A DNA stretch of 64,000 bases. Source: Gracilariopsis chorda (Eukaryota; Rhodophyta; Florideophyceae; Gracilariales; Gracilariaceae). The stretch spans positions 1-64,000 of the forward strand of contig NBIV01000003.1 of the NCBI GenBank assembly GCA_003194525.1, given 5' to 3'. The position numbers and the translations under genes were made by a program. The notes beneath the pieces are model-generated. The model was not told the origin of the DNA and did not search any database. It saw only the letters and a program-made list of their open reading frames with translations. Positions 1 through 64,000 of this stretch are shown in pieces; position 1 is the first letter of the stretch, and each line of letters starts with the position of its first letter.

Positions 1-10
1 TCTCGTATCA

Positions 11-48
11 AATCTCGTAGCCACGACTTACACGAACGCTACGAGATT
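11..48. repeat. Short inverted repeat (hairpin)
   Basis: Perfect 11-bp arms (AATCTCGTAGC at 11-21 and its complement at 38-48) are separated by 16 bases. It lies about 550 bp upstream of a decayed Harbinger transposase, so it could be a remnant of that element's terminal region. No partner terminus was found. Confidence 0.5.
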
Positions 49-599
49 TTGCGGAACAAAACATTGTTTTGCACCTTACGCAAAATAACTTATGGTATAG
101 TTCGTAGGATACGCATCATGCGGTTGTCCACAGACCACCCAGTTGGGAAACATGAGCCAAGATTCCATTGCACTTTTACATGATGGTCCCGCCAAGAAGA
201 CTTCTCAATTGGGCGTGCCCGTTCTCGTTTTTACGGCGCAAAAACGCTGTTTCAACTAGCTCTTAATTCTGAAGCCAAACCATTGTTGATGCTAGCACTT
301 TGGCGTCGAGTGCAAGTTGCAAAATATGATCTTCAAAACCTTGAACTTCAACGCTAACAGCATTCGAAATCACAATTTCACCCTTAAACATTTTTCTGAC
401 GAACAGTGGTCTACATGACTACAGATTTCGCCGTAACGATATTGGTAAAGAATGTCTGTGGTTATCGGGTGGGATCTGCGTCATACAACTTCGCAATGGC
501 TACTATTCTGACTCAATTACAGCCTGCTGTAATTGTCTTGAAACGATTGTCTTCTGCTCATACATGGTATGATATAGAGTTATATATTTGGGATGAGAT

Positions 600-1314
600 T
601 CACACACATCAGTGAAGTATTCTGGGAAGCAGTTGAGCGATTGTTTTAACCTAAAAGGTAGACTGGTAACCACTTTGCAGCAGCAGCTTCTGACATCTCG
701 TGCGGCAATTTACGCAGACGCAATTCAAAGACGCGGAGCCTCTCTAGAAAAATGTGTAGGGTTCATTGACTGCACAAAGGTAAGTATAAATATCGTCCCA
801 GGAGGAGAGGGGAGCAACCAAAGATCTTGTTTTTCTGGGCACACGCGGCAGCATTGTTTTAAAGTATCAGACCATTTCTACCCCTGATGGCCTGATTTTT
901 CATATGTTTGGCCCTGAAGTGGGACGCCGACACGATCTTACACTCCTGACAAGAGGCAGGATCGAAGCCGTTATTGGAAAGGTGTATGGTTGTGAATGGA
1001 TGCAGTACTATATTTACGGGGATCATGCGTACGTGCTGCGACCATGGTTACAGACTTCTTTTTCAGAGAAGTTGCGCTACTGCCATACAGCTTGAGTACA
1101 ACTGTTCAATGAATGCAATTCGAACTGCAGTGGAATGGAACTACAAATATCTAAAACAAATATGGGTTCGAAACGGTTTCTCAACGTCTGCTTTGCGTTC
1201 GCCGATTTCCGGTCACTCTTTTGTATATTGCATCCGCAATTGCTGCTGAACTTCAAGACCTGTATTGAAAAATGAGGGCAGGTTAGCCAGTATTTTGATT
1301 GTGAGGCACCAGAG
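600..1314 (+). pseudogene. Decayed Harbinger (PIF) DDE transposase copy
   Basis: This is a broken relative of the transposase at 53447-54586. Matching blocks appear in order across shifting frames: ISEVFWEAVERLF near 607, ASLEKCVGFIDCTK near 740-780 (first catalytic Asp), GPEVGRRHDLTLL near 910, YIYGDHAYVLRPWLQ near 1010 (second Asp), EWNYKYLKQIW near 1135 (Glu region), and a C-terminal YFDCEAPE block near 1290-1314. In an intact element this DDE-type nuclease would cut and paste DNA at the terminal inverted repeats. Multiple frameshifts mean no continuous protein can be made. Homology begins in the middle of the family, so the N-terminal DNA-binding part is missing or too eroded to see. No termini or target duplication were identified. 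Confidence 0.8.
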
Positions 1315-1639
1315 TGTTGTACTGCAATATATGACCATATAAGGACAACACCGATATATTGACCTATCTGCTTGGCTAAACCACGAGCTTGGTGATCTTT
1401 CTTCATCTGCATCCTATTTCCCAACTCAAAACTTCGCCTCATCAGATGTCTTCATTGCACAATACGCAGCTGTGCTGCGCTTTTACAGGGGCACCGCATT
1501 CAACGCTGAGGTACTGCGCTTTGGCAACCACATCAAGAAAGCCAACTTGTCCTTCAGTGCCGCTGTTTCTATTGCTACAGAGCATATGTTGGAGGTTGCA
1601 GCACAATCTGTTCATGGTGCTGAGGCTGCATTACCGAAG

Positions 1640-4632
1640 ACTCCTTCACTTCCCCATCCGCATAATGCCCAAGTCTCACGAAATTTCGCAAAGTATCGGC
1701 CAGTCTGCAAGCAGTACAAGGAGCAGCACTCCGTCGAATGATGCCGCGGGAACAGTTCAGTCTACTGATGAATCTGGAGATGAAACCAGCCTCTTAGAAG
1801 GCCGATCTTTGGAAGCTATTCACGACAGTTTGGAAACCTCCGATTCTCTACAGGTTTGCGAAGATGTAAGAACAGGAGCTGTCCTCTTCAACAAGTAGCG
1901 AGAATAGCCACGACAGCGACAATACACCATAGGTACCGTGGGACACGAAGATTACACTTTCGCCGGCCACAGACTGTGAGTCATGTGTTAGAGACGCACC
2001 AAACCTCATTGCCAATATTACTGATAGTGAAGATGTATTGAGATCCGCCAACACAAATGCAGATCGTGAACAAGTGGCACCGGAGGAGCAGACATGAATT
2101 AGCCAGGTAGAAAACTCACAAGTTGATGTAACAGGAGATAATGAAGGATCTAGAGCCGGATTAACGTTTGTGTCATGTGTTTCTGACGAATTCAAAGCTC
2201 AATCTAGCCTTGAAGATGACAGTAATAGCTTAGAACCTCCATTCATGGCTCAGATCATCAGAATCAACAAGCGGCGGTAGCTGAGCTCTTTCCAAAACTC
2301 CCTGACAAGAGTACTACGGACGACGATGGTGAAACAACTCCAAACAAATATGGAAACTTGTTTGACCTCGACAGTTCTAAGAATCATGCGGAAGAATCAC
2401 AGATCACCGAAACTGCTCTAAGAACAGCTGAGAACGCATACATGAGTTTGATGCACGAATTGCAATCCAGTCACGAGTACGACGTGGAAGGACGTCGAGG
2501 ACTAGACTTGCGTTTTCAGCTAGCTGGAGAAAGCTGACCTGGTTGCTCTAAAGCGGCTCGAGTTAGAAACAGACAAGCTAGAGACGTCCTCATCGGGCAA
2601 TAGAAACACGATACAGAACTCTGAAGATGCAACATTCCAACTCAGTTGAATTCCGGCGTACTAGTGTATTAGTTGACGAAGATAACCTAATCTGCTGTGA
2701 AATATCCTTCCCAGTGTGTGACGCCGAACAATAATACGCCAAACTTGGACATGTATCATGTCTCATGAAGGAGGAAGATGAAGTACTTCGGAGTGACCTA
2801 TAGGATATCGAATCTACTTTGCAGAATGAACATCAGAAGTCGGAAGTACAACTGAAAGCGCTGATGGGCACCGTACTGTCATCGGTATGTTTCTTAGCAG
2901 AATGGAAGTTCGCGCGTCATATGAAAGAGCGATTGAAACGTAGACAGGAAGAGCAAGCCCAGAGAGATGAAGAAGTGCGTGACCTAGACCAAGAGTTCAA
3001 GAAGCGAATGTGGACCTTAAACCTTGAACGAACTCGAATTGGAGAAGAGGAGCGGAGGCTTGATTCAGAAATCATGGCATTGGAGGTTTCCTATCAGAAA
3101 GAAAGCAATACGGTCTTTGAAATACTTGAGGCAGAAATCGACACCCGACTCTTGACGCTTCAAAATACAGAGGAAAAAGAGCGCATGGAACTGTTGTTGC
3201 GTAGTGAATCACGCGAAGAGTGTGGACAAAGAATAATCAATGTAGAGGATTTAATCAATATTTATCAGCAACTGAAGGGCGAAGAGGATCATCAAGAAGA
3301 CCAGGCGGAAGAAGAAATATATCAAAGCATTCCTGGAAAGAAAGATTACCGGAAGAGTATGTCATCAATGAAGAGCAGGTGGAGTTCTGCTCAGATATGT
3401 ATGCTGCGAAGTCAACTACGTCCGCCCAGGAGGTAACCGTAACATGTAAGAGAAGGTATGCCGCGCAAGGAGATGCAGCTTCCGGTAATGTCCAAACAAG
3501 GCGATCTCTGGACAATGTCCGGGAAGAAAACCAAGAATCTTCTGAGTTTCCGTCTAACTGTGGGTCTTCGTCCGTGCAGTATCAAGCAAGGCGTTTTTCT
3601 CCGCAGAGGTTTGCAAGTCCCGTTCTCGCATCCGTCAATGTGCATGTTGATACACCGCCCCCTGTGAAAGACACTACAGGGAAATCTGGATTATCCGTCA
3701 ATTCTGGACTCACATCCCTGCAGGCATTACAAAGAAAGGATTATGTTGAGCAGACTAAATCCAGTCCACGAATTAACGATCAAAAAGTGCGGCTTAACGT
3801 CCCCCCCGAAGGTGCCAGTAACTTGGAAAATCTTTCAGTTGAACTGAGTTTTTTCAATATTACTTCCTCGAGGAAGTCTGTTGACGACGTAATGAGTAAT
3901 CCCAGTTACGCAAGCAAAGTTTATGCTCTCATCCGGAGAATGTCGACAGCAACAGCATCACCTTCTCGTTGTATGTCCGATTCCTTAGAACACAGAACAT
4001 CCGAACGTCATAGCATGGTTTCTCAGAACATCATTAGAACTATTCTAGTGGTGTTGAGACACCTGCACCGAACTTCTACGCATATTCGCTTTATTGATAG
4101 AGGGATAACTATCATTCGTGACTTCTGTGAAGTACAGGACCGTGTGGCGGATGTTACTTCAGTGGAAGAATGCATCGATGTGATCTTTACCTGTGCGCAG
4201 TTCTATAGAGATCGCGAGGGCATCCTCGACGCTGCGGTTTCTGTCTTGTACTAGTTATCGCAGGATGTCGACGGAGAAACCTTGGTGAGGAAAAACGAGA
4301 ATGCTCTAAAACTACTTGAAAGGATCAACAATCTACTCAACTCAGCCGCCAACCAGGAACGCAAGCATTCCATCCGGGTTCAGCACGCCAGATTGATTTT
4401 TAATCAAGTTCGCCTGAGAGAAAAAGGAGTCAGTTGACACTTGCTTCTCAGCGAAGATCTTGCAGCAGCTCAGAAAGAAAGTGCTCCGCTAGAGCTTAGG
4501 ATACGGCCTTCACATCGTCTTTTGTGTTCTCTGTTGAGTGAATTGAAATCCAAAAGGAGTGGTTTGAGTAGATTGACAATGAAAAGTAAATTAAAGCCAC
4601 AGCCTACATCATGCGACGTTAAAAGGTTTTAA
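1640..4632 (+). pseudogene. Decayed gene for a long coiled-coil protein with helical C-terminal repeats
   Basis: A protein-like signal runs through shifting frames for about 3 kb. A Ser/Thr/acidic N-terminal part (about 1640-2500) is followed by a strongly charged coiled coil (2819-3330, rich in Glu, Arg, Lys and Leu with heptad spacing). After a shift near 3340 comes a long frame to 4254. The same frame then continues past a TAG at 4252-4254 and a TGA ending at about 4437, reaching 4632. The last third (about 4010-4430) is helical, with spacing like armadillo-type repeats (for example NIIRTILVVLRHLH and ILDAAVSVLY). It distantly recalls the C-terminus of ASPM-type spindle proteins, but that is only an impression. 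The whole reads as a host gene that lost function, not a transposon protein. I cannot assign a function. Confidence 0.5.
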
Positions 4633-4936
4633 TCCAGATCGTGAAAGGGTTGCTGGTGACTCTCAACCCCAATATCAATTGAATTCCATGTTCATTTTAT
4701 TATAGGAGTGCAAACCTCTTTCTACTAGCCACTTCATTAGCTTTACCCCAAGTGGCTTCACCAACAGGAATCAAGTTATTCGAAAACAGCAAGGTGCAAT
4801 ACAATGGTAACAGATATGAACAGAAGGCGCAACCAGGATCTGCTTCAAATGAAATCATACCTCGAGCCACGTGAAGCCTACACACAGTGGAGGAAAACGG
4901 CTGCTTCTCTGAAAGTACCGCATCCACCCGTGACGG

Positions 4937-6016
4937 GTGGATGAAGTGAAACCGCCATATGCTTGGAACAGAAGGGTTCTTATGTTACGTAGAAAACGCG
5001 TTGTCTGTACTCTGAACGCGTTTCTGGTCTGCATCTTGATAGAGGAAACGATTAGGTTGTTTCGATTTCGCGGCGATGTCCATTTGCCTGATTCACTGTT
5101 TGCTACAATGCCTTCGGGTGAGCTACCACATCCGATGGACATCGTTGCCCAGGTTCAAACTCATCACGTTGTGGCTCCTACAAGTACTTCCTTCTATAAA
5201 ACAGGATACACGAGCATCAGAAATGCCACGTTCCGCAACAGATACCCGTCTGTCAATCTCCAAGGCACCGGGACATTTGATGAAGTATTTGTTATCACTA
5301 GCGAAAAATGCAATGAGCAGTTTCGAGAGTTCGAACTTCTAGCTACTCAAAAGGCTGATATCCCAGTCACAAGATGGAACCAGGACGAGCCCCGTCATGT
5401 GTCTTTTCAAAACCCTCCACTTCCAATATCAGAATCAGTTCTGGAAAAGCTTCGTGTCATGAAGAAATCGAGTGTATCGCTGATGCAGAAGCACGTAGCT
5501 TACCTTGAAGCTCATAAAAGGCTTTCGGCGCATGTAGCCGCCACGGGAAAGCAGCGGATCTTGGTGATCGACGACACACTGTTTCCCACCACGCGCTTGC
5601 TAAAAAGCCTGCCCATGGTTCTGACAAACGTTGACCAAGAATTCGTTGCAAGACAACAGCCATGGCACTTCATGTTTCTTCGCCGGCAAATGCTCAACCA
5701 CGAATTGCGGCTACAAGCGTCTCGAAAGGAACGCATCTGGACAATGAATCCGAGATATAAGCACTCCGTTGTTCAGGCAAACATATCGCGCGGTGCCAGT
5801 GCCTACATTCTATCACTTGATGGTGCAATATTTCTGCATGAACATGTATCAAGATTCCGCGCTCCCCTGGATATTGAAATCGGTCTTGTCCAACGAGACT
5901 TTCCAGGTCGGTTCGTTGCCCTTAGCGCTTGCAACAATGATGTACAAACGCCTTTTTGCCCAGAGATGGTGGAAGACATATCATCTACTTCCGCAAGGAC
6001 CTTGAAATGCACGTGA
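4937..6016 (+). CDS. GT25-like type II membrane glycosyltransferase
   Basis: A 359-residue uninterrupted frame. Residues about 1-20 are basic, and a hydrophobic stretch near 22-40 (LNAFLVCILIEE) could anchor the protein as a type II Golgi/ER membrane protein. The lumenal part has the layout of glycosyltransferase family 25: FDEVFVITS near 114 (beta strand leading to the donor site), ILVIDDTLFP near 207 in the place of the family's acidic DxD/EDD motif, and ASAYILSLDGAIFL near 287, matching the conserved C-terminal block. Family members add galactose, glucose or related sugars to glycoproteins or polysaccharides; donor and acceptor cannot be predicted here. The second Met (residue 16) is an alternative start. 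A broken copy of its last third and 3' flank lies at 41287-41850. It could itself be a recent pseudogene with an intact frame, but the full motif set argues otherwise. Confidence 0.6.
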   Translation: MDEVKPPYAWNRRVLMLRRKRVVCTLNAFLVCILIEETIRLFRFRGDVHLPDSLFATMPSGELPHPMDIVAQVQTHHVVAPTSTSFYKTGYTSIRNATFRNRYPSVNLQGTGTFDEVFVITSEKCNEQFREFELLATQKADIPVTRWNQDEPRHVSFQNPPLPISESVLEKLRVMKKSSVSLMQKHVAYLEAHKRLSAHVAATGKQRILVIDDTLFPTTRLLKSLPMVLTNVDQEFVARQQPWHFMFLRRQMLNHELRLQASRKERIWTMNPRYKHSVVQANISRGASAYILSLDGAIFLHEHVSRFRAPLDIEIGLVQRDFPGRFVALSACNNDVQTPFCPEMVEDISSTSARTLKCT

Positions 6017-6311
6017 CGACGATTGCATGACCGTCGAAATGCACAAGAGTTTGATAGTTACCTCAAAGGGTAGGCTTGATACACTCGGGAACGAAGACCA
6101 TATATGGTAAGACGCATCTAACTACACGTGAGAATGATTGAACGTGTATCCACTTGGCAAGTCGCAAAAATGCCCTGAACTGCTTAGACGAGCTCGAGAT
6201 TCGAAGGCTCGTGTCAGGTGCAGCCAACTTTGATATTAACTTGCCGATCCCAGCCAGTTGGAACATAGGAAACATCTTCAGGATTCGATGCATGACTCCG
6301 AATCTGGCTCT

Positions 6312-6995
6312 TCAACCTTCCAAACTTAGTTCTCTAGATGCGGGCATGTGATCACTCCTCTGCTAACGCCCAAAAAAAAAACAGTCTGCATCTCACAAAT
6401 GAAAGGCGGTTATGAATAAGTTGAAGCACACCGTTCCACTGGCTAACCCTTTCCTCACTGAGGTCGTCAATAGCTCCCACCTAGTCTGTTGTTCCACTAA
6501 CGTTATGGTCTGGTTTGTTAGTCTTTCAACCTGTTCGTACTGGTTCATGCTGCACTGAGTTCATACTAGGGCTGCATGACGGGTGTGGAACTTTCTACCA
6601 ACCGTCGTACTCTTGCTGCGATTTACTCACGGTGGGTAACTGTGATTGTGCATCGGCTTTCATATATCATAAGTAGTAGGCCCAACAGACGTACTAAAAC
6701 CCTGGAAATATGGTTGGCAGATGACAGTGACATAACGAGCGCAAGTACTCCTAAATCCATCTCAACAACTCGCACGTCTGGTTTCCAATGGGATTGATTT
6801 GGTCTTCGCAAACCCTGCTGTCGGTGCCACATCACCACTGCCACGTATTAATACTCAACGAAAGCCACAAGTTTCGAAAAGGTAAAAAACCTGCAGTCAA
6901 ACAGTCGTCTTGAAAACACGTACACATGTACATATATAGCGAAGACGGCAAACACGAACAAACGAGCCATCCCACCTGCAAAACAGGACGGGGGA
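6312..6995. repeat. Dispersed repeat, copy 1 (long form)
   Basis: It matches 9398-9782 in the same orientation. Shared blocks include TCTCTAGATG..GGGCATGT near 6332 and 9418, GTTGAAGCACAC near 6420 and 9505, and TCGCAAACCCTGCT..CGGTGCCACATC near 6806 and 9592. Copy 2 lacks about 280 bp present here (roughly 6480-6760). No coding frame or termini were recognised. The two copies bracket the EME1-like and STT3-like segment. Confidence 0.7.
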
Positions 6996-7481
6996 AACGA
7001 AAGCTTCCCCTCGTATGATCATGGTTTACCATATCAGGGATTACGGAATCCTCCAAGTGATGTGATCCTCTGTTGTCTTTCTCCATGGAGTAAACGCCTT
7101 CTCTCACGCTTTACGATGGGTTTGTAGAGAGGAAAACAATGACGCCTAAATGATCAGACAACATCCTTGTAAGCAGCTTGTAATATCCTGGAACCTCATG
7201 GTACACTGACAAATTGATAAACGCAGATCTGTCAGCCCTGAAGATGAGACTATCTTGGAAGTTTTTGTTTCTGTGGATTTCACAAGTAGCCTCAAAACGC
7301 TGTGGAAGATAACAACCGGTTTGCAGGACTTCAAGAAAACCTGGTTCTGGGATTCCCTTCATATGCAGGGACAGTTGTCATCAAACAATTTCTGTCGTCG
7401 GATCACTGGAAGTGTATACTTTGGCTACGTCTGCGATACATGACGTCCAATTCTCCTATTCGTTCCACCAAATTTTATGCC
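6996..7481. other. No recognised gene
   Basis: About 490 bp between the dispersed repeat and the 3' end of the EME1-like frame. Short open frames exist on both strands, but none shows a recognisable family, composition or conservation. Confidence 0.5.
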
Positions 7482-8120
7482 TCAAAGGAGGTCATCTTGA
7501 TTCGCACTGTTCTGGAGAGCGTTTAGTAGACATTGATACGTGGGATACTTCTCATATATGGCTTTGGCCTTCGCATTAGACACACCAGGTATTAGGGAGA
7601 GCATCATAAGGTACATATGACTTCTATTCTTCGTAGAACGCTTAAGTGATGTGCCTTCCTCGTGCTCGGATTCGCTATCATTTTCTTCGGTGTTTGTAGC
7701 CCCGTTTCTGTTCTCTCGTGATAGAATAACGGGTGCTGCGGCTCTTGCAGCTTTCTTTCTCTTGTACGGCAACACGGAATCCAAGAAGGCCTCGTTTCGG
7801 TAGTGCGGGAGCTTCGCTACAGCCCGAGAAATGTCACAGATATAGTGAGAGAGCTCTTCTCGATTGCGAATATCATGCGTACTAATTCCGTAATCCATGA
7901 AAAGAAAGGCATAGCTGTCCTGAACTGCTTCCTTGCTCATTATAGTAAGCGAATGTCCACCCTTTTTAAGAGCGTCTCGTGCTATCTGTTTGCAATATCT
8001 ATCCATATCGCTGATCGCTATCACGATCTTGTTACCCGTTGAACACGCCTTGAAATCACGGCAGAAATGATCGAGCGTGTTGCTCTTCATGTGAGCAACA
8101 TATTCTGCGGCTGTAAACAC
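7482..8120 (-). pseudogene. N-terminally truncated EME1/MUS81-type endonuclease subunit
   Basis: A 212-residue open frame resembles the C-terminal half of EME1 (regulatory partner of MUS81), which cleaves branched DNA at stalled forks and Holliday junction intermediates in the nucleus. An ERCC4-fold nuclease-like region comes first (TLDHFCRDF, KIVIAISDMDRYCKQI, then ISRAVAKLPHYRNEAF). A basic, acidic-rich insert and a tandem helix-hairpin-helix (LIPGVSNAKAKAIYEKYPT near residue 180) follow. The catalytic ERKxxxD signature of active MUS81/XPF subunits is not visible, which favours EME1. The frame begins with GTG immediately next to the broken end of an STT3 segment, so the N-terminal half is missing. 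It may be transcriptionally dead; the coding part itself has no internal stop. Confidence 0.6.
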
Positions 8121-9165
8121 TAACAGAGCACAGCGAATGCACCATACGTAATCAAGAACATATTCGCATCAGACAGCTTCTTGAAACAAAAGTACAGTCC
8201 CATAGGCATCAAATACACAGTCAAGTGGAGGTCGAAAAAGTACGATCCCCATGCTGTGTGCTCATGCTCTGACACGGGTCCAATAATCGGAATGTTCCTA
8301 GATACATACGTCGGATCAAGAAATGTTCGAATCCTACAAGTCATACGACCGCTGCTGTCGAACGCAAATGATACAAGAACCAGAGATACAACAACGGACA
8401 ACGTGAAGAGTGCACGCCAGCGTACAAACGATTTGAACACCCTCGGTTCTGGAAAACTGCGTACCCAGTTCGTAACACAATACAGGTTAATGAGACCAAA
8501 CGTTCCAAAAGCCCGAGATGTTCAAAAGTTTGAACCGCGTTGAATCCAACAAATCGGATTTGCAGGAAAAGAAACGTTCCAAGAACGTAGAAAGTGTTAT
8601 ACGCCACATATAGCCCAGCGAGTAACTCCCTGTAAAGAGCAGCACAAGGACGTAAACCGGGATCAAGTTAATCAGAAAGAAGTATCTACCCCAACTTGCC
8701 AACATGAACAAGTATGATAGAGTAGCCATTCCTTACCAGAACAAAGAGCCTGTACTCACAGCTTTGGTCCATAGGTAGAAGCAGAAAATCATGGCATTGA
8801 TCGCAACGCCTTCGTTGCAATACGAGTCAGTGACCGCACGGGATATATACCCAGGCACAATAGATATGATAGCGGCAGCAACTATGCCTGATGCTGTGTC
8901 AGATTCTTCGTTCGTAAGAGCATAGGAAGATAATGCAGTCAGTCCTGAGAATACCGGGGCTCTTAGCAAGCAAACGTCCTGAATGTTGATTTGAAAACCG
9001 AGAAAATGGAGAGTATTGTGCACTAAGCAGCTCTATACATTATCCCGGGGTAAAACGTGCCTCTCACGATTCTACCAAGCGGATACCATGATCGCGAATC
9101 AAAGCAGGTCCCAAACTTGTAGGAACCTTCTTCGACCAGAACTCTGACAAATTGAAAAGGGGATT
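8120..9165 (-). pseudogene. STT3 oligosaccharyltransferase catalytic subunit, truncated pseudogene
   Basis: STT3 transfers the lipid-linked oligosaccharide to asparagines in the ER membrane. Family blocks appear in the right order on the minus strand: FDSRSWYPLGR near 9085-9110, FYPGIM, INIQDVC..APVFSGLTAL near 8950-9000, IVPGYISRAV near 8860, [17 protein letters not shown] near 8690, [15 protein letters not shown] near 8590, and HTAWGSYFFDLHL with GLYFCFKKLSDANMFLITYG near 8150-8260. The stretches lie in different frames, with a stop after SLFW (8733-8735) and another stop near 9030. The sequence ends at about 8120, before the lumenal WWDYG catalytic motif, exactly where EME1-like sequence begins. 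Transmembrane segments are still readable. It is certainly non-functional. Confidence 0.85.
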
Positions 9166-9397
9166 ATTCGCAAGTTAGAGTGAATCGAGCCAAGGGGGGA
9201 AGAGGGTGCTGGACATTAACGATCTGGACATCAGCGGTAGTGGTTCATGGTGTAGGGGTTGTGCTTACCTTGTGCTTCGGAAATTGAACAACGGTTCAAA
9301 CTCGTGGGTTATGCTTTCATATCGCAGGACTGAGGAAAACCGGATGGAGAACGATACAATGTAGTTACAAACTGCGAGCTATTCCAAAGGCTGATCC

Positions 9398-9782
9398 TTT
9401 TCCACCTTCCAAACGTGGTCTCTAGATGTGGGCATGTAGTCACTCCTCTGCAAACACGCAAAAATCCAGTTAGCATCTCACAAATCAGAAACTGTTGTGA
9501 ATATGTTGAAGCACACAGTTCCACTGCCTAATCCTCGCAAAGCCATCTGCACAACTCGCGCATGTGAGTTATGATGGGATTGCTGTAGTGTTCGCAAACC
9601 CTGCTATCGGTGCCACATCTCCACTGCCACGTAAAAGTACTCACCTAAAGCCAAAAGTTTCGAACAAGGAAAAGCACTCAGTCATATCGTCATCTTGAAA
9701 ACACGTAAACAGGCGCATGTATAGCGATTGCACCAACCATGAACAAACAAGCCGTTCTAATTGCCAAATCGCACGGACGAAA
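9398..9782. repeat. Dispersed repeat, copy 2 (deleted form)
   Basis: Second copy of the repeat at 6312-6995, direct orientation, lacking an internal block of about 280 bp. The two copies flank 7.0-9.4 kb. The stretch 9166-9397 between STT3 and this repeat holds nothing recognisable. Confidence 0.7.
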
Positions 9783-9851
9783 TAAGAGCAACCTGTGAAA
9801 TACCACCTGGGGTAAACTAACCAATTAGTGTACCATCATATCCAGTTTACC

Positions 9852-10475
9852 TCACTGAAGCTTCTTTCTCAAAGCTTCAATCAAACCAATCATCTGTTTC
9901 CTCTCTGCAAGTGCTAGAGCACGCTCTTCCTTTTCCATTTCAAATCGTTTCCTCTCAAGCTCCAATCTACTGTCCGCTTCTCTCCTCGAAGCCTCAAAAT
10001 GTTGCCGATCTTTCTCGTTTCTTTCTCTTTCCATCTTCAAGCGTTCTTGTTCCATGTCGAACCGCTTCTGTTCTAATATTTGACGTTCTTTCGATTGCTC
10101 GAGAAGAAAAACTGTCATATCTTCAGCAGAATTAGAAGCCTCCAAACGTCGAGCCCGTTTCCTGCCTGTCGATTTTGAGATATCAGTACCTCCATCACTT
10201 TGCACTGCAATTGTCTTGCCTTTCATAGCCTTCTTGCGTATTTCTTCACCGGCATCAATTAGTTTTTTCTCATCTGCACTAAGCTCTTCCTTTTCTACCT
10301 TCACTGCTTCTGCTTTTTCGTCCATTTCAAGAATGAGATCATCTAGCAGCACTTCCTTTTCACCATACTCCTCCACAATTGCAGTTGCGGACACATTACG
10401 TCTATTGTCCGCTCTTCGTATAGCCACAAGCCTTTTAAATCGATCCATTAGCGTCTTCCGTGATTGACGGTTCAT
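9852..10475 (-). CDS. Harbinger Myb/SANT-like partner protein, N-terminally truncated
   Basis: A 207-residue frame homologous to the middle and C-terminal parts of the proteins at 42974-44008 and 52531-53436. It starts inside the DNA-binding region (KTLMDRFKRLVAIRR aligns with KTLNDRFKKIISEHR). It continues through the conserved EVLLDDLILEMDE block, a basic stretch (GRKRARRLE) and a long Glu/Arg coiled coil ending KKLQ. In Harbinger elements such proteins bind the element ends and bring the transposase to the nucleus. The preceding N-terminal helix (SWLATV.. in the 52.5-kb copy) is missing. Unlike its two relatives, its C-terminal coil has no internal TAG. No transposase is adjacent; the decayed one at 600-1314 is far away. 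Confidence 0.65.
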   Translation of the reverse strand: MNRQSRKTLMDRFKRLVAIRRADNRRNVSATAIVEEYGEKEVLLDDLILEMDEKAEAVKVEKEELSADEKKLIDAGEEIRKKAMKGKTIAVQSDGGTDISKSTGRKRARRLEASNSAEDMTVFLLEQSKERQILEQKRFDMEQERLKMERERNEKDRQHFEASRREADSRLELERKRFEMEKEERALALAERKQMIGLIEALRKKLQ

Positions 10476-10619
10476 ATAAGAAAAAACTGCCCTAGCAACA
10501 ACTGCAAGAAAAGTATTCTACACTTTATCAAATATCACGTCAGTTTTGCCCCATTCTGGAACATGCGCGTCAGATTCTCGCACCGCCTGAAGAAGAAAAA
10601 GTCATATGCTTGAGTAAAC

Positions 10620-10805
10620 CGAAATCGCTTCAGTTTTTGCGTAGTGGACGATAAGGCAGACTCATTTGGTAGTTCGGGACAATGGGTTTGGGTGTTTCCG
10701 GGCAATCCTGTTGTAGTCTGCATAGCCTGGGCGTCTTTCGACGACTTTTCGGAATGCCAGGACGTGCTCATGGTCAGAGAGCCGTTCAAACGTAGCGCGT
10801 AGTCT
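10620..10805. repeat. Dispersed repeat shared with 41862-42030
   Basis: About 165 bp align directly with 41862-42030: GTAGTG.ACGATAA.GCAGAC, TGGTAGTTCGGGA.AATGGGTTT and the block ending GTTCAAACGTAGCGC. Here it lies just upstream of the Myb-like gene at 9852-10475; the other copy lies near the 42.9-kb Harbinger element. No family was recognised. Confidence 0.65.
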
Positions 10806-10961
10806 GTAAGTTCTTTACTAATATTAATTTTTATACAAATAAGTTTACTTGAAAGCCATGAAAACCCGTAGCCATGTAAAATGTAGATCCATAAATACCA
10901 TCAGATAATCTAAAATCAGCCATAAGATATTAACATACCTAGTACTACGTTAATTATTTTT

Positions 10962-11046
10962 AAACTATTACAGTGAACAAACTGTATTTAAGACAAATGA
11001 CGACGACGACGAAGTAAAGAATGAGAGACAGAGCCTTCTACTCACA
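10962..11046 (+). repeat. Copia-1 5' LTR (partial)
   Basis: It matches 17338-17424 from ATTACAGTGAACAAACTG to the terminal CTCACA, including a TATTTAAG promoter-like box and a short GACGAC tract. The outer (U3) part seen at 17299-17337 is not recognisable here, so this LTR is probably truncated. Confidence 0.7.
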
Positions 11047-11063
11047 GGTTATGGGCCTCACGC
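11047..11063 (+). other. Primer-binding site, initiator-tRNA anticodon-loop type
   Basis: GGTTATGGGCCTCACGC directly follows the LTR end. TTATGGGCC is complementary to the anticodon stem-loop of initiator tRNA-Met (GGGCxCAUAA), the site used by Drosophila copia through a half-tRNA primer. Copia element 2 has the equivalent ATTATGGGCCC at 63861-63871 on the minus strand. Confidence 0.7.
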
Positions 11064-11315
11064 TAACTCCTCAACTTCACGCACCAGTCATATCCGTTAA
11101 ACGCTAACCCCCTCCCCACAACAAAGCCCACCACCGACCCCCTCTCAGCCCGCCGCCAAGGGCAAGAGCTCCGTCAAGACCCTATCATCAACGCACTTTA
11201 CAATAACGCCATCACAACAGCTAACGACAACCATACACGACAAGACACCACTCAGCATACACCCACATCCACCATACCACCAAATACCTACACAGTACCA
11301 GTATTCCAGTAAACA

Positions 11316-13204
11316 ATGGAATCGGACAAAACACACAAACTTCCAGACCTCAACACCAGAAACTACGCTCTGTGTTACCTGGCCATCAAAACGTATGCTG
11401 CCACAATCAAGGCACTCACTCACCTTCAAGGTGACCCAACCCTACCCACAGACGGAGCATCGCTGAACCTCTTCTAGTCGAGACAAAACCGCCTACTTTC
11501 AGCAATACTCAGCAGTGTGTCCATAGACATCCTAGAACGTTTCATCATTTCCGATGAGGACCCATATCACACGATTTGGTACAAAAACTACTAGCGTACA
11601 TCAACCAATCAACAAAGGAGGATCACAAATTCCTCAAGACAGAAGCAGAGAACGTAGAACTCCAAAACTTGGCAGACGTCGACCAGTGTATTCAAGCACA
11701 CATGGCCGTTCGTCAAAAAATGGTAGCAGCAAGATACCCAAACATTGAAGAAGAAAAAAATACATTAGACTTTCTCATCAACGGTTTGAAGAAGCAGGCC
11801 ACATTCACTCCGATCATTGGGCACATTCTAGCTATCACACCCGAAACAATCAAGCAGTTTACTTGAATCTTCAAATGGTTACAAAACATATATCAACCAT
11901 TTCAATCCAAAGCCGCAATGCACACAACGGCTCAAGGATTACCCGGGAACTACGGAATCACAACCTAAAACAACGAGACTATCATCCAGAACTACGCCTC
12001 CATACTATGACAGTAAACCCCAATCTCGCAGACCGCCATATTGAAGTGCAACGCCCTCAGGGAGGGATTCTTGGTACTTGATCGTTTTCCCGATATTATC
12101 GGTTGTGTAGTATGTATATGAACTACGCCCCACAATGGTGGGTATGGACACGTGGGACACGGTTTTGGGTCGATTGGCGGTTGGCCCCAGTAGTGGATGT
12201 TGCCACGAAATGTGGAGTATTTTAGTTAATATTATTTATTATTTTCACACCCATTTCTGGGAAGCTAGTACTTAGTGTGACGGCGCACTGCCGTCGCACC
12301 AGTAAACCTTCCGCAACAAGGGACCTCAACCTGGGGAATTGGCTCTAGTTGTTACCGCTCGCGCGCTTGCTCTACACCTCCTTGGAGGGAAACGCCGTGA
12401 ACCACGGGACATCTAACCCCCTTGCACATCTAAAGGGACCCATCACTGGGAGTACAATTGTTCCAATTGCATTGGTGTTTCGCCCTGTATAGGGATATTG
12501 TTACCGGCATCGCCGTTCGTCCCCGTTGCTCTCGCGACTCACTTCGTCCTCTCTTCCTCCTCTTGGCCCTTCCTTTTTCCCCTTTTTAGGGTAGCACCTC
12601 CCGCTATCCGCAGCCCTCGTGTGCGCATCCGCTCACACACCCCCACTTACGTGGAAACATACCTCTACTGAGGATCACACCCCGCTCACGCGGATACCCA
12701 TTCTTCGCCTTCACCTCCCTGCGCGAGTCGCAACAGGTGTCCCTGGTCTTAAAAACCGGCTTCGCCGTGACACCTCTGGGAGGGCTCTACCCAACTGGGT
12801 TCACCTCGTGAGAGGAAGATCCCGAACGTCTTTCGGTGTTTATCCCCTTTGGGGCATTGCACCACACATATCCTTATCGTCGCAATCCATTTCATCAACT
12901 TTGCACATATCACAAATCAATGGGCATAAGATGCAATCACACGGATGCCCAATGCAGAGAATCCAGACATCCAAAATTCCGGGCCAACAAACCACAAGCC
13001 AACTACATGCAATCAGACTTCAACTACAGCCAGCAGCCGCATTGGCAAGGTAGCATGGCATTCCATCTCCCTACATACGCATATCACACCCTTGCACAAC
13101 CCCACACTCACTACCAACCCAACCCCCCCCCTTGGCTCCGCACCAAACTCAAGTCGATGTCAAATCAGAGGGAGCAACGGAAAACAATGGTAAGTTTTTC
13201 TTAG
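11316..13204 (+). pseudogene. Copia-1 gag, interrupted by an LTR-like insertion
   Basis: ATG at 11316 opens a frame beginning MESDKTHKLPDLNTRNYALC, typical of Copia Gag. A TAG at 11475-11477 and a further stop near 11590 break it, and the reading continues in another frame to 11866 (KEDHKFLKTEAENVELQNL, Gag-like helices). The insertion 12042-12866 splits the gene. After it, a His/Cys cluster (LCTYHKSMGIRCNH..QC, about 12898-12950) stands where the zinc knuckle is expected, followed by a Pro/His-rich tail to 13204. Gag would form the virus-like particle in the cytoplasm. Non-functional as it stands. Confidence 0.75.
12042..12866 (+). mobile_element. LTR-like insertion A (solo LTR or short TIR element), 825 bp
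   Basis: The element starts TGAAGTGCAACGCCC and ends GGGCATTGCACCACA, so its ends are inverted repeats of about 14 bp with TG...CA termini. It is flanked by a perfect 5-bp target duplication, CATAT (12037-12041 and 12867-12871). A short hairpin (GACGGC / GCCGTC) lies near 12282-12296. No protein frame is convincing. The same-length copy D (62764-63588, minus strand) is nearly identical. Confidence 0.85.
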
Positions 13205-13657
13205 ACAGCGGAGCCCATCCGACACACATACGCCACCCTCTTCCTCACATGCGCCCGCTTCAAGCCCACGCTAACTCAATCGGCTACGAACCAACAGGCA
13301 CAGTGCACCCACAGTGGAACCCTGCACCTCCGCACCAGCAAGACTAATCATCTCAGCACTCACGCGGTAACAAACAACTCGATATGGCACAACCTCCTTT
13401 CGGTCCACGACATGGGCTCGCGCTACGGACTATTAGCATTCACAAAAAAAGCCAATTATATACCAGACACAATTTCTCACACACCAGCTATCATAGCCAA
13501 AGCACCCTGGAGAAAAAATCAATATCATTTAGACACAAAGATTGCAAACACCACACAAGCTCACCCGGCAAAAACCCTACCCCTCTCACACACCATCACT
13601 CATCGCCAAAGCAACCGAAACACATCCAATAAGCCTAAGCACTATACGAAGTCATAA
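13132..13657 (+). pseudogene. Copia-1 protease region
   Basis: The frame contains KFFLDSGAHPTHI (about 13195-13230), the DSGA active site of a retroviral-type aspartic protease. A second frame supplies the conserved block LLSVHDMGSRYGLLAF near 13400-13445 that follows the protease in Copia polyproteins. The two are in different frames and separated by stops, so no active protease is made. Its normal role is cleaving Gag-Pol inside the particle. Confidence 0.7.
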
Positions 13658-13819
13658 AACCGCTACAAAGCCCAAACACCACAACAAGGTCGAACAAAAC
13701 TGACATATCCCCCGCCAATTACCACACTCACCACCAAACCAATAACCACAGCCATTCTTCGGCATGCCACCAACCCCATACAAAGAAAGCGAACCTCAAA
13801 CATCCAGCTCACAACGCAC

Positions 13820-14788
13820 AATTGGCATGTCAAGTTAAACCACGATCATCCACAGAAACTATCACTATAAGCTCGACACAGGCTACTCCCCATCATGCCA
13901 ACCACACTACCCCAAGATATCAGGATAACCAGCAGCGCGTGCAGTCATGCCGAACAAGCCCCAAGCCCACACAAACGTACCACACACCCCTACCCTACAG
14001 GAACATATGTCAGTTCAGATACATGTGGTCCGGTAAAACCCATATCGAAACACGGCAACAATCACATGCTACTTCTAGTATACGCGGCCAGCAAATTTGC
14101 TATAGCGCACTTCATAAAAGATCGCAAGGGCATACCAACCTACGTCGACCACACACTCCACCATATCAAAAAGAGAATGCAGCTCCCACTGCAATATTTC
14201 CGCAGTGACAATGCCAAAGAGTACACTTCATCTACGATGCAACAAATGTACCAGAAACACCATATCCGGCACCACCTGCGAACCCCCCACCAGCCGCAAG
14301 AAAACGGCATAGCCGAACGACTAAACCGGACGATCATGAACTCAGTAAAAGCCCTTCTAATCACAGCCATTTTGCGTGACACTCACTGGGAAGATGCGGC
14401 TCTAGACACAATCTTCAAGTACAATCTCATGCACCACAGCACTATCAACACATCCCCCTAGCAGAAAAGGTACAACACTACACCCACAATGAAACACATG
14501 TTCACATTTGGACAAGTCGGCACAATCCCGATATACGCCCCCAAAAAGAAGCTCGAACCACGGGCAGCCCCAGCGCGTTACATGTATGCGACTTACCTCA
14601 CCCACATCGTGGTCTTCAACATCCGCACCCGTATCTACCACACGATTCGAGCCACGGACTTCCAACAGTATCACAAACAATGGGACCGTACGGTCACGGC
14701 ACATACAGCGTTCCGCAACCGCACAACATCCCAACACCCCATGCCGAAAGCCATCCAACTCACCACACCCCCTCCAGCCACACTAGCC
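13820..14788 (+). pseudogene. Copia-1 integrase
   Basis: A pre-integrase His region (NWHVKLNHDH near 13830) is followed by the catalytic core. Three acidic residues are visible: SSDTCGP near 14015 (Asp), FRSDNAKEY near 14200 (Asp) and QENGIAERLNRT near 14300 (Glu). A TAG at 14459-14461 interrupts the frame, which then continues in register through KHMFTFGQVGTI and a DNA-binding tail. The enzyme would insert the cDNA into the genome. All catalytic residues remain, so the stop may be relatively recent. Confidence 0.8.
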
Positions 14789-17278
14789 CAGGTAAGACGA
14801 TACCCAGATGCAGCTCAATGGAAAGCCGCCCATGATGAGGAACTGAAAAATCTGCACATGCGCAACCGTATCAAATGGCTTCCACCACACTCCAAACCAC
14901 CCGCAAAATCTATTATCCCTCTCATGATGCTGTACCGCTACAAACGTGCGACAGAGGGCACCATCTTACAACGCAAAGCCCGATGCAACCACCGCAGGGA
15001 CTTAATGAAACCAGGGCTGCACTCCGATTCGCGACATACGACAACGTACACCGCCGACCGCACTACCCAACGCATGCTTATTGCACTACACGCAGCCATG
15101 GATTTACCACTGCAACAATTCGACATAAAATCTGCATATCTACACGAACAATATCAGCATGGTAAACCGGTATACGTTAGGCAGATGCCCACTTTTGACG
15201 GCAACTATCGACATCCTGGACAATATGGCCAACTCGTAGGTAACATCTACGGATCACCATCAGCAGCGTATTATTTCAACTATGGATTACAAACGTTCCT
15301 CATTTCCCTAGGCTATCGCAAATCTGAGCATGACCCCTGCTTATATATCCTCACTACCAGCACAGACGTCATACTGATAAGCACCACAATTGACGATTTC
15401 CTTATCCTGGCAACCCATCAGGCTCTCATCGACACCCTGTATCAACAACTCCGCACCAAACACAAGCTGAAACGCGTCGAGTCCCCCACACGCTTTCTCA
15501 ACTGGACGATTACTCATACAAAGTGCGGCACTCACGTCTCCCAACCCGACAGCATCGATGCCCTACTGCAGCAAAATGGCATGGAGAACTGCAACTCCAC
15601 CGCCGCACCCTACAACAACATCAAGCATTTCGATCAGCAGGACCAAACCACACCGCTCTCATCTCAACAAGCCACCAAGTACAGACAAACTCTCAGCGAA
15701 ATCCGGTACATAACAGATAATACGTGACCGGACATAACCTATGCCACCAATCGACTGGCACAGCGTATGGCAGCACCCCAACCGCATCACGCACAAGCAC
15801 TAATATGTCTCCTTCGATACCTTAGGGGAACACGAACCCATGGCCTGCTCTTCACCAAGTCTACCAATAACAGCACAACAAAACTTCAGATATATAGCGA
15901 TGCGGATTTCGGCAACGCCAAAAACCGTAATTCCATTTCCGGCAATCTCCACTGTATCAACAACACACCAATATCATGGTCATCCAAAAAGCAAAACGTC
16001 GTTGCTTTATCTACAACTGAAGCAGAATATATATATGCTACAGATGCGACTCGAACACAACATGAATTCTCAAAATTATTCAGGATACACAAGCACCAAT
16101 AGAGCAACCGCCACCGCATTTCATCTACATTCGCTCGGCAGTTCTGATAGCCGAAAATCAAGCGCCTACCAAACAACGCAATTATATAGACATCAGACAC
16201 CATTACCTGCAGCAACACGTAGCAAACGGCACAATTCTGTAGTGCAATACATTCCCGCGTACGGGCGATGGTGAAACTCATATCTGAGGTGTACTCGGTG
16301 CGAGCGATGAAGCGGGATGCATGAATTTTAGCCCCCGTTTACCGGGCTAATTAGCGGTCGGGTTACCCAGGGTGGTTATGGGAACATTCATATTTTGTGG
16401 TACTTGCCTGGCAAGGGTGGTGGACACGTGGCTACAGCCCCGGCCAGGAGGCCCAAAACGGCTACTTATTTTAGTATAGTTTAGGGGTTAATTTTACTTA
16501 GGCTAGTGCACTACCTACTGTACTGCACTGAGCTAGTACTTGAGCGTCGGCCGCACGGCGGCGAGCTCACCAAGAAAAGTAACAAGAGTTCGGCTCTGAC
16601 TCTATTCGCCATGCGAAGTGTCTAACTCCTCGCGGAGGTACACCGCTTGCCCGATAGTTTCACCCGACTCGCACCACCGAGGAGACCGTGCTCGTCGTAC
16701 CCAGTGGGTTGTGACCACTCGTGGTATTCGTTGTTGTCGTGTGACCGCCCGTACAGGCCCTATCTCCGCCCCAGTTTTGGGTATTGATATTACCGACGTG
16801 TGTCGTGAGACCGTGAGACCATCCCTTCCCCTCATATCCCCTAACCGCCGCGCGGTGCGTGTTCGTGTGTGTGTATCGGCACCCCCCTCCGGGGTCTGTT
16901 CCCGCTTTTCGCACGCCCCCGTCGGGTGGTCCCTTTCCCTCTTTTGTTCCACTGTTTGCAGGCTACTTCCGGACCAGCCGTGGTTCCGACCCGTTCTAAC
17001 CCCTAAACCTCCGAGGTACATCCAGGCTCCCGACGGAGTTACACCCGTCATACGGGACACGGAGGGCTCTACCCAGCTGGGCCTACCTCTCCAAGAGAGA
17101 AAGGCTTCGAGCTGCCTTGGGTGCCTTTCCCACACCGGGATTGCACCACAAATTCAACTTAATCGCGTATCCAAGGCAGACATGAAAGCCAATATACTCA
17201 CCAAACCACTTCATTGTGACCGCTTCAGACATCTATGCACGCAACTCCAAGTGACACCCAGTCCCGAACGAAAATGAG
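14789..17278 (+). pseudogene. Copia-1 reverse transcriptase and RNase H, interrupted by an LTR-like insertion
   Basis: RVT_2-type reverse transcriptase: QFDIKSAYLH near 15118, PVYVRQMP, and TIDDFLIL near 15390 where most families have YVDD; both catalytic Asp residues are kept. A TGA at 15725-15727 lies in an otherwise continuous frame. RNase H follows (YSDADFGNA near 15893, LSTTEAEYI near 16008), then a TAG at 16100-16102 and a shift. The C-terminal block IDIRHHYLQQHVANGTI reaches insertion B at 16238. After 17151 the same frame resumes with QLNRVSKADMKANILTKPL, the conserved Copia end, to a TGA at 17276-17278. Confidence 0.85.
16238..17150 (+). mobile_element. LTR-like insertion B, 913 bp
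   Basis: Starts TGTAGTGCAATAC and ends GGGATTGCACCACA, flanked by the perfect 5-bp duplication AATTC (16233-16237 and 17151-17155). It is the most diverged of the four related insertions. It shares the termini, the GCTAGTACTT block near 16530 and the GAGGGCTCTACCCA block near 17065 with copy A. Removing it together with one AATTC rejoins the Copia RNase H tail in frame. Confidence 0.85.
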
Positions 17279-17298
17279 ATACATCAACCAGGGACTGT

Positions 17299-17424
17299 CA
17301 AACACCATCACTATCTGCTGCATCTCATTTTCAAATAGTCAAACATTACAGTGAACAAACTGTATTTAAGACAGATGACGACGAGGACGAAGTAAGGAAT
17401 GAGAGGCAGAGCCTTCCACTCACA
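17299..17424 (+). repeat. Copia-1 3' LTR
   Basis: Begins TGTCAAACACC just after a purine-containing AACCAGGGAC stretch (possible polypurine tract, 20 bp past the pol stop) and ends CACTCACA. Only its last 87 bp (17338-17424) are recognisable at the 5' end. Confidence 0.6.
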
Positions 17425-17992
17425 AACTCCTCATTGTCTGCCTATTAACCTATTTTACTGAAAACGTTTGAGTTTTTTGAGCCTTTTTTTCTCGCGCGAA
17501 GATTGAAGGTGTAGCCAGACCAGGCCAAGAAATGTACAAGTTAGGAAGAAACATTGAACGTGTTTCGGCCTTTAAAAGCCCAACGATGTTTTCTTTATTT
17601 TAACAAGAAAATATTTTTCATCAAGACCAGAACAGTACACTGTGACCTACTGGAGTGTGCAAAAATGAGCTCTCGCGCCTACTATAATCTCTAAATACGT
17701 ATAAAAGACATAACGGCCTTCGGCTATGGGCGGCGCTGCGCGCCACGATAAAGAGGTGAAAAAAAGCGGTTAGAAAAAAAAGGACAAAGCAAAACCAAAA
17801 GAAAAAGAGCGCGAAATTTAATTCAATGAATGAAAAACGCAATAAATATGATCAACGTTGTGTAAGGATGTAAAACTCAATAGTCTCAAGCAGCAATAGA
17901 TGTGCGATGGCCATAGACAAATGATATATTGCTAGCACGTTCTCGAGTGGTGTTTCCTGCAGTTCGTGCAGGAGCAGCCCATGGTGCTTCCC

Positions 17993-19296
17993 TCAAACGC
18001 CCAACATTTCCAGATAAAACTGACCCGCGCAGAAAAAACTCGATAGCACATCTACAACCAAGCCATCAAAGATGTTTTCCTGTCTTTGGTGAACGGTTGC
18101 TGCAAACGCGAGACGAATGGCGAACCGAATTTGTATCAAACGAGTCTCTGCGAAAGAAATCTCAAGTTCCATAAGATGCAGAAGCTTTCGTTCCAGTACC
18201 TGCCTGTTATCGTCAAATCGAGCCTGTGGCATGGTATACTAATGAATGCGCACGACTACGCTTTAAATTGACTGCAGTGGGATGCAGAACGTTCAGAACG
18301 ACCATACCCGGAACACCAATCTTCATGTCCGAGTTATAAGGCGGTTCTCTAGTAGCCTCATACTGATATACAAACTCAGCAACGATATTGATGGCGATCT
18401 TGGACTCTGGGTTCTGTCCACCATCAGGTTTTACAGTCGTCGCTGACGGAAGAGTGAAGCGCTCACCAGGAAACAGATCCACCACTGCCGCATTATTTTC
18501 ATCGACCAACCGGTTCGTTGACGCAATGAGCGTTTTGCTGAGATCCACATTCTCCTTGCCTCGTGTTGTGAGCCACTTCCACACGAATTGGTAAACGGTT
18601 TGGATGCCCGCCTGTAGATCTGAGTGCTAACGGAGCGTTGTTGGATGTTTTGCTCCGTTCATTGGAACGTAACAAAGACGCAAATGCTGGGTCATCAGCT
18701 TCGCGTACTTGTTCGGTGAGGTACAGCACTTGAACCGAGCACAATGTCCATAGATCACTATTCCATGGCAACACGTTCAGAATGTCTATGTACCTTCGTC
18801 TCTCATTTCCACTCGGCTCAGTGTCCATGTATACCTGCGGCACAACTGGAAGCAGATAGGAGTAGTCGCCGAATAGAACGATGGTCAAGCCCGCAAACAG
18901 AAGCCAGTTTTCCATTCCACTGCAGCGAAGATCTTTGAGCAACGCATCCCATAAGTTCAAAAATCTTTCGTGAGAGCATAGACGCCTCATCCAAGACGAG
19001 CAGTTGTATTTCAGGTAGAAATTCTGCGCGTTGAGATCGGGGACCGTACTAGGACAAATTGGCAATAGTGCTACTTGTCCTGTCCTTATCAGCTACACCC
19101 AGCTCGAACAGGCTATGTAAAGTGCGGCCACCTTCGTACAAAGATGCTTCGATGCCTGTTGTCGTAGCCATTTCGGCCAGCATTTCTTTTGGTTCAGCGA
19201 TGTCGCGTAGGAGGCTGAGGACGTATTTCTTCCCATTCCTGCCGATCCCTGCAAAAAGAACACCTTTCTAGGAGTGCTTATTCGCTCCTTCAGCAC
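17993..19296 (-). pseudogene. Helitron 1 Pif1-like helicase domain
   Basis: Read on the minus strand, fragments follow the Pif1 order. A degraded Walker A (FLQGSAGMGRN near 19250, Lys replaced by Arg) comes first, followed by PSTVPDLNAQ.. and the block ending WLLFAGLTIVLFGDYSYLLP near 18850-18910. Then come LYLTEQVREADDPAFASLLR near 18680-18730 and TLIASTNRLVDENNAAVVDL near 18500. The C-terminal domain runs from 18310 down to about 18000. At least three frame changes separate them. In active Helitrons this 5'-3' helicase unwinds DNA during rolling-circle transposition. The Helitron 2 counterpart is better preserved. Confidence 0.75.
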
Positions 19297-19652
19297 TTGT
19301 CGTGTTGCAATGGTGCAATGACGGTTTCAATGCACCATTGCAACAACGACACTGGTCTTTGGTGATTTCTTAGGGTAGCGTACCTTGAGTGCAACTTTGA
19401 CGCATTTCACAGCACAGCTCAATATGTATCTGTCAATGCTGAATCATCCTGTTATAAGTGTTGAGAAAAGAACTTTTGATAGCGTAGCAGTCATTCACCA
19501 TGGCGGTCTGTGATCTCCACCACAAACGGGTACATCTTTTGCTTTCGTTGCTGCTCATCGCCTGTATTTATGTCGCTACATAGCGCTTCCCAGTTGTCGA
19601 CGGCCATTTTCTCTGGGTCTGCGCCTTGCTCGTATAACGTAACAACCAGATG

Positions 19653-20009
19653 TCATAGCTTTGCGGGCGTGCTGTAGATCTGCACTGCTTCTTCGAACAA
19701 AATATCAAACTCGGTTCCGTCTACGAGCAGCCCACTTGGAATCGCCGTTTCACGATACGTTCCATACTGCTGTCTGTTAAAAGTCCTTGGGTCTTTAAGG
19801 AAGCTCGAGGCGTGATTCATGAGCAGCAAGCGAAGATCCAAGAGCTCAATATCGGACGATGAAAGACCTCTGATCCTTGCGATCCACTGCTCTTCTTCCG
19901 TGCGCTCTACCGCGTACATGGGCGGATTGCATTCGTCTGTGGGCATCTGATTGTTGTCTCCGTCCTGTTGAGTAAGCACACATGCAGAAAGCGTGCAATA
20001 CAAACGCAA
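19653..20009 (-). pseudogene. Helitron 1 inter-domain region (between Rep and helicase)
   Basis: A 118-residue frame (MYAVERTEEEQWIARIRGLS .. LRLLLMNHASSFLKDPRTFN) aligns closely with 37233-37571 of Helitron 2. It contains the LLLMNH..S..DLRT-type block found between the Rep and Pif1 domains of Helitron proteins. It follows the Rep part on the minus strand. No separate function is known. Confidence 0.65.
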
Positions 20010-20401
20010 TATTTCAAAATAAGAAAGATAATAGAGCTTTGCGTATGCTTCAGGCCTTGCGAAGTTTCTCTCTAGCGTAAACAGCTGCTATGCAGAAAAG
20101 AGCAGGTATGGACCTCTGAGCTGAAACGTTTGCTCTCCTTTCAATTGGATGGCCAATCGGTCTACTTTTGGTATGATGTGCACATGGCGAAACTCAAAAA
20201 TCTCCAAGCTGAGTTGACAGCGCCCACGACACGTACACGCATGTATGTACGAGTGCTGTTCTGCACCTGCGGCTCTTGGTGCTCCTCGTTCTGCGTAACG
20301 TTCTCATTATCGCCACTCACATTGAGCATCACCTCCTGTGCTTGAGGCTGCTTAAAGACGTACCTCATCAGATATGCCATTGCTCCTCCCCCTTGCTTGC
20401 G

Positions 20402-20779
20402 TTATATGTTGATATGGGAGCGGTATTTCTTGGAAAGGGTTAGTTTGTACGGCACAAGCTTGAGGTCTTGTGCTCTTTTCGTGTGGTAGATCTCGCGACG
20501 CCTGTCTTCTTCAACGTAGGTCTCTGCCACAGTCATGTTGCTTTCGTATCCAAATTTGCACGGCCCAGCGCGATAAAGGCAATGGGAGGAGTGTCGGTGC
20601 CTGTGCACGGAACGATTAAGGGCACGCAACGTGTCGCCTTCCCCGGGAGGGGGCACTTTCGCACGAATTAGCTGGTCGATCACATCAACGTCTTCAATTA
20701 CGCCGCCCTCTTGCCACACAAGCATGTGTTGATGGGGCAAATTGCGTTCTTGAAACTCAAGCTTTGATGCAAGCCTCAA
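20402..20779 (-). pseudogene. Helitron 1 Rep (HUH nuclease) domain fragment
   Basis: The frame begins LEFQERNLPHQHMLVWQEGG, the signature of the Helitron-like N/Rep domain. The PHQH pair corresponds to the metal-binding HUH motif of the rolling-circle nuclease. The following block (VIDQLIRAKVPPPGE .. HRHSSHCLYRAGPCKFGY) matches the His/Cys-rich region of the same domain. The catalytic Tyr region is not clear. This roughly 900-bp segment (about 20016-20935) is missing from Helitron 2. The protein would nick and ligate the element's ends. Confidence 0.75.
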
Positions 20780-21349
20780 GCACTTGATTCCAAAGATGTG
20801 ATCTCAGGTTTTCTCTAACTTCTTCATAAATTCATTGCTTTACTGTTTGTACACCCTTGCATTCTAATCCAATCGGTCAACCGGTCGAGGGCGGTTACTC
20901 TGTGCCGTAAATTCGCTACGATTGCTGGTGTACATCCTAAGGCACTGGATGTCCTCTTCCAGGAGGTTCATGGTGATTATAATGAAGAAAGAAGGCGGTA
21001 CTCTCTTCGTGACGATCACCTGTACATCCATAAGTTTGTTCTTTCAGTATGCTGCTGAGTTGACCAAGTCATCGGGCAGAGAGATCCGCTCCATTTTCGA
21101 AAACTGGGATGGTGACACATGATGTGTTTGCTATTGTGCTTGGTGGATCTCTTGCTCTTGTACAATGCACATCTGTTGTTCTCTTTCTATTAAGTGCAGT
21201 GGCGTGTCCTCAATGTTTTTGTGGGTGCGAGGGATCTACATCTGCATCAACGGTCCATGGTTCAGGAGGATGTTGTCTGAGTACAGCCGTCGCTTCGCGG
21301 TCTCAGCCCGAGTGAGATTTCGGAGCTTTCATTTGTTGACGCTGAGACC

Positions 21350-21964
21350 TTAGCTTTGCTGTGTGACGTTCCTCGCGTCCAGAAACAGGCCGATGTCAAA
21401 CAGTTTGTGCTGATCGCCATACGTGTAGAGAAGAGCGAAAGTGGCTTTCTCTGCCTGTTTAGATGCCGGTTTTAAAAGTCGGTACAGCTCTTGCGCATTG
21501 TTTGTGACATTTTCAGTCGCCCCACCTCCAGCAGCAGTAGCAGCAGCAGACCTCACTACGGCGTGCTTTTCTGTTATGGTTCCTTCTACCAAGCGCGTTA
21601 CTTGAGATTTCACTCGGTAGAGACCAGTCGGATCAACGAAGAGCGTTCTCATCATGGTTGGCCCCCCACCCGGAGCATCTTCAGGTAGAGGGCCAGCACC
21701 TGCATGATGAGCATTGACTGTTGCATTTCCGATTTCTTCGTAACCACGTACGACTACTCCCTCTTCTGCTGCCTGCACGCTGGTATCGTCGGCGGTCTCT
21801 GCATTTTGTTGTTGTTGTTGCGTGCTAAGCATGGTTTGGTACCGCTCGTACACCACGTCGGGCTTGGGCTGGACCACATCGTACAACTTGGGTACGATGT
21901 CTCTTACGTTGATATCTTGAATGAAAGCACGCAGATTGGCACGGGCATAGTGAGATGGATCCAA
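21350..21964 (-). pseudogene. Helitron 1 N-terminal region
   Basis: A 204-residue frame, MDPSHYARANLRAFIQDINV.., that aligns with 38050-38634 of Helitron 2 (LDASHYACANLRALIQEVNV..). It contains a poly-Gln/Ala-rich linker and a Pro/Gly segment (GAGPLPEDAPGGGPTMM). The gene continues upstream to 21997, where the 10.6-kb element interrupts it. The missing N-terminal part is at 32601-33173. Sequence 20936-21349 also aligns with Helitron 2 (37572-37990) but is out of frame. Confidence 0.65.
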
Positions 21965-21997
21965 GGAAGGCGGACCAGTACCCTACAGAAAGCTGTA

Positions 21998-22020
21998 CGT
22001 CGGTGTTCTCGGAATGCTAG
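21998..22020 (+). repeat. Left terminal inverted repeat of the 10.6-kb element
   Basis: 23 bp starting CGTCGGTGTTCTCG and ending ATGCTAG. It pairs with 32578-32600 with three mismatches. Preceded by the TA target duplication at 21996-21997. Confidence 0.85.
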
Positions 22021-22474
22021 ATAGAGGTGCTATATCGCTCGTTTTCTAGGCAAAAGCTCAAAAATACTACGAAAAGGATAGATTCTGCTAGTTTCTGGCG
22101 CTTGCTAAGTAAAAAAAAGAATTTTTTGGAATTCACACTTCCATATCCTACAGAGCCTTGCCTCACCTGCACTGCGCATCGCTAGTTTCAAGTTTGGAGC
22201 AAGTTCATTCTCCACTAAAAGCTAGATACAGATCTCGAAATGGCACTGGCCGCTGCGTGGCAAGCGCCATTTCGAGCACCCAACCAAACCTAACATTTTT
22301 ATTTCCATCTTTTGAATTTCAAACTTCATACTGCCCTAGTTTGACTTCCAACTCATCCTCAGGAACTCATCTGGGCAGCTCTCTCCGTTCTCACACACCC
22401 GACGCACCGCGCATCAGATTCCAATACCACCCATTCCGTCGTCCTAACAGCCTCAACGACACTCCTAAACATCA

Positions 22475-23086
22475 CTAGCCTTCTTCTCCCTCTTCCATCT
22501 TTCCATGCCTCCTCTTCAACCCACTCTTAACCTCCAATCCTTCTTCGTCCTTCTCCTCCAACCTCCTTTTCACGACCCCTCTACCTCCAGGAGTAACCAG
22601 AGACCCACTCCCGACAGCACCTCCCACCCCACCTTCCCCTCCACCTCCACACATCTTGTTCCGCATATCCTCGACTAGATGCACAGCCCTGTCCACCAGT
22701 AAAAGCCGCTTCTCCAACTCCAAAATCCGTCCTCGCAACTCCTCACTCTCGTTCCACAGCCTCCCCAGCTCCTCTCCCACACACGCCACAACCCCATCGA
22801 CGTGCTGCTCTGCCCACTCCCAAGCCTCCCTCACCATCCGGCGCAACTCAGCCACAACACCCATCGGCACTCCTTCCTCCGACGCACTCAGAACCATCCC
22901 TCCCAACTCCACGACAACCTCCTCAATACACTCATCCAAACGCTCCTTAAGCCCTCCCCCAGCGCTCCTAAATAGTTCCTTCACATCGCGATAGAACCCA
23001 TCCATTCGTCTCCCTCCACCTCCCCCTACCCCTCCTCCTTGATCACCCTCGCCCGCACCTCCCTCCCCACCATCTCCTCCCATCAT
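22475..23086 (-). CDS. Hypothetical coiled-coil protein of the 10.6-kb element
   Basis: A 203-residue frame. A Gly-rich N-terminus (about 1-27) precedes a helical, leucine-rich middle (GLKERLDECIEEVVVEL, LRGRILELEKRLLLVDRAV) likely to form coiled coils. A second Gly-rich linker and a basic C-terminal tail (VVKRRLEEKDEEGLEVKSGL) follow, suggesting nuclear or nucleic-acid contact. No family recognised. It overlaps the next upstream frame (23083-23304) by 4 bases in a different phase; the two could be one gene joined by a shift or an unseen intron. The coding strand is strongly purine-rich. Confidence 0.45.
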   Translation of the reverse strand: MMGGDGGEGGAGEGDQGGGVGGGGGRRMDGFYRDVKELFRSAGGGLKERLDECIEEVVVELGGMVLSASEEGVPMGVVAELRRMVREAWEWAEQHVDGVVACVGEELGRLWNESEELRGRILELEKRLLLVDRAVHLVEDMRNKMCGGGGEGGVGGAVGSGSLVTPGGRGVVKRRLEEKDEEGLEVKSGLKRRHGKMEEGEEG

Positions 23087-23304
23087 CGTCCCAACCCCAA
23101 GCTCCCCGAGCCCAACAATCGCCTTTCCTCGCGCCTTTCACCATCAACATCCCCTTCCTCATCCCTCTTCTCCCCCGGAGGCGTCTTTGGCACCTCTTTC
23201 ATCTCCGCTTTATCCAACAACGCCAGGAGCTCCTCATCATTCACGGATCCGCTTGACATGGCTACTACACTCCCCACCCCAACGGTGCTCCCGTTCCCAA
23301 CCAT
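23083..23304 (-). CDS. Hypothetical small acidic/basic ORF, possibly the 5' part of the next gene
   Basis: A 73-residue frame, starting MVGNGSTVGVGSVVAMSSGS. A DEELLALLDKAEMKEVP helix and a charged tail (GERREERR) follow. It ends four bases into the start of the 22475-23086 frame. Its composition matches that downstream frame, so an original single protein of about 275 residues is plausible. No family recognised. Confidence 0.35.
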   Translation of the reverse strand: MVGNGSTVGVGSVVAMSSGSVNDEELLALLDKAEMKEVPKTPPGEKRDEEGDVDGERREERRLLGSGSLGLGR

Positions 23305-23483
23305 CTACCACCAATCGTGCACACTCCAAATACTTATCCATCCCCATTTTTTCAATCCCCCGTTTTCGCGCCATTTCCCACCGCCATACCACGTGTCCCA
23401 CCAATGATCAGAAACAGCCTATCTAGGACAACATTTTACAACTCAGTCACCCTAAGTATGTAGAGGTAAAACTACAATGCTAT

Positions 23484-24290
23484 CTAAAGGAATGGTCGAA
23501 AACAAGACCCAAAAGGCCCCGGTTGCTCTCCCAGACTCGCAACATACCTCTCAAAATTGTACTCTAAGTCCATATCCACTGCCATATCTAAAAGCAACAA
23601 CACAAAAAAGATATTTTTCTCTACTACAGGCCCCAGTCCCCTTACATTGTGCAAAGAAGTCTCCCTCACAAATGTAGATATCAAATTTGTAAATACTACA
23701 GGGAACACCCTCCCAATAAAGAGCCTAATAGCAGCCACACCATCTGTATTCCCCACCACCTTCTCCAAACCCCCTCCTACAGTCCCGCAAACACCCAAAA
23801 TCAGCTCATCAATACCTCTCTGCACATATGGAAGCCCTATCTCATTGTTAATGCTGTCCCCAGTCACAAAGAACATCGTCAGCCGCTCCGCAACATATGA
23901 CAGAGCCCCAAACATGAACCCACCACTGAAAAATGCAACAGTGCCAGTCTTAAGTTCCGTTCTAAGCGACATTGGCGTTCCCAAGAAATGATAGGTAACA
24001 AAAATACAAGCATTCAACGGCACCAGACCTCCCACTGTGAATCCAAGTACACCGCTCTCAAGGCTCTTCACCGGCGCTTTGGTCACCAAAATGTTTGATG
24101 GTGTACCAGCAACAGCAGGAAGGCGCTTGACTTGTCTTGCAGTGGTCCTGGAAGCTGTACTTCTGTGGAAAGTCTTCACATTTGCTCCTGACTGCGGTGG
24201 AACCGACTCATTCCCCTCTCCGCCTTCATTTTTGACACTCATCATCGCAGTGTCCCATGCATATAAACCCGCTGAAACCATCTCCTTCAA
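23484..24290 (-). CDS. Hypothetical multi-pass membrane protein of the 10.6-kb element
   Basis: A 268-residue uninterrupted frame. The first 70 residues are soluble and basic (TASRTTARQVKRLPAV). Then come several hydrophobic segments: GVLGFTVGGLVPLNACIFVT near 80-100, VAFFSGGFMFGALSYV near 118-133, a Gly-rich amphipathic stretch with LILGVCGTVGGGLEKVVG near 163-180, IGRVFPVVFTNLIST near 190-205, and IFFVLLLLDMAVDMDL near 227-243. It is probably inserted in a membrane with about four spans. I recognise no family. It lies in the leftward gene block and does not overlap any other convincing gene. Confidence 0.5.
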   Translation of the reverse strand: MKEMVSAGLYAWDTAMMSVKNEGGEGNESVPPQSGANVKTFHRSTASRTTARQVKRLPAVAGTPSNILVTKAPVKSLESGVLGFTVGGLVPLNACIFVTYHFLGTPMSLRTELKTGTVAFFSGGFMFGALSYVAERLTMFFVTGDSINNEIGLPYVQRGIDELILGVCGTVGGGLEKVVGNTDGVAAIRLFIGRVFPVVFTNLISTFVRETSLHNVRGLGPVVEKNIFFVLLLLDMAVDMDLEYNFERYVASLGEQPGPFGSCFRPFL

Positions 24291-24493
24291 AGTTGCGGGT
24301 GGTTCCTCGGGACCCCAAAAACATAAGGGTACTTCTTATCTTGGTGTGACGAAATATTTGTCTTAAAGATAACCACGAAGTCCTCTCCAGGTCTCTGCGT
24401 AGAGGACAGGGGATGGTTGTGTAGAGAACGACAGACTGTCGTCCCCGGCCCCCCAGCAACCCCCACACCGCGCAATTTCGCCTCTCCTACTCA

Positions 24494-24745
24494 TCACGCA
24501 TCAGTACTCCCAACTCGTACGAACAGATTGACCTCCGCATCGCCCTTAAGCACCTGACCCGTATTGCCCCCAGTTGATGGCTCAGGGTGGCTGGCAGTTC
24601 GGGTGGCATTCCGGCTCTTCGCTTTGCCTCGCGTGGTCGGCATGTCGATAACACGTCTCTTTGGCGAAACAGGCTCCCTCGGAGTCCGTTTCCGTGATGG
24701 CCCGTTTATCTTATTCCCAGTGGAATCCATAGCTGAGTACTTCAA
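24494..24745 (-). CDS. Hypothetical small basic protein
   Basis: An 83-residue frame rich in Lys, Arg, Pro and Thr (KINGPSRKRTPREPVSPKRR, then TTRGKAKSRNATRTASHP), like a disordered nuclear tail. It lies upstream of the membrane-protein gene on the same strand but in another phase, about 200 bp away, so it could be a 5' exon or a separate small gene. Nothing beyond its composition supports it. Confidence 0.3.
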   Translation of the reverse strand: MKYSAMDSTGNKINGPSRKRTPREPVSPKRRVIDMPTTRGKAKSRNATRTASHPEPSTGGNTGQVLKGDAEVNLFVRVGSTDA

Positions 24746-24782
24746 AGGTCGCGCTTGCGTTTTCTTGGCACCCGCTGACGTC

Positions 24783-25113
24783 GAATGCTCCCGTGATCAC
24801 GTATGCTTGGTTCCAAAGAGATGGCCATAAGCACTATATATCGTTTTCAAGACGTTTCATGACATCCATTGTCCTCAACGTAGCATCCCTGCAATTCCCC
24901 TCCCAATTACTTGCATTGCAAAATAATTTGATAATTTTTTGGTCGAAGACCATGGTCCAAGGTGTCGTGGTGCTCCATCGCGAACATGATGGAGCGCCAG
25001 GACGCGAAATGTTAATTAAAGTTCATGCCTGGCGCTCCATCGTGTTCGCGATGGAGCACCATGACACCTCGGACCACGGTCCTCGATCCAAAACGAAGAG
25101 AAACATAATCCGT
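24783..25113. repeat. Hairpin module 1 of the 10.6-kb element
   Basis: 331-bp unit, repeated directly at 25270-25599. It contains arms of about 64 bp (24938-25001 and 25028-25092, a few mismatches; core CTCCATCGCGAACA..GATGGAGCGCCAGG) around a 26-28 base loop centred on TTAATTAA. The loop reads GACGCGAAATG..TTCATGC, the reverse complement of the loop in module 2. It lies between the divergent gene blocks. Confidence 0.85.
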
Positions 25114-25269
25114 GGCAACCAAGTCAAAAGCGACTTGCGCATTCCTCGCAACCGCATTCGTTGCGTCGGTTTGGGCGATTGAAAACTTCTATTGAACCCG
25201 AAGAACAACTTTTTCTTGTTAAACAAAGCACCGCAGTGGTCGTCCCCAACAGTGTTACCCCTTTCTTTT

Positions 25270-25599
25270 GAAGCTCCCGTGATCACGCCTGCTTGGTTCC
25301 AAAGAGATGGACGTAAGCACTATATATCGTTTTCAAGACGTTTCATGACATCCATCTGTCGTCATCATAGCATCCCTGCAATTCCCCTCCCAATTACTTG
25401 CATTGCAAAAGAATTTGATAATCTTTTGGTGGAGTACCATGGTCCGAGGTGTCGCGGTGCTCCATCGCGAACAAGATGCAGCGCAAGGCATGAAGTTTAA
25501 TTAAAATTTCGCGTCCTGGCGCTCCATCGTGTTCGCGATGGAGCACCATGACACCTCGGACCACGGTCCTCGACCAAAAACGAAGAGAAATATAATCCG
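25270..25599. repeat. Hairpin module 2 of the 10.6-kb element (loop inverted)
   Basis: 330-bp direct repeat of module 1, with the same flanks (TTGGTTCCAAAGAGATGG.. and AAACGAAGAGAAA.ATAATCCG). The hairpin arms are 25425-25485 and 25515-25578. The loop reads GCATGAAG..ATTTCGCGTC, inverted relative to module 1 (26 of 28 positions match after inversion). It ends 22 bp before the methyltransferase frame starts. Confidence 0.85.
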
Positions 25600-25620
25600 A
25601 AGGAAACGGGTTCATTCAAG

Positions 25621-28048
25621 ATGCACGGAACCGGAGAAGAGCTTTTTGATGCTTATCTTGCAGTTCGTGATGACTACGCAGCGACGAGGCAAAACTTGGA
25701 TAAGCCGAGAAGTTTGAAGCACACCGACTTTGTGGAGTTCGTGGTACAAAGTCGCAACGTTCATGACTCTGCCAAGAAAATGTTTCTCACTCTCATCGGA
25801 CCGGATTAAATCTCGTATTCGGACTCCAAGCTCCGTAACATGTCTCTTAGAGGCCCTCCACGTCAACTCTATCTTATGACAAGAGTGGTGGTCGTAAAGG
25901 ACCGTGATGAAGACAGGCGTGTAAGGGACTTTTGGAAGGTTTATTGTAAAAGGGAAGGGTTTAAAGGAATCTGTCTTTTGCAAGTCGCGTGTTCTGGGAG
26001 CAACCAAGAAATCTTCCGCTTTCCACACGGATCCTTGCACCGACTTTGAAATGGTCTTTGGGTTGTCTATGGTGCAACAGATTGCCGTGGATAAGAAAGG
26101 AAGTGGTAGGAAGAGGAAAAGGGGCATGGCAGCTAAGAAGTTCTCGAAAGTGAGTTTGTCAGACATGACCCAGAGTCAGAGAGTCGGATATGGTGTGCAG
26201 CTGGTGACCAGGGCTTGGGAATGTTTCGCCCAGTTCCTCGGGTTTCCCAACGTTGAGGTTATGATCTTGCCTTACATTCGACTCGACTATATCAGTGTAG
26301 TCTTCACCGATATCGCACAACGCTCCATGGGCTTCCAACACAAAGATTCTTCCAAACAGTTTTTGGAGGAGAAGAACGTCACCACCGTAAAAGAAAACGT
26401 TACCAAATGGGCATGGAATCTGCCGGACCCAGTGGATACAGCGCTTCGCCTTTGTGCCAAAGAATACCTTGGTGACCTTTCTAATGTGGTGGTACAAGAG
26501 AAACTGTTCGAGATCTCTGCTCCCAGCAAACGGGATGCCCTCAAAAGGTTCATCATCACGAGAACGAGACTTTTCCCTCTGCGGTTTGAGAACTTTAGTG
26601 AAGCTCTTATCACTATGGTTCAAGAGGCCATAAAGCCTCTGAAGCTCATTTCATTGCATGGAAGCAATGTCAAACTACATCAAGCTGTCAAACCAGAGCC
26701 CGCAGAAGACGCTGACATCATTATGGAGCCGGTAGAAATTGGTACGGCTGGTGGTGGGAACGAACGTGCTGAGCGTGTGGAAGGTGGTGATCAGGGTGAG
26801 TTGGAAGAAGTGGAAGAGATAGAGATGGTAGAGGATGCAGAACGTGGTACTGCGGAACGTGGTACTCCACCAAAGGCCACTGGAGGACTGCAGACAACAG
26901 CATTGTCGCAGAACTTATCGTATGATGTCGAAGGCACGGGGATTCGTGCACCACCGTACCCTACGACTTTGGATGATGTGATAGCCTACACGTATTGTGA
27001 GAAGGAGATGTCCCGCGACTTCCTTCTCCACAACTGCAAGTTCGAAAATCTCATCGAGGTTGACGACAACAAGTCTGGCGAAAGCGAGGTATCTATTGAA
27101 GGAAGGGTACAGTTCCTGCTTTCCGATCCGCCATATGGGACTCGTTCTGAGCGTTGTTTGGAGAACAGCGAACACGATATTCTGACCGAGAAGGGCATGA
27201 GCAGGTCAGCGAGAAAATCGTCAAAGCTTCTACGTCCTGGTGGACATATTATACAGTTCTGCTCATAGGATCAGGTACCGTTGTGGCGGGATGTGCTACA
27301 GAAAGTTACCTACATGGATGACTCTGATACGAAGCGTTACTCCTTTGTCGTCGACGAACAGCCCCTCCATTTCGTACGGTCTTTAGGTAATACGACGGGT
27401 AACGTTGGGAGAAGAAGTTGCCAGTTGCACCAGACGACAGAATACGCTGTACATGCTGTTCGTTCTGGAGTTCCTTATGCACAACAGCACCGGATGGTCA
27501 ACTATGAGAACTTCAATTATGTTGCTTCACGATACCCAGCGTATCATGCAATCATGGACCAAGTGCCGCCGATGTCGAATAATGAGATGCTCATGTGGTC
27601 TGTGAAAAACCCGGATGGGAAGTATACGAGGAAGAGGGTGCGACGGGAACAGAAGTGTAGGGCACTGTTGAAAGAGCTGATTTGCAGGTTCAGTCAGCCA
27701 GGAGACCTCGTGGTCGATATGTTTGCCGGAACGTTCTCGACAGCGATGGCGTGCATGGAACTGCCAAAGCATCGGAAGTTTGTGGGGTGTGAACCGGATA
27801 AAGCTTGCTTTGAACACGCCAGGCATGCCGATATTGTTCGCTTCGCTTCCATAATACGGGAAGGACACATGGATATTCAGAAGAGCCAGGAGCTTCGAAA
27901 GATGGCCCATTGTGTTTCCTCTGCATTCCCAATGGGAAGAAGCAGGCACACCGTGTCATGGAGGGCTGTCGACGGATTTCCATCGTACAAAATTATTCCC
28001 CACACCTTGTCGACTTTCTCTCCACTTTGTGGCAAAGTAAAATTCTAA
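25621..28048 (+). pseudogene. Beta-class (N6-adenine-type) DNA methyltransferase, interrupted
   Basis: An N6_N4-methyltransferase-like protein. The N-terminal frame (25621-25809, MHGTGEELFDAYLAVRDDYA..) continues past a TAA at 25807-25809, shifts phase near 25930 and then stays open to a TAG at 27266-27268. The reading continues in phase to 28048. Motif IV, LLSDPPYGTRSER (about 27115-27150), precedes motif I, VVDMFAGTFSTAMAC (about 27711-27755) with VGCEPDKACFEHA. This is the beta-class order, and DPPY is typical of N6-adenine enzymes. An acidic low-complexity insert (about 26750-26870) lies in the middle. Both catalytic motifs remain. It would methylate DNA using S-adenosylmethionine, in the nucleus. 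The frame ends 24 bp before the SET gene. The three lesions argue for a decayed copy; readthrough or unrecognised introns are alternatives. Confidence 0.75.
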
Positions 28049-28071
28049 GGAAGTTGGGAAGGAACAAAGCT

Positions 28072-28719
28072 ATGGATGAATGGCCGAGGGAGCTGCAAGG
28101 AAGAATGAATCTGGAGAACATGAAGTCTCTATTGGCAATGGAGGCTGTGCAATATGGGTTGCGAGTGGGCAAGTCTACTACTCGTCACGAAAAGGCTGGT
28201 GTTGGAGTGTTTGCAACTCGTCGAATTGCTGCAGGCGAGGTAGTGTGCTCTTTCTACGGGACGTTGGTTTATCATTACCTTTCGAATCGGAAAGAAGTGC
28301 ACAAGACCTACGGGGAGGGAGTCATGGGTGTGACGAAGGATCGCTTCCAGAAGTATGCAGTGGAGATAGAAGTCTACGTTCAACAGTTCCAATAACTTCC
28401 GCATCGAAAATAGCTGACGAACTGGCATGGAAAGCAAGCAAACCCCATTTTATGGGTGGTTCCTGCCACTTTTTGTATTGCGGGGTATATCAACGATCCA
28501 AAGTACGTGGAAGGGGATAAACAGTTATATGCCATGGTAGATGGCCTCGTGAAAAAAAGGGAGACTAATGTGCGAATGAAACGGACACCGGGAGTGGGAC
28601 GAACACCAGGGGGAATAACGGACTACAAACTTATTAAGATGGAGGGGACAGCCAACATAGAGCAAGGAGAGGAACTCTTCGCCAGATACGGTGATGTTTA
28701 TGACTGCAAACCCATTTGA
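28072..28719 (+). pseudogene. SET-domain protein, interrupted by two stops
   Basis: From ATG at 28072 the frame gives an N-terminal helix and then the SET core: KAGVGVFATRRIAAGEVVCSF (S-adenosylmethionine-binding GxG-type start, about 28194-28256). TAA at 28393-28395 and TAG at 28411-28413 follow, but the same phase continues with ATFCIAGYINDPKY near 28468-28507, ETNVRM near 28561 in the usual N-H/R-NV position, and ANIEQGEELFARYGDVYD near 28652-28703, the GEEL..YG C-terminal motif. SET enzymes methylate lysines, commonly on histones. Position and strand suggest co-expression with the upstream DNA methyltransferase. The substrate cannot be inferred. Confidence 0.7.
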
Positions 28720-29089
28720 ATGTGGAGGATGGAACGATAGTCATTTATTAGTTTGTTGTTATAAACCTTTCTCCACAGCTTGGCTAAAGGATGTCGTTTA
28801 TTATGTGAACGGATGTCTAGTCCTAACTTAGGACAATATTACTTTTCAGTAGGGATAGAAGATACAAGGCGATATAGATGTGACACAGAAACGTCCATTT
28901 TCGGTACCACCGAGGATTGTATTTTCAAGATTTCACAAAAAGCAAAAGATTTTTGTGCGCATCGGGTGGCGAGATTTTCCCGGAAAACACATGGCGTGCG
29001 CCAACCCAGAGCGTCACCAGCCAATTGCGCAAGAGTTTTGACTCCAAGAATCCCGCCGAAGGGAAAGAAGTGACGCCCAGGAAGGGGTA
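28720..29089. other. No recognised gene
   Basis: About 370 bp after the SET gene. Short frames on both strands have no recognisable features. A tandem GAGCGCACGACGAGT repeat occurs slightly downstream at 29256-29284. Confidence 0.4.
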
Positions 29090-29911
29090 GTGCGGCGAGT
29101 GCGGCTAAGACGCGGCGGAAGGCTATTGAGGAGCGAACCGCGAGTGGAACGAAAGCGAAATAATGTGTTCCCGGGAGCAGATTATCGGGGAGGAGGTCAG
29201 GAGAAGGTGCTTCGAAGAGAAAGGGAAGAGGGGGGGCAAAGAAAGTCGGATCCGAGCGCACGACGAGTGAGCGCACGACGAGTGAGAATTTGAAGGCTGA
29301 TGCACATGCGCATATAGCAGGCGGGAGAGATTCGGTTCTGGGACAGCGATCTATGCCTGGGTCGGGTGGTAGAGTGGAGGGTAAAAAATGGTTGGTTGTT
29401 CGGAGAACGGAAGAGGTAACAGATCAGGGAAGGTTGAAAGGAAATGCCCCGGTCGAAGACCGAAATAAGGATGAAGATATGCCCGGAAGGAAACAAATAG
29501 AAGAGGCAGGTGCGCTGAAGAGAGGTGGGGCCCCAAGTGGAAACCGAGATGTAGGAGAGGTAAATGTCTCTTTGGAACACAGTGATGGGGACGAAGAGGA
29601 TCACATTGTGAAGGAGAGATGGACGAGACAGAGAATAAAGGAAGGAGTGGGACGCCGCTCTGATTCAAAGGAAACGCGAGAAGTGGAAGAAGTGGTAAGA
29701 GCGACGGATGGAATACAGGAAGCACCGAAAAGCGGAGACCGTACAAGCACACTCGTGCGGACGCGAAAGGTGCAAATGGCTGAAAACTTGGAAAGTGATA
29801 GAGGAAGCAGAACGCCGCAGACTCTGGAAGGCATGCGAGAGAGAAAATGAATTGTTCATCGGTCGCCAAGTGAACCTGCTGACGAGCGAAGCCTGTCTGT
29901 CAATGTTTTGA
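29090..29911 (+). pseudogene. Hydrophilic low-complexity protein of the 10.6-kb element, frameshifted
   Basis: Three overlapping plus-strand frames (29090-29293, 29290-29850, 29708-29911) share a highly charged composition (Arg, Glu, Lys, Gly). They join as if frameshifts had broken one gene; a helical end (EEAERRRLWKACERENELF) looks like a coiled coil. The DNA is strongly purine-biased here, which by itself yields open charged frames, so the call is weak. No family recognised. Confidence 0.3.
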
Positions 29912-29976
29912 GAGATGCAGGAAATGACGACATCGGTGTGATTTCTTGATCTTCGTTAGTTGAGAGGGTAAATATA

Positions 29977-30668
29977 TTGAGGGCAGAACTCAGACAGATC
30001 AAAGGGGACCACTGCAGCCTAAAGATGTCACTGAAGCCGACGCAAGAGGAACTGAAGAGGATGAGAGAAGAGATGAGCGAGAAGAATATATTGATAGATA
30101 GCTTACGGGAATGGATGAAGGTGGGAAGAGGGGAGAGAAAGGGATCTGAAGGTGAAAATGGCTTGACAGGGCGTAGGAAGTATGTAGTTGATGTGCAAGA
30201 GAGTTTTTATGGGTTTTTGCGGTTGCGGACAGGTGTTTGAGGCAACGTATGAAGCAGAATTTGAGTGATGTGATTGGGATTCGGAAGCGTGCGCCACCGG
30301 ACAAAATGCTTTCGTTGCTTGGATATGACTTGATTGCCAGACGTGTGAGACCACGAGAAAGGACGGGGCTAGACATTGAGTTGAAGAAGCAGTTAGAGGA
30401 AGCAAAGACGAAGTCCAAGGGGGATGGGGAGGCGAATAGCGGTAGTTTATGTTCTTGGAGGATGAGAACAATCGATGATCTTACCTATTCTGGATTTCAG
30501 GTTGCTGGTAGGCTGAGGGAGTTTAGTGAAGAGGACATGTACTTCAAGAACGGGGCTGCCGTGGAAGTGTTGGAAGAATTCATGGGATATGAGGTGCGGA
30601 CGGAAAGGGAGGGAAAGATGGAGTACGTTGATGGGACAGTGATGCATTTGGCTCCTTTGGATGCGTAG
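29977..30668 (+). pseudogene. Hypothetical protein of the 10.6-kb element, one frameshift
   Basis: A first frame (29977-30240) opens with a coiled-coil segment (LKRMREEMSEKNILIDSL). It hands over near 30220-30240 to a second phase (to 30668) with more globular sequence: KMLSLLGYDLIARRVRPRER, IDDLTYSGFQVAGRLREF, VEVLEEFMGYEV, and a final YVDGTVMHLAPLDA. Reading across one frameshift gives a continuous protein-like sequence. No family recognised. It is the last gene of the rightward block and ends about 150 bp from the transposase-like fragment on the other strand. Confidence 0.4.
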
Positions 30669-30813
30669 ATCGGATTTGTTTTGACAGAAATGGACCCAGA
30701 TATGGGGCGTGGAGGAAGAAGGCAGTTGTTATTTTCTAGTTGTACGGGGAGTATCTCCGGCTTGCGGTGGGGAAAACACTTGGGATGGCCTGGAAAAGGG
30801 TGAGAGAACTACA

Positions 30814-31764
30814 TCATGAAGAATTGGAGAATGAAGGTTGCGATGACGGTGACCCGCGTTTTATAGCTAGGAATGGGAGTAGAGAAGCGAAGGTAGCGCT
30901 GTGGATACCTTCGAAACGGAAGATTGCGGAGATGGCGTGCTGAATGAGGGCCATTCTTGTTTCGCGTGGGATGTTGGAGGACGAATGTGGGATGGAGTAT
31001 CCGTCGCCGGGGGAGGAAGAGGGGGAGAAGAAAGGTGGGAGGTATCCGAGTAGGGTGAGGTTTTGGGAGACACACTTTCGGTGGAATGCGTCGGAGAGGT
31101 TGAGAATGGTGATGTGAAGGGGGTAGGAGGTGATGGAGGAGCCTTTGAGTGAGGTTACAGACGTATCGGAGTATAACTGGACGAGACCGACGAATGATTC
31201 CATACCGGTTGTTTCGGGGGTGTGCCAGACGATATCATTGATGTGGCACTGCGTGATGGCCTGTTTAAAGACAGTAACGACTTTGTTTCCGAAGGCTGCG
31301 GCCATAGAATGGGCAAAGGTGGGGGTTGAAGAAGAGTAGGGTGAAGATTGGGACACGCGTTGTAAGAAGATGTTGTTGAAGTGTGCGAAAGCGAGTTGTT
31401 GCCTCAGGACGTCTATGGCGCCTTTTTGGAAGAGAGTTGCGGAGAAGGAGTTGTGCTCGTCGGAGATTGTGAGAGGGAGAAAATTGGTGGAGTTGATACG
31501 TCCTTTGACGAGGTGTTCTTGGAGTGCGAGGCACTGCTTTGCCGAGTAAATGGATTTCTAGAACGATGACTTGGAGAAATCTGGGTGGTTGAGAAGGGAG
31601 ATGAGTTCGTCGGCTTTGCGTGTGCTGAAGGAGGAAGCGATGGAGGAGATGCAGAGGACGAGTTGCTCGAGATGGGGGTTGTTGAGGAGAGGGGAGGGGG
31701 ATTGGGACGAGGTATGGGGAGGTGAGTTTGAGGAGGAGACTGAACAGAGGGCGTGACTTGCCAT
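30814..31764 (-). pseudogene. KDZ/Plavaka-like transposase, N-terminal fragment
   Basis: The minus-strand phase is open from 31764, crosses one TAG (31558-31560) and runs to 30814. Blocks resemble Plavaka/Kyakuja-Dileera-Zisupton transposases: ADELISLLNHPDF near 31590, SAKQCLALQEHLVKG near 31520, GLVQLYSDTSVTSLKG near 31150-31190 (where that group has a LYSDxTxLS..G block with an acidic residue), and SYPLHITILNLSDAFHRK near 31100, followed by LTLLGYLPPFF. The sequence then ends in a Ser-rich tail where the rest of the catalytic domain should follow, so the protein is truncated. It could be the remnant of the enzyme that moved the 10.6-kb element or an older passenger. The identification rests on motif memory only. 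Confidence 0.45.
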
Positions 31765-32577
31765 GTGGCGTGCGTCTTGTGTTTGGAGGGATAGGGAGGC
31801 CTGTTGGATGTGATAGGGTTAACCTTCGGCGAGGGGGACGTTGTTGGAGGGGCGGTGTGAGGGAGTGGGAGGAGGAATGGTGGAGAGGTTTGGAACGGAT
31901 TTTCGTCGCTTGGTCCTTGGAGGGAACTGGACGGGAGCGTTGGCGGAGGAGGGAGGGCGTTTGTCGGGGGTGAGTCGATGAGGGCACCTGCGTTGTTAAC
32001 TCTGGAGAGAGAACGCGGTGCGGCCATAGAAGGTGCAACGGGGATGGAAACAGTGTATCATGGCGGGGGAAGGAGGACGGAGAACGGGATGCTTGGAAAC
32101 AGAGAAGGGAGCGTGGTGGCGGAGTGGGATATTGGGGAGCGTAATATTATGGCGCACGTAGATGAGGTGGTGCACGTGATGCAGAGCGTCTTTTCGTAGT
32201 GCGTAGGGTAGAGCATGCGATGCAGGGAGCAGGTCGGGCAACAGGTAAAAGAAAGCCAAAGCTATTTGGTTATGTAAACGCTATGTATCTATTCTATCTA
32301 TTCTATTTATTCTATTTTGCTATTTGAAGGGGCACTCGCTCAGGACCAGTAAGATTTGGATTCCACGTGCACCTGAGAGGGTAGGTATTAGTGGAGTCTG
32401 GCGCTAGATTTACCTCCAAAGAAACTGGGAAATGTCTAGTATACTGCTAGTCTTTTGTACCAAGCAAACTAGCTCTGTGCTATGTATGGAATTATTTTGA
32501 GAAATTTGATTCATTCAAAATTGGGTTTGAAGAGTCGTTATTCGTTCATTTTAATTCTTTGCCTTTTGAATGCCAAA
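31765..32577. other. Right subterminal region of the 10.6-kb element
   Basis: GA-rich to about 32260; Pro/Ser-rich frames on the minus strand here (for example from 32027) may be an N-terminal extension of the transposase-like frame in another phase. An AT-rich (TCTATTCTATT)n stretch lies at about 32280-32320. Beyond it come AT-rich sequence and repeated GCTAG motifs (about 32405-32470), mirrored at the left end (near 22090). Confidence 0.4.
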
Positions 32578-32600
32578 CTAGCATAACGAGAACACCGGCG
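32578..32600 (-). repeat. Right terminal inverted repeat of the 10.6-kb element
   Basis: Complement of the left end with three mismatches over 23 bp (CGAGAACACCGGCG at the outer edge). Followed by TA at 32601-32602 and then Helitron sequence. Confidence 0.85.
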
Positions 32601-33180
32601 TAGCGCGTGTTTTTCGGGTTCTGCGTGGGGAGAGCGAGAGCTGCGTTGCCCTCAAGTTGGAGAAAGAACGGACCGCCTCCCGTCACATACGAAATGTCCA
32701 TGAATGCTTGCCTCGTCGCAAAGAGTGTATTCAAGTTGACAAAATAGCTGTGAAAGGCTCTCAGGCTATACCGATTGCGAATAAACTCGTTGCAATGCCT
32801 TCTGCATACCGTGACGCTCCGTGCCGATATTCTTCTATTTCCACAGCACACTTCGGTGGTCCTTTCTCAAGCAAAACGCAACCGCAGTACTTGCAGCTAT
32901 GAAATTTCAATGTCGAGTCCGGGTAGGGGCACAAGGAGAGCAGAACTGAATACCTACTTTCGCAAGTAAAGCCGCCGCAATCGCAACGCGCCGTTTCTGA
33001 ACGTCAGAAAAACAGCATAAAGAAATGTGTAACGGCCCTTCAAGTCCGGTAAGAGCGGCGTTGAAATAACTTTTTATCCTCCATGCGCCAGCGGTTTGGT
33101 CTATTGTATAGGTAGCTTCAGCAAGCTGTTCCAAGAGCAGGGAGTCGAACTGCGTCCGCAAGTACGTCATCAACGACCCA
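32601..33180 (-). mobile_element. Helitron 1, N-terminal part (right of the 10.6-kb element)
   Basis: Continues Helitron 1. On the minus strand the phases give CPYPDSTLKFHSCKYCGCVLL (about 32870-32940), a Cys-rich zinc-finger-like segment matching CTYPDWKLRIHSSKDCGCVL of Helitron 2. Then comes NRYSLRAFHSYFVNLNTLFA near 32750, matching MYSLRAFQSYFFNFNTLFA. A stop and frameshifts show decay. The N-terminal limit near 33180 is approximate; an 88-residue frame (32907-33173) partly overlaps in another phase. Confidence 0.7.
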
Positions 33181-34308
33181 TATCGCAGCGGGACGCGAGT
33201 ACAGCATCTCTGTTGGAAATGCGTTCTGCACGTCTCATCACCGCGTCTAGAATGGTTTAAGCGTTGATATTAGGCACGTTCTGACTCACGTGAGCCAGAA
33301 TGGTGCCTTTCTCAGCGTCGAAGAGCCTTCATCAGGCACTATTATGTAGGAGAGAATAGAGAGCAAGGAGGATCCATCAACGCTTCTGCGACTGAACAGG
33401 CCCAGTAGGGTGTCCTTTGGAATGCCCAGCGGGAGGTTTTAGAATTAGAATGACTGCAGTTTGGACAGATTTATGGCCCAGAGAATGCGCTCGGCGCTCA
33501 TGGGCGCTGGGGTGTGGCGCGGTCATTTTGTTAGGTTTGGTATAGGTTTTGGAGAGACGATTTAAGGGGGTTGGAAGGATGCCAAGCTTGAGATTGGGAG
33601 GGGGGTTCGGAGTACGGTCATCGTGAAGCGTTGTGTTTATGTGGCAATGGTGCTCAGTGGTGTTAGTGTGAAGGAGGATTGCGAAAGCTTTGACTGCGCC
33701 AGTGAGAGGTCGTAACACCGTAGGCAGCCGCCATCTCTCTGTGCTGCAGAATGTGCTGTGTAATACACAGCAAACTCTGCACCGTTTTTTCACCTGCAAA
33801 CATTATATAGTCACGCAATAAATGTTTGACTCTCTGCCGTTACCTGGGTTTGTGGGAGTTGTGCGGTGATGAGAATGAAGACAGGGGTGGTGGAAGTGGG
33901 GCCAGAAGGGTTAAGAATGGGAAAGAAGAAGTGCACGGAAGAGTTTTTAAGCGGTGTCATTCCTGGAGACGCAGCTGTCTGGCAGAGGAGTGTTTCTAAG
34001 GGGTACCATAGTAATAGTGGTAGGTATGTGGGGGGTGCGTAGCTGCGCTCATATCATTTTCCTCTAGCGTTTGATATTCGAATATTCAAAGTAAACTAGC
34101 ACTGTATTCTGCATTCGCTTCTCATTCATAGTATAAAGGATTCTGTTCTAGGTTCGGAGGATAAAAATAGGTGGCAATCAAAAAAGGAGACCAAAGTTCA
34201 CTGCACATTTGCCATCCGTCATTCTTCGCAGATGTTTTGGCTGATATCTTGACATATACTCAACTAGCCTCTAAAAGTTGCGCTCCTAGACAACAGACTA
34301 CCCTGCAC
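33181..34308. other. No recognised gene
   Basis: About 1.1 kb. A 140-residue minus-strand frame (33377-33799) has biased, non-family-like composition and is not supported. Probably decayed Helitron upstream sequence and unclassified DNA. Confidence 0.45.
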
Positions 34309-34602
34309 AGCAAGCTGGTATTAGGTCCGGGAAACCCTCAGACTTCCTATTTGCCGTCAAACAACCATTATACCACAAGGGAGCACCTGACCTTTCCCAG
34401 ATCCGTGGTACTCAGTGGGTTACTCTTGTGGCGACCTGCACACGAGATCGGCCTTGCCTAGGTCCCAGGCCAGCAACAGTGCCCAAAGTCGCAAAAGGTT
34501 ACGACACTGCGCTATTGGCCAAGCCTGAAATAAGAGGTAGAAAAGTGGTTAGGTCAGCATGCGAGATGCTTTTTGCACTCCGCCAGTGCAATATATATGT
34601 CT
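34309..34602. repeat. Direct repeat left of Helitron 2
   Basis: About 294 bp closely matching 40046-40339 in the same orientation, from CACAGCAAGCTG through CACACGAG.TCGGCCTTGCC and TTACGACACT.CGCTATTGGC. The pair brackets Helitron 2. No coding potential recognised. Confidence 0.8.
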
Positions 34603-34682
34603 GTGCACCATACTTTTCTGGCTCAGTGCGAAAAGCCAGCCACGTGTCGCGCAAGCCAGCTACTGCTTGGGTGGGTGGCACA

Positions 34683-35480
34683 GCAGTCATTTACTGTAGT
34701 GCCAGTCACTCAGCAGCAGCAGCAGTCCACATACAGCAGCGGCCAATAATCTGTAAAATATGCTGCTTCTGCTGATGCTGCTGCTGGTGAATGTTTTAAA
34801 TGGAAGGGAGGTGTTGCGCCAGGAGTGCTTTTTGCGCGCTGAAGGAGGCGTGCGCGCGTGTTTACTGGCTCGAAAACTCTGTTCAATCAACAACTACTGC
34901 CTCATGTCCTTCAAAATCTATAGAAGGGAGAGACAATTACAAGCGGCCTTCGGCCACGGGCGGCGCTGCGCGCTGCTGAATAGGGGTAAATTTGGGGTAT
35001 ATGCAGGCCGTTTCTCACGGCCTGCAAACTAGTGAGGGCCGCAGCGCTAAGAGTGACTATGGATTAGAGTTGCAATTTAATGCCCGCGGGTTGGTGACTG
35101 GCTGGCACTGCAGTTGTGTAGGTAGATTACAGTGGATTGTAACTGGTTGGCAATGCTAAAATGACTGCAGTGCCAACCACTGTGCAGTGGGATACTTGGC
35201 AGTGCTGTAGTGCCAGCCACTGAGCAGCAGCAGCAGTCTAAATACAGCAGCAGTGAATGAGGGTTGAGATTTGCTGCTACTGCTGCTGAATGTTTTGAAT
35301 GGAAGGGTAGCGTTGCGCGAAAAGCCTTTTTTAGCTACGCTGAAGGGGGCGTGCACCTGAGTTTTTTTTCGAAACGCCTCCGTTCAATCAACAACTACCC
35401 TCTCATACGTGAATAAATCATTATAGGTGAGAGACAAGAGAAAGCGCCCTTCGGCTGCAGGCGGCGCTACTCGCCGTGGT
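34683..35480. repeat. Tandemly duplicated Helitron 2 subterminal unit
   Basis: Two units, about 34683-34995 and 35208-35480, share TAGTGCCAG.CACT.AGCAGCAG, CTGCTG..AATGTTTT.AATGGAAG, GTTCAATCAACAACTAC and the GC-rich CCTTCGG..GGCGGCGCT block. A third relative of the GC-rich block is at the left end of Helitron 1 (17720-17745). GCAGCAG and GCTGCTG runs within each unit could pair into a hairpin. Confidence 0.7.
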
Positions 35481-35752
35481 AGAGGAGTGATAAACAGCGG
35501 TAAGAATAAGAAAGGGTGGAGAAAGCAAAAGCAGAAAAGCAAGTAGTTTTATTCAATGAATCAATATCGCAAGGAAACTTATTACAGTTGTGGAGGGATG
35601 CAGGACTGAATGGCTTCAGGCAGCACTGGGTTGGCAATGGCCACAGGCATGGGATCAATTGTCTGCGCATTTGCGGATTTAAGCTACGGGTGATGCAGGG
35701 GCAGCACATGGTCGTTCCTTCAAACGGGCAACAATGCGACATACAACTGACC

Positions 35753-35805
35753 GGCGCAGAAGACCTTGGATCGCACATCATGTGCGATCCAAGGTCTTCT
35801 GCGCC
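35753..35805. repeat. Perfect 53-bp palindrome in the Helitron 2 helicase end
   Basis: Two perfect 26-bp arms (35753-35778 and 35780-35805, outer edge GGCGCAGAAGACC) around a single C at 35779. The corresponding place in Helitron 1 (about 18027-18055) has only one arm-like sequence (CGCGCAGAAAAAACTCGATAGCAC), so the second arm arose as an inverted duplication in this copy. Confidence 0.9.
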
Positions 35806-37163
35806 AGGAAGATCCCCAACGAAGCCATCTAAGGTCTTACCCTGTCCTTTGAGAAAGGCAGCTGCAAACTAGAGACGAATGGGGAACTGCCTTCGAATCT
35901 TGCGAGTGTCTGCAAGAGGAAACTCGATGTCCATACGATGCAGGAGCTGTGGTTCCAGCACCTGTCCGGTTTCGTAGAATTGAGCCACTTGCATTCTAAA
36001 CTGATCGACACGCAAAACTAGCTTTCCGTTGACCAAAACGAAATGCCGCCCGTTCCGAATGACCAACATGGGCACACCAATCTTCAAGTCCAAGTTATGA
36101 GGTGGTACTCAAGTAGGCGCATACTGGTATGAAAACTCGGGAACGATAGTACTGGCGATGTTCGACTCTGGGTTCCGTCGACGATCAGGTTGCACAGTCG
36201 TCACTGAAGGAAGAGTGAAGCACTCACCAGGAAACAGATCGAGCGCTGCCGCATTATGTTCGTCGACCAACTGGTTTGTGGACGCAATGAGCATTTCGCA
36301 GAGATCCACATCCTCCTTGCATCGTGTTGTGAGCCACTTCCACAGGAACTGGTAAGTGGTTTGCATGCCATCGGTAGATCTGAGTGGTAGTGGAGCGTTG
36401 TTGGATACTGTGTTGCGTGCAATGGAACGTAAGAGCGACGCAAATGCCTCATCATCGGCTTGGCGTACTTGTTCGGTGAGGTACAGCACTTGAACCAAGC
36501 ACACTGTCCACATATCACTCTTCCACGGTAACTCGTTGAGAATATTTGTGTACACTCGTCTCACATTTCTACTTGGCTCAGCCTCCATGTAGACCTGCGG
36601 CACCACTGGAAGCAGATGGGAGTAGTCGCTGGAAAGAACGACGGTAAAGCCCCCAAACGTAGGCGGGTTTTCCATTCCACTGCAGCGAAGATCTTTGGGC
36701 AACGCATTCATGAGTTGAAAGAGCTTTCGTGAGAGCATGGACGCCTCATCCAAGACGAGAAGTTGTATTTCGCGTAGCAGTTCTGCACGTTGAGATCGGG
36801 GAACGTGCTTGGACAAAGTGATTCTAGTGCTGCTTATACTGTCCTTGTCAGGTACACCCAGTCCAAGCAGGCTAGGTAACGTGCGGCCACCTTCGTTCAA
36901 CGAAGCTGCAATGCCTGTTGTAGCAGTCATTTCGACGAGCATTCCTTCCGACTAGCGATATTGCGAAGGAGGTTGGGCACGTATGTCTTTCCAGATCCTG
37001 GGAATCCTTGCACAAATAACACCTTTCCAGTAGTGCTTGTTCGCTTCTGCAGCGCCTGCCGTCTTTGTAATGTAGCAACGGCTGTGTCAATGACTTGTTT
37101 TTGGCGAGGTTTTAAGGTGGCGTACCTTGACTGCAACGTTGACGCATAGCGTACCACCAGCAC
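35806..37163 (-). pseudogene. Helitron 2 Pif1-like helicase domain
   Basis: The Pif1 core is readable in order: KPRQKQVIDTAVATL near 37090, Walker A VLFVQGFPGSGKTY near 36990-37030, then after a phase change TATTGIAASLNEGGRT near 36900. Walker B IQLLVLDEASMLSRKLF is near 36730-36775, GGFTVVLSSDYSHLLPVVP near 36600-36655, LYLTEQVRQADDEAFASLL near 36430-36485, and LIASTNQLVDEHNAAALDLF near 36240-36300. The C-terminal domain follows in another phase (LKIGVPMLVIRNGRHFVLVN near 36030-36090), with a TAG at 35869-35871 before FAAAFLKGQGKTLDG, the conserved last motif. The ATPase motifs are intact, but two phase changes and a stop prevent one protein. Role: 5'-3' unwinding during rolling-circle transposition. 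Confidence 0.8.
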
Positions 37164-37232
37164 CTCCTCTATGTATGTTGCTACATAGAGCCTCGTAGTT
37201 GGCGACGGCCGTGTGAAAAACAGACGTCGTAG

Positions 37233-37990
37233 CTAGGAGGGCGTGCTGAAGATCTGCACTGCTTCTTGGAAGGCAATATCAAACTCAGATCCGTCCGAAA
37301 GCGCTCTGTTCGCAATCGCAGTTTCACGATACGTTCCATACTGCTGTAAGTTGAAAGTCCTTGCGTCTTCATAACAGCTCGATACGTGATTCATGAGCAG
37401 CAAGCGCAGAGCAAAGAGCTGAATGCCCGACGATGAAACTCCTTTGATCCTTGCGACGCACTGCTCGTCTTCCGCGCGCTCTACCACGTACATGCGCGGA
37501 TCGCAGTCCTCTGTGGGCACCTGAGTGCTGTCGTCGTCGTATTGGTTAAGCAAGCGGGCATAGCATAGCAAGGCACTGGATGCCCTCTCGCCAGATGTTC
37601 ATGGTTATCGTAATAAAAAGAGAGAGAAGTTCTCTCCACTCTACGATAGCCTGTACATCCATGCGCTTGTTCTTCCAGTACTCTGCTGAGTTGACCGAGT
37701 CATCGGGCAGAAATATGGGTCCCATTTGTGCGAACTGTGATGGTGACACATAACCTGTTTGCTGTTGTGATTGCAGGATATGTTGCTCTTGTACAATAAA
37801 TGCCTGTCGTTCTCTCTCCAGGAAACGTAATCCCAGGTACTCAATGCTTTTGTTCGTGGGGAGGATCCACATCTGCATCAACGGTCCACTCTTTAGGCGG
37901 ATGTTGTCTGAGTACAGACGTCGCTTCACGTTCTCAGCCCAGCTGAGCTTTTGCAGCTTCCACTCGTTGACGCTGAGACCTGAGCTTTGC
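37233..37990 (-). pseudogene. Helitron 2 middle region with Rep-domain deletion junction
   Basis: Two frames meet here. 37233-37571 (MYVVERAEDEQCVARIKGVS..) matches 19653-20009 of Helitron 1. 37546-37929 (LKSGPLMQMWILPTNKSIEY.. SLFITITMNIWREG) matches 20940-21350 and carries the start of the Helitron-like N domain. In Helitron 1 these segments are separated by about 900 bp coding for the Rep HUH region; here they are joined directly. The protein could not nick DNA. Confidence 0.7.
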
Positions 37991-38049
37991 TGTGTGGACT
38001 TCTTTTCATACAGAAACAGGCTGATCTCAAATGATTCGTGCTGATCGCC

Positions 38050-39715
38050 TTACGGGTAGAGAAGAGGGAAAGTGCCATTCTCTGCAAGTTTGGATGCTGG
38101 TTTTCGAAGCCGGTACGGCACTTGCGCATTGTTTGCGGCATTCGCAGTCGCCCCTGCTCCAGCAGCAGCAGCCGTCATCACTTCAGCGTGATATTCGGTT
38201 ACAGTTCCTTCTACCAAGCGCGGTACTTGAGACTCCACTCAGTACAGGCCAGTCGGAATAACCACGACCGTTCTCATCAGGGTTGGCCCCCCACCAGGAG
38301 CATCTTCAGGGAGAGGGCCAGCACCTGCGTGAGGAGCACTAACTGTGGCAATTCGGGTTCCTTCGTATCCACGTACGACTAATCCTTGTTCCGCTGCTTG
38401 CACGATGATATCCACGGCGGTCTCCACATTTTGTTGTTCTTGTTGCTGTTGCGTACTAAGCATGGATCGGTACGGCTCGCGCACCGAGTCTGGCTTTGGC
38501 TGGAGCACATCGTACAAATTGGGTACGATTTCTCTTACGTTGACTTCCTGAATTAACGCACGCAGATTGGCACACGCATAGTGCGATGCGTCCAACGACG
38601 GCGGACCGGTACCCCACAGAAAGCTGTAGCGCATCTTGCTCTGGTTCTACGTGGAGAGAGCGAAAGCTGCGTTGCCCTCAAGTCTGAAAAAAAGGACCGC
38701 CTTCCGTCACACATGACATGTCCATAAACGTTTTTGTCGTCGCGAAGAGTGTATTGAAGTTGAAGAAATAGGATTGAAACGCTCTCAGGCTATACATACT
38801 TCGAACGAACTCATTTCTATGCCTTCTGCGTAACGTGACGCCCCATCCTGCCATTCTTCTCATTCCACAGCACACTTTGGTGGTCTTTATGCCAAGCAAA
38901 ACGCATCCGCAGTCCTTGGAGCTATGAATTCTCAATTTCCAGTCCGGGTACGTGCAGGAGGAAAGCGTGTGTGCGTTTTCGCCGCATCTTCCGCATCGCC
39001 TTTGACCTGCAGTGGGAAGCGTCTCAAACTCCGGCACGCTTGCACGGATGGGCGGATCATTCCTCGCCTAAGCTGCCACGGAAACTCACGCATAGTACAC
39101 ACTATAGAGTCTTCGATCAGGACGCCCAGCATAGTGCATGACCGTCGTATCAAGCTGTTGCTGTGGCTGATGCTGCGGCTGGTGTGAGGGAGCTGGTGCG
39201 ATCTCATCCTCTTCCACTTCCATCAGCACCGGCATCTGTTCTTTCTATTGTTCAGCTTGAGTCAGAGTAGGCTGCTGTGGCGGCAGTGGCTGTGAAGGAG
39301 CAGGGGTGATCTCATCCTCTTCCACTTCCATCGCAACGGGCATCTGTTCTGCAGGCATCGTTTGGAGGGGGAGGCATCGGGGGCGGTGGAATTTGACTTG
39401 GAAGGCCTCTCAAAAACTCCAGAAATCCAGGTATTGGGCATGAAGTTGACAGACGTATGGCAACGGACCCACTGGCTCCAGTGGTGCTTGTGCTATCTGC
39501 AGCTGCAACCAAAGTAGGTGCAGGAGTAATTTCGTATATTGTTCTTCTACCGCTGGAACTATAGGTCCTTGAACGTCCGCTCCGCTCTCATTTACTTCCA
39601 ACTCATTTGAAGCTGGAGGAGCTGGTACTCGTCGGGGTTTTACAGCTCCTGCCAGTGCTCCACCACTGCCGACGCGACGACCACCAGCGTTTTGCCTTGC
39701 ACCACCTGCGTTCAA
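38050..39715 (-). pseudogene. Helitron 2 N-terminal region with Cys-rich finger
   Basis: From the 5' side: a Pro/Gly-rich start (39410-39715), then two near-identical blocks (39194-39245 and 39303-39352, GATCTCATCCTCTTCCACTT) forming an internal direct repeat. Next is a Cys/His-rich segment in 38678-39037 (RRCGRCGENAHTLSSCTYPD and CGCVLLGIKTTKVCCGMRR) likely to bind zinc. LDASHYACANLRALIQEVNV and a Gln/Ala-rich linker follow at 38050-38634. Phase changes separate the parts. The segment holds the intact version of the site where the 10.6-kb element entered Helitron 1 (about 38627-38632). Confidence 0.65.
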
Positions 39716-40045
39716 CCTGGCACCTCTAAAATTGTCTCTGTCCCCTCCCGAGTTAGATCAGATCCCACCAGAGTTCTGACGTCGCCCTCCTCTCGTGATT
39801 TTAGTTTACCAAAAAAGAAAAAAACAATTCACTTTTTTTAAACCGGTAAGAAATTTGCCAGAGTTCCAGAATAATTTCCAGGCACTCTCGACAGACTCCT
39901 GTTGGATTATGACGGGTGCCCAGCCGGTTTTCAAGCCGTTTGATGTTGAACCCGCGTCCAGTTGTAAGGATTGGTCTGCCTTTACTCACACACCAAAGTG
40001 TGATTTCCGGCTCCAAGAGATACGACACGGCGGCCGCCCCGGACC

Positions 40046-40339
40046 TTGCACAGCAAGCTGTTATTAGGTACGAGAAACACTCAGACTTCTTGATCGCCGT
40101 CAAATGACCAGTATACCACAGAAGAGCACCTCACCTTTCCCACATCCGTCGTACTCAGTAGGTTACTCTTGTGGCGACCTGCACACGAGCTCGGCCTTGC
40201 CTAGGTCCCAGGCCAGCAACAGTGCCCAAAGTAGCAAAAGGTTACGACACTACGCTATTGGCCAAGCATGAAGTGGGAGGAGAAAATAGTGGTTAGGGTC
40301 AGCAAGGGAGATGCTTTTGGCGCTACCCTAGTGCAGTTT
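40046..40339. repeat. Direct repeat right of Helitron 2
   Basis: Second copy of the 34309-34602 repeat, direct orientation. The preceding stretch 39716-40045 shows no supported gene. Confidence 0.8.
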
Positions 40340-40594
40340 ATACGTCTCATTGGAGAGGAAGGTGCCAGGTCGGAACAAAAACGGAGACATGTTTGCAGTT
40401 CCAAGATCAAGGTGCGTAATATTTTACACCAATGGTAATGCATCCGATGGCAGCGCTGATAGTAGACACGCGGAGTCAGAGCCGAGGTTTGCTGCGATGA
40501 CGAAGCAATAGGTTTCGCCGGAAGTCAGCCAGAAAAACGGAGGTCAGGTCACAGGACGTGGAGGGGGTGGCGTTGGCAGTGATGGAAGGAACGC

Positions 40595-41020
40595 ATGGAA
40601 TACTGAATGTCAAACTCTGGTAGTATCTGACGACACGGACGTGTTAGTAATTCTTATGAGTAACCCATACATGTATGGAAGGGGTGTTCTACATGTATTG
40701 AATGATACAGTTCACAATTTGGATCTTGCCATTGCGGCTTTGCAATATATGCGTACCTGTGGCCGTGGCGTTGCAGCATTGTACTGCTTAGCTGGATGCG
40801 ACTTTACCACATGCATATATGGGTTGCGACATGACACGTTCTGGGGTGCTTTAAAAATGTTCCTTACATAGGGAAAAAGCCTTGTTCACCCACTGCTTGC
40901 AAGGCACGAAGAGGCGGACTTTCGATTCTGTATTGTATATCTTGCACGATATGGAAAGTCCAAGTTCTGCACCGAGGGTGATCGACGCCGGTTTATAACG
41001 CAGAGGTTGGCCGAGGCACA
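40595..41020 (+). pseudogene. PIN/FEN1-like domain fragment of a transposon-associated family
   Basis: The plus-strand reading VVSDDTDVLVILM near 40620-40657 and YCLAGCDFTTCIYG near 40786-40827 matches the D-TDVLVLLL ... TGCDTTS..G arrangement of PIN/XPG-like proteins often found with transposons. The phase continues past a TAG (40869-40871) with KSLVHPLLARHEE and a C-terminal FCIVYLARYGKS block similar to FVC.LYG of that family. It is an isolated fragment of about 140 residues with stops. A nuclease role is only inferred from the fold. Confidence 0.45.
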
Positions 41021-41286
41021 CTGAGTACGCGGGAGATTGTTTCGCTGAGGAGGTTGTTCTTTGTTAGTGAGGAAGCCGTGGGAAATGCCACCTGGTGTGT
41101 TGATGTAAGGAACTTTGCAGCCGACAATGCTGACACGACTAATGGACTGCTGCTACACAACGCACATATCATGTTATACTGCGGATAACAGGGAGGATTT
41201 CGTTGTGATGAAGTATTGGGGTACAGCTGATGATATAGATCTGTCAGATGCAACGGTAGGTGCTGCTACCGAGGGGGAGGGGTATA

Positions 41287-41850
41287 CACAACGAACTGCG
41301 GCTACAAGCGTTTCAAAAGAAACGAATCTGGATAATGAATCCGAGATAAAAGCACTCTGTTGTTTAGGCAAACATATCTCACGGTGCCAGTGTCTATATT
41401 CTATCACTTGATGGTGTAATGTTTTTGCATGAACATGTATCGAGATTCCGTGCTCTCCGAGATATTGGAATCGGTCTTATCCAACGAGACTTTCCGTGTT
41501 GGTTTGCCGCTCTTCTTGCTTGTAACAATGATGTACAAACGCCTTTCTGCCCAGACATGGGTGAAGAAATATCACCTACTTCCGCAAGGAGCTTGAAATA
41601 CTCGTAGTGAATATTGCATGAGCACGGAAATGGAAAAAAGTTCGATAGGTACCTCAAACGGTAGGTTGATATACCCAGAAACGAAGATCATGTACAGTAA
41701 GACGCATCTAAGTACAAATGAGAATCTGTGAACAAGTGTTCACTGCAAACGTCGCCTAAATGCCCTGAACTGCTTACATGATCTCGAAATCCGTATTTTC
41801 GTATCAGTTGCGGATAAATTTAATATGAAATAGCAGCTCCCAGCCGATTG
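41287..41850 (+). pseudogene. Duplicated 3' fragment of the GT25-like gene
   Basis: It aligns directly with 5701-6240: CGGCTACAAGCGT near the start, LHEHVSRFRA..DIGIGLIQRDFP (41420-41500) matching the GT25-like C-terminus, CNNDVQTPFCPDMGEEIS, and about 230 bp of downstream non-coding flank. A phase change near 41405 splits the coding part. Because flank is included and no intron is lost, it is a DNA duplication rather than a processed copy. Confidence 0.85.
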
Positions 41851-41861
41851 ACTCAGAATCC

Positions 41862-42030
41862 GGCTTGTGCGTAGTGCACGATAAAGCAGACTGCTTCGGT
41901 AGTTCGGGAGAATGGGTTTTCTTCGTACAACCCTGTTGTTGTCTGCAATGCCTTGTCGTCTTTTGACGACTTTATAGAATGCCCGGACGTGCTCGTGGTC
42001 ACAGAGCACTTCAAACGTAGCGCATCGTCA
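41862..42030. repeat. Dispersed repeat shared with 10620-10805
   Basis: Second copy, same plus-strand orientation, directly after the GT25-like fragment. No family recognised. Confidence 0.65.
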
Positions 42031-42973
42031 GCGAGAGAGGTATTCCACCAGCTACTTGTATGAATGGTGGTTTGTACGAGAATTCGTATGAGATTCTCGT
42101 ACGTTTCGTAGCCACAAATGACAGGTGTGCATCCTGTTACTGGTGTATACCATAATTGTACGAGAATCTGTACGGCGTAAATCGTCTAATGCCCAACTTT
42201 CACTACATATTTCCGTTTAGGCCCACATCGTTAAAAATGTAACTTTGAGCCGTTCTAGGACTTTCTTAATCTGTAAACTGTTAACAATAAATTAAAAGAA
42301 ACTCGATTTTAGTCCACTTTAGTATTGTGAAAAAAACGAAAGGAATTTTCTGGAAGGACACTTCCATTCCATGTACAAGAGAATTCATGCAATCATTTAC
42401 ATATCATGAGCCGACGTTCTCTTTCTCCCAGCATGACCACTTCTTTTAACGTTTTTGACGCTCAACGCTTATGTTTACTATATATAAGACACAATCTACT
42501 TCTATTATTGTATAAAGGCCTTCAGAAACACATCAATTAGTCTTCAGCCCGATACTTGTTTGCTTTGCTTATGTCTAATATAGTAGACATAAGCGACGCG
42601 ATCTGCCATTGGCTATCGTTGATATGTGGGCAGATCTCATGCAATAGGGACTAAATGTCATACGCGCTTTGTCTGCTGCCAACAAGGTTGTTCCTAGCTT
42701 TTTCATACTTGCACGTACCGAACAATACGTGTATAATGAAACATTAGGGATTTTACGCACTGCAGCTTCACTAGACTGTGAGACAAAATTCTGATACAGG
42801 TCGTACAGATTGCATTGGTGTAAAGAAATGGCACGCAAATGCGTGAGTACCTTTCCTGAAATGTGTCGAAATAGTGAAGCCACGTGAGACCCGGTTTGGC
42901 GAGTAAAACGGAACTCAGCGGAAAACTGCATCCCCATCCCCTCTGCCGAGCCCGCCATTCCTTCCCACCTTTC
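42031..42973. other. Probable left flank of the 42-45-kb Harbinger element
   Basis: About 940 bp without a supported gene. It contains repeated short GTACGAGA/TCTCGTAC motifs near 42060-42155 and a perfect 11-bp-arm hairpin at 42567-42594 (GCTTATGTCTA / TAGACATAAGC). Any terminal repeat of the Harbinger element should lie here but was not matched to the right side. Confidence 0.4.
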
Positions 42974-44008
42974 ATGGACAGCCCACATGAGGACGTGCTT
43001 CAGGGCGTCGACACCATGGCCTGCAACGGTCCCTGCGACGGTCCCCCTATCCCTCCTCCAATGCCTTCTCCAAACCCCCTCCCTGACGGCGCCGAAACGC
43101 CTCATGTCGACACCATGGTCACCGTCAGCCCTACAACGCCGACCGTGCCCTCTGTGGCGGTTCCAACAGCCACCAATTCGCTCGTGAAAATGGGGGCTGC
43201 ACACAGCGGGCGTCGGTCCAGGTTCAACAAGGATGACGACTTGCTTCTGGTTCGGGAAGTGGCTGCAGCGAAGGCGCACATATCTCCGATCGGTGAAACG
43301 AGAGAAAGATTCGAAGTGGCAGCGTCTAAAGCGAACGCGACTAAACGGCTCTCAGTTGCCGTAACTTGGAAGTCTATACAAGACCGCTACAAGCGTCTGC
43401 AGGAGCGCTTTGACAGGAACGAAGGACTGGAGGCTAAGATGAGTGGTGTGGGCGGTGAGATTGGGGAAATGGAAGAGCTGTTGGGTATGATGAAGGAGGC
43501 GAGGGACAGCATGTTGGAAGAAAGGAACAAGAAGAAGAGGAAACTAGCCGAAGAGGAGGAGAAGAAAGAACGGCTCGGCGCCTTCATCCGGCAGCGCGCA
43601 ACGAACAGGCGACCGGCGAAAAGGAAGGACAGCGAGTTGAATAGTGACGAAAGCGCGGTTGATGGGGCTCCAACGTCCGCTAAGAAGGCCAATAGGGACT
43701 CTGAAAGTGCCGTATCTGTTTTGGACGAGGAGGCCGCCGCGTTTACTGCCGCGCTGGAGCGCGGTGATGCACGTCGTAACGAGCTCGATAACGCGCGATT
43801 AGAACTCGAGAAAGCTCGCTTCGAGTCGGAGAAACGAAAGCGGGCTATGGACAGGTAGGAACGGAAGCAGGCTCGTGAGGAGGCCTCCAAAGTAGAGCTG
43901 CAGAAGTTTCGGCTGTTGCTGGAGATTGTTCGTGACGGCCGTGTCGCGAATCCATTTGAGCGTTCATCTGACTCCTCAAAGGAGCATGAATCCGCGGCTC
44001 CGCGCTAA
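42974..44008 (+). CDS. Harbinger 2 Myb/SANT-like DNA-binding protein with in-frame TAG
   Basis: The frame is open from 42884; ATG at 42974 (MDSPHEDVLQGV) is the likelier start because the sequence before it lacks features. After a Pro/Thr-rich N-terminus, a Myb/trihelix-like domain occupies about 43215-43420 (RFNKDDDLLLVREVAAAKAH, then RERFEVAASKAN and VTWKSIQDRYKRLQERF). Then come the GEIGEMEELLGMMKEARD segment, a basic stretch (KKKRKLAEEEEKK) and a coiled coil ending KRKRAMDR at a TAG (43856-43858). The same phase stays open and coil-like (ERKQAREEASKVELQKFRLL) to a TAA at 44006-44008. The protein would bind element ends with the transposase encoded convergently at 44074-45138. Confidence 0.7.
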
Positions 44009-44073
44009 GTCCTTCGCGCCTCGGCCCTACGGACTTTGCGCTCGCCGCTTCGCATGCTCCATTGGGGCTAAAA

Positions 44074-45138
44074 TTAACCCCTTGATTTCAAGTATCTTTC
44101 CAGGGAAGGAGGGGGGCAATTGAAGTACTTTGAAACCTGGTTGCCATAGAAACGGGTCCTGATGTTCATTAAAAGAACACTAGTCAGGTAGAGGGAGCCA
44201 ACATGTGCTTGTAGGACACGCATTTTGCGGCGGAAGTCAACAGTAGTCCAATAAAGCTTCACTTCCTTGAAGATCCATTCTACGGTGATGCGACCAGTCG
44301 ACATAGCAGTGTTGAACGCTGCCTCTGCCACGGACAAATGAGAACCTTGAAACATAACTTGCAGATACATGCGAGGGTTGTAGCCGCTGTCACCGTAGAT
44401 GCAATATTGCACGCCTTTGATCTCCATCACAGCTTTCAGCTGCTCATCTAAATTGGACCTACTGTACAGAGTCCAGTCGTGACGAAGCCCTTCTACCGGC
44501 CCGTACGCATGTAGTATGATCCCATCAGGGCAGACGATAGCATGGTACTTCAGCGCATGGGCTCTTTTGTGTCCGTTGTACACTACATTTTGTAGATCGT
44601 AGTTGTTTGTCCTCGCAATCTTGATAGCCGTGCCGTCGATAAACCCGATGCAGTTTTCCAGATCCAACACGCGATGTTCTACTGCTTGCGAATAGATTGA
44701 AGCCCGCTCCGCTATGTACACTGGATATAGTTGCGCTGTCACCAGGTGCTCATATGCGTCTAAGAACTCATCGATGCTCTGCCAGAAAATCTCACTGAGC
44801 TGCGAGGAATGATTGCGATAGAACGTCTCACGGTATGTCCACCGGAAAGGTGTGGCCATGTGACCCAAAACGATACATGTAGCCAGTAAGGGTGACGACG
44901 AGTACCTGTTACGATCTGTTATGTCGGAGGATGCCCAGGTGCAAATTTCGGATGATAGTTTTACCACGTCGGCCTTGAGAAACCTAAAATGAGAAAGACA
45001 TGCACGGTCACTAAGGTTACTGAATACATCGGAGAACTTGGTTGCTGCGATGAGTGGGCTGCGATAAAGAAATCGGCCATAGTTGTGGCTATGCCTGCGG
45101 TACACTTTGAACGCCTTCTCCAGCAGTTCTGAGCTCAC
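44074..45138 (-). CDS. Harbinger 2 (PIF/IS5-like) DDE transposase, intact frame
   Basis: A 354-residue frame with a complete DDE_Tnp_4-type core: ENCIGFIDGTAIKIA (first Asp), GLRHDWTLYSRSNL, YCIYGDSGYNPRMYL (second Asp) and VEWIFKEVKLYW (Glu). The N-terminal part has a helical DNA-binding segment (FLKADVVKLSSEI) and the conserved TYRETFYRNHSSQLSEIFW block. The length is normal for the family. The enzyme would excise and insert the element, normally with a 3-bp target duplication. It is convergent with the Myb-like gene, the arrangement also seen at 52.5-54.6 kb. A 78-residue upstream frame (45135-45371) is not clearly part of it. All catalytic residues are present, so this copy could be active. 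Confidence 0.85.
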   Translation of the reverse strand: MSSELLEKAFKVYRRHSHNYGRFLYRSPLIAATKFSDVFSNLSDRACLSHFRFLKADVVKLSSEICTWASSDITDRNRYSSSPLLATCIVLGHMATPFRWTYRETFYRNHSSQLSEIFWQSIDEFLDAYEHLVTAQLYPVYIAERASIYSQAVEHRVLDLENCIGFIDGTAIKIARTNNYDLQNVVYNGHKRAHALKYHAIVCPDGIILHAYGPVEGLRHDWTLYSRSNLDEQLKAVMEIKGVQYCIYGDSGYNPRMYLQVMFQGSHLSVAEAAFNTAMSTGRITVEWIFKEVKLYWTTVDFRRKMRVLQAHVGSLYLTSVLLMNIRTRFYGNQVSKYFNCPPPSLERYLKSRG

Positions 45139-45237
45139 AAAAGGCCCTGTTCACGGCGCTCGAGAAGCTTCGTCAGAATGAAGCGCCAGCGCCTGCGAGA
45201 GTTGCGTGCATTTGGATTCATGTGATGCGCTAAGGTG

Positions 45238-45288
45238 GAGCGTCGAGGCATCTTAGAGGTGGGGGTCGCCCAGGATGCCTCGACGCTC
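45238..45288. repeat. Inverted repeat upstream of the Harbinger 2 transposase
   Basis: 15-bp perfect arms (GAGCGTCGAGGCATC at 45238-45252 and its complement at 45274-45288) with a 21-base loop, about 100 bp upstream of the transposase start. It could be a regulatory hairpin or a subterminal transposase-binding site. Confidence 0.6.
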
Positions 45289-45371
45289 GGAGAAATTGGT
45301 TGCAGTACAAGGGGTGGGACTGTATTACTCAAATCGAACAGAATTCTGGGAGTGCGTAAGTTCTTCACCAA

Positions 45372-47964
45372 TCAGAATTCTGATGCCGTTTCTGATATGT
45401 CGCATAGTGAAGAAGTTGAGAATTTTTGTGTGAAGTCGCCTGTGCTTAGATTTTTTATTGAGTGAGCATGTGCACATCTGTGTACGAGCGATGCGTACAA
45501 GGATACACAAGTGCATTTTCGTAAATGGCTCTCTCTTTTGTGTACAATGGTAGACGTAAGATGTTTATTTATAACTGAATTTGTGAACTCATCTCTATAA
45601 AGTTTTTCACGAAAACCATATTTCTTTAAACAGTACTTTAAAATACCATGATACAACTTTACATCTCGTTGACTTAAAAATGTAGCAATATGAAGTAAAA
45701 AACTTCCAATCATTTTGTTTTTTTACACACAAGCACACATTGAAAGTTGATTTGTAGAAGAAAATTTAACAAGCAAGGTTATGCAGATGCATTAAATTGT
45801 TGTTCACGTAACTGCGGAAAGTTTTGGGCTGCAGACGGAAACGAAATTCAACTTTCACGTTTTGCGACGTGCTCGCGTTTTACTGGATGTCGTCAGATCT
45901 CGCGTTCACTGTTTCCGCATAAATGCAGTCATAAAACGGCGCCTAGTAGACACTAGCATGGCTGGGAAATTCAACTCGTATGGTATATGTAAACCTTCGG
46001 CTATTGAAGAATATGCTAAACAGAATGAAAATGAACAATTTCATTCATTTGAAACGTGTGATTGATATGCGCATGGTATCTGTAAAAACTTAATTGTTTA
46101 GCTTTTTTGTAATGTTTTATACTCTATGTGTCGTGGTTGATCTTTTGAATACGGTTAGACTTCACTGCACAAATGTAAGGACTAACAGTAGATAGAGACT
46201 TTTGTTTACATTAGTGCGAGCAAGATTCTTTTGAAACCTGATTTTATGTATTTGGTATTCATTAAGTCTTAAGTACAGCAGTTTAGGTTTTCTCGCTGAA
46301 TAGTAAGTTGGGCCTAGAAATGATTGTCATCTATACGATAAAGCGATTTGGTTCTGGTTAAAGTTTGAAAACTTCACATATTTCCGGTTTATAGGTCAGG
46401 TTTGAAAATCCTTGTACTCTAATCTTTCTCGAAGTAAATATCAGTCTTTTATTAGCCATCGAAAGATATTCTATGAATTATGGCAAAAACATACTGCAGA
46501 AATTGCAAAAAGACCATGACTATCTATTTTTAATCGAAATATGTTCTGGAATCTGTTATATTCTCATCCAAGTACATGGTCTAATTTGTAGGTCAAAATT
46601 AGAACCGCATAATTACGCTAGCTCTATATCAGGGCATTATAAAACATTAAACGACCGTAACGAGTAATTAACACAAACCCGCGGTTTCGGTCTACATGCA
46701 AGAGATTCGATGTGCCTAACATGGCGATATTATTTCTTTTCAAGGTTCAGTTCCCAGGAAGCAAGAACGAACCGTGGGCATAACGTTATAAGACGGGTAC
46801 AAGCCGATCCGCCTTCACGAGGTGCACCCGTCTTCCTTCCACCAACGAGGGAAGCGAAATGGACAGGCGATTGGGTCTCTCACGGAGACCAACAACCTTT
46901 CAGTTATAAGACGATTGTTCATTGCGCTGATTGAGACCATCCCGCACAGCGCAGCAGCATCAAGAATCTTTCGAATGAATTGTATCTGAGACCGTACAGA
47001 AGAGAGATTCTGTGTATTCACCTCTGGAATTCAGTGGTTTGCTAAAGCTAAGGCCTTTGCTTTCGGATAGAATCTCTTTCTAATGCAAAAGATTTTTGTA
47101 TCAAGAATCATCCGTTTTACAAGAGACTCATTTTCACTTCACAAAAGATGAGTGGTGGGTAGTGAATTCTTTCTTGAATACAGAGGCAATGCCGGTTGCA
47201 ATTTCTTCTAGACAACCTCGACTTGTGGATTACTTTAGAAGGTTGGGGATGGTGAAGAAGGAAGGGAATTGAACGAGCGAAATAATCAGCAGTACTTCCG
47301 CCAGGTCCTAGCTACTTAGAAACTGTAGATCAAAGTGATGAGCGATTCGTACTCATTCCGACAGAATGAATCCAACAAAAGATATCAAGAGGTACCGCTG
47401 TATGTAGGGAAGGCTATTCTTGTAAACCTTACTCATTGTATTAGCCATGGCCATTATCATATCCTAAACATAACTCTTGGTTTCTGAAAGGGAAGGTTAT
47501 GCTTAGGATAAGGAAACTATGCCTCTGGGGCGTCAAAGTTGTAGTAGCCTATATGGAACCACGATGCTAAATCGCTTTGCGCTGGATGCCTGCTGTGGTG
47601 AGGAATCACTGCAAGGTACTGGCGAGTCCCGTTAAGGGCAAATGCAGTTCCGCCCGTCGAGGTGCGCCGACCTTCCGAAAAGGCTACAAAGTTACGCCGG
47701 ATGAGGAAGCCGAATGGATACGCGATTGGGTCTATTAGGGGAATTTAGCCGTCGAATAGATGATTAGCCTTCTACTTCTTCTAAAAAGTTAATACCGCTG
47801 CCTCGGAATTAGAGGCACGTGCCCGTGAACATACCTCTCTCCAAGATCTATGTCCTTCAGAACCGCCCTTAAGAGGGCATCAATACACAGAACTCACCAA
47901 TATGTTTTTATTTGTATTGTCCTTCTACTTGGACCAGCACCTTTAATCCTTCGCGTTGTGCATA
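45372..47964. other. Gene-poor AT-rich stretch with two diverged copies of a short protein-like motif
   Basis: No supported gene over 2.6 kb. Two plus-strand segments, about 46800-46880 and 47645-47740, encode related motifs (RGAPVFLPP..EAKWTGDWV and RGAPTFRKG..EAEWIRDWV), suggesting remnants of one repeated element. Small AT-rich frames elsewhere are not convincing. Confidence 0.4.
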
Positions 47965-50900
47965 TCAGGAAAGCATTCTCCTGCGTCTTGACTGTCTACC
48001 AGGTGCCCTCCTCATACTTGAATTCCGAGTTCTTCTACGAAACCGATCACGAAATCTGTTTCGCCTCCTTCGGCGTCTTGATCTTCTTCGACGTCTTGTA
48101 GCTCTAGCACGATGTCGCATCTGTACCTGTGCCACTTGTAAACCATCTGTGTCCACGGAAACAGCCACGAAGTATGGTTTCATATTCATCAACCTTCTCC
48201 CCATGCGAGTTTGATGCTCACGACAAATATCTTCGGCCCCGCTCACATGTACCATCCAGCAATTCCTTATTTCGTAATTCACATCGGCTATACTGTCCTC
48301 CCCACAGTCGTAAACGGCAATTTCCGTTCTACCGCTCGTCATATCAGAACAAGTAGATAACACATCCATCATGCGTCCTCCGTCAGGGCTTCTTCCAACA
48401 ATCTTGAACACTATTTGGAAATCAGCAGTTGTCTCATGGAGAAAGCTTGCCAAATCACTCTCAAGGCTCGAAGCACCGACATTGTATGGTCGTCCAAACC
48501 GCAGTCTCAGTGGTTTCATAGGTGGTGTAAACACGGATGGCAGTGGGCTAGGAGTGGGACTTGCGCTGGAGGAGGCTTCACTCGAACTTGATGGGCTTGC
48601 AGATGCAGATGCGCTACTTGAAGCGGACACATGCGTCGAGGGAGATGCACTGAGAGAAGCCGATGAGCTTGGCATCGGGCTAGCACTGGTAGAGGCGCTG
48701 GGTTGAGCGGACGGACGTGCACTGACAGAAGAGGTCGCACTAGTTGACGCGCTTGGTGCAACGGAAGCACCCGCACTCGGAGAGTGACTCACACTAGCAG
48801 ACGGAGTAGGCGATGGACTAGTCGATGGACTAGGAGTAGACGTACGAACAACTGCATGAGAGTTTTCATCCATAGTATAGTGTCGTGCATTCCCGTCGTA
48901 CAAGACTTTCAAGACGTCCCATGAGACGCGGTCCACCTCTAATCGCTCAGACTGCGACATATGTGTGTGGAACACCATCCAGATCTGCTCTTCTTGTTCC
49001 ATTTCACTCCGAATTACAAGACGTGTATACAGCTTCTCAGACATGTACTGCTCAGTGTGGAACGACAATCGCTCGCCTCGAGAAACGACTTGCAAGTCAG
49101 TTTCAGCACTACCGCCATTCTTGAGTACGATCCTGCACCAATTTCCTTCACACCACGAATTCTCAACATCAACACCGACATCTTCCGCTAGAATCAAGTA
49201 AGACTCAAAGGAATTAATCATCGGTGTACCAGACACTCTGGCCGAGTCCGCCACAATGAAGTAACCTGGTGAGTCTTCATTCGCTGAATGATTTCCTCTG
49301 TTAAGGATGACTGATCGAACAACCCACGAAAGAGGTGTCATGCGATACGGTTTTCTCCAAGTCCACATTCCTTTAAAGCCGACGTCAGGGTCTCCGTGTG
49401 TATTGAACTGTGCTCTTGTGAATCCCAGATCCTCTCCATCGTCGTCACTAGGCCATCCAAAGTCGATCGGATGGCCATACTCTGCGTCAGTAAACCATTC
49501 AAGTTCCCTTACCAAAGTACCGTCAGCGTGATAAACATTAACGTATTGCCTGAGCGGACTTTCTCCGGGCCAGTTCCTCGCCCATTGAAAGTTGTAAGCG
49601 TAGGTCAAGTCAGCAGCTGCAATTACTTCGTCTCCATTATCATCCCGTTTGATCATTCGAACGGATGGTGCTTTTTCATCTTGAGCAAGTCCATCAATAT
49701 GTAGCAAAGAGTGCTTTCTAGAATCCAAATTCGCCTTCCACCAATGATCATCAATCCAAGTACTGCGATAGGCGGTGTACGTGAAGCCACCACGATCGGC
49801 ATTATCATGTCCGGGGAAGAAGGAGTCGGGACGAGCATCAAAGTGAATGTAGAGGGCATTTTCTGATTCGCTACTTCTAGCAATCAAAAGCCCTCGACGT
49901 GGGGAGTAGTAAGACAAAGGAAAGTGTTTCAGGTATTCTCCCAGGCCTGCTGGAGAAGATGCACGAGTTGCATTACCGTGCTCACCACCAAAGATCGTCA
50001 TTGGGGTCATGTCTTGGAACCACTGAATGCGACAAGGATTGTTATTCTTAAAATCATCTCCCATGCGATGTCTCCATATCATCTGTGGTAGAGGACCGTC
50101 TCGGTACACATATCTGAAAAGTGATGTCCACGCTGGGTAAAGCACACCACCACCAGACGAATGACCAATAATTCGACCACAATGCCAAGGCTCAAGCATC
50201 TGTGCCGCGTTGTGAATGAGTCCACGGAACCTATCCGTATCGAAAATGTTCAGTCCTCTTCTGTGAGCCGCTAACAATCCCAACCCACCCTCACGTAATG
50301 CTATGAAGTAGGTGTAACCATCTTCGAAGGTACTTCCGTCAGGATAAATAGAATGATTCATATATGCACTTATCAATGACGTAAACCTTTGATTCAAACC
50401 CACATTGAAACCACTCTCTTCACTTTCAGTCAATACGGCAGACGCGTATGCATCGTAATCTGTTTCTCCTTCGAGCACAAGGTTTGCAAGATACAGGTAG
50501 GAGTGATACATGGCCCAATTACTGAATATTCTATGGGGATGCAGATCAGCATTTGGAGAATACTTGTCGCTTGTGATTGTGCTTCCCCAAGAAGCTTTCT
50601 TATGAACAAATAGAGCAATGGCACTTCTCACAATCCGTCGTTGAGTTGCAGTAAATCTATCATAGAACACGTCCAACGTCAAAGCCATCGGAAAGCTTGC
50701 TGCGTACCAGTCATCAGAAACTTCAAACCTTCGCTGAGTCAGCCACAAATGTGCTCGCTCCCCACTTGATTCTGTTGGGCAGTCCCCGGCGCAGTTAACA
50801 GCGCGATGAGAAAGCAATACCTTGGCCCATGCAACTGTCGCTAGAATGCAATCTTCAGGCGTTCTGGGTGTAAAACTAGCCGACGGTCCCCGCTCAGCGA

Positions 50901-51453
50901 CGGCGATTTCCTGTACGGTCGTCCATAGAGCACAAAGGAAGAAGCTCTGGTAGGTTCCTTCGGTCGAGTTCAATATTGTACTCGCTATTGGCTCAAGCCG
51001 CTCGCGCTGAGTATCTGTTATTGCAACAAGGTTTTCTTCGCCAGTATAGGCTGCAGTATCACCACTGCGCTCCATTTCAGCTAACGAGATAAGAAATTCA
51101 GAGTCAGGCCCGTATGTAGCTGATAAAACGCGTATATGGCGTGACCACGAGCTGGGAAGGTCATATGTGTTCCGATCAACATAACGACCAATTAGTTCGA
51201 ACCAGCCTTCAATATCAAATAGTATGCGCGGATGAACACCAGGTTCTAAATCGGCAGCGGGAGCTGGAGTAACAGAGACATTTCCGAATAGTGAAGGATG
51301 AGGTGCAGATGAAAGAAATGCCTGCACTTTCGAAGAATACGGAAGTGAGTTAGAATCATTTTGGCAAACAGGTAGTGCAGAAACATTCCTTGTGCTGAGG
51401 AAGAGGATGGCAACTACGGCACAGATCGAATTCTTCAGAAGTTGCCCTTGCAT
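47965..51453 (-). CDS. Secreted heparinase II/III-like alpha/alpha-toroid protein, candidate galactose-2,6-sulfurylase
   Basis: The frame is open from 51579, but Met at 51451-51453 starts a classic signal peptide (NSICAVVAILFLSTRNVSA), giving 1162 residues. An alpha/alpha-toroid region (motifs HRIFSNWAMYHSYLYLANL and YPDGSTFEDGYTYFIALREG, about residues 100-480 from the first Met) is followed by a beta-sandwich with HDNADRGGFTYTAYR near 590, similar to the heparinase II/III active-site block. A Ser/Pro/Ala linker lies at about 910-1018, then a Cys-containing small domain and an Arg-rich tail (about 1150-1204). Such folds cleave or eliminate on acidic polysaccharides. In red algae, enzymes that make the 3,6-anhydro bridge of carrageenan/agar are large proteins I recall as related, hence the suggestion. 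No introns, stops or shifts. The substrate is unproven. Confidence 0.6.
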   Translation of the reverse strand: MQGQLLKNSICAVVAILFLSTRNVSALPVCQNDSNSLPYSSKVQAFLSSAPHPSLFGNVSVTPAPAADLEPGVHPRILFDIEGWFELIGRYVDRNTYDLPSSWSRHIRVLSATYGPDSEFLISLAEMERSGDTAAYTGEENLVAITDTQRERLEPIASTILNSTEGTYQSFFLCALWTTVQEIAVAERGPSASFTPRTPEDCILATVAWAKVLLSHRAVNCAGDCPTESSGERAHLWLTQRRFEVSDDWYAASFPMALTLDVFYDRFTATQRRIVRSAIALFVHKKASWGSTITSDKYSPNADLHPHRIFSNWAMYHSYLYLANLVLEGETDYDAYASAVLTESEESGFNVGLNQRFTSLISAYMNHSIYPDGSTFEDGYTYFIALREGGLGLLAAHRRGLNIFDTDRFRGLIHNAAQMLEPWHCGRIIGHSSGGGVLYPAWTSLFRYVYRDGPLPQMIWRHRMGDDFKNNNPCRIQWFQDMTPMTIFGGEHGNATRASSPAGLGEYLKHFPLSYYSPRRGLLIARSSESENALYIHFDARPDSFFPGHDNADRGGFTYTAYRSTWIDDHWWKANLDSRKHSLLHIDGLAQDEKAPSVRMIKRDDNGDEVIAAADLTYAYNFQWARNWPGESPLRQYVNVYHADGTLVRELEWFTDAEYGHPIDFGWPSDDDGEDLGFTRAQFNTHGDPDVGFKGMWTWRKPYRMTPLSWVVRSVILNRGNHSANEDSPGYFIVADSARVSGTPMINSFESYLILAEDVGVDVENSWCEGNWCRIVLKNGGSAETDLQVVSRGERLSFHTEQYMSEKLYTRLVIRSEMEQEEQIWMVFHTHMSQSERLEVDRVSWDVLKVLYDGNARHYTMDENSHAVVRTSTPSPSTSPSPTPSASVSHSPSAGASVAPSASTSATSSVSARPSAQPSASTSASPMPSSSASLSASPSTHVSASSSASASASPSSSSEASSSASPTPSPLPSVFTPPMKPLRLRFGRPYNVGASSLESDLASFLHETTADFQIVFKIVGRSPDGGRMMDVLSTCSDMTSGRTEIAVYDCGEDSIADVNYEIRNCWMVHVSGAEDICREHQTRMGRRLMNMKPYFVAVSVDTDGLQVAQVQMRHRARATRRRRRSRRRRRRNRFRDRFRRRTRNSSMRRAPGRQSRRRRMLS

Positions 51454-51592
51454 TTTGAAGCGACGGTGTCGACAGGTCAGGTTTCTACTCTGGTAGTGGT
51501 GTAGCTTGTTTGGAGTACAAGTTACTCTCATGACAAGACTTTCAATACATACCTTATGAGCACGTGACACCTTACGCAATTAGAAGACTAGA

Positions 51593-51880
51593 GTGCGAAC
51601 GGGTGCAAGTCTGAATGATTTTGAAAGCGAATTTAAAGCATTGCGAAACTACAGAGAAGCATCTAGCATTTCAATGAAGCTGGAATCTTACATGAATGCT
51701 AACTCTCTAGCGCGACTAAAGGGAAGTAGTAGCGACCACACGAGAGTCGTGGTCTATTCGTGGGCACCAACAGGGATAGTGCCGGATATTGCATTACATG
51801 ATACTAATACCCTCGATGATGAATTCAAAGCTCTTCCTCCTTCGATTTGTAGTATTGCTGTTCTTGTCCATCTGCGTTGA
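51593..51880 (+). CDS. Small hypothetical ORF divergent from the toroid gene
   Basis: A 95-residue frame beginning 140 bp from the toroid-protein start codon, on the opposite strand. Composition is protein-like but no family, signal peptide or domain is recognised. It may be a chance frame; the shared intergenic segment would hold the promoter of the toroid gene. Confidence 0.2.
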   Translation: MRTGASLNDFESEFKALRNYREASSISMKLESYMNANSLARLKGSSSDHTRVVVYSWAPTGIVPDIALHDTNTLDDEFKALPPSICSIAVLVHLR

Positions 51881-52230
51881 ACATGCCTTGAAATCTATCT
51901 GCCCTTAATCCACCTCCGGTTCTTGAAGAAGAAACCCGGATGAGGAAGTTGGAAACAGGAAACGACTGAATAGATGTGCAGAACAGTAGCAGTACAAGAA
52001 TACTAACAACCTGATTTCGGCGGGAACGGGCACGTAGCAGAAAACGCTAATGTTTAATCCCCCATCGCAGGCTATACATGAAATGCTATGGTATCAGAGG
52101 TGCGGATTATCATATAGATACCTAATTCTCAGATTCTAGACATTTGATATAGTGATACAGTTGAACAAATCTGCGCTTTTGAGGGCGCCTTGTAGAGGAC
52201 ATCCGTAATACCCTCATGAACTATGACATT
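51881..52230. other. No recognised gene
   Basis: About 350 bp between the small ORF and the start of the Harbinger 3 element. Nothing recognisable. Confidence 0.5.
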
Positions 52231-52530
52231 AGAGAGTTTACGAAAGTAGATTTTTTTCACATGGCTTGCAAATTTCGTGAAACGTATTACAAGTTTCCGG
52301 TCTAAGAGAAAATTTGATTTCCGAGCCAAGTCATTTATTCTCTTACAGCCCGAGTTTGTGAAGTTCGCTTCACTTGTATTTTGTTCAATTCGCGGGAATT
52401 ATTCCCGCGTATATTATATGAGGTTCGTATGTCTGTCCATGAGGAGGCCAGCTCCTTACTCTCACCTCTACGCAAACTACTCCTCGCGAAGCCCATACTT
52501 GGCACTACTCGCATTCCTTTCCTCTTCGAT

Positions 52531-53436
52531 ATGGCTTCCCCGCTGCCTTCCTCCCCTGAATCGGTCCCCAACCCCCCTGTGCCTGCTACCATCCAAACGC
52601 CGTCTACCGTCACAAGCACACCAACCACGACGCCTAAGACTACCAAGAAAAAACGCATTCCCTTCTCTGCTGCATGGAATCTGTTCTTACTTAAGGCTAT
52701 CTCTACAGTGGATACCCATACCGCGCCGCACGGCAAAACGCAACCAAGATTCGAAGAAGCGCTGCAAATATTTTTGGCTGCAGTCCCGGACTCCTGGCTT
52801 GCAACTGTAACGGCACCATCGTGGAAGACCCTTAACGATCGCTTCAAGAAAATTATATCCGAGCATAGGAAGGCTGTCAATTGTAATGCAGTTGCATCAG
52901 GTATAATTGAAGTGCGAGGGGAGCGCGAAACTTTATTAGATGACTTGATTCTGGAAATAGATGAGTTCGAAGAGCGCCGCCGTACCGAACGTGATGAGCG
53001 TACAGAGCTAGATAAACGTCTTGTCGCAGCTGGAGCACAAATGCGAGCTCGGGCGCTTTCAAGAAAAAGGTCATTGGACCGAGAATTTGGTGAGGAATCG
53101 GAGCAAAAGCGGAAAAAGCACCCACTCATCGTGGATTCTGATGACGAAGAGCAAGATATGATTAGTGCTCATATCGCTGCTCGTAGGGAGATTGAGGGGA
53201 AGAGGCTGAAGTTGGAAGAGGACAGGTTCTGTTTTGAACAGAGAAGAGAGGAGCGGGAAGAATCGCGTTTGCAGAGGGCACAGGAGTTGGAAGAGAAGCG
53301 ACTGACGCTGGAAGCGAAACGAATTGATTTGGAAGAAAAAAGGGCTGCTATGGATAGGTAGCAAATGAAGCAATATGCTGCTGAACGCACAGCCACTTTA
53401 GACGTGCTGGCAGCCCTAGCTAAGAAACTGCAGTGA
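52531..53436 (+). CDS. Harbinger 3 Myb/SANT-like DNA-binding protein with in-frame TAG
   Basis: ATG at 52531 (MASPLPSSPESVPN) is chosen over the open frame start at 52381 because it opens the Pro/Thr-rich N-terminus seen in the relative at 42974. A trihelix/Myb-like domain follows (RIPFSAAWNLFLLKAIS near 52650, RFEEALQIFLAAVPDSWLAT, then PSWKTLNDRFKKIISEH). Then come ETLLDDLILEIDEFEERR, a basic segment (EQKRKKHP) and a long coiled coil ending EKRAAMDR at TAG 53359-53361. The phase continues for 24 codons (QMKQYAAERTATLDVLAALA..KKLQ) to TGA 53434-53436, the same ending as the truncated 9852-10475 relative. Function: binding element ends together with the transposase. The TAG falls at the same place as in the Harbinger 2 protein. 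Confidence 0.7.
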
Positions 53437-53446
53437 GATTTGTCTC

Positions 53447-54586
53447 TTAGGCCTCACCTAGATAATCGGAAAGTGAAGGGGGAGCACAGTTGAAATAGGA
53501 AGCACTTTGGCCTCCAGAGTGGAGACATACTTTGACGTTCCAGAGTAAAGCGGAGGATTTGTACATCAATGCAATCGGTGCTTGGCGAACTTTAAGCTGT
53601 CGTTTGTAATCTTGGGAAGACCAGATCTGTTTGAGATCTTTGTACGACCATTCCACACCTTCGCGAACCGCACTTATAGACTTGTTATAAATTGCTTCCT
53701 CTGCAGAACATCCGACACGAGGGAAGGCAGTTTGCAACCATGGCCTGAGAACGTATGCTGCATCCCCAAATATGCAGTATTGTACATTGTCGATAACCAA
53801 TGAAGATTGTAGAACACCATATAATTGACTCTGACGATATAAAGTCATGTCGTGACGCCGTCCTACCTCTGGGCCGTACAAGTAAAACACTAGGCCATCA
53901 GGAGTAGTGATGGTCTGATATATCAGACAATGCATCCTCTTATGCCCAGAATAGCAGCTTCTCTGATTTGCAGAAGGACCGCCTGGCCGGCTCATTTCTA
54001 TCTTCGTACAATCGATAAACCCAATACAATTGTCAAGCGGAGCGCCTTTAGACGCAATAGTTTCTGCATATAATCGGGCTCGACTCTCTATTAGGCTTGA
54101 CTGAAACGTGCTTAACAGATCCCCATGTACTGCAACAAGTTTTTCAACTACCTCCCAGAAGACGTCCGACAGTGCTGATGAACGCATACAAAACATCACC
54201 TCAACATCCACCCATCTGATTGGAGAAGCTAATCTTCTCAACATTATTCATGTAGCAGCCACAGGATCACAAACGTATCCTGAACGCTTTGTTCTTCTAG
54301 AATTCCAGCCTGTAAGCGCGATGATAGCGCCAAGATCTTGTTTTCGAAATCGGAAGTTCCATAGGCATTGTTCATCACTAAAAAAGTTCACATTAAATGA
54401 CGTGACGCTGATGTGTCTAGATCGACGTTGAATGAGACGAACGTCTCTTGCAACCCGTCGGTATCGCTTCTGCAGACGTAACAAAACCTCATCTTTGGCT
54501 CCAGCAAGCAACGCCAGACTAGTTATGCGTGAGCGCTTTTGTTTGCGGCGGATAGCCGCTCCGATTTGATAGTCCTTCTGCTTCAT
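53447..54586 (-). pseudogene. Harbinger 3 DDE transposase with one in-frame TGA
   Basis: The phase is open from 54586 to a TGA at 54248-54250 and then continues in register to 53447, about 380 residues in all. N-terminal part: LRLQKRYRRVARDVRLIQRR and GWNSRRTKRSGY. After the stop: RRLASPIRWVDVEVMF, ALSDVFWEVVEKLVA, then the catalytic core DNCIGFIDCTKIEMS, GRRHDMTLYRQ, YCIFGDAAYVLRPWL and EWSYKDLKQIW, all DDE residues present. A single stop in an otherwise full-length gene suggests recent inactivation, or a truncated protein started at an internal Met (54244). It is convergent with the Myb-like gene, with 10 bp between the two coding ends. Confidence 0.85.
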
Positions 54587-54662
54587 GGCACGGACGAAGT
54601 GCCACTGAAGGATGGACTGTGGGGAACATGGGGATTGTCAGAGGAAATAGAATAAAATTCTG

Positions 54663-54691
54663 GCTCGTACTCACATTGTGTGAGTACGAGC
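54663..54691. repeat. Short hairpin inside the Harbinger 3 right end
   Basis: 13-bp perfect arms (GCTCGTACTCACA and complement) with a 3-base loop (TTG), about 140 bp inside the right terminus and upstream of the transposase gene. Possibly a subterminal binding site. Confidence 0.6.
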
Positions 54692-54835
54692 TAGCAGAAC
54701 CAGAACGGTTGACCTTGTGAAGTCATATTTGATCGTAAACTTGCATGACACAAATATGACCTCAAATTTCTGTTTAGATTTATGAGTCATATTTGCAAGT
54801 CATGTGAAAAAAAATACTTTCGTAAACTCTCTATT

Positions 54836-55329
54836 GAAGAATAAGGTTCTTGTTTCTCTCTTTCATAAGCTCCGAGATTTTTACTTCATTGCGCTTTGTA
54901 CACGGCCAGAACAGCTTGCAGTATTATGAAACTAGCAAGAAAACATGTTTGAAACATCTTCGGAAAAGCACACTGATGCGCTTTGCCGCAGGCCCCTCTT
55001 CGCTATTCCGGCCGTGTCCTTGTGCTACAGTATCCTCAGTACAAGAGAGTGGTTTTAGGGTTTTTTATTTCGCTTTGTACTCAACAGTGTGCTGTTCTGG
55101 GACGACAAACATCGTAATTTTTCATGACAGTTTCTTCATGCTGCCCAATTTTTGGGCAATTCAGCTGTCTCAATTTCTTGAGCTTTGGAAAGTGTACTTC
55201 GACGTCTTTTGAAGGAAGAATTGTGGACAGGCTGCTCGAAGGAGAGTCTGAAGAAACTTCGGAATGTCGAATACTGGAGTTGTGAGTATCACAACTCACA
55301 AGGAACCACGGAGTTGGGGTGCGGAGCGG
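54836..55329. other. No recognised gene
   Basis: About 490 bp. A 120-residue plus-strand frame (54850-55212) lacks any recognisable feature. Confidence 0.4.
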
Positions 55330-55584
55330 TCAAAGCAGTCGAATGTTTGGACTAGCCATGCTTTGGCTGGGAAGTGGTGACATTCTAAAACCTGAAGCGC
55401 TGAAGGATTGTTCCATTCCATTGGTGCCAACACAAATGTTGTACGAGGCATTCCAAATGAATTTGGCGAAGTCTTTCTTCAGAGAATCCAGCCCGGTCCT
55501 GGTAGAATCACTCGCGTCAATGAGCAAGATTACGTCCCTCATAAATCCGCCGAGGTTCAAGGTGGAATTGGACAGGACTGACAT
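55330..55584 (-). pseudogene. Possible von Willebrand A-like domain fragment
   Basis: An 84-residue minus-strand frame contains MRDVILLIDASDSTRTG, resembling the first strand of a vWA domain with a DxSxS metal-ion site (DASDS), followed by a helix LDSLKKDFAKFI as expected. The rest of the domain is missing or out of phase, so this is a remnant or a chance similarity. vWA domains mediate protein binding; no specific role can be given. Confidence 0.3.
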
Positions 55585-55653
55585 TTTTGGTAAGAACCTG
55601 TATTGCCAAGATGTCTGTGCCTGTTTTTATATGGGACCGTGTCCCTAATTAAT

Positions 55654-56217
55654 TCATTGTGCAGTGGGGCCTAATCTAAGAGGGACCTCTCTCTCTAGAA
55701 TAACCAGCATCTTCTCTGTCCATGTTCTTATGATTGATTCAACATCGAGTCCTTGTCTTTCTCGAAGAGGTCGAAACTTTCTTCGTCGGGATGCCTGTCT
55801 ACGGGGACATCTGAGAACGAAATGATTTACACTATTTTTGCATTGAGCTCCCATCCACGCGGGCTTTGCGAACACGAATCTCGTTGTTCGGACAGGAAGA
55901 GGCTGATGGATCAGTGGGGCTTTGAAATCCGTATTAATTTTGCCAATGCAAGTTGCGTCCAAGCTCTGAGTGTCACAGGCATTTCCTAACATGCTCATTG
56001 GAAGTCTGAGTCTCTTTCCTCTCACATGATACGTGTGGGAACAAAACATGTTGCACATCCTGAGGGAAAGCCTCGCGAGGAGCACAGAAAAACCAGGAGA
56101 AGAATGAAAAAACGCTTCGTACTTGGTGTAGACGTATCGGATCTTGAGAGGGATGGACAAACGGAGAACGTTTAAGTGGGAAGAGATGGTTATACAGAGG
56201 AAAGCCGTGTGGTGCAC
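55654..56217 (-). CDS. Hypothetical protein
   Basis: A 187-residue uninterrupted frame upstream of the vWA-like fragment on the same strand. It has a mildly hydrophobic N-terminus and a basic C-terminal half (RCPRRQASRRRKFRPLRERQ). No family recognised. It might be an upstream part of the same decayed gene as 55330-55584 or a chance frame. Confidence 0.25.
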   Translation of the reverse strand: MHHTAFLCITISSHLNVLRLSIPLKIRYVYTKYEAFFHSSPGFSVLLARLSLRMCNMFCSHTYHVRGKRLRLPMSMLGNACDTQSLDATCIGKINTDFKAPLIHQPLPVRTTRFVFAKPAWMGAQCKNSVNHFVLRCPRRQASRRRKFRPLRERQGLDVESIIRTWTEKMLVILEREVPLRLGPTAQ

Positions 56218-57490
56218 GGTCCTTGTGTCTGGCTCGAAGCATCACTTACTACATCCATTCTACTGCAGAGTCACACATACACTTTCATGATCTTGGTGAA
56301 GTAATTTACAATGCAAGACGTTGCTCGATACTGGTTGTAAGGCTTCTATATGAAATGACTAGTGAATTTCCAGTGGAAGCTCTTCTTCTTCGGCATAGCC
56401 CTCTGGTTACAATCTCAGGTATGAGCACGTTGCTGCGAATGGTTCTTGGGTATGATGCATTTCGAGGTGGAAACAAATTACAGATTAGGTCCGAAGACTA
56501 GACAATGGGGCACATATCCTCAACATGTCAACCCGTTGCAGCTTGAGCTGACAGAGATGCCAGAAGCATTCGCGATGAGACGAACAGCTACAAACCGCTA
56601 TGCGTTGTCACGCTTTATACGGTGCTGGTATTCTTTAGTACTTTGAGTGTCCCAAGGGCTAATGATAGCTTCTTGAACTGATAGGTTACAGTTACAGACA
56701 GGTCCTGTACCCACCCATACTTTTGAATTTGAAAGAACATCAATTTTGTAACTCTAATAAGAGTTAAAGGGTTAACCACATGTTCTACGTGTAGACATTT
56801 ATACTCTACGTGTACTTGTCAACTGACAGTCATGGCGTCGGGAGCGGAACAAGGAACTCTCGAGATGAAAGTTCAGATCACACGTTCAAGAGAATAGTTT
56901 GGAGTTCCGGCTTGGTAAACAACACGGAACAGCGATAGAAAAAGCCATAGATGAAGCTAATTGTATCCCTGTACTTTCAGTGAGGATGGGTTATTCTGAG
57001 TGTCATGTTGCACAATGTCACGACACCGGACGATGAGAGTCCTCCTTATTTACCTCTTCACCGGAGAGTAAGTTGAAAACATATTCGTAGCTCAAAAGCA
57101 CTGGAATTGGCTTGCTTGCAATGCCAATAGCGAGAATACCGAAAAAGATTAATAGCAACATTAGTAATGCAAAGAGAAGCGCAAAAGGTTTAAAGCCTCG
57201 AAAAAGAAAAGCATAAATAGATGAGGATAAAAGCCTACACAAAACAGCGGCCCTTTAAAAGCCGTATAGAAGAACAATAATTACAACACATACGCGACCA
57301 ATCGTTAAGGTCTAAAAAAAAAGATAAAAACGCCTTCACTAAACACGCACGACCAAAACACTAGGTTTAATGCGTAGAATGGACCAATGTAATATGCACG
57401 GCTGATTTTGTAATACACCGAGATATCCGAGTCAATCACGATGTGCGAGAGACTGTGCTGCACTTTTATAGATGCAAACTAGGGTACAGA
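56218..57490. other. No recognised gene
   Basis: About 1.3 kb of AT-rich sequence left of the Copia 2 LTR. Frames are short and featureless. Confidence 0.45.
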
Positions 57491-57780
57491 TGTAAATGTA
57501 CGATCAGTTAGGTCGCTCATTGTTGACGTAGGGATGTGCTACCGCGCCGGAGTTGGAAAAGAGACATAAACAGCACAATGCTAGGGTTTAGCTTCTCCTC
57601 TGCTCGCCCTATGTTTTTTCAGCCAGTTGCTCAGCCTTTATGCTCTTTTTTTGCCTGTTCGATTGGGCACTTGCTGATAATAGCTAATTTTCTCTATAGG
57701 CTGTTCGGGCTGGCGCTCATTTGCAATGCAGCTCTGTGTATGTTCACATACACTCCAGTTGCGGTAGACTCTAATCGCAA
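57491..57780 (-). repeat. Copia-2 3' LTR
   Basis: 57491-57620 matches the 5' LTR visible at 63872-64000. The inner limit (toward 57780) is approximate because the 5' LTR leaves the window. It ends TTACA on the minus strand. Confidence 0.65.
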
Positions 57781-59370
57781 CTAAGTCCATGTTTTACTGT
57801 TATGGCTAAACGTTCTATGATCCGGTAGCAATAACATCCCAGTAGCTGCGACACGATTCAAAAGTTTGTGCATGAAGCGATTGTGCTTTGTCAATGCGTA
57901 GGCGATGTTAAAGTTGCCCTGAATCCATCGTAGTGTGTCTAGCTCCCGAGTTTCGAATGAATCTCTGATACGTTGTACAGTCTGGCGTAGTCTGTATTCT
58001 TTGCTCTCATGAATTGTAGTAATTGTATCGAAGAGGCCCTTAGAATCAACGTTCAAAACATGGGAGAACTGGTCAGATGGGAATATAGACTGCAATGTGC
58101 ATTTCAAGTTGAAACCTCTGTCGTCGGCTTCCGTGCACGCAATTATTTCTGCACCATACGATGATTATGACACACTTTTTTGCTTCATACTGCCCCAGTG
58201 TATTAGATGGTAGCTAGTCCCATCGCCTTCAGCCGTAGTATACCTAACACCAGTGATAAAAGTAGTTTGTCCGTACTGCTGCGAAGCGGATATATTGAAC
58301 GATGCGTTAGAAAAGGATACTACTTCGGCTGAGGTGATTCTTCCTGTTGGTCTTCTAAATGTTATAATCGGCCCAAGACTGCCGAGTTCATTTAAGATCT
58401 TGTTAGCATCTACAAGATCTGCGACAGTCAGTTGAGGAATCTTCTGTTGCAACAAAGAACCAAAATAAGATGCTTGCGGGAGTGCTCCGCATCCGAGGCA
58501 AATTAGTTCTCCTGCTAGGGTTCGATACAGATTAATTTCATTCGAGAATGCCCTTTCGTGCTTCATAGCTCTTCTAGCTTTGCTGATATTCATCGTCCTG
58601 ATCTCATCAATATACTGTTGCATAGACAGTTTAATCGTGAAATCTTCGCCCTGACGTATCTGACATCCATTGAACCTAATTTCGTCATCGAAGATCGTCC
58701 TACTAACACGGAATCTGCGGAATAACATCTGAGAGAACTCTTTCATGTCCTCGACACTGCCAGAAGTCAGTAGGTCGCCTGTTAGCTTGGCAATAATGAG
58801 TTCAATGTCCCCTTTCTCTCTACGCTTGATATATAACTGGCTCACTCCGAACGCTCGTTGGAATCCTGCAGTATGTATGAGCCAGTTCTCGATTACCATT
58901 GCCCACTGTCTTCCTGCTTCGCTGATGCCGTACGGAAGTTTCAACAATGTCCACAAGATGCCACACTTGAATGTCCACTCACGAGGCGGTCGAACATACA
59001 GATCGCGCTTGATTGGTCCGCTTTGAAGGTAAGCTTCTTTAATATCAGTACACCCAATTCGAAACTGTAGTTTTGTGGCAAAGGACAGTAGAATGCGGAT
59101 GATATCAAACTCTGCGTTTGCCGAGTCATTTCTAAAGTTACCTTTCTCCTTGCCGCGATTACCATGAGGGCAGAGTCTGGCCTTCATACGTTTGTGGTTC
59201 TTCTCTTCGTTTTTGACCTTGTACACGACATGCGGATTTATCACGTTGGCATCACGAGGAACTGTAAGTTCGTCAACTTCAACATAGGCCCCTTCCAGGC
59301 CGTTTCCAGTTCTTCGTCAACGGCCTTATCCAATATCCATGACGGTGCGCAATCCATTCGGTTTCGTGTA
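57781..59370 (-). pseudogene. Copia-2 reverse transcriptase and RNase H
   Basis: The phase is open from about 59244 to a TAA near 58162-58164 and continues in register to 57781. Upstream RT blocks are EGAYVEVDELTVPRD and NPHVVYKVKNEEKN. The core follows: RIGCTDIKEAYLQSG, RDLYVRPPREW, and LTGDLLTSG where the catalytic YVDD should stand (only the second Asp remains). RNase H shows VVSFSNASFNIS, ASQQYGQ, KQKSVS followed by the TAA, SSYGAEIIAC, and finally VDSKGLFDTITT with FNIAYALTKHN. RT would be inactive because the first YVDD aspartate is gone. Role in active elements: cDNA synthesis in particles. Confidence 0.8.
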
Positions 59371-59587
59371 ACTTGTGAACCTCCTATCACGTCGTATATC
59401 TGTGTCAACACTTGCTGCTCGTTGGTTGTAAGATCATTATTCTGCGCAGCCAGTGGACCCGTCGCTGAGGTTTGACCAATATCTCGAGACCGGTCACCGC
59501 ATACGGTCCCACCGAAGAACGACGAACGTGTTTCTGGACCTGCTTCGTCTTAGAGCTCACTGTCTTCCGGGCCGAACACATCCAGCA

Positions 59588-61524
59588 TTATGAGCATTCT
59601 GGCTGCTCTTCCTCTTCATGTGCAGTGTCAGGGATGTTGTCTGCGCGGACATCTTCTAGCACTCCACTCTGTAGTTCCCAGGCTATTTTTCCTTCGGGCA
59701 CAAGCCTGACGTGTTCATTTGTTACTTTCATGGGTGGTCCACGATCTGAGCGTCTGCACCTAACATAAAACGGAGTGGCTCCAATGACTTTGGCTTTCAC
59801 CCATCGAACTGGGTCGTTTTGCTTGGACGTGTTGTAATATACCCAGATATATGTTCCAGGTTTCAGTGCGTGGGGTGGAATTAGGTGATTGTTGTGTGAT
59901 TTGAGAACTTTTTGCAAGGCACGTGTGGCTGCTGTGCGCTTGTGTGCCATCAACAATCCCTCAGGAACTGCGGTAGATGGTAATCCTAGAACGGAAAGAG
60001 AGTATCCTCTAGCCAGCTGAAATGCGCTCAGGACAGAATTGCCATGGAACAGGTTGCTTAGGAATAACGCACGTGCGATGATCGTCGCCAGCGAAGCTCG
60101 GGTGTTTTCCTTGGCTATGCGGAAAAGTATCGACTTGAATAGGCCATTATTGCGTTCTACTTTTCCGTTCTTGGATGATGATCGAGCGAGGGGGTCTTTG
60201 ATGTCAATTCCATGCAATGAAATAAGCTTCTGGAGTACTGAGTTCGTAAATTCAGGGTCTGCGCTGCAGTACCTCGGAGCACCATGGTGGTATATCTATT
60301 CCGACTCCAGCTTGTTGGACAAATCAAATGCGTTTCTTGAAGTGCAATGCCCTCAAAGAGGGATTCTTGGTACTTTGTTGATTTCCTGAATGTTTCGGTA
60401 ATGTAGTCATTGCATGAAATACGACCACTAATAGTGGATTTGAAACTTGGGACACGGAAGAGTCAATTGGCGGTTGGCCACAGTAGTGGGTATGAACCAC
60501 CAAAGTGGAGTAATTTAGTTAATTCTATTTATTATTTTTACACCCATTTCTGGGATGGTTAGTACTTAGTGCGCCGGCGGGTTGCCGTCGCACCAGTAAA
60601 CCTTCCCCAACAAGGGACCCCAACCTGGGGATTTGGCTCCAGACGTCACCGGCTTCGTGTGTTCTCTACTCCTCTTTGGAGGGAAGCACCATCAAATACG
60701 GGAAGTCTAACCCCCTTGCCTATCTAAAGGACCCGAGTATTCGGATTGTTATTCCAGCTGTCTTGGTGTTCGCCTTGTATAAGGTTTATTTACTGGCACT
60801 GCCGTTAGTCTTCGTCACGACACTCGTGACTCAGCTTCCCCTTCCTTTTTCCTCTTACAGGGTGGCTTTTCCCGCTACCCACGGCTCGTGTTCGCGTGTG
60901 CCACTAATATGGAAACCTTACCTCCATAGAGGACGACCACCCCCATACACTGCTCCTGCGGATACCCGATTCTTGCCTCAACCTCCCTGCGCAAGTCGTG
61001 ACGGGTGGCCTCGGCCTTACAACCCGACATAGTCGTGCCACTCCTGGGAGGGCTCTGCCCAACTGGGCTCACCTCTGACGAGGAAAGATCCCGAACGTCT
61101 TTCGGTGCACTCCCGCTTCCAGGCATCGCACTACATTTCTTCTAGGGACAATTGTACGTTCGCCGTAGTTGGTTCCGAGGTCGATGATGTTTAGAACTTC
61201 ATATTTGTTGCCATCGACGTATACTACTACGAAATCTGCTTGGACTGGCTGATTGATTGACTGGTTAATGTGGCTCAGGGATATTTTCTTCTTTGGAATC
61301 GGGCGCCCTGTCGAGGCATAGATATAGCACGCACCATGTACAGCATCGCATGTCTCAGACAATTTATCACTCAGCATGTGCGCATCTTTCAATATCGTTT
61401 TCATTTCGTCTGCCGTAGCGTGCGTAAAGCGGTGAATCTTCTTGATTGCAGTCTTGTCCAAGTTTCTACCGCGGTTGCCAAGCAGGGTACGCATCGTTGA
61501 CGAATTTTGTGGTACGAGTTCCAC
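59588..61524 (-). pseudogene. Copia-2 integrase, interrupted by LTR-like insertion C
   Basis: The first part (61524-61136) includes a His-containing zinc region (KIHRFTHATADEM, then CDAVHGACYIY) and the start of the catalytic core (DFVVVYVDGNKYEVLNIIDL). Insertion C (60338-61135) splits it between VPRRN and AFDLSNKLE; removing it with one TTTCT restores the phase. The second part has ADPEFTNSVLQ (second Asp), SKNGKVERNNGLFKS (Glu) and a C-terminal DNA-binding tail (GTYIWVYYNTSKQND, GPPMKVTNEHVRLV) to 59588. A TAG-type stop follows the junction region (NKLESE), so it is also otherwise damaged. Confidence 0.8.
60338..61135 (+). mobile_element. LTR-like insertion C, 798 bp
   Basis: Starts TGAAGTGCAATGCCC and ends GGCATCGCACTACA, flanked by the perfect 5-bp duplication TTTCT (60333-60337 and 61136-61140). 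It is related to copies A and D across its length, with moderate divergence. It is inserted antisense to the Copia integrase gene. Confidence 0.9.
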
Positions 61525-61975
61525 ACGTAGCCGTTCATTACCGCTCCCATCGTCTGCGTATAAGTTTGGAAAACGCGTTGCACTGTATCCATTGGCCGCT
61601 TGAAGCGTATCACAGTTGGAAGTTCTCGATTTAGCGTGTCGGAGAATAGTTTAACATCAAGGCCGATGAGGAGTCGGGATGAGCCATGTACAAGGTCCAA
61701 ATTGATAGTTGTTGGCATTCCATTTATATCATTAACGACAAGGATCCATTAGCATACAATCGGCCGAGCTTTTGCCCCAGCGATACCCCATCCGTGAAGG
61801 TAATGGTCTCGGGAGGGTCAATTGAAAATGATATACCGAGTGCGTCACAAAGCGCCGCAGCCTCTTCCAATCCCCCTGTCGATGTCGGTGCTCCTTCGTC
61901 CATAATTGGGTTGAGATCAGCGCGGAGCACTGCCGATCTCACTCCCGAGAAAGAGAAGTTGCCAGCACTTCTTCT
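61401..61975 (-). pseudogene. Copia-2 protease region
   Basis: 61942-61724 gives PIMDEGAPTSTGG (DxGA active-site-like motif), then ALGISFSIDPPETITFTDG and KLGRLYANGS. A one-base deletion near 61727 shifts the phase to 61718-61401 (MPTTINLDLV, LLIGLDVKLFS), which together resemble a retropepsin fold of this Copia lineage. It precedes integrase in the same transcript. Inactive because of the shift. Confidence 0.65.
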
Positions 61976-62054
61976 TTGACATCTCCTGCCAGAGGATCTT
62001 CATCCTGGACTAGTGTAGGCTTTCCTGAACAAACTCGTGCCTTGCGCTTTCTTT

Positions 62055-63860
62055 TCATCTTTTCTCGACATTCATCACGGTGTCGATACCAGTGTCCAAG
62101 TTCGCCACATGCTCTACATTGGCTCTCCTTTTTAGATGCTTGATAAAATGTGATCGGCCTGGCTGAGGAGTTGTGCTGCGTTTGCCGAGCAAAGATGCAT
62201 GCAAATTATCCGGATTACAGTTCAATGTGCTCTGCTGCGTGTGATCTACATGCGAAAGATATTCTGCAGCTTTTTCCATCATGAACATGGGGACATTACA
62301 GGAGCGTTGGTCATCAATCAAGTTCATAGAATCGCTGAGTTTGGACTTGAGGGCTGGAATGCCGGAAAGGCTTTCGTCTCCGTATTCTTTCAAAAGATCT
62401 GAAAGTAAATTCAACTCAGACTCTTTCAATGTAACTTGAACAGATCTTATAAGAGACGGAGCGTTCGATGCAGATGTAAGTTGGCAAACGAGGGCGTTCA
62501 TCGTGTCCGGCGTCAAGTGTGCGTTTCGTAGCATCATCATGGCCAACTGCCGGCTAGTACCATCACTTAGCCCAGCAGTGTGGTTTGAGTACTGAGCAAC
62601 TGCGCCACTAAATCTGCTGGCGTACGCGGCGACAGACTCGTTAGAACTTCGCTGACATTTCTCGATTGCGGTCGACAGGCCAACTTCTCTCTTGATCATT
62701 CGGTCGGACTGTCTTTGGCAATGATCATAAGAATTGACTAAACCAGCTTTTCATTACGTTTGTTGAGGTGCAATGCCCCAAAGGGGAGAAACACCGAAAG
62801 ACGTTCGAGATCTTCCTCTCACGAGGTGAACCCAATTGGGTAGAGCCCTCCCAGAGGTGTCACGGTGAAGCCGGTTTGTAAGACCAGGGACACCTGTCGC
62901 GACTTGCGCAGGGAGGTGAAGGCGAAGAATTGGTATCCGCGTGAGCGGGGTGTGATCCTCAGTAGAGGTATGTTTCCACGTAAGTGGGGGTGTGTGAGCG
63001 GATGCGCACACGAGGAGCGCGGATAGCGGGAGGTGCTACCCTAAAAAGGGGAAAAAGGAAGGGCAAAGAGGAGGAAGAGAGGACGAAGTGAGTCGCGAGA
63101 GCGACGGGGACGAACGGCGATGCCGGTAACAATATCCCTATACAGGGCGAAACACCAATGCAATTGGGACCATTATACTCGCAAGGATGGGCCTCTTTAG
63201 ATGTGCAAGGGGGTTAGATGTCCCGTGGTTTACGGCCTTTCCCTCCAAGGAGAAGTACAGCACGCGCGCAAGCGGTAACAACTAGAGCCAATTCCCCAGG
63301 TTGGGGTCCCTTGTTGGGGAAGGTTTACTGGTGCGACGGCAGTGCGCCGTCGCACTAAGTACTAGCTTTCCAGAAATGGGTGTGAAAATAATAAATAAAA
63401 TTAACTAAAATACTCCACATTTCGTGGCAACATCCAATACTGTGGCCAACCGCCAATTGACCCAAAACCGTGTCCCACGTGTCCATACCCACCATTGTGG
63501 GGCGTAGTTCATATACACACTACACAACCGATAATATCGGGAAAACGATCAAGTACCAGGAATCCCTCTCTGAGGGCGTTGCACTTCATTTGTTGTTCGC
63601 AAAGCCGTCCAGTGACAATTGTCTCAATGCTTCAGCTTCTTCAACAAATCATGTGCGGTGTCTTCGCATGACATATATATGATATGACCAGCGCCAGCAT
63701 GCAAAACTTCCCATTTGTTATCACTCTTTGCAAATTTGGTTATCATTCGCATCCAGCGTCGAAGAAAGTCGCGATAACGTACTTTCGACGTGACATTAGT
63801 GATGAACGTCGGTGCGCAGTTGAAATTGACGTGTGAATTGGCAGGGGCAAAGACCCTGCT
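62055..63860 (-). pseudogene. Copia-2 gag, interrupted by LTR-like insertion D
   Basis: The 5' part (about 63850-63600) reads NFNCAPTFITNVTS, VRYRDFLRRWMRMITKFA, and DTAHDLLKKLKH. Insertion D (62764-63588) follows. The main part, 62699-62055, has MIKREVGLSTAIEKCQRSSN and AAYASRFSGAVAQY, typical Gag capsid-like helices. A phase change near 62110 leads into CRACGELGHWYRHRDEC, a zinc-knuckle-like cluster. Gag would assemble the particle. Stops and shifts make it inactive. Confidence 0.7.
62764..63588 (-). mobile_element. LTR-like insertion D, 825 bp
   Basis: Minus-strand copy nearly identical to A (same 825-bp length). Ends on the plus strand are TGAGGTGCAATGCCCC at 62764 and GGGCGTTGCACTTCA at 63588, flanked by the perfect duplication TTTGT (62759-62763 and 63589-63593). 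Its near-identity to copy A implies recent movement. Confidence 0.9.
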
Positions 63861-63871
63861 GGGCCCATAAT
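63861..63871 (-). other. Copia-2 primer-binding site
   Basis: On the minus strand ATTATGGGCCC directly follows the LTR end (TCCACA). It has the same complementarity to the initiator tRNA-Met anticodon loop as in Copia 1. Confidence 0.7.
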
Positions 63872-64000
63872 TGTGGATGTGCGATCAGTTAGGTGGCTCA
63901 TTGTTGATGTATGGTTGTGCTACCGCGTCGGTGTTGGAAAATGAACATGAACAACACAATTCTGGAGTTCTGCTTCTCTCTTGCTCGCTTTTTGTTTACT
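63872..64000 (-). repeat. Copia-2 5' LTR (partial, leaves the window)
   Basis: The minus-strand 3' end of the 5' LTR, matching 57491-57620. The rest lies beyond the window. Confidence 0.75.

Follow-up and report, generated by a model that had tools for sequence, protein, structure and literature searches.

The window analysed here (64,000 nucleotides of the Gracilariopsis chorda contig NBIV01000003.1, positions 1 to 64,000) contains an element of 10,603 bp (21998-32600) with inverted ends of 23 bp and a 2-bp duplication on both sides. By direct reading, the left side is TA followed by CGTCGGTGTTCTCGGAATGCTAG (21996-22020) and the right side is CGCCGGTGTTCTCGTTATGCTAG on the minus strand (32578-32600), followed by TA (32601-32602), just as the earlier note had described. 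Both terminal inverted repeats were also recovered by a genome pattern search, the left one (21998-22020, plus strand, ...GGAATGCTAGATAGAGG) as an A-type left end and the right one (32578-32600, minus strand, ...TTATGCTAGTTTGGC) as an A-type right end. The two copies of the TA target-site duplication (21996-21997 and 32601-32602) are supported by the sequence and by an empty target site, GCTGTAGCGC, which the note had rightly placed in a second Helitron copy of the same window (Helitron 2, 38623-38632). Once joined, the flanks align with Helitron 2 straight across the insertion point, and the gap there comprises the two letters TA and no more (AAAGCTGTATAGCGC versus AAAGCTG--TAGCGC), and the insert size obtained from the spacing of shared repeats agrees (16,631 - 6,024 = 10,607). 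This empty site, and the pairing of the same ends elsewhere in the genome, bear out that a large element of the cut-and-paste type entered a Helitron in a single transposition event. The host DNA is called a Helitron because Helitron 2 carries both Helitron_like_N (37549-38049, 3.6e-7) and PIF1 (36112-36942, 6.4e-20); in the flanking copy the PIF1 match is weak (18502-19065, 0.0014, below cut-off), and the short frames adjoining the insertion (21353-21964 and 32549-32866) gave no Pfam match. The flanks, initially read as consecutive parts of one Helitron gene, are Helitron DNA, and an insertion point within the coding part is likely, although the domains do not establish it.

Within these ends the window copy carries mostly gene remnants. 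On the minus strand lie a broken coiled-coil protein gene (22502-23325), for which tblastn with the protein of another copy (C53) matched 224 of 276 residues, and the remnant of a gene for a hydrophobic, probably multi-pass membrane protein (23487-24140, 218 of 417 residues matched); neither product has a Pfam match, and both the coiled-coil and the membrane character were judged by eye. Two tandem units of ~487 bp (24787-25599), each with an inverted repeat of 65-66 nt and a 26-nt loop, lie in the interval from which the coiled-coil and methyltransferase genes diverge. The latter is a methyltransferase-SET fusion gene (25606-28704, plus strand), broken by stops and frame changes and matched in three pieces over 1019 of 1065 residues, with N6_N4_Mtase detected at 27269-28045 (3.9e-12). 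It is followed by a broken ORF3 (28987-30925, plus strand) with an internal deletion of ~330 bp relative to copy C273, and by the remnant of a Plavaka transposase gene (30919-32145, minus strand) that covers residues 47-457 of 1160 and matches PF18759 slightly under the cut-off (9.9e-6, 25.4 bits versus 26.3). The rest of this transposase was removed by a deletion common to three other copies examined. The window copy is an internally deleted, non-autonomous derivative of a large Plavaka-type transposon.

Seemingly autonomous relatives, likewise bounded by 23-bp inverted repeats and 2-bp duplications, contain four uninterrupted genes, encoding the coiled-coil protein, the methyltransferase-SET fusion, ORF3 and the transposase. 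An example is copy C53:85235-97085, with 11,851 bp, an AT duplication and four open frames, whose ORF3 product (821 aa) is basic and coiled-coil, with a conserved C-terminal part of no known family. The search for an intact transposase proposed in the earlier note was successful: a sister copy has a 1160-aa frame matching PF18759 at 2.7e-21 (76.6 bits versus a cut-off of 26.3), and copy C29 reaches 65.8 bits. Plavaka was matched 114 times across the genome, in many cases by a frame of 900-1160 aa without interruption; 14 control genomes yielded no match. The structure model of the transposase (pLDDT 45.6) lacks the quality needed to reveal a DDE core with RNase H fold, and searches of solved structures with the transposase and ORF3 gave chance-level matches only.

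The 23-bp end pattern, allowing at most one mismatch, has 204 matches in the genome, compared with none for the reversed-pattern control. The ends travel together in other copies, as expected from the first description of the element: an opposed left end pairs with 32 of the 50 A-type right ends and with 27 of the 49 B-type right ends. For the A pairing, all 50 right ends and 70 of 109 left-end matches were used (9 unlisted, 30 B-type deliberately omitted), and the transposase column held 37 of the 114 loci and a placeholder row for C51, such that absences there are uninformative; for the B pairing, 22 of the 49 methyltransferase-SET loci were used, and dashes in that column do not mean that the gene is missing. 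A perfect 2-bp duplication flanks all 23 B pairs tested out of 27 (C1007, C109, C322 and C242 were left out), with a 3-bp duplication in 0/23, and comprises 11 different dinucleotides. Among the A pairs, 32 of which were found, a matching duplication is present in 9 of the 12 distinct ones tested and absent in three (the flanks of C402 equal those of C460 and were entered once); five of the nine were retrieved by a search anchored on TA, and the count free of this bias is 4/7. The duplication is TA in only 6 of the 23 B pairs, which rejects TA as a target rule: the TA beside the window copy exemplifies a 2-bp duplication with relaxed sequence requirements. A sister subfamily has spread recently.

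The element is most probably a DNA transposon of the Plavaka superfamily, which belongs to CMCT, and so a known kind with an unusual passenger: PF18759 is matched over cut-off in other copies, the duplication is of 2 bp, where this superfamily has 2 bp or 2-3 bp, and terminal inverted repeats bound the transposase gene. The first reading, of an undescribed superfamily with terminal inverted repeats or of a self-synthesising element, drew on the odd cargo and could also appeal to the termini, which fit neither Plavaka terminal type; we now regard it as highly improbable, since intact copies place a Plavaka transposase correctly and in the right orientation, with 2-bp duplications as in Plavaka, and since no polymerase, integrase or capsid gave a Pfam match in the ORFs scanned. 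Polinton/Maverick elements have a protein-primed DNA polymerase B, a retroviral-type integrase, capsid genes and a 5-6-bp duplication; no such genes were found in the ORFs scanned, and the duplication is 2 bp instead. In Tc1/mariner-like elements the TA duplication is invariable, and this affiliation is rejected by the B pairs. Large Plavaka elements are reportedly not new to florideophyte red algae: Petroll et al. are said to have described giant Plavaka transposons in the red alga Bostrychia in Curr Biol in 2025. Against the one fungal match listed among the best 8000 candidates scored, the transposase shows 27% identity over 23%. According to the available part of a recent survey (Kojima 2025, PMC12730594), Plavaka A has termini TGT..ACA and Plavaka B CATCA..TGATG, both with 2-bp duplications, and some fungal Plavaka elements carry a TET/JBP dioxygenase. 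The red-algal element, with termini CGTCG..CGACG, fits neither type; it resembles fungal Plavaka, as far as described there, in its transposase family, terminal inverted repeats, 2-bp duplications and captured DNA-modification enzyme, but differs in its host and in carrying a methyltransferase-SET fusion rather than TET/JBP (PMC12730594). The Plavaka 'giant repeats' of Amoebidium are also large, gene-carrying and flanked by a Plavaka transposase, but they can be as long as 50 kb and hold intron-poor genes in tandem, tyrosine recombinases among them, and a methyltransferase-SET protein is unmentioned in the accessible part of that article (PMC11244446).

The cargo does have the look of a chromatin modifier that had been noticed from the window; the assumption of separate SET and methyltransferase genes is ruled out by the single frame in copies C460 and C53, where both belong to one fused protein of 1065 aa, and such frames are intact at five loci. 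In copy C53 the fusion matches PF01555 at 66.8 bits (cut-off 26.7), and it fits the beta-type (permuted) DNA amino-methyltransferases, with DPPY followed by the AdoMet motif F-G-T, an arrangement broken in the window. The nearest solved relatives of this part are the adenine methyltransferases DpnA, CcrM, MboIIA and RsrI; those of the SET part are KMT2C/D, with the best scores (7e-6), and KMT5A, with EZH2 also found. Active SET lysine methyltransferases have an AdoMet-binding Asn-His motif and a catalytic Tyr. The Tyr is retained in 8/8 aligned rows, in which Asn is followed by a residue other than His, with Asn-Asp seen; SET activity is uncertain because of this replacement and because the SET score of copy C53 (23.3 bits) is barely over the cut-off of 22.4. 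The same fused architecture occurs in dozens of metagenomic proteins, 26-43% identical to P0004, a relative whose model has a mean pLDDT of 85. In an alignment of 37 members (34 of 40 metagenomic matches and three Gracilariopsis sequences, with P0006 and P0041-P0046 left out), N6_N4_Mtase was found in 36 and SET in 32 (E up to 0.1). An origin of the fusion in viruses or bacteria was rejected, as the loci retrieved (15 and 24 viral, 41 on genome contigs) match the methyltransferase region and its edges only, with a best segment 20-47% identical; the absence of the fusion from these collections is not proof, since the scans use few conserved peptide patterns.

The fusion is tied to the Plavaka transposase. 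When all 49 methyltransferase-SET loci and all 114 transposase loci were considered, a convergent transposase lay 1.4-4.9 kb downstream at 26/49, against 0/49 in each of three control arrangements; at 23 of the 49 no transposase match has the expected position, in part owing to deletion derivatives. The fusion is under long-term purifying selection between subfamilies, with A-B dN/dS (omega) of 0.16-0.19 in all three of its parts versus at least 1.1 for shifted frames; ORF3 (0.14-0.26) and the nearly full transposase (0.23) behave similarly. Purifying selection is clear in this comparison only: among recent A copies it is weak or absent, with the methyltransferase part near neutral (mean omega 0.69, 0.35-1.02) and a mean of 1.16 in the N-terminal part. 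At least one B copy (C7:438883-445984) moved without the fusion, which is therefore dispensable in cis.

Other transposons carry comparable enzymes, as judged from the available portions of the respective articles. Sola1-1 of the brown alga Ectocarpus has, opposite its transposase, an amino-methyltransferase protein of similar length that is proposed to act on the DNA of the element itself, but its transposase is of the Sola type, the protein has a ParB-like domain, and SET is unmentioned there (PMC12477816); ParB is absent from the domain matches of the 37 aligned fusion members. HarbingerS/MuDR elements of Phytophthora include a SET histone methyltransferase gene but belong to other superfamilies, and the accessible text mentions no fusion to a DNA methyltransferase (PMC12730594). 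DNA methyltransferases are likewise encoded by DIRS elements (Dam-like, adenine) and by other retrotransposons (cytosine), but these are retroelements and a SET fusion is unmentioned in that source, as far as it was available (PMC5890265). The bdelloid N4CMT is a eukaryotic example of a bacterial-type PF01555 methyltransferase joined with a chromatin domain, but from what is available of the report it is a host gene whose chromodomain reads rather than writes histones and which supports silencing (PMC8885841). Among the titles and abstract openings listed by literature searches, not all directed at this question, with subscription papers mostly outside and the longer lists covering a fraction of their results (10 of 830 in one case), none dealt with a methyltransferase-SET fusion in a transposon.

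We propose, with a probability of about 0.5, that the fused protein, whose activity is predicted, marks the element's chromatin and so lets the element escape host silencing. The transposase would cut and paste the element, serving deleted copies such as that of the window in trans. The fused protein, made by the element itself, would methylate element DNA, most likely at adenine, as well as nearby histones, and this methylation would keep the element's chromatin permissive in the face of host silencing. Alternatively, and possible if rather unlikely in our view, the marks may tune the element's own transposition or label self versus rival elements. Tuning could take two forms, hemimethylated ends as substrate or self-limitation through repressive marks. 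The SET relatives include other or repressive enzymes (KMT5A, EZH2) beside activating ones (KMT2), the captured bdelloid amino-methyltransferase supports transposon silencing according to the available part of that study (PMC8885841), and a copy lacking the gene also moved, all of which would suit this alternative; the top SET scores of KMT2C/D and the association of protist 6mA with active chromatin in the accessible part of a further report (PMC12695648) speak against it, both being weak arguments. That the fusion is a passive passenger without any role is improbable: the mobile copy without it and the slight constraint in recent A copies would be expected of a passenger, but the low omega between subfamilies in all three parts, the intact frames at five loci and the recurrence of the architecture in metagenomic proteins are hard to reconcile with one.

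An extension of the anti-silencing proposal, which we consider unlikely as it stands, is that one polypeptide puts adenine methylation on the element's DNA and an activating lysine methyl mark on its histones, and that the metagenomic fusions (many of P0003-P0045) form a wide, unnamed class of mobile-element writers. If so, both marks of active protist chromatin would be installed together and the element would stay expressed. Transposons with DNA- or histone-modifying enzymes offer a rare view of how mobile DNA fights silencing, and a single protein joining both writers, selected across the divergence of two subfamilies, of which one is young, would permit a direct test of self-installed permissive chromatin. 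In a seaweed genus amenable to native sequencing for 6mA, the element also extends Plavaka by genes, a duplication rule and a terminal type of its own.

The 23-bp inverted ends, TA flanks and 10,603-bp length claimed in the earlier note for the element at 21998-32600 were borne out by direct reading of the window, as was its single insertion into a Helitron: when the two flanks were joined and aligned with 35501-42500, which holds a second copy of the Helitron, the gap at the junction was exactly the duplicated TA. The second Helitron copy matches Helitron_like_N (3.6e-7) and PIF1 (6.4e-20), and the flank copy gives a weak PIF1 match only (0.0014). Across the host genome (91.3 Mb, 1081 contigs), the 23-bp end pattern had 204 matches with at most one mismatch, and the reversed pattern, used as a control on the same 91 Mb, had none.

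The proposed search of this assembly for further copies with opposed ends recovered many pairs, belonging to two subfamilies, the A-type of the window copy and a sister B-type. A-type right ends number 50 (two mismatches or fewer), 32 of them paired with an opposed left end in copies of 4.7 to 20.7 kb; the window copy, at 10.6 kb, represents a shorter A-type length class. In the B-type, 45 of the 49 right ends and 36 of the 40 left ends are exact matches, and 27 pairs of 5.6-17.5 kb can be formed. Since most B ends are exact and two B copies are 99.5-99.9% identical across stretches of 3.1 and 1.6 kb, the sequences point to a recent spread of this subfamily. Two of the element copies, on contigs C402 (23269-31837) and C460 (17563-26141), have identical flanking bases on both sides and apparently sit in a duplicated stretch of host DNA.

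TA does flank the window element, but it is not a fixed target: judging from the B and A pairs tested, the duplication is of 2 bp without fixed sequence. It was perfect in 23 of 23 B pairs tested (27 known), with a 3-bp duplication in 0 of 23, and the dinucleotides were TA (6), AT (3), TG (3), AC (2), CT (2), TT (2) and five more that occurred a single time. A duplication matched in 9 of 12 distinct A pairs tested (32 known), five of the nine having come from a TA-anchored pattern (4 of 7 without such bias); the pairs lacking a match (C134, C286 and C7:341272) may represent rearranged or wrongly paired ends.

The window copy retains a transposase remnant (30919-32145, minus strand) that matches Plavaka (PF18759, 9.9e-6, slightly below the curated cut-off), and a Plavaka match adjoins the right end in all nine paired A copies of 15.6-16.8 kb. 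The gene is nearly whole in copy C29 (one stop, 65.8 bits), and the intact version sought among the copies exists in C53 as an uninterrupted 1160-aa frame (76.6 bits). The transposase thus belongs to the known Plavaka family, not to an undescribed one as had been suspected. Plavaka matches number 114 in the genome, and many of them lie in stop-free frames of 900-1160 aa; the identical search was positive in 0 of 14 control genomes. Relative to C29, about 2.36 kb of the transposase gene is missing from the window copy, and the same part is missing from three further A copies that were read (C273, C460 and C151); the deleted lineage was therefore multiplied, presumably by transposase made elsewhere.

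Comparison of full copies defined the gene set. The intact copy C53:85235-97085 (11,851 bp, AT duplication) carries it undamaged, in uninterrupted frames given here as stop-to-stop lengths: a coiled-coil protein (276 aa, minus), a fused methyltransferase-SET protein, MTase-SET (1065 aa, plus), the following gene, ORF3 (821 aa, plus), and the transposase (1160 aa, minus). The 1065-aa protein matches N6_N4_Mtase (3.6e-18) and SET (8.9e-5) in Pfam, each above cut-off; its window counterpart is disrupted, the match to 1019 of the 1065 residues being split over three tblastn pieces. The set is modular, since B copy C7:438883-445984 has a 417-aa hydrophobic protein, of which the window holds a remnant, and lacks MTase-SET and ORF3. 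In C151 (L089:1946-4277, minus) and C273, the leftward open frames of the left region differ from those of the window copy; the C151 frames had no significant Pfam match, and C273 includes a 708-aa frame. The left region may thus be a variable cargo slot.

At least 49 MTase-SET loci, the window copy not among them, were scored from 352 first-look candidates. An opposite-strand Plavaka transposase lies 1.4-4.9 kb downstream in 26 of the 49, and the control arrangements (same strand downstream, opposite strand upstream, same strand upstream) occur in 0 of 49 each; several of the other 23 loci sit between paired ends of deletion derivatives (e.g. C286, C460, C151, C274). Between the intact B copy and five A copies, omega (dN/dS) was 0.16-0.19 for the N-terminal part, methyltransferase and SET, against 1.1-2.4 in two shifted control frames, and 0.14-0.26 for ORF3. 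Values were 0.23 for the transposase of a nearly complete copy (0.27-0.62 in remnant pieces) and 0.33-0.49 for the coiled-coil gene, save one 22-codon piece (1.34), with less clear shifted-frame controls (0.44-1.13 for the coiled-coil gene, from 0.65 for some transposase pieces). When these five A copies were compared with one another, omega averaged 1.16 in the N-terminal part, 0.69 in the methyltransferase (range 0.35-1.02) and 0.73 in linker and SET; these copies are therefore mostly decaying. Between B and A, MTase-SET and ORF3 show a synonymous distance of about 0.8-1.4, the transposase one of 0.43-0.62 and the coiled-coil gene one of 0.13-0.44. These values hint that the MTase-SET/ORF3 module and the transposase differ in history; strand bias may also depress the transposase values.

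Two G. chorda hypothetical proteins, BWQ96_09986 and BWQ96_08558, are 87% and 85% identical to the MTase-SET query over 55% and 40% of it. A search with one relative, P0004, gave 40 proteins including itself (7999 candidates scored). Of 37 aligned sequences (34 of these 40, P0001, P0002 and the C460 frame), 36 match N6_N4_Mtase and 32 SET (E ≤0.1), with no ParB family among their matches. The nearest solved relatives of the profile are adenine methyltransferases (DpnA, 3.9e-15; CcrM, MboIIA, RsrI) and, for SET, KMT2C (7e-6), KMT2D, KMT5A and EZH2; the matches found in viral and prokaryotic collections do not extend beyond the methyltransferase region and its margins. The predicted P0004 model is good (mean pLDDT 85, pTM 0.68).

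The plus-strand GC skew of window 22000-32600 is extreme and mirrored between its two arms, the left one being strongly negative and the right one strongly positive. In C53 (L182, L183), the four genes have top-strand values of -0.67, +0.28, +0.53 and +0.79 at their fourfold sites, whatever the coding strand, and skew of this sign would be compatible with replication running outwards from within the element. Near the switch, between divergent genes, lie tandem units with strong inverted repeats (window 24787-25599; C53 positions 1662-1969), possibly a two-way promoter or origin. Elsewhere, the window contains an 825-nt inverted pair, 95% alike and about 50 kb apart (12042-12866 and 62764-63588), with related pieces at 60337-60745; two DDE_Tnp_4 frames (44077-45138, 2.5e-21; 53450-54244, 4.2e-21), which we take from their domain to be Harbinger-like; RVT_2 reverse transcriptase frames of Copia type (14489-15724 and 58168-59244); and a 1204-aa frame (47968-51579, minus) with no significant Pfam match.

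For fungal Plavaka, duplications of 2 bp and the capture of a TET enzyme have been described (PMC12730594), and for Amoebidium gene-rich Plavaka repeats (PMC11244446). Giant Plavaka elements have reportedly been described in a red alga, so part of the present finding may have been published before. No DNA methyltransferase-SET fusion inside a transposon figured among the literature matches listed, in titles and abstract openings from searches partly aimed elsewhere. Given the transposase family and the duplication, we infer that the transposase would bind the 23-bp ends and move the element by cut-and-paste with a 2-bp staggered cut, MTase-SET and ORF3 being transcribed one way and the coiled-coil gene the other, with a common central stretch between them that contains inverted repeats. 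The fused enzyme would most probably act on the element's own DNA and histones. Its effect could possibly be of the opposite sign, but an anti-silencing role is favoured by analogy, because fungal transposon-borne TET enzymes, Plavaka's included, have been so interpreted (PMC12730594) and protist 6mA is a mark of active chromatin (PMC12695648).
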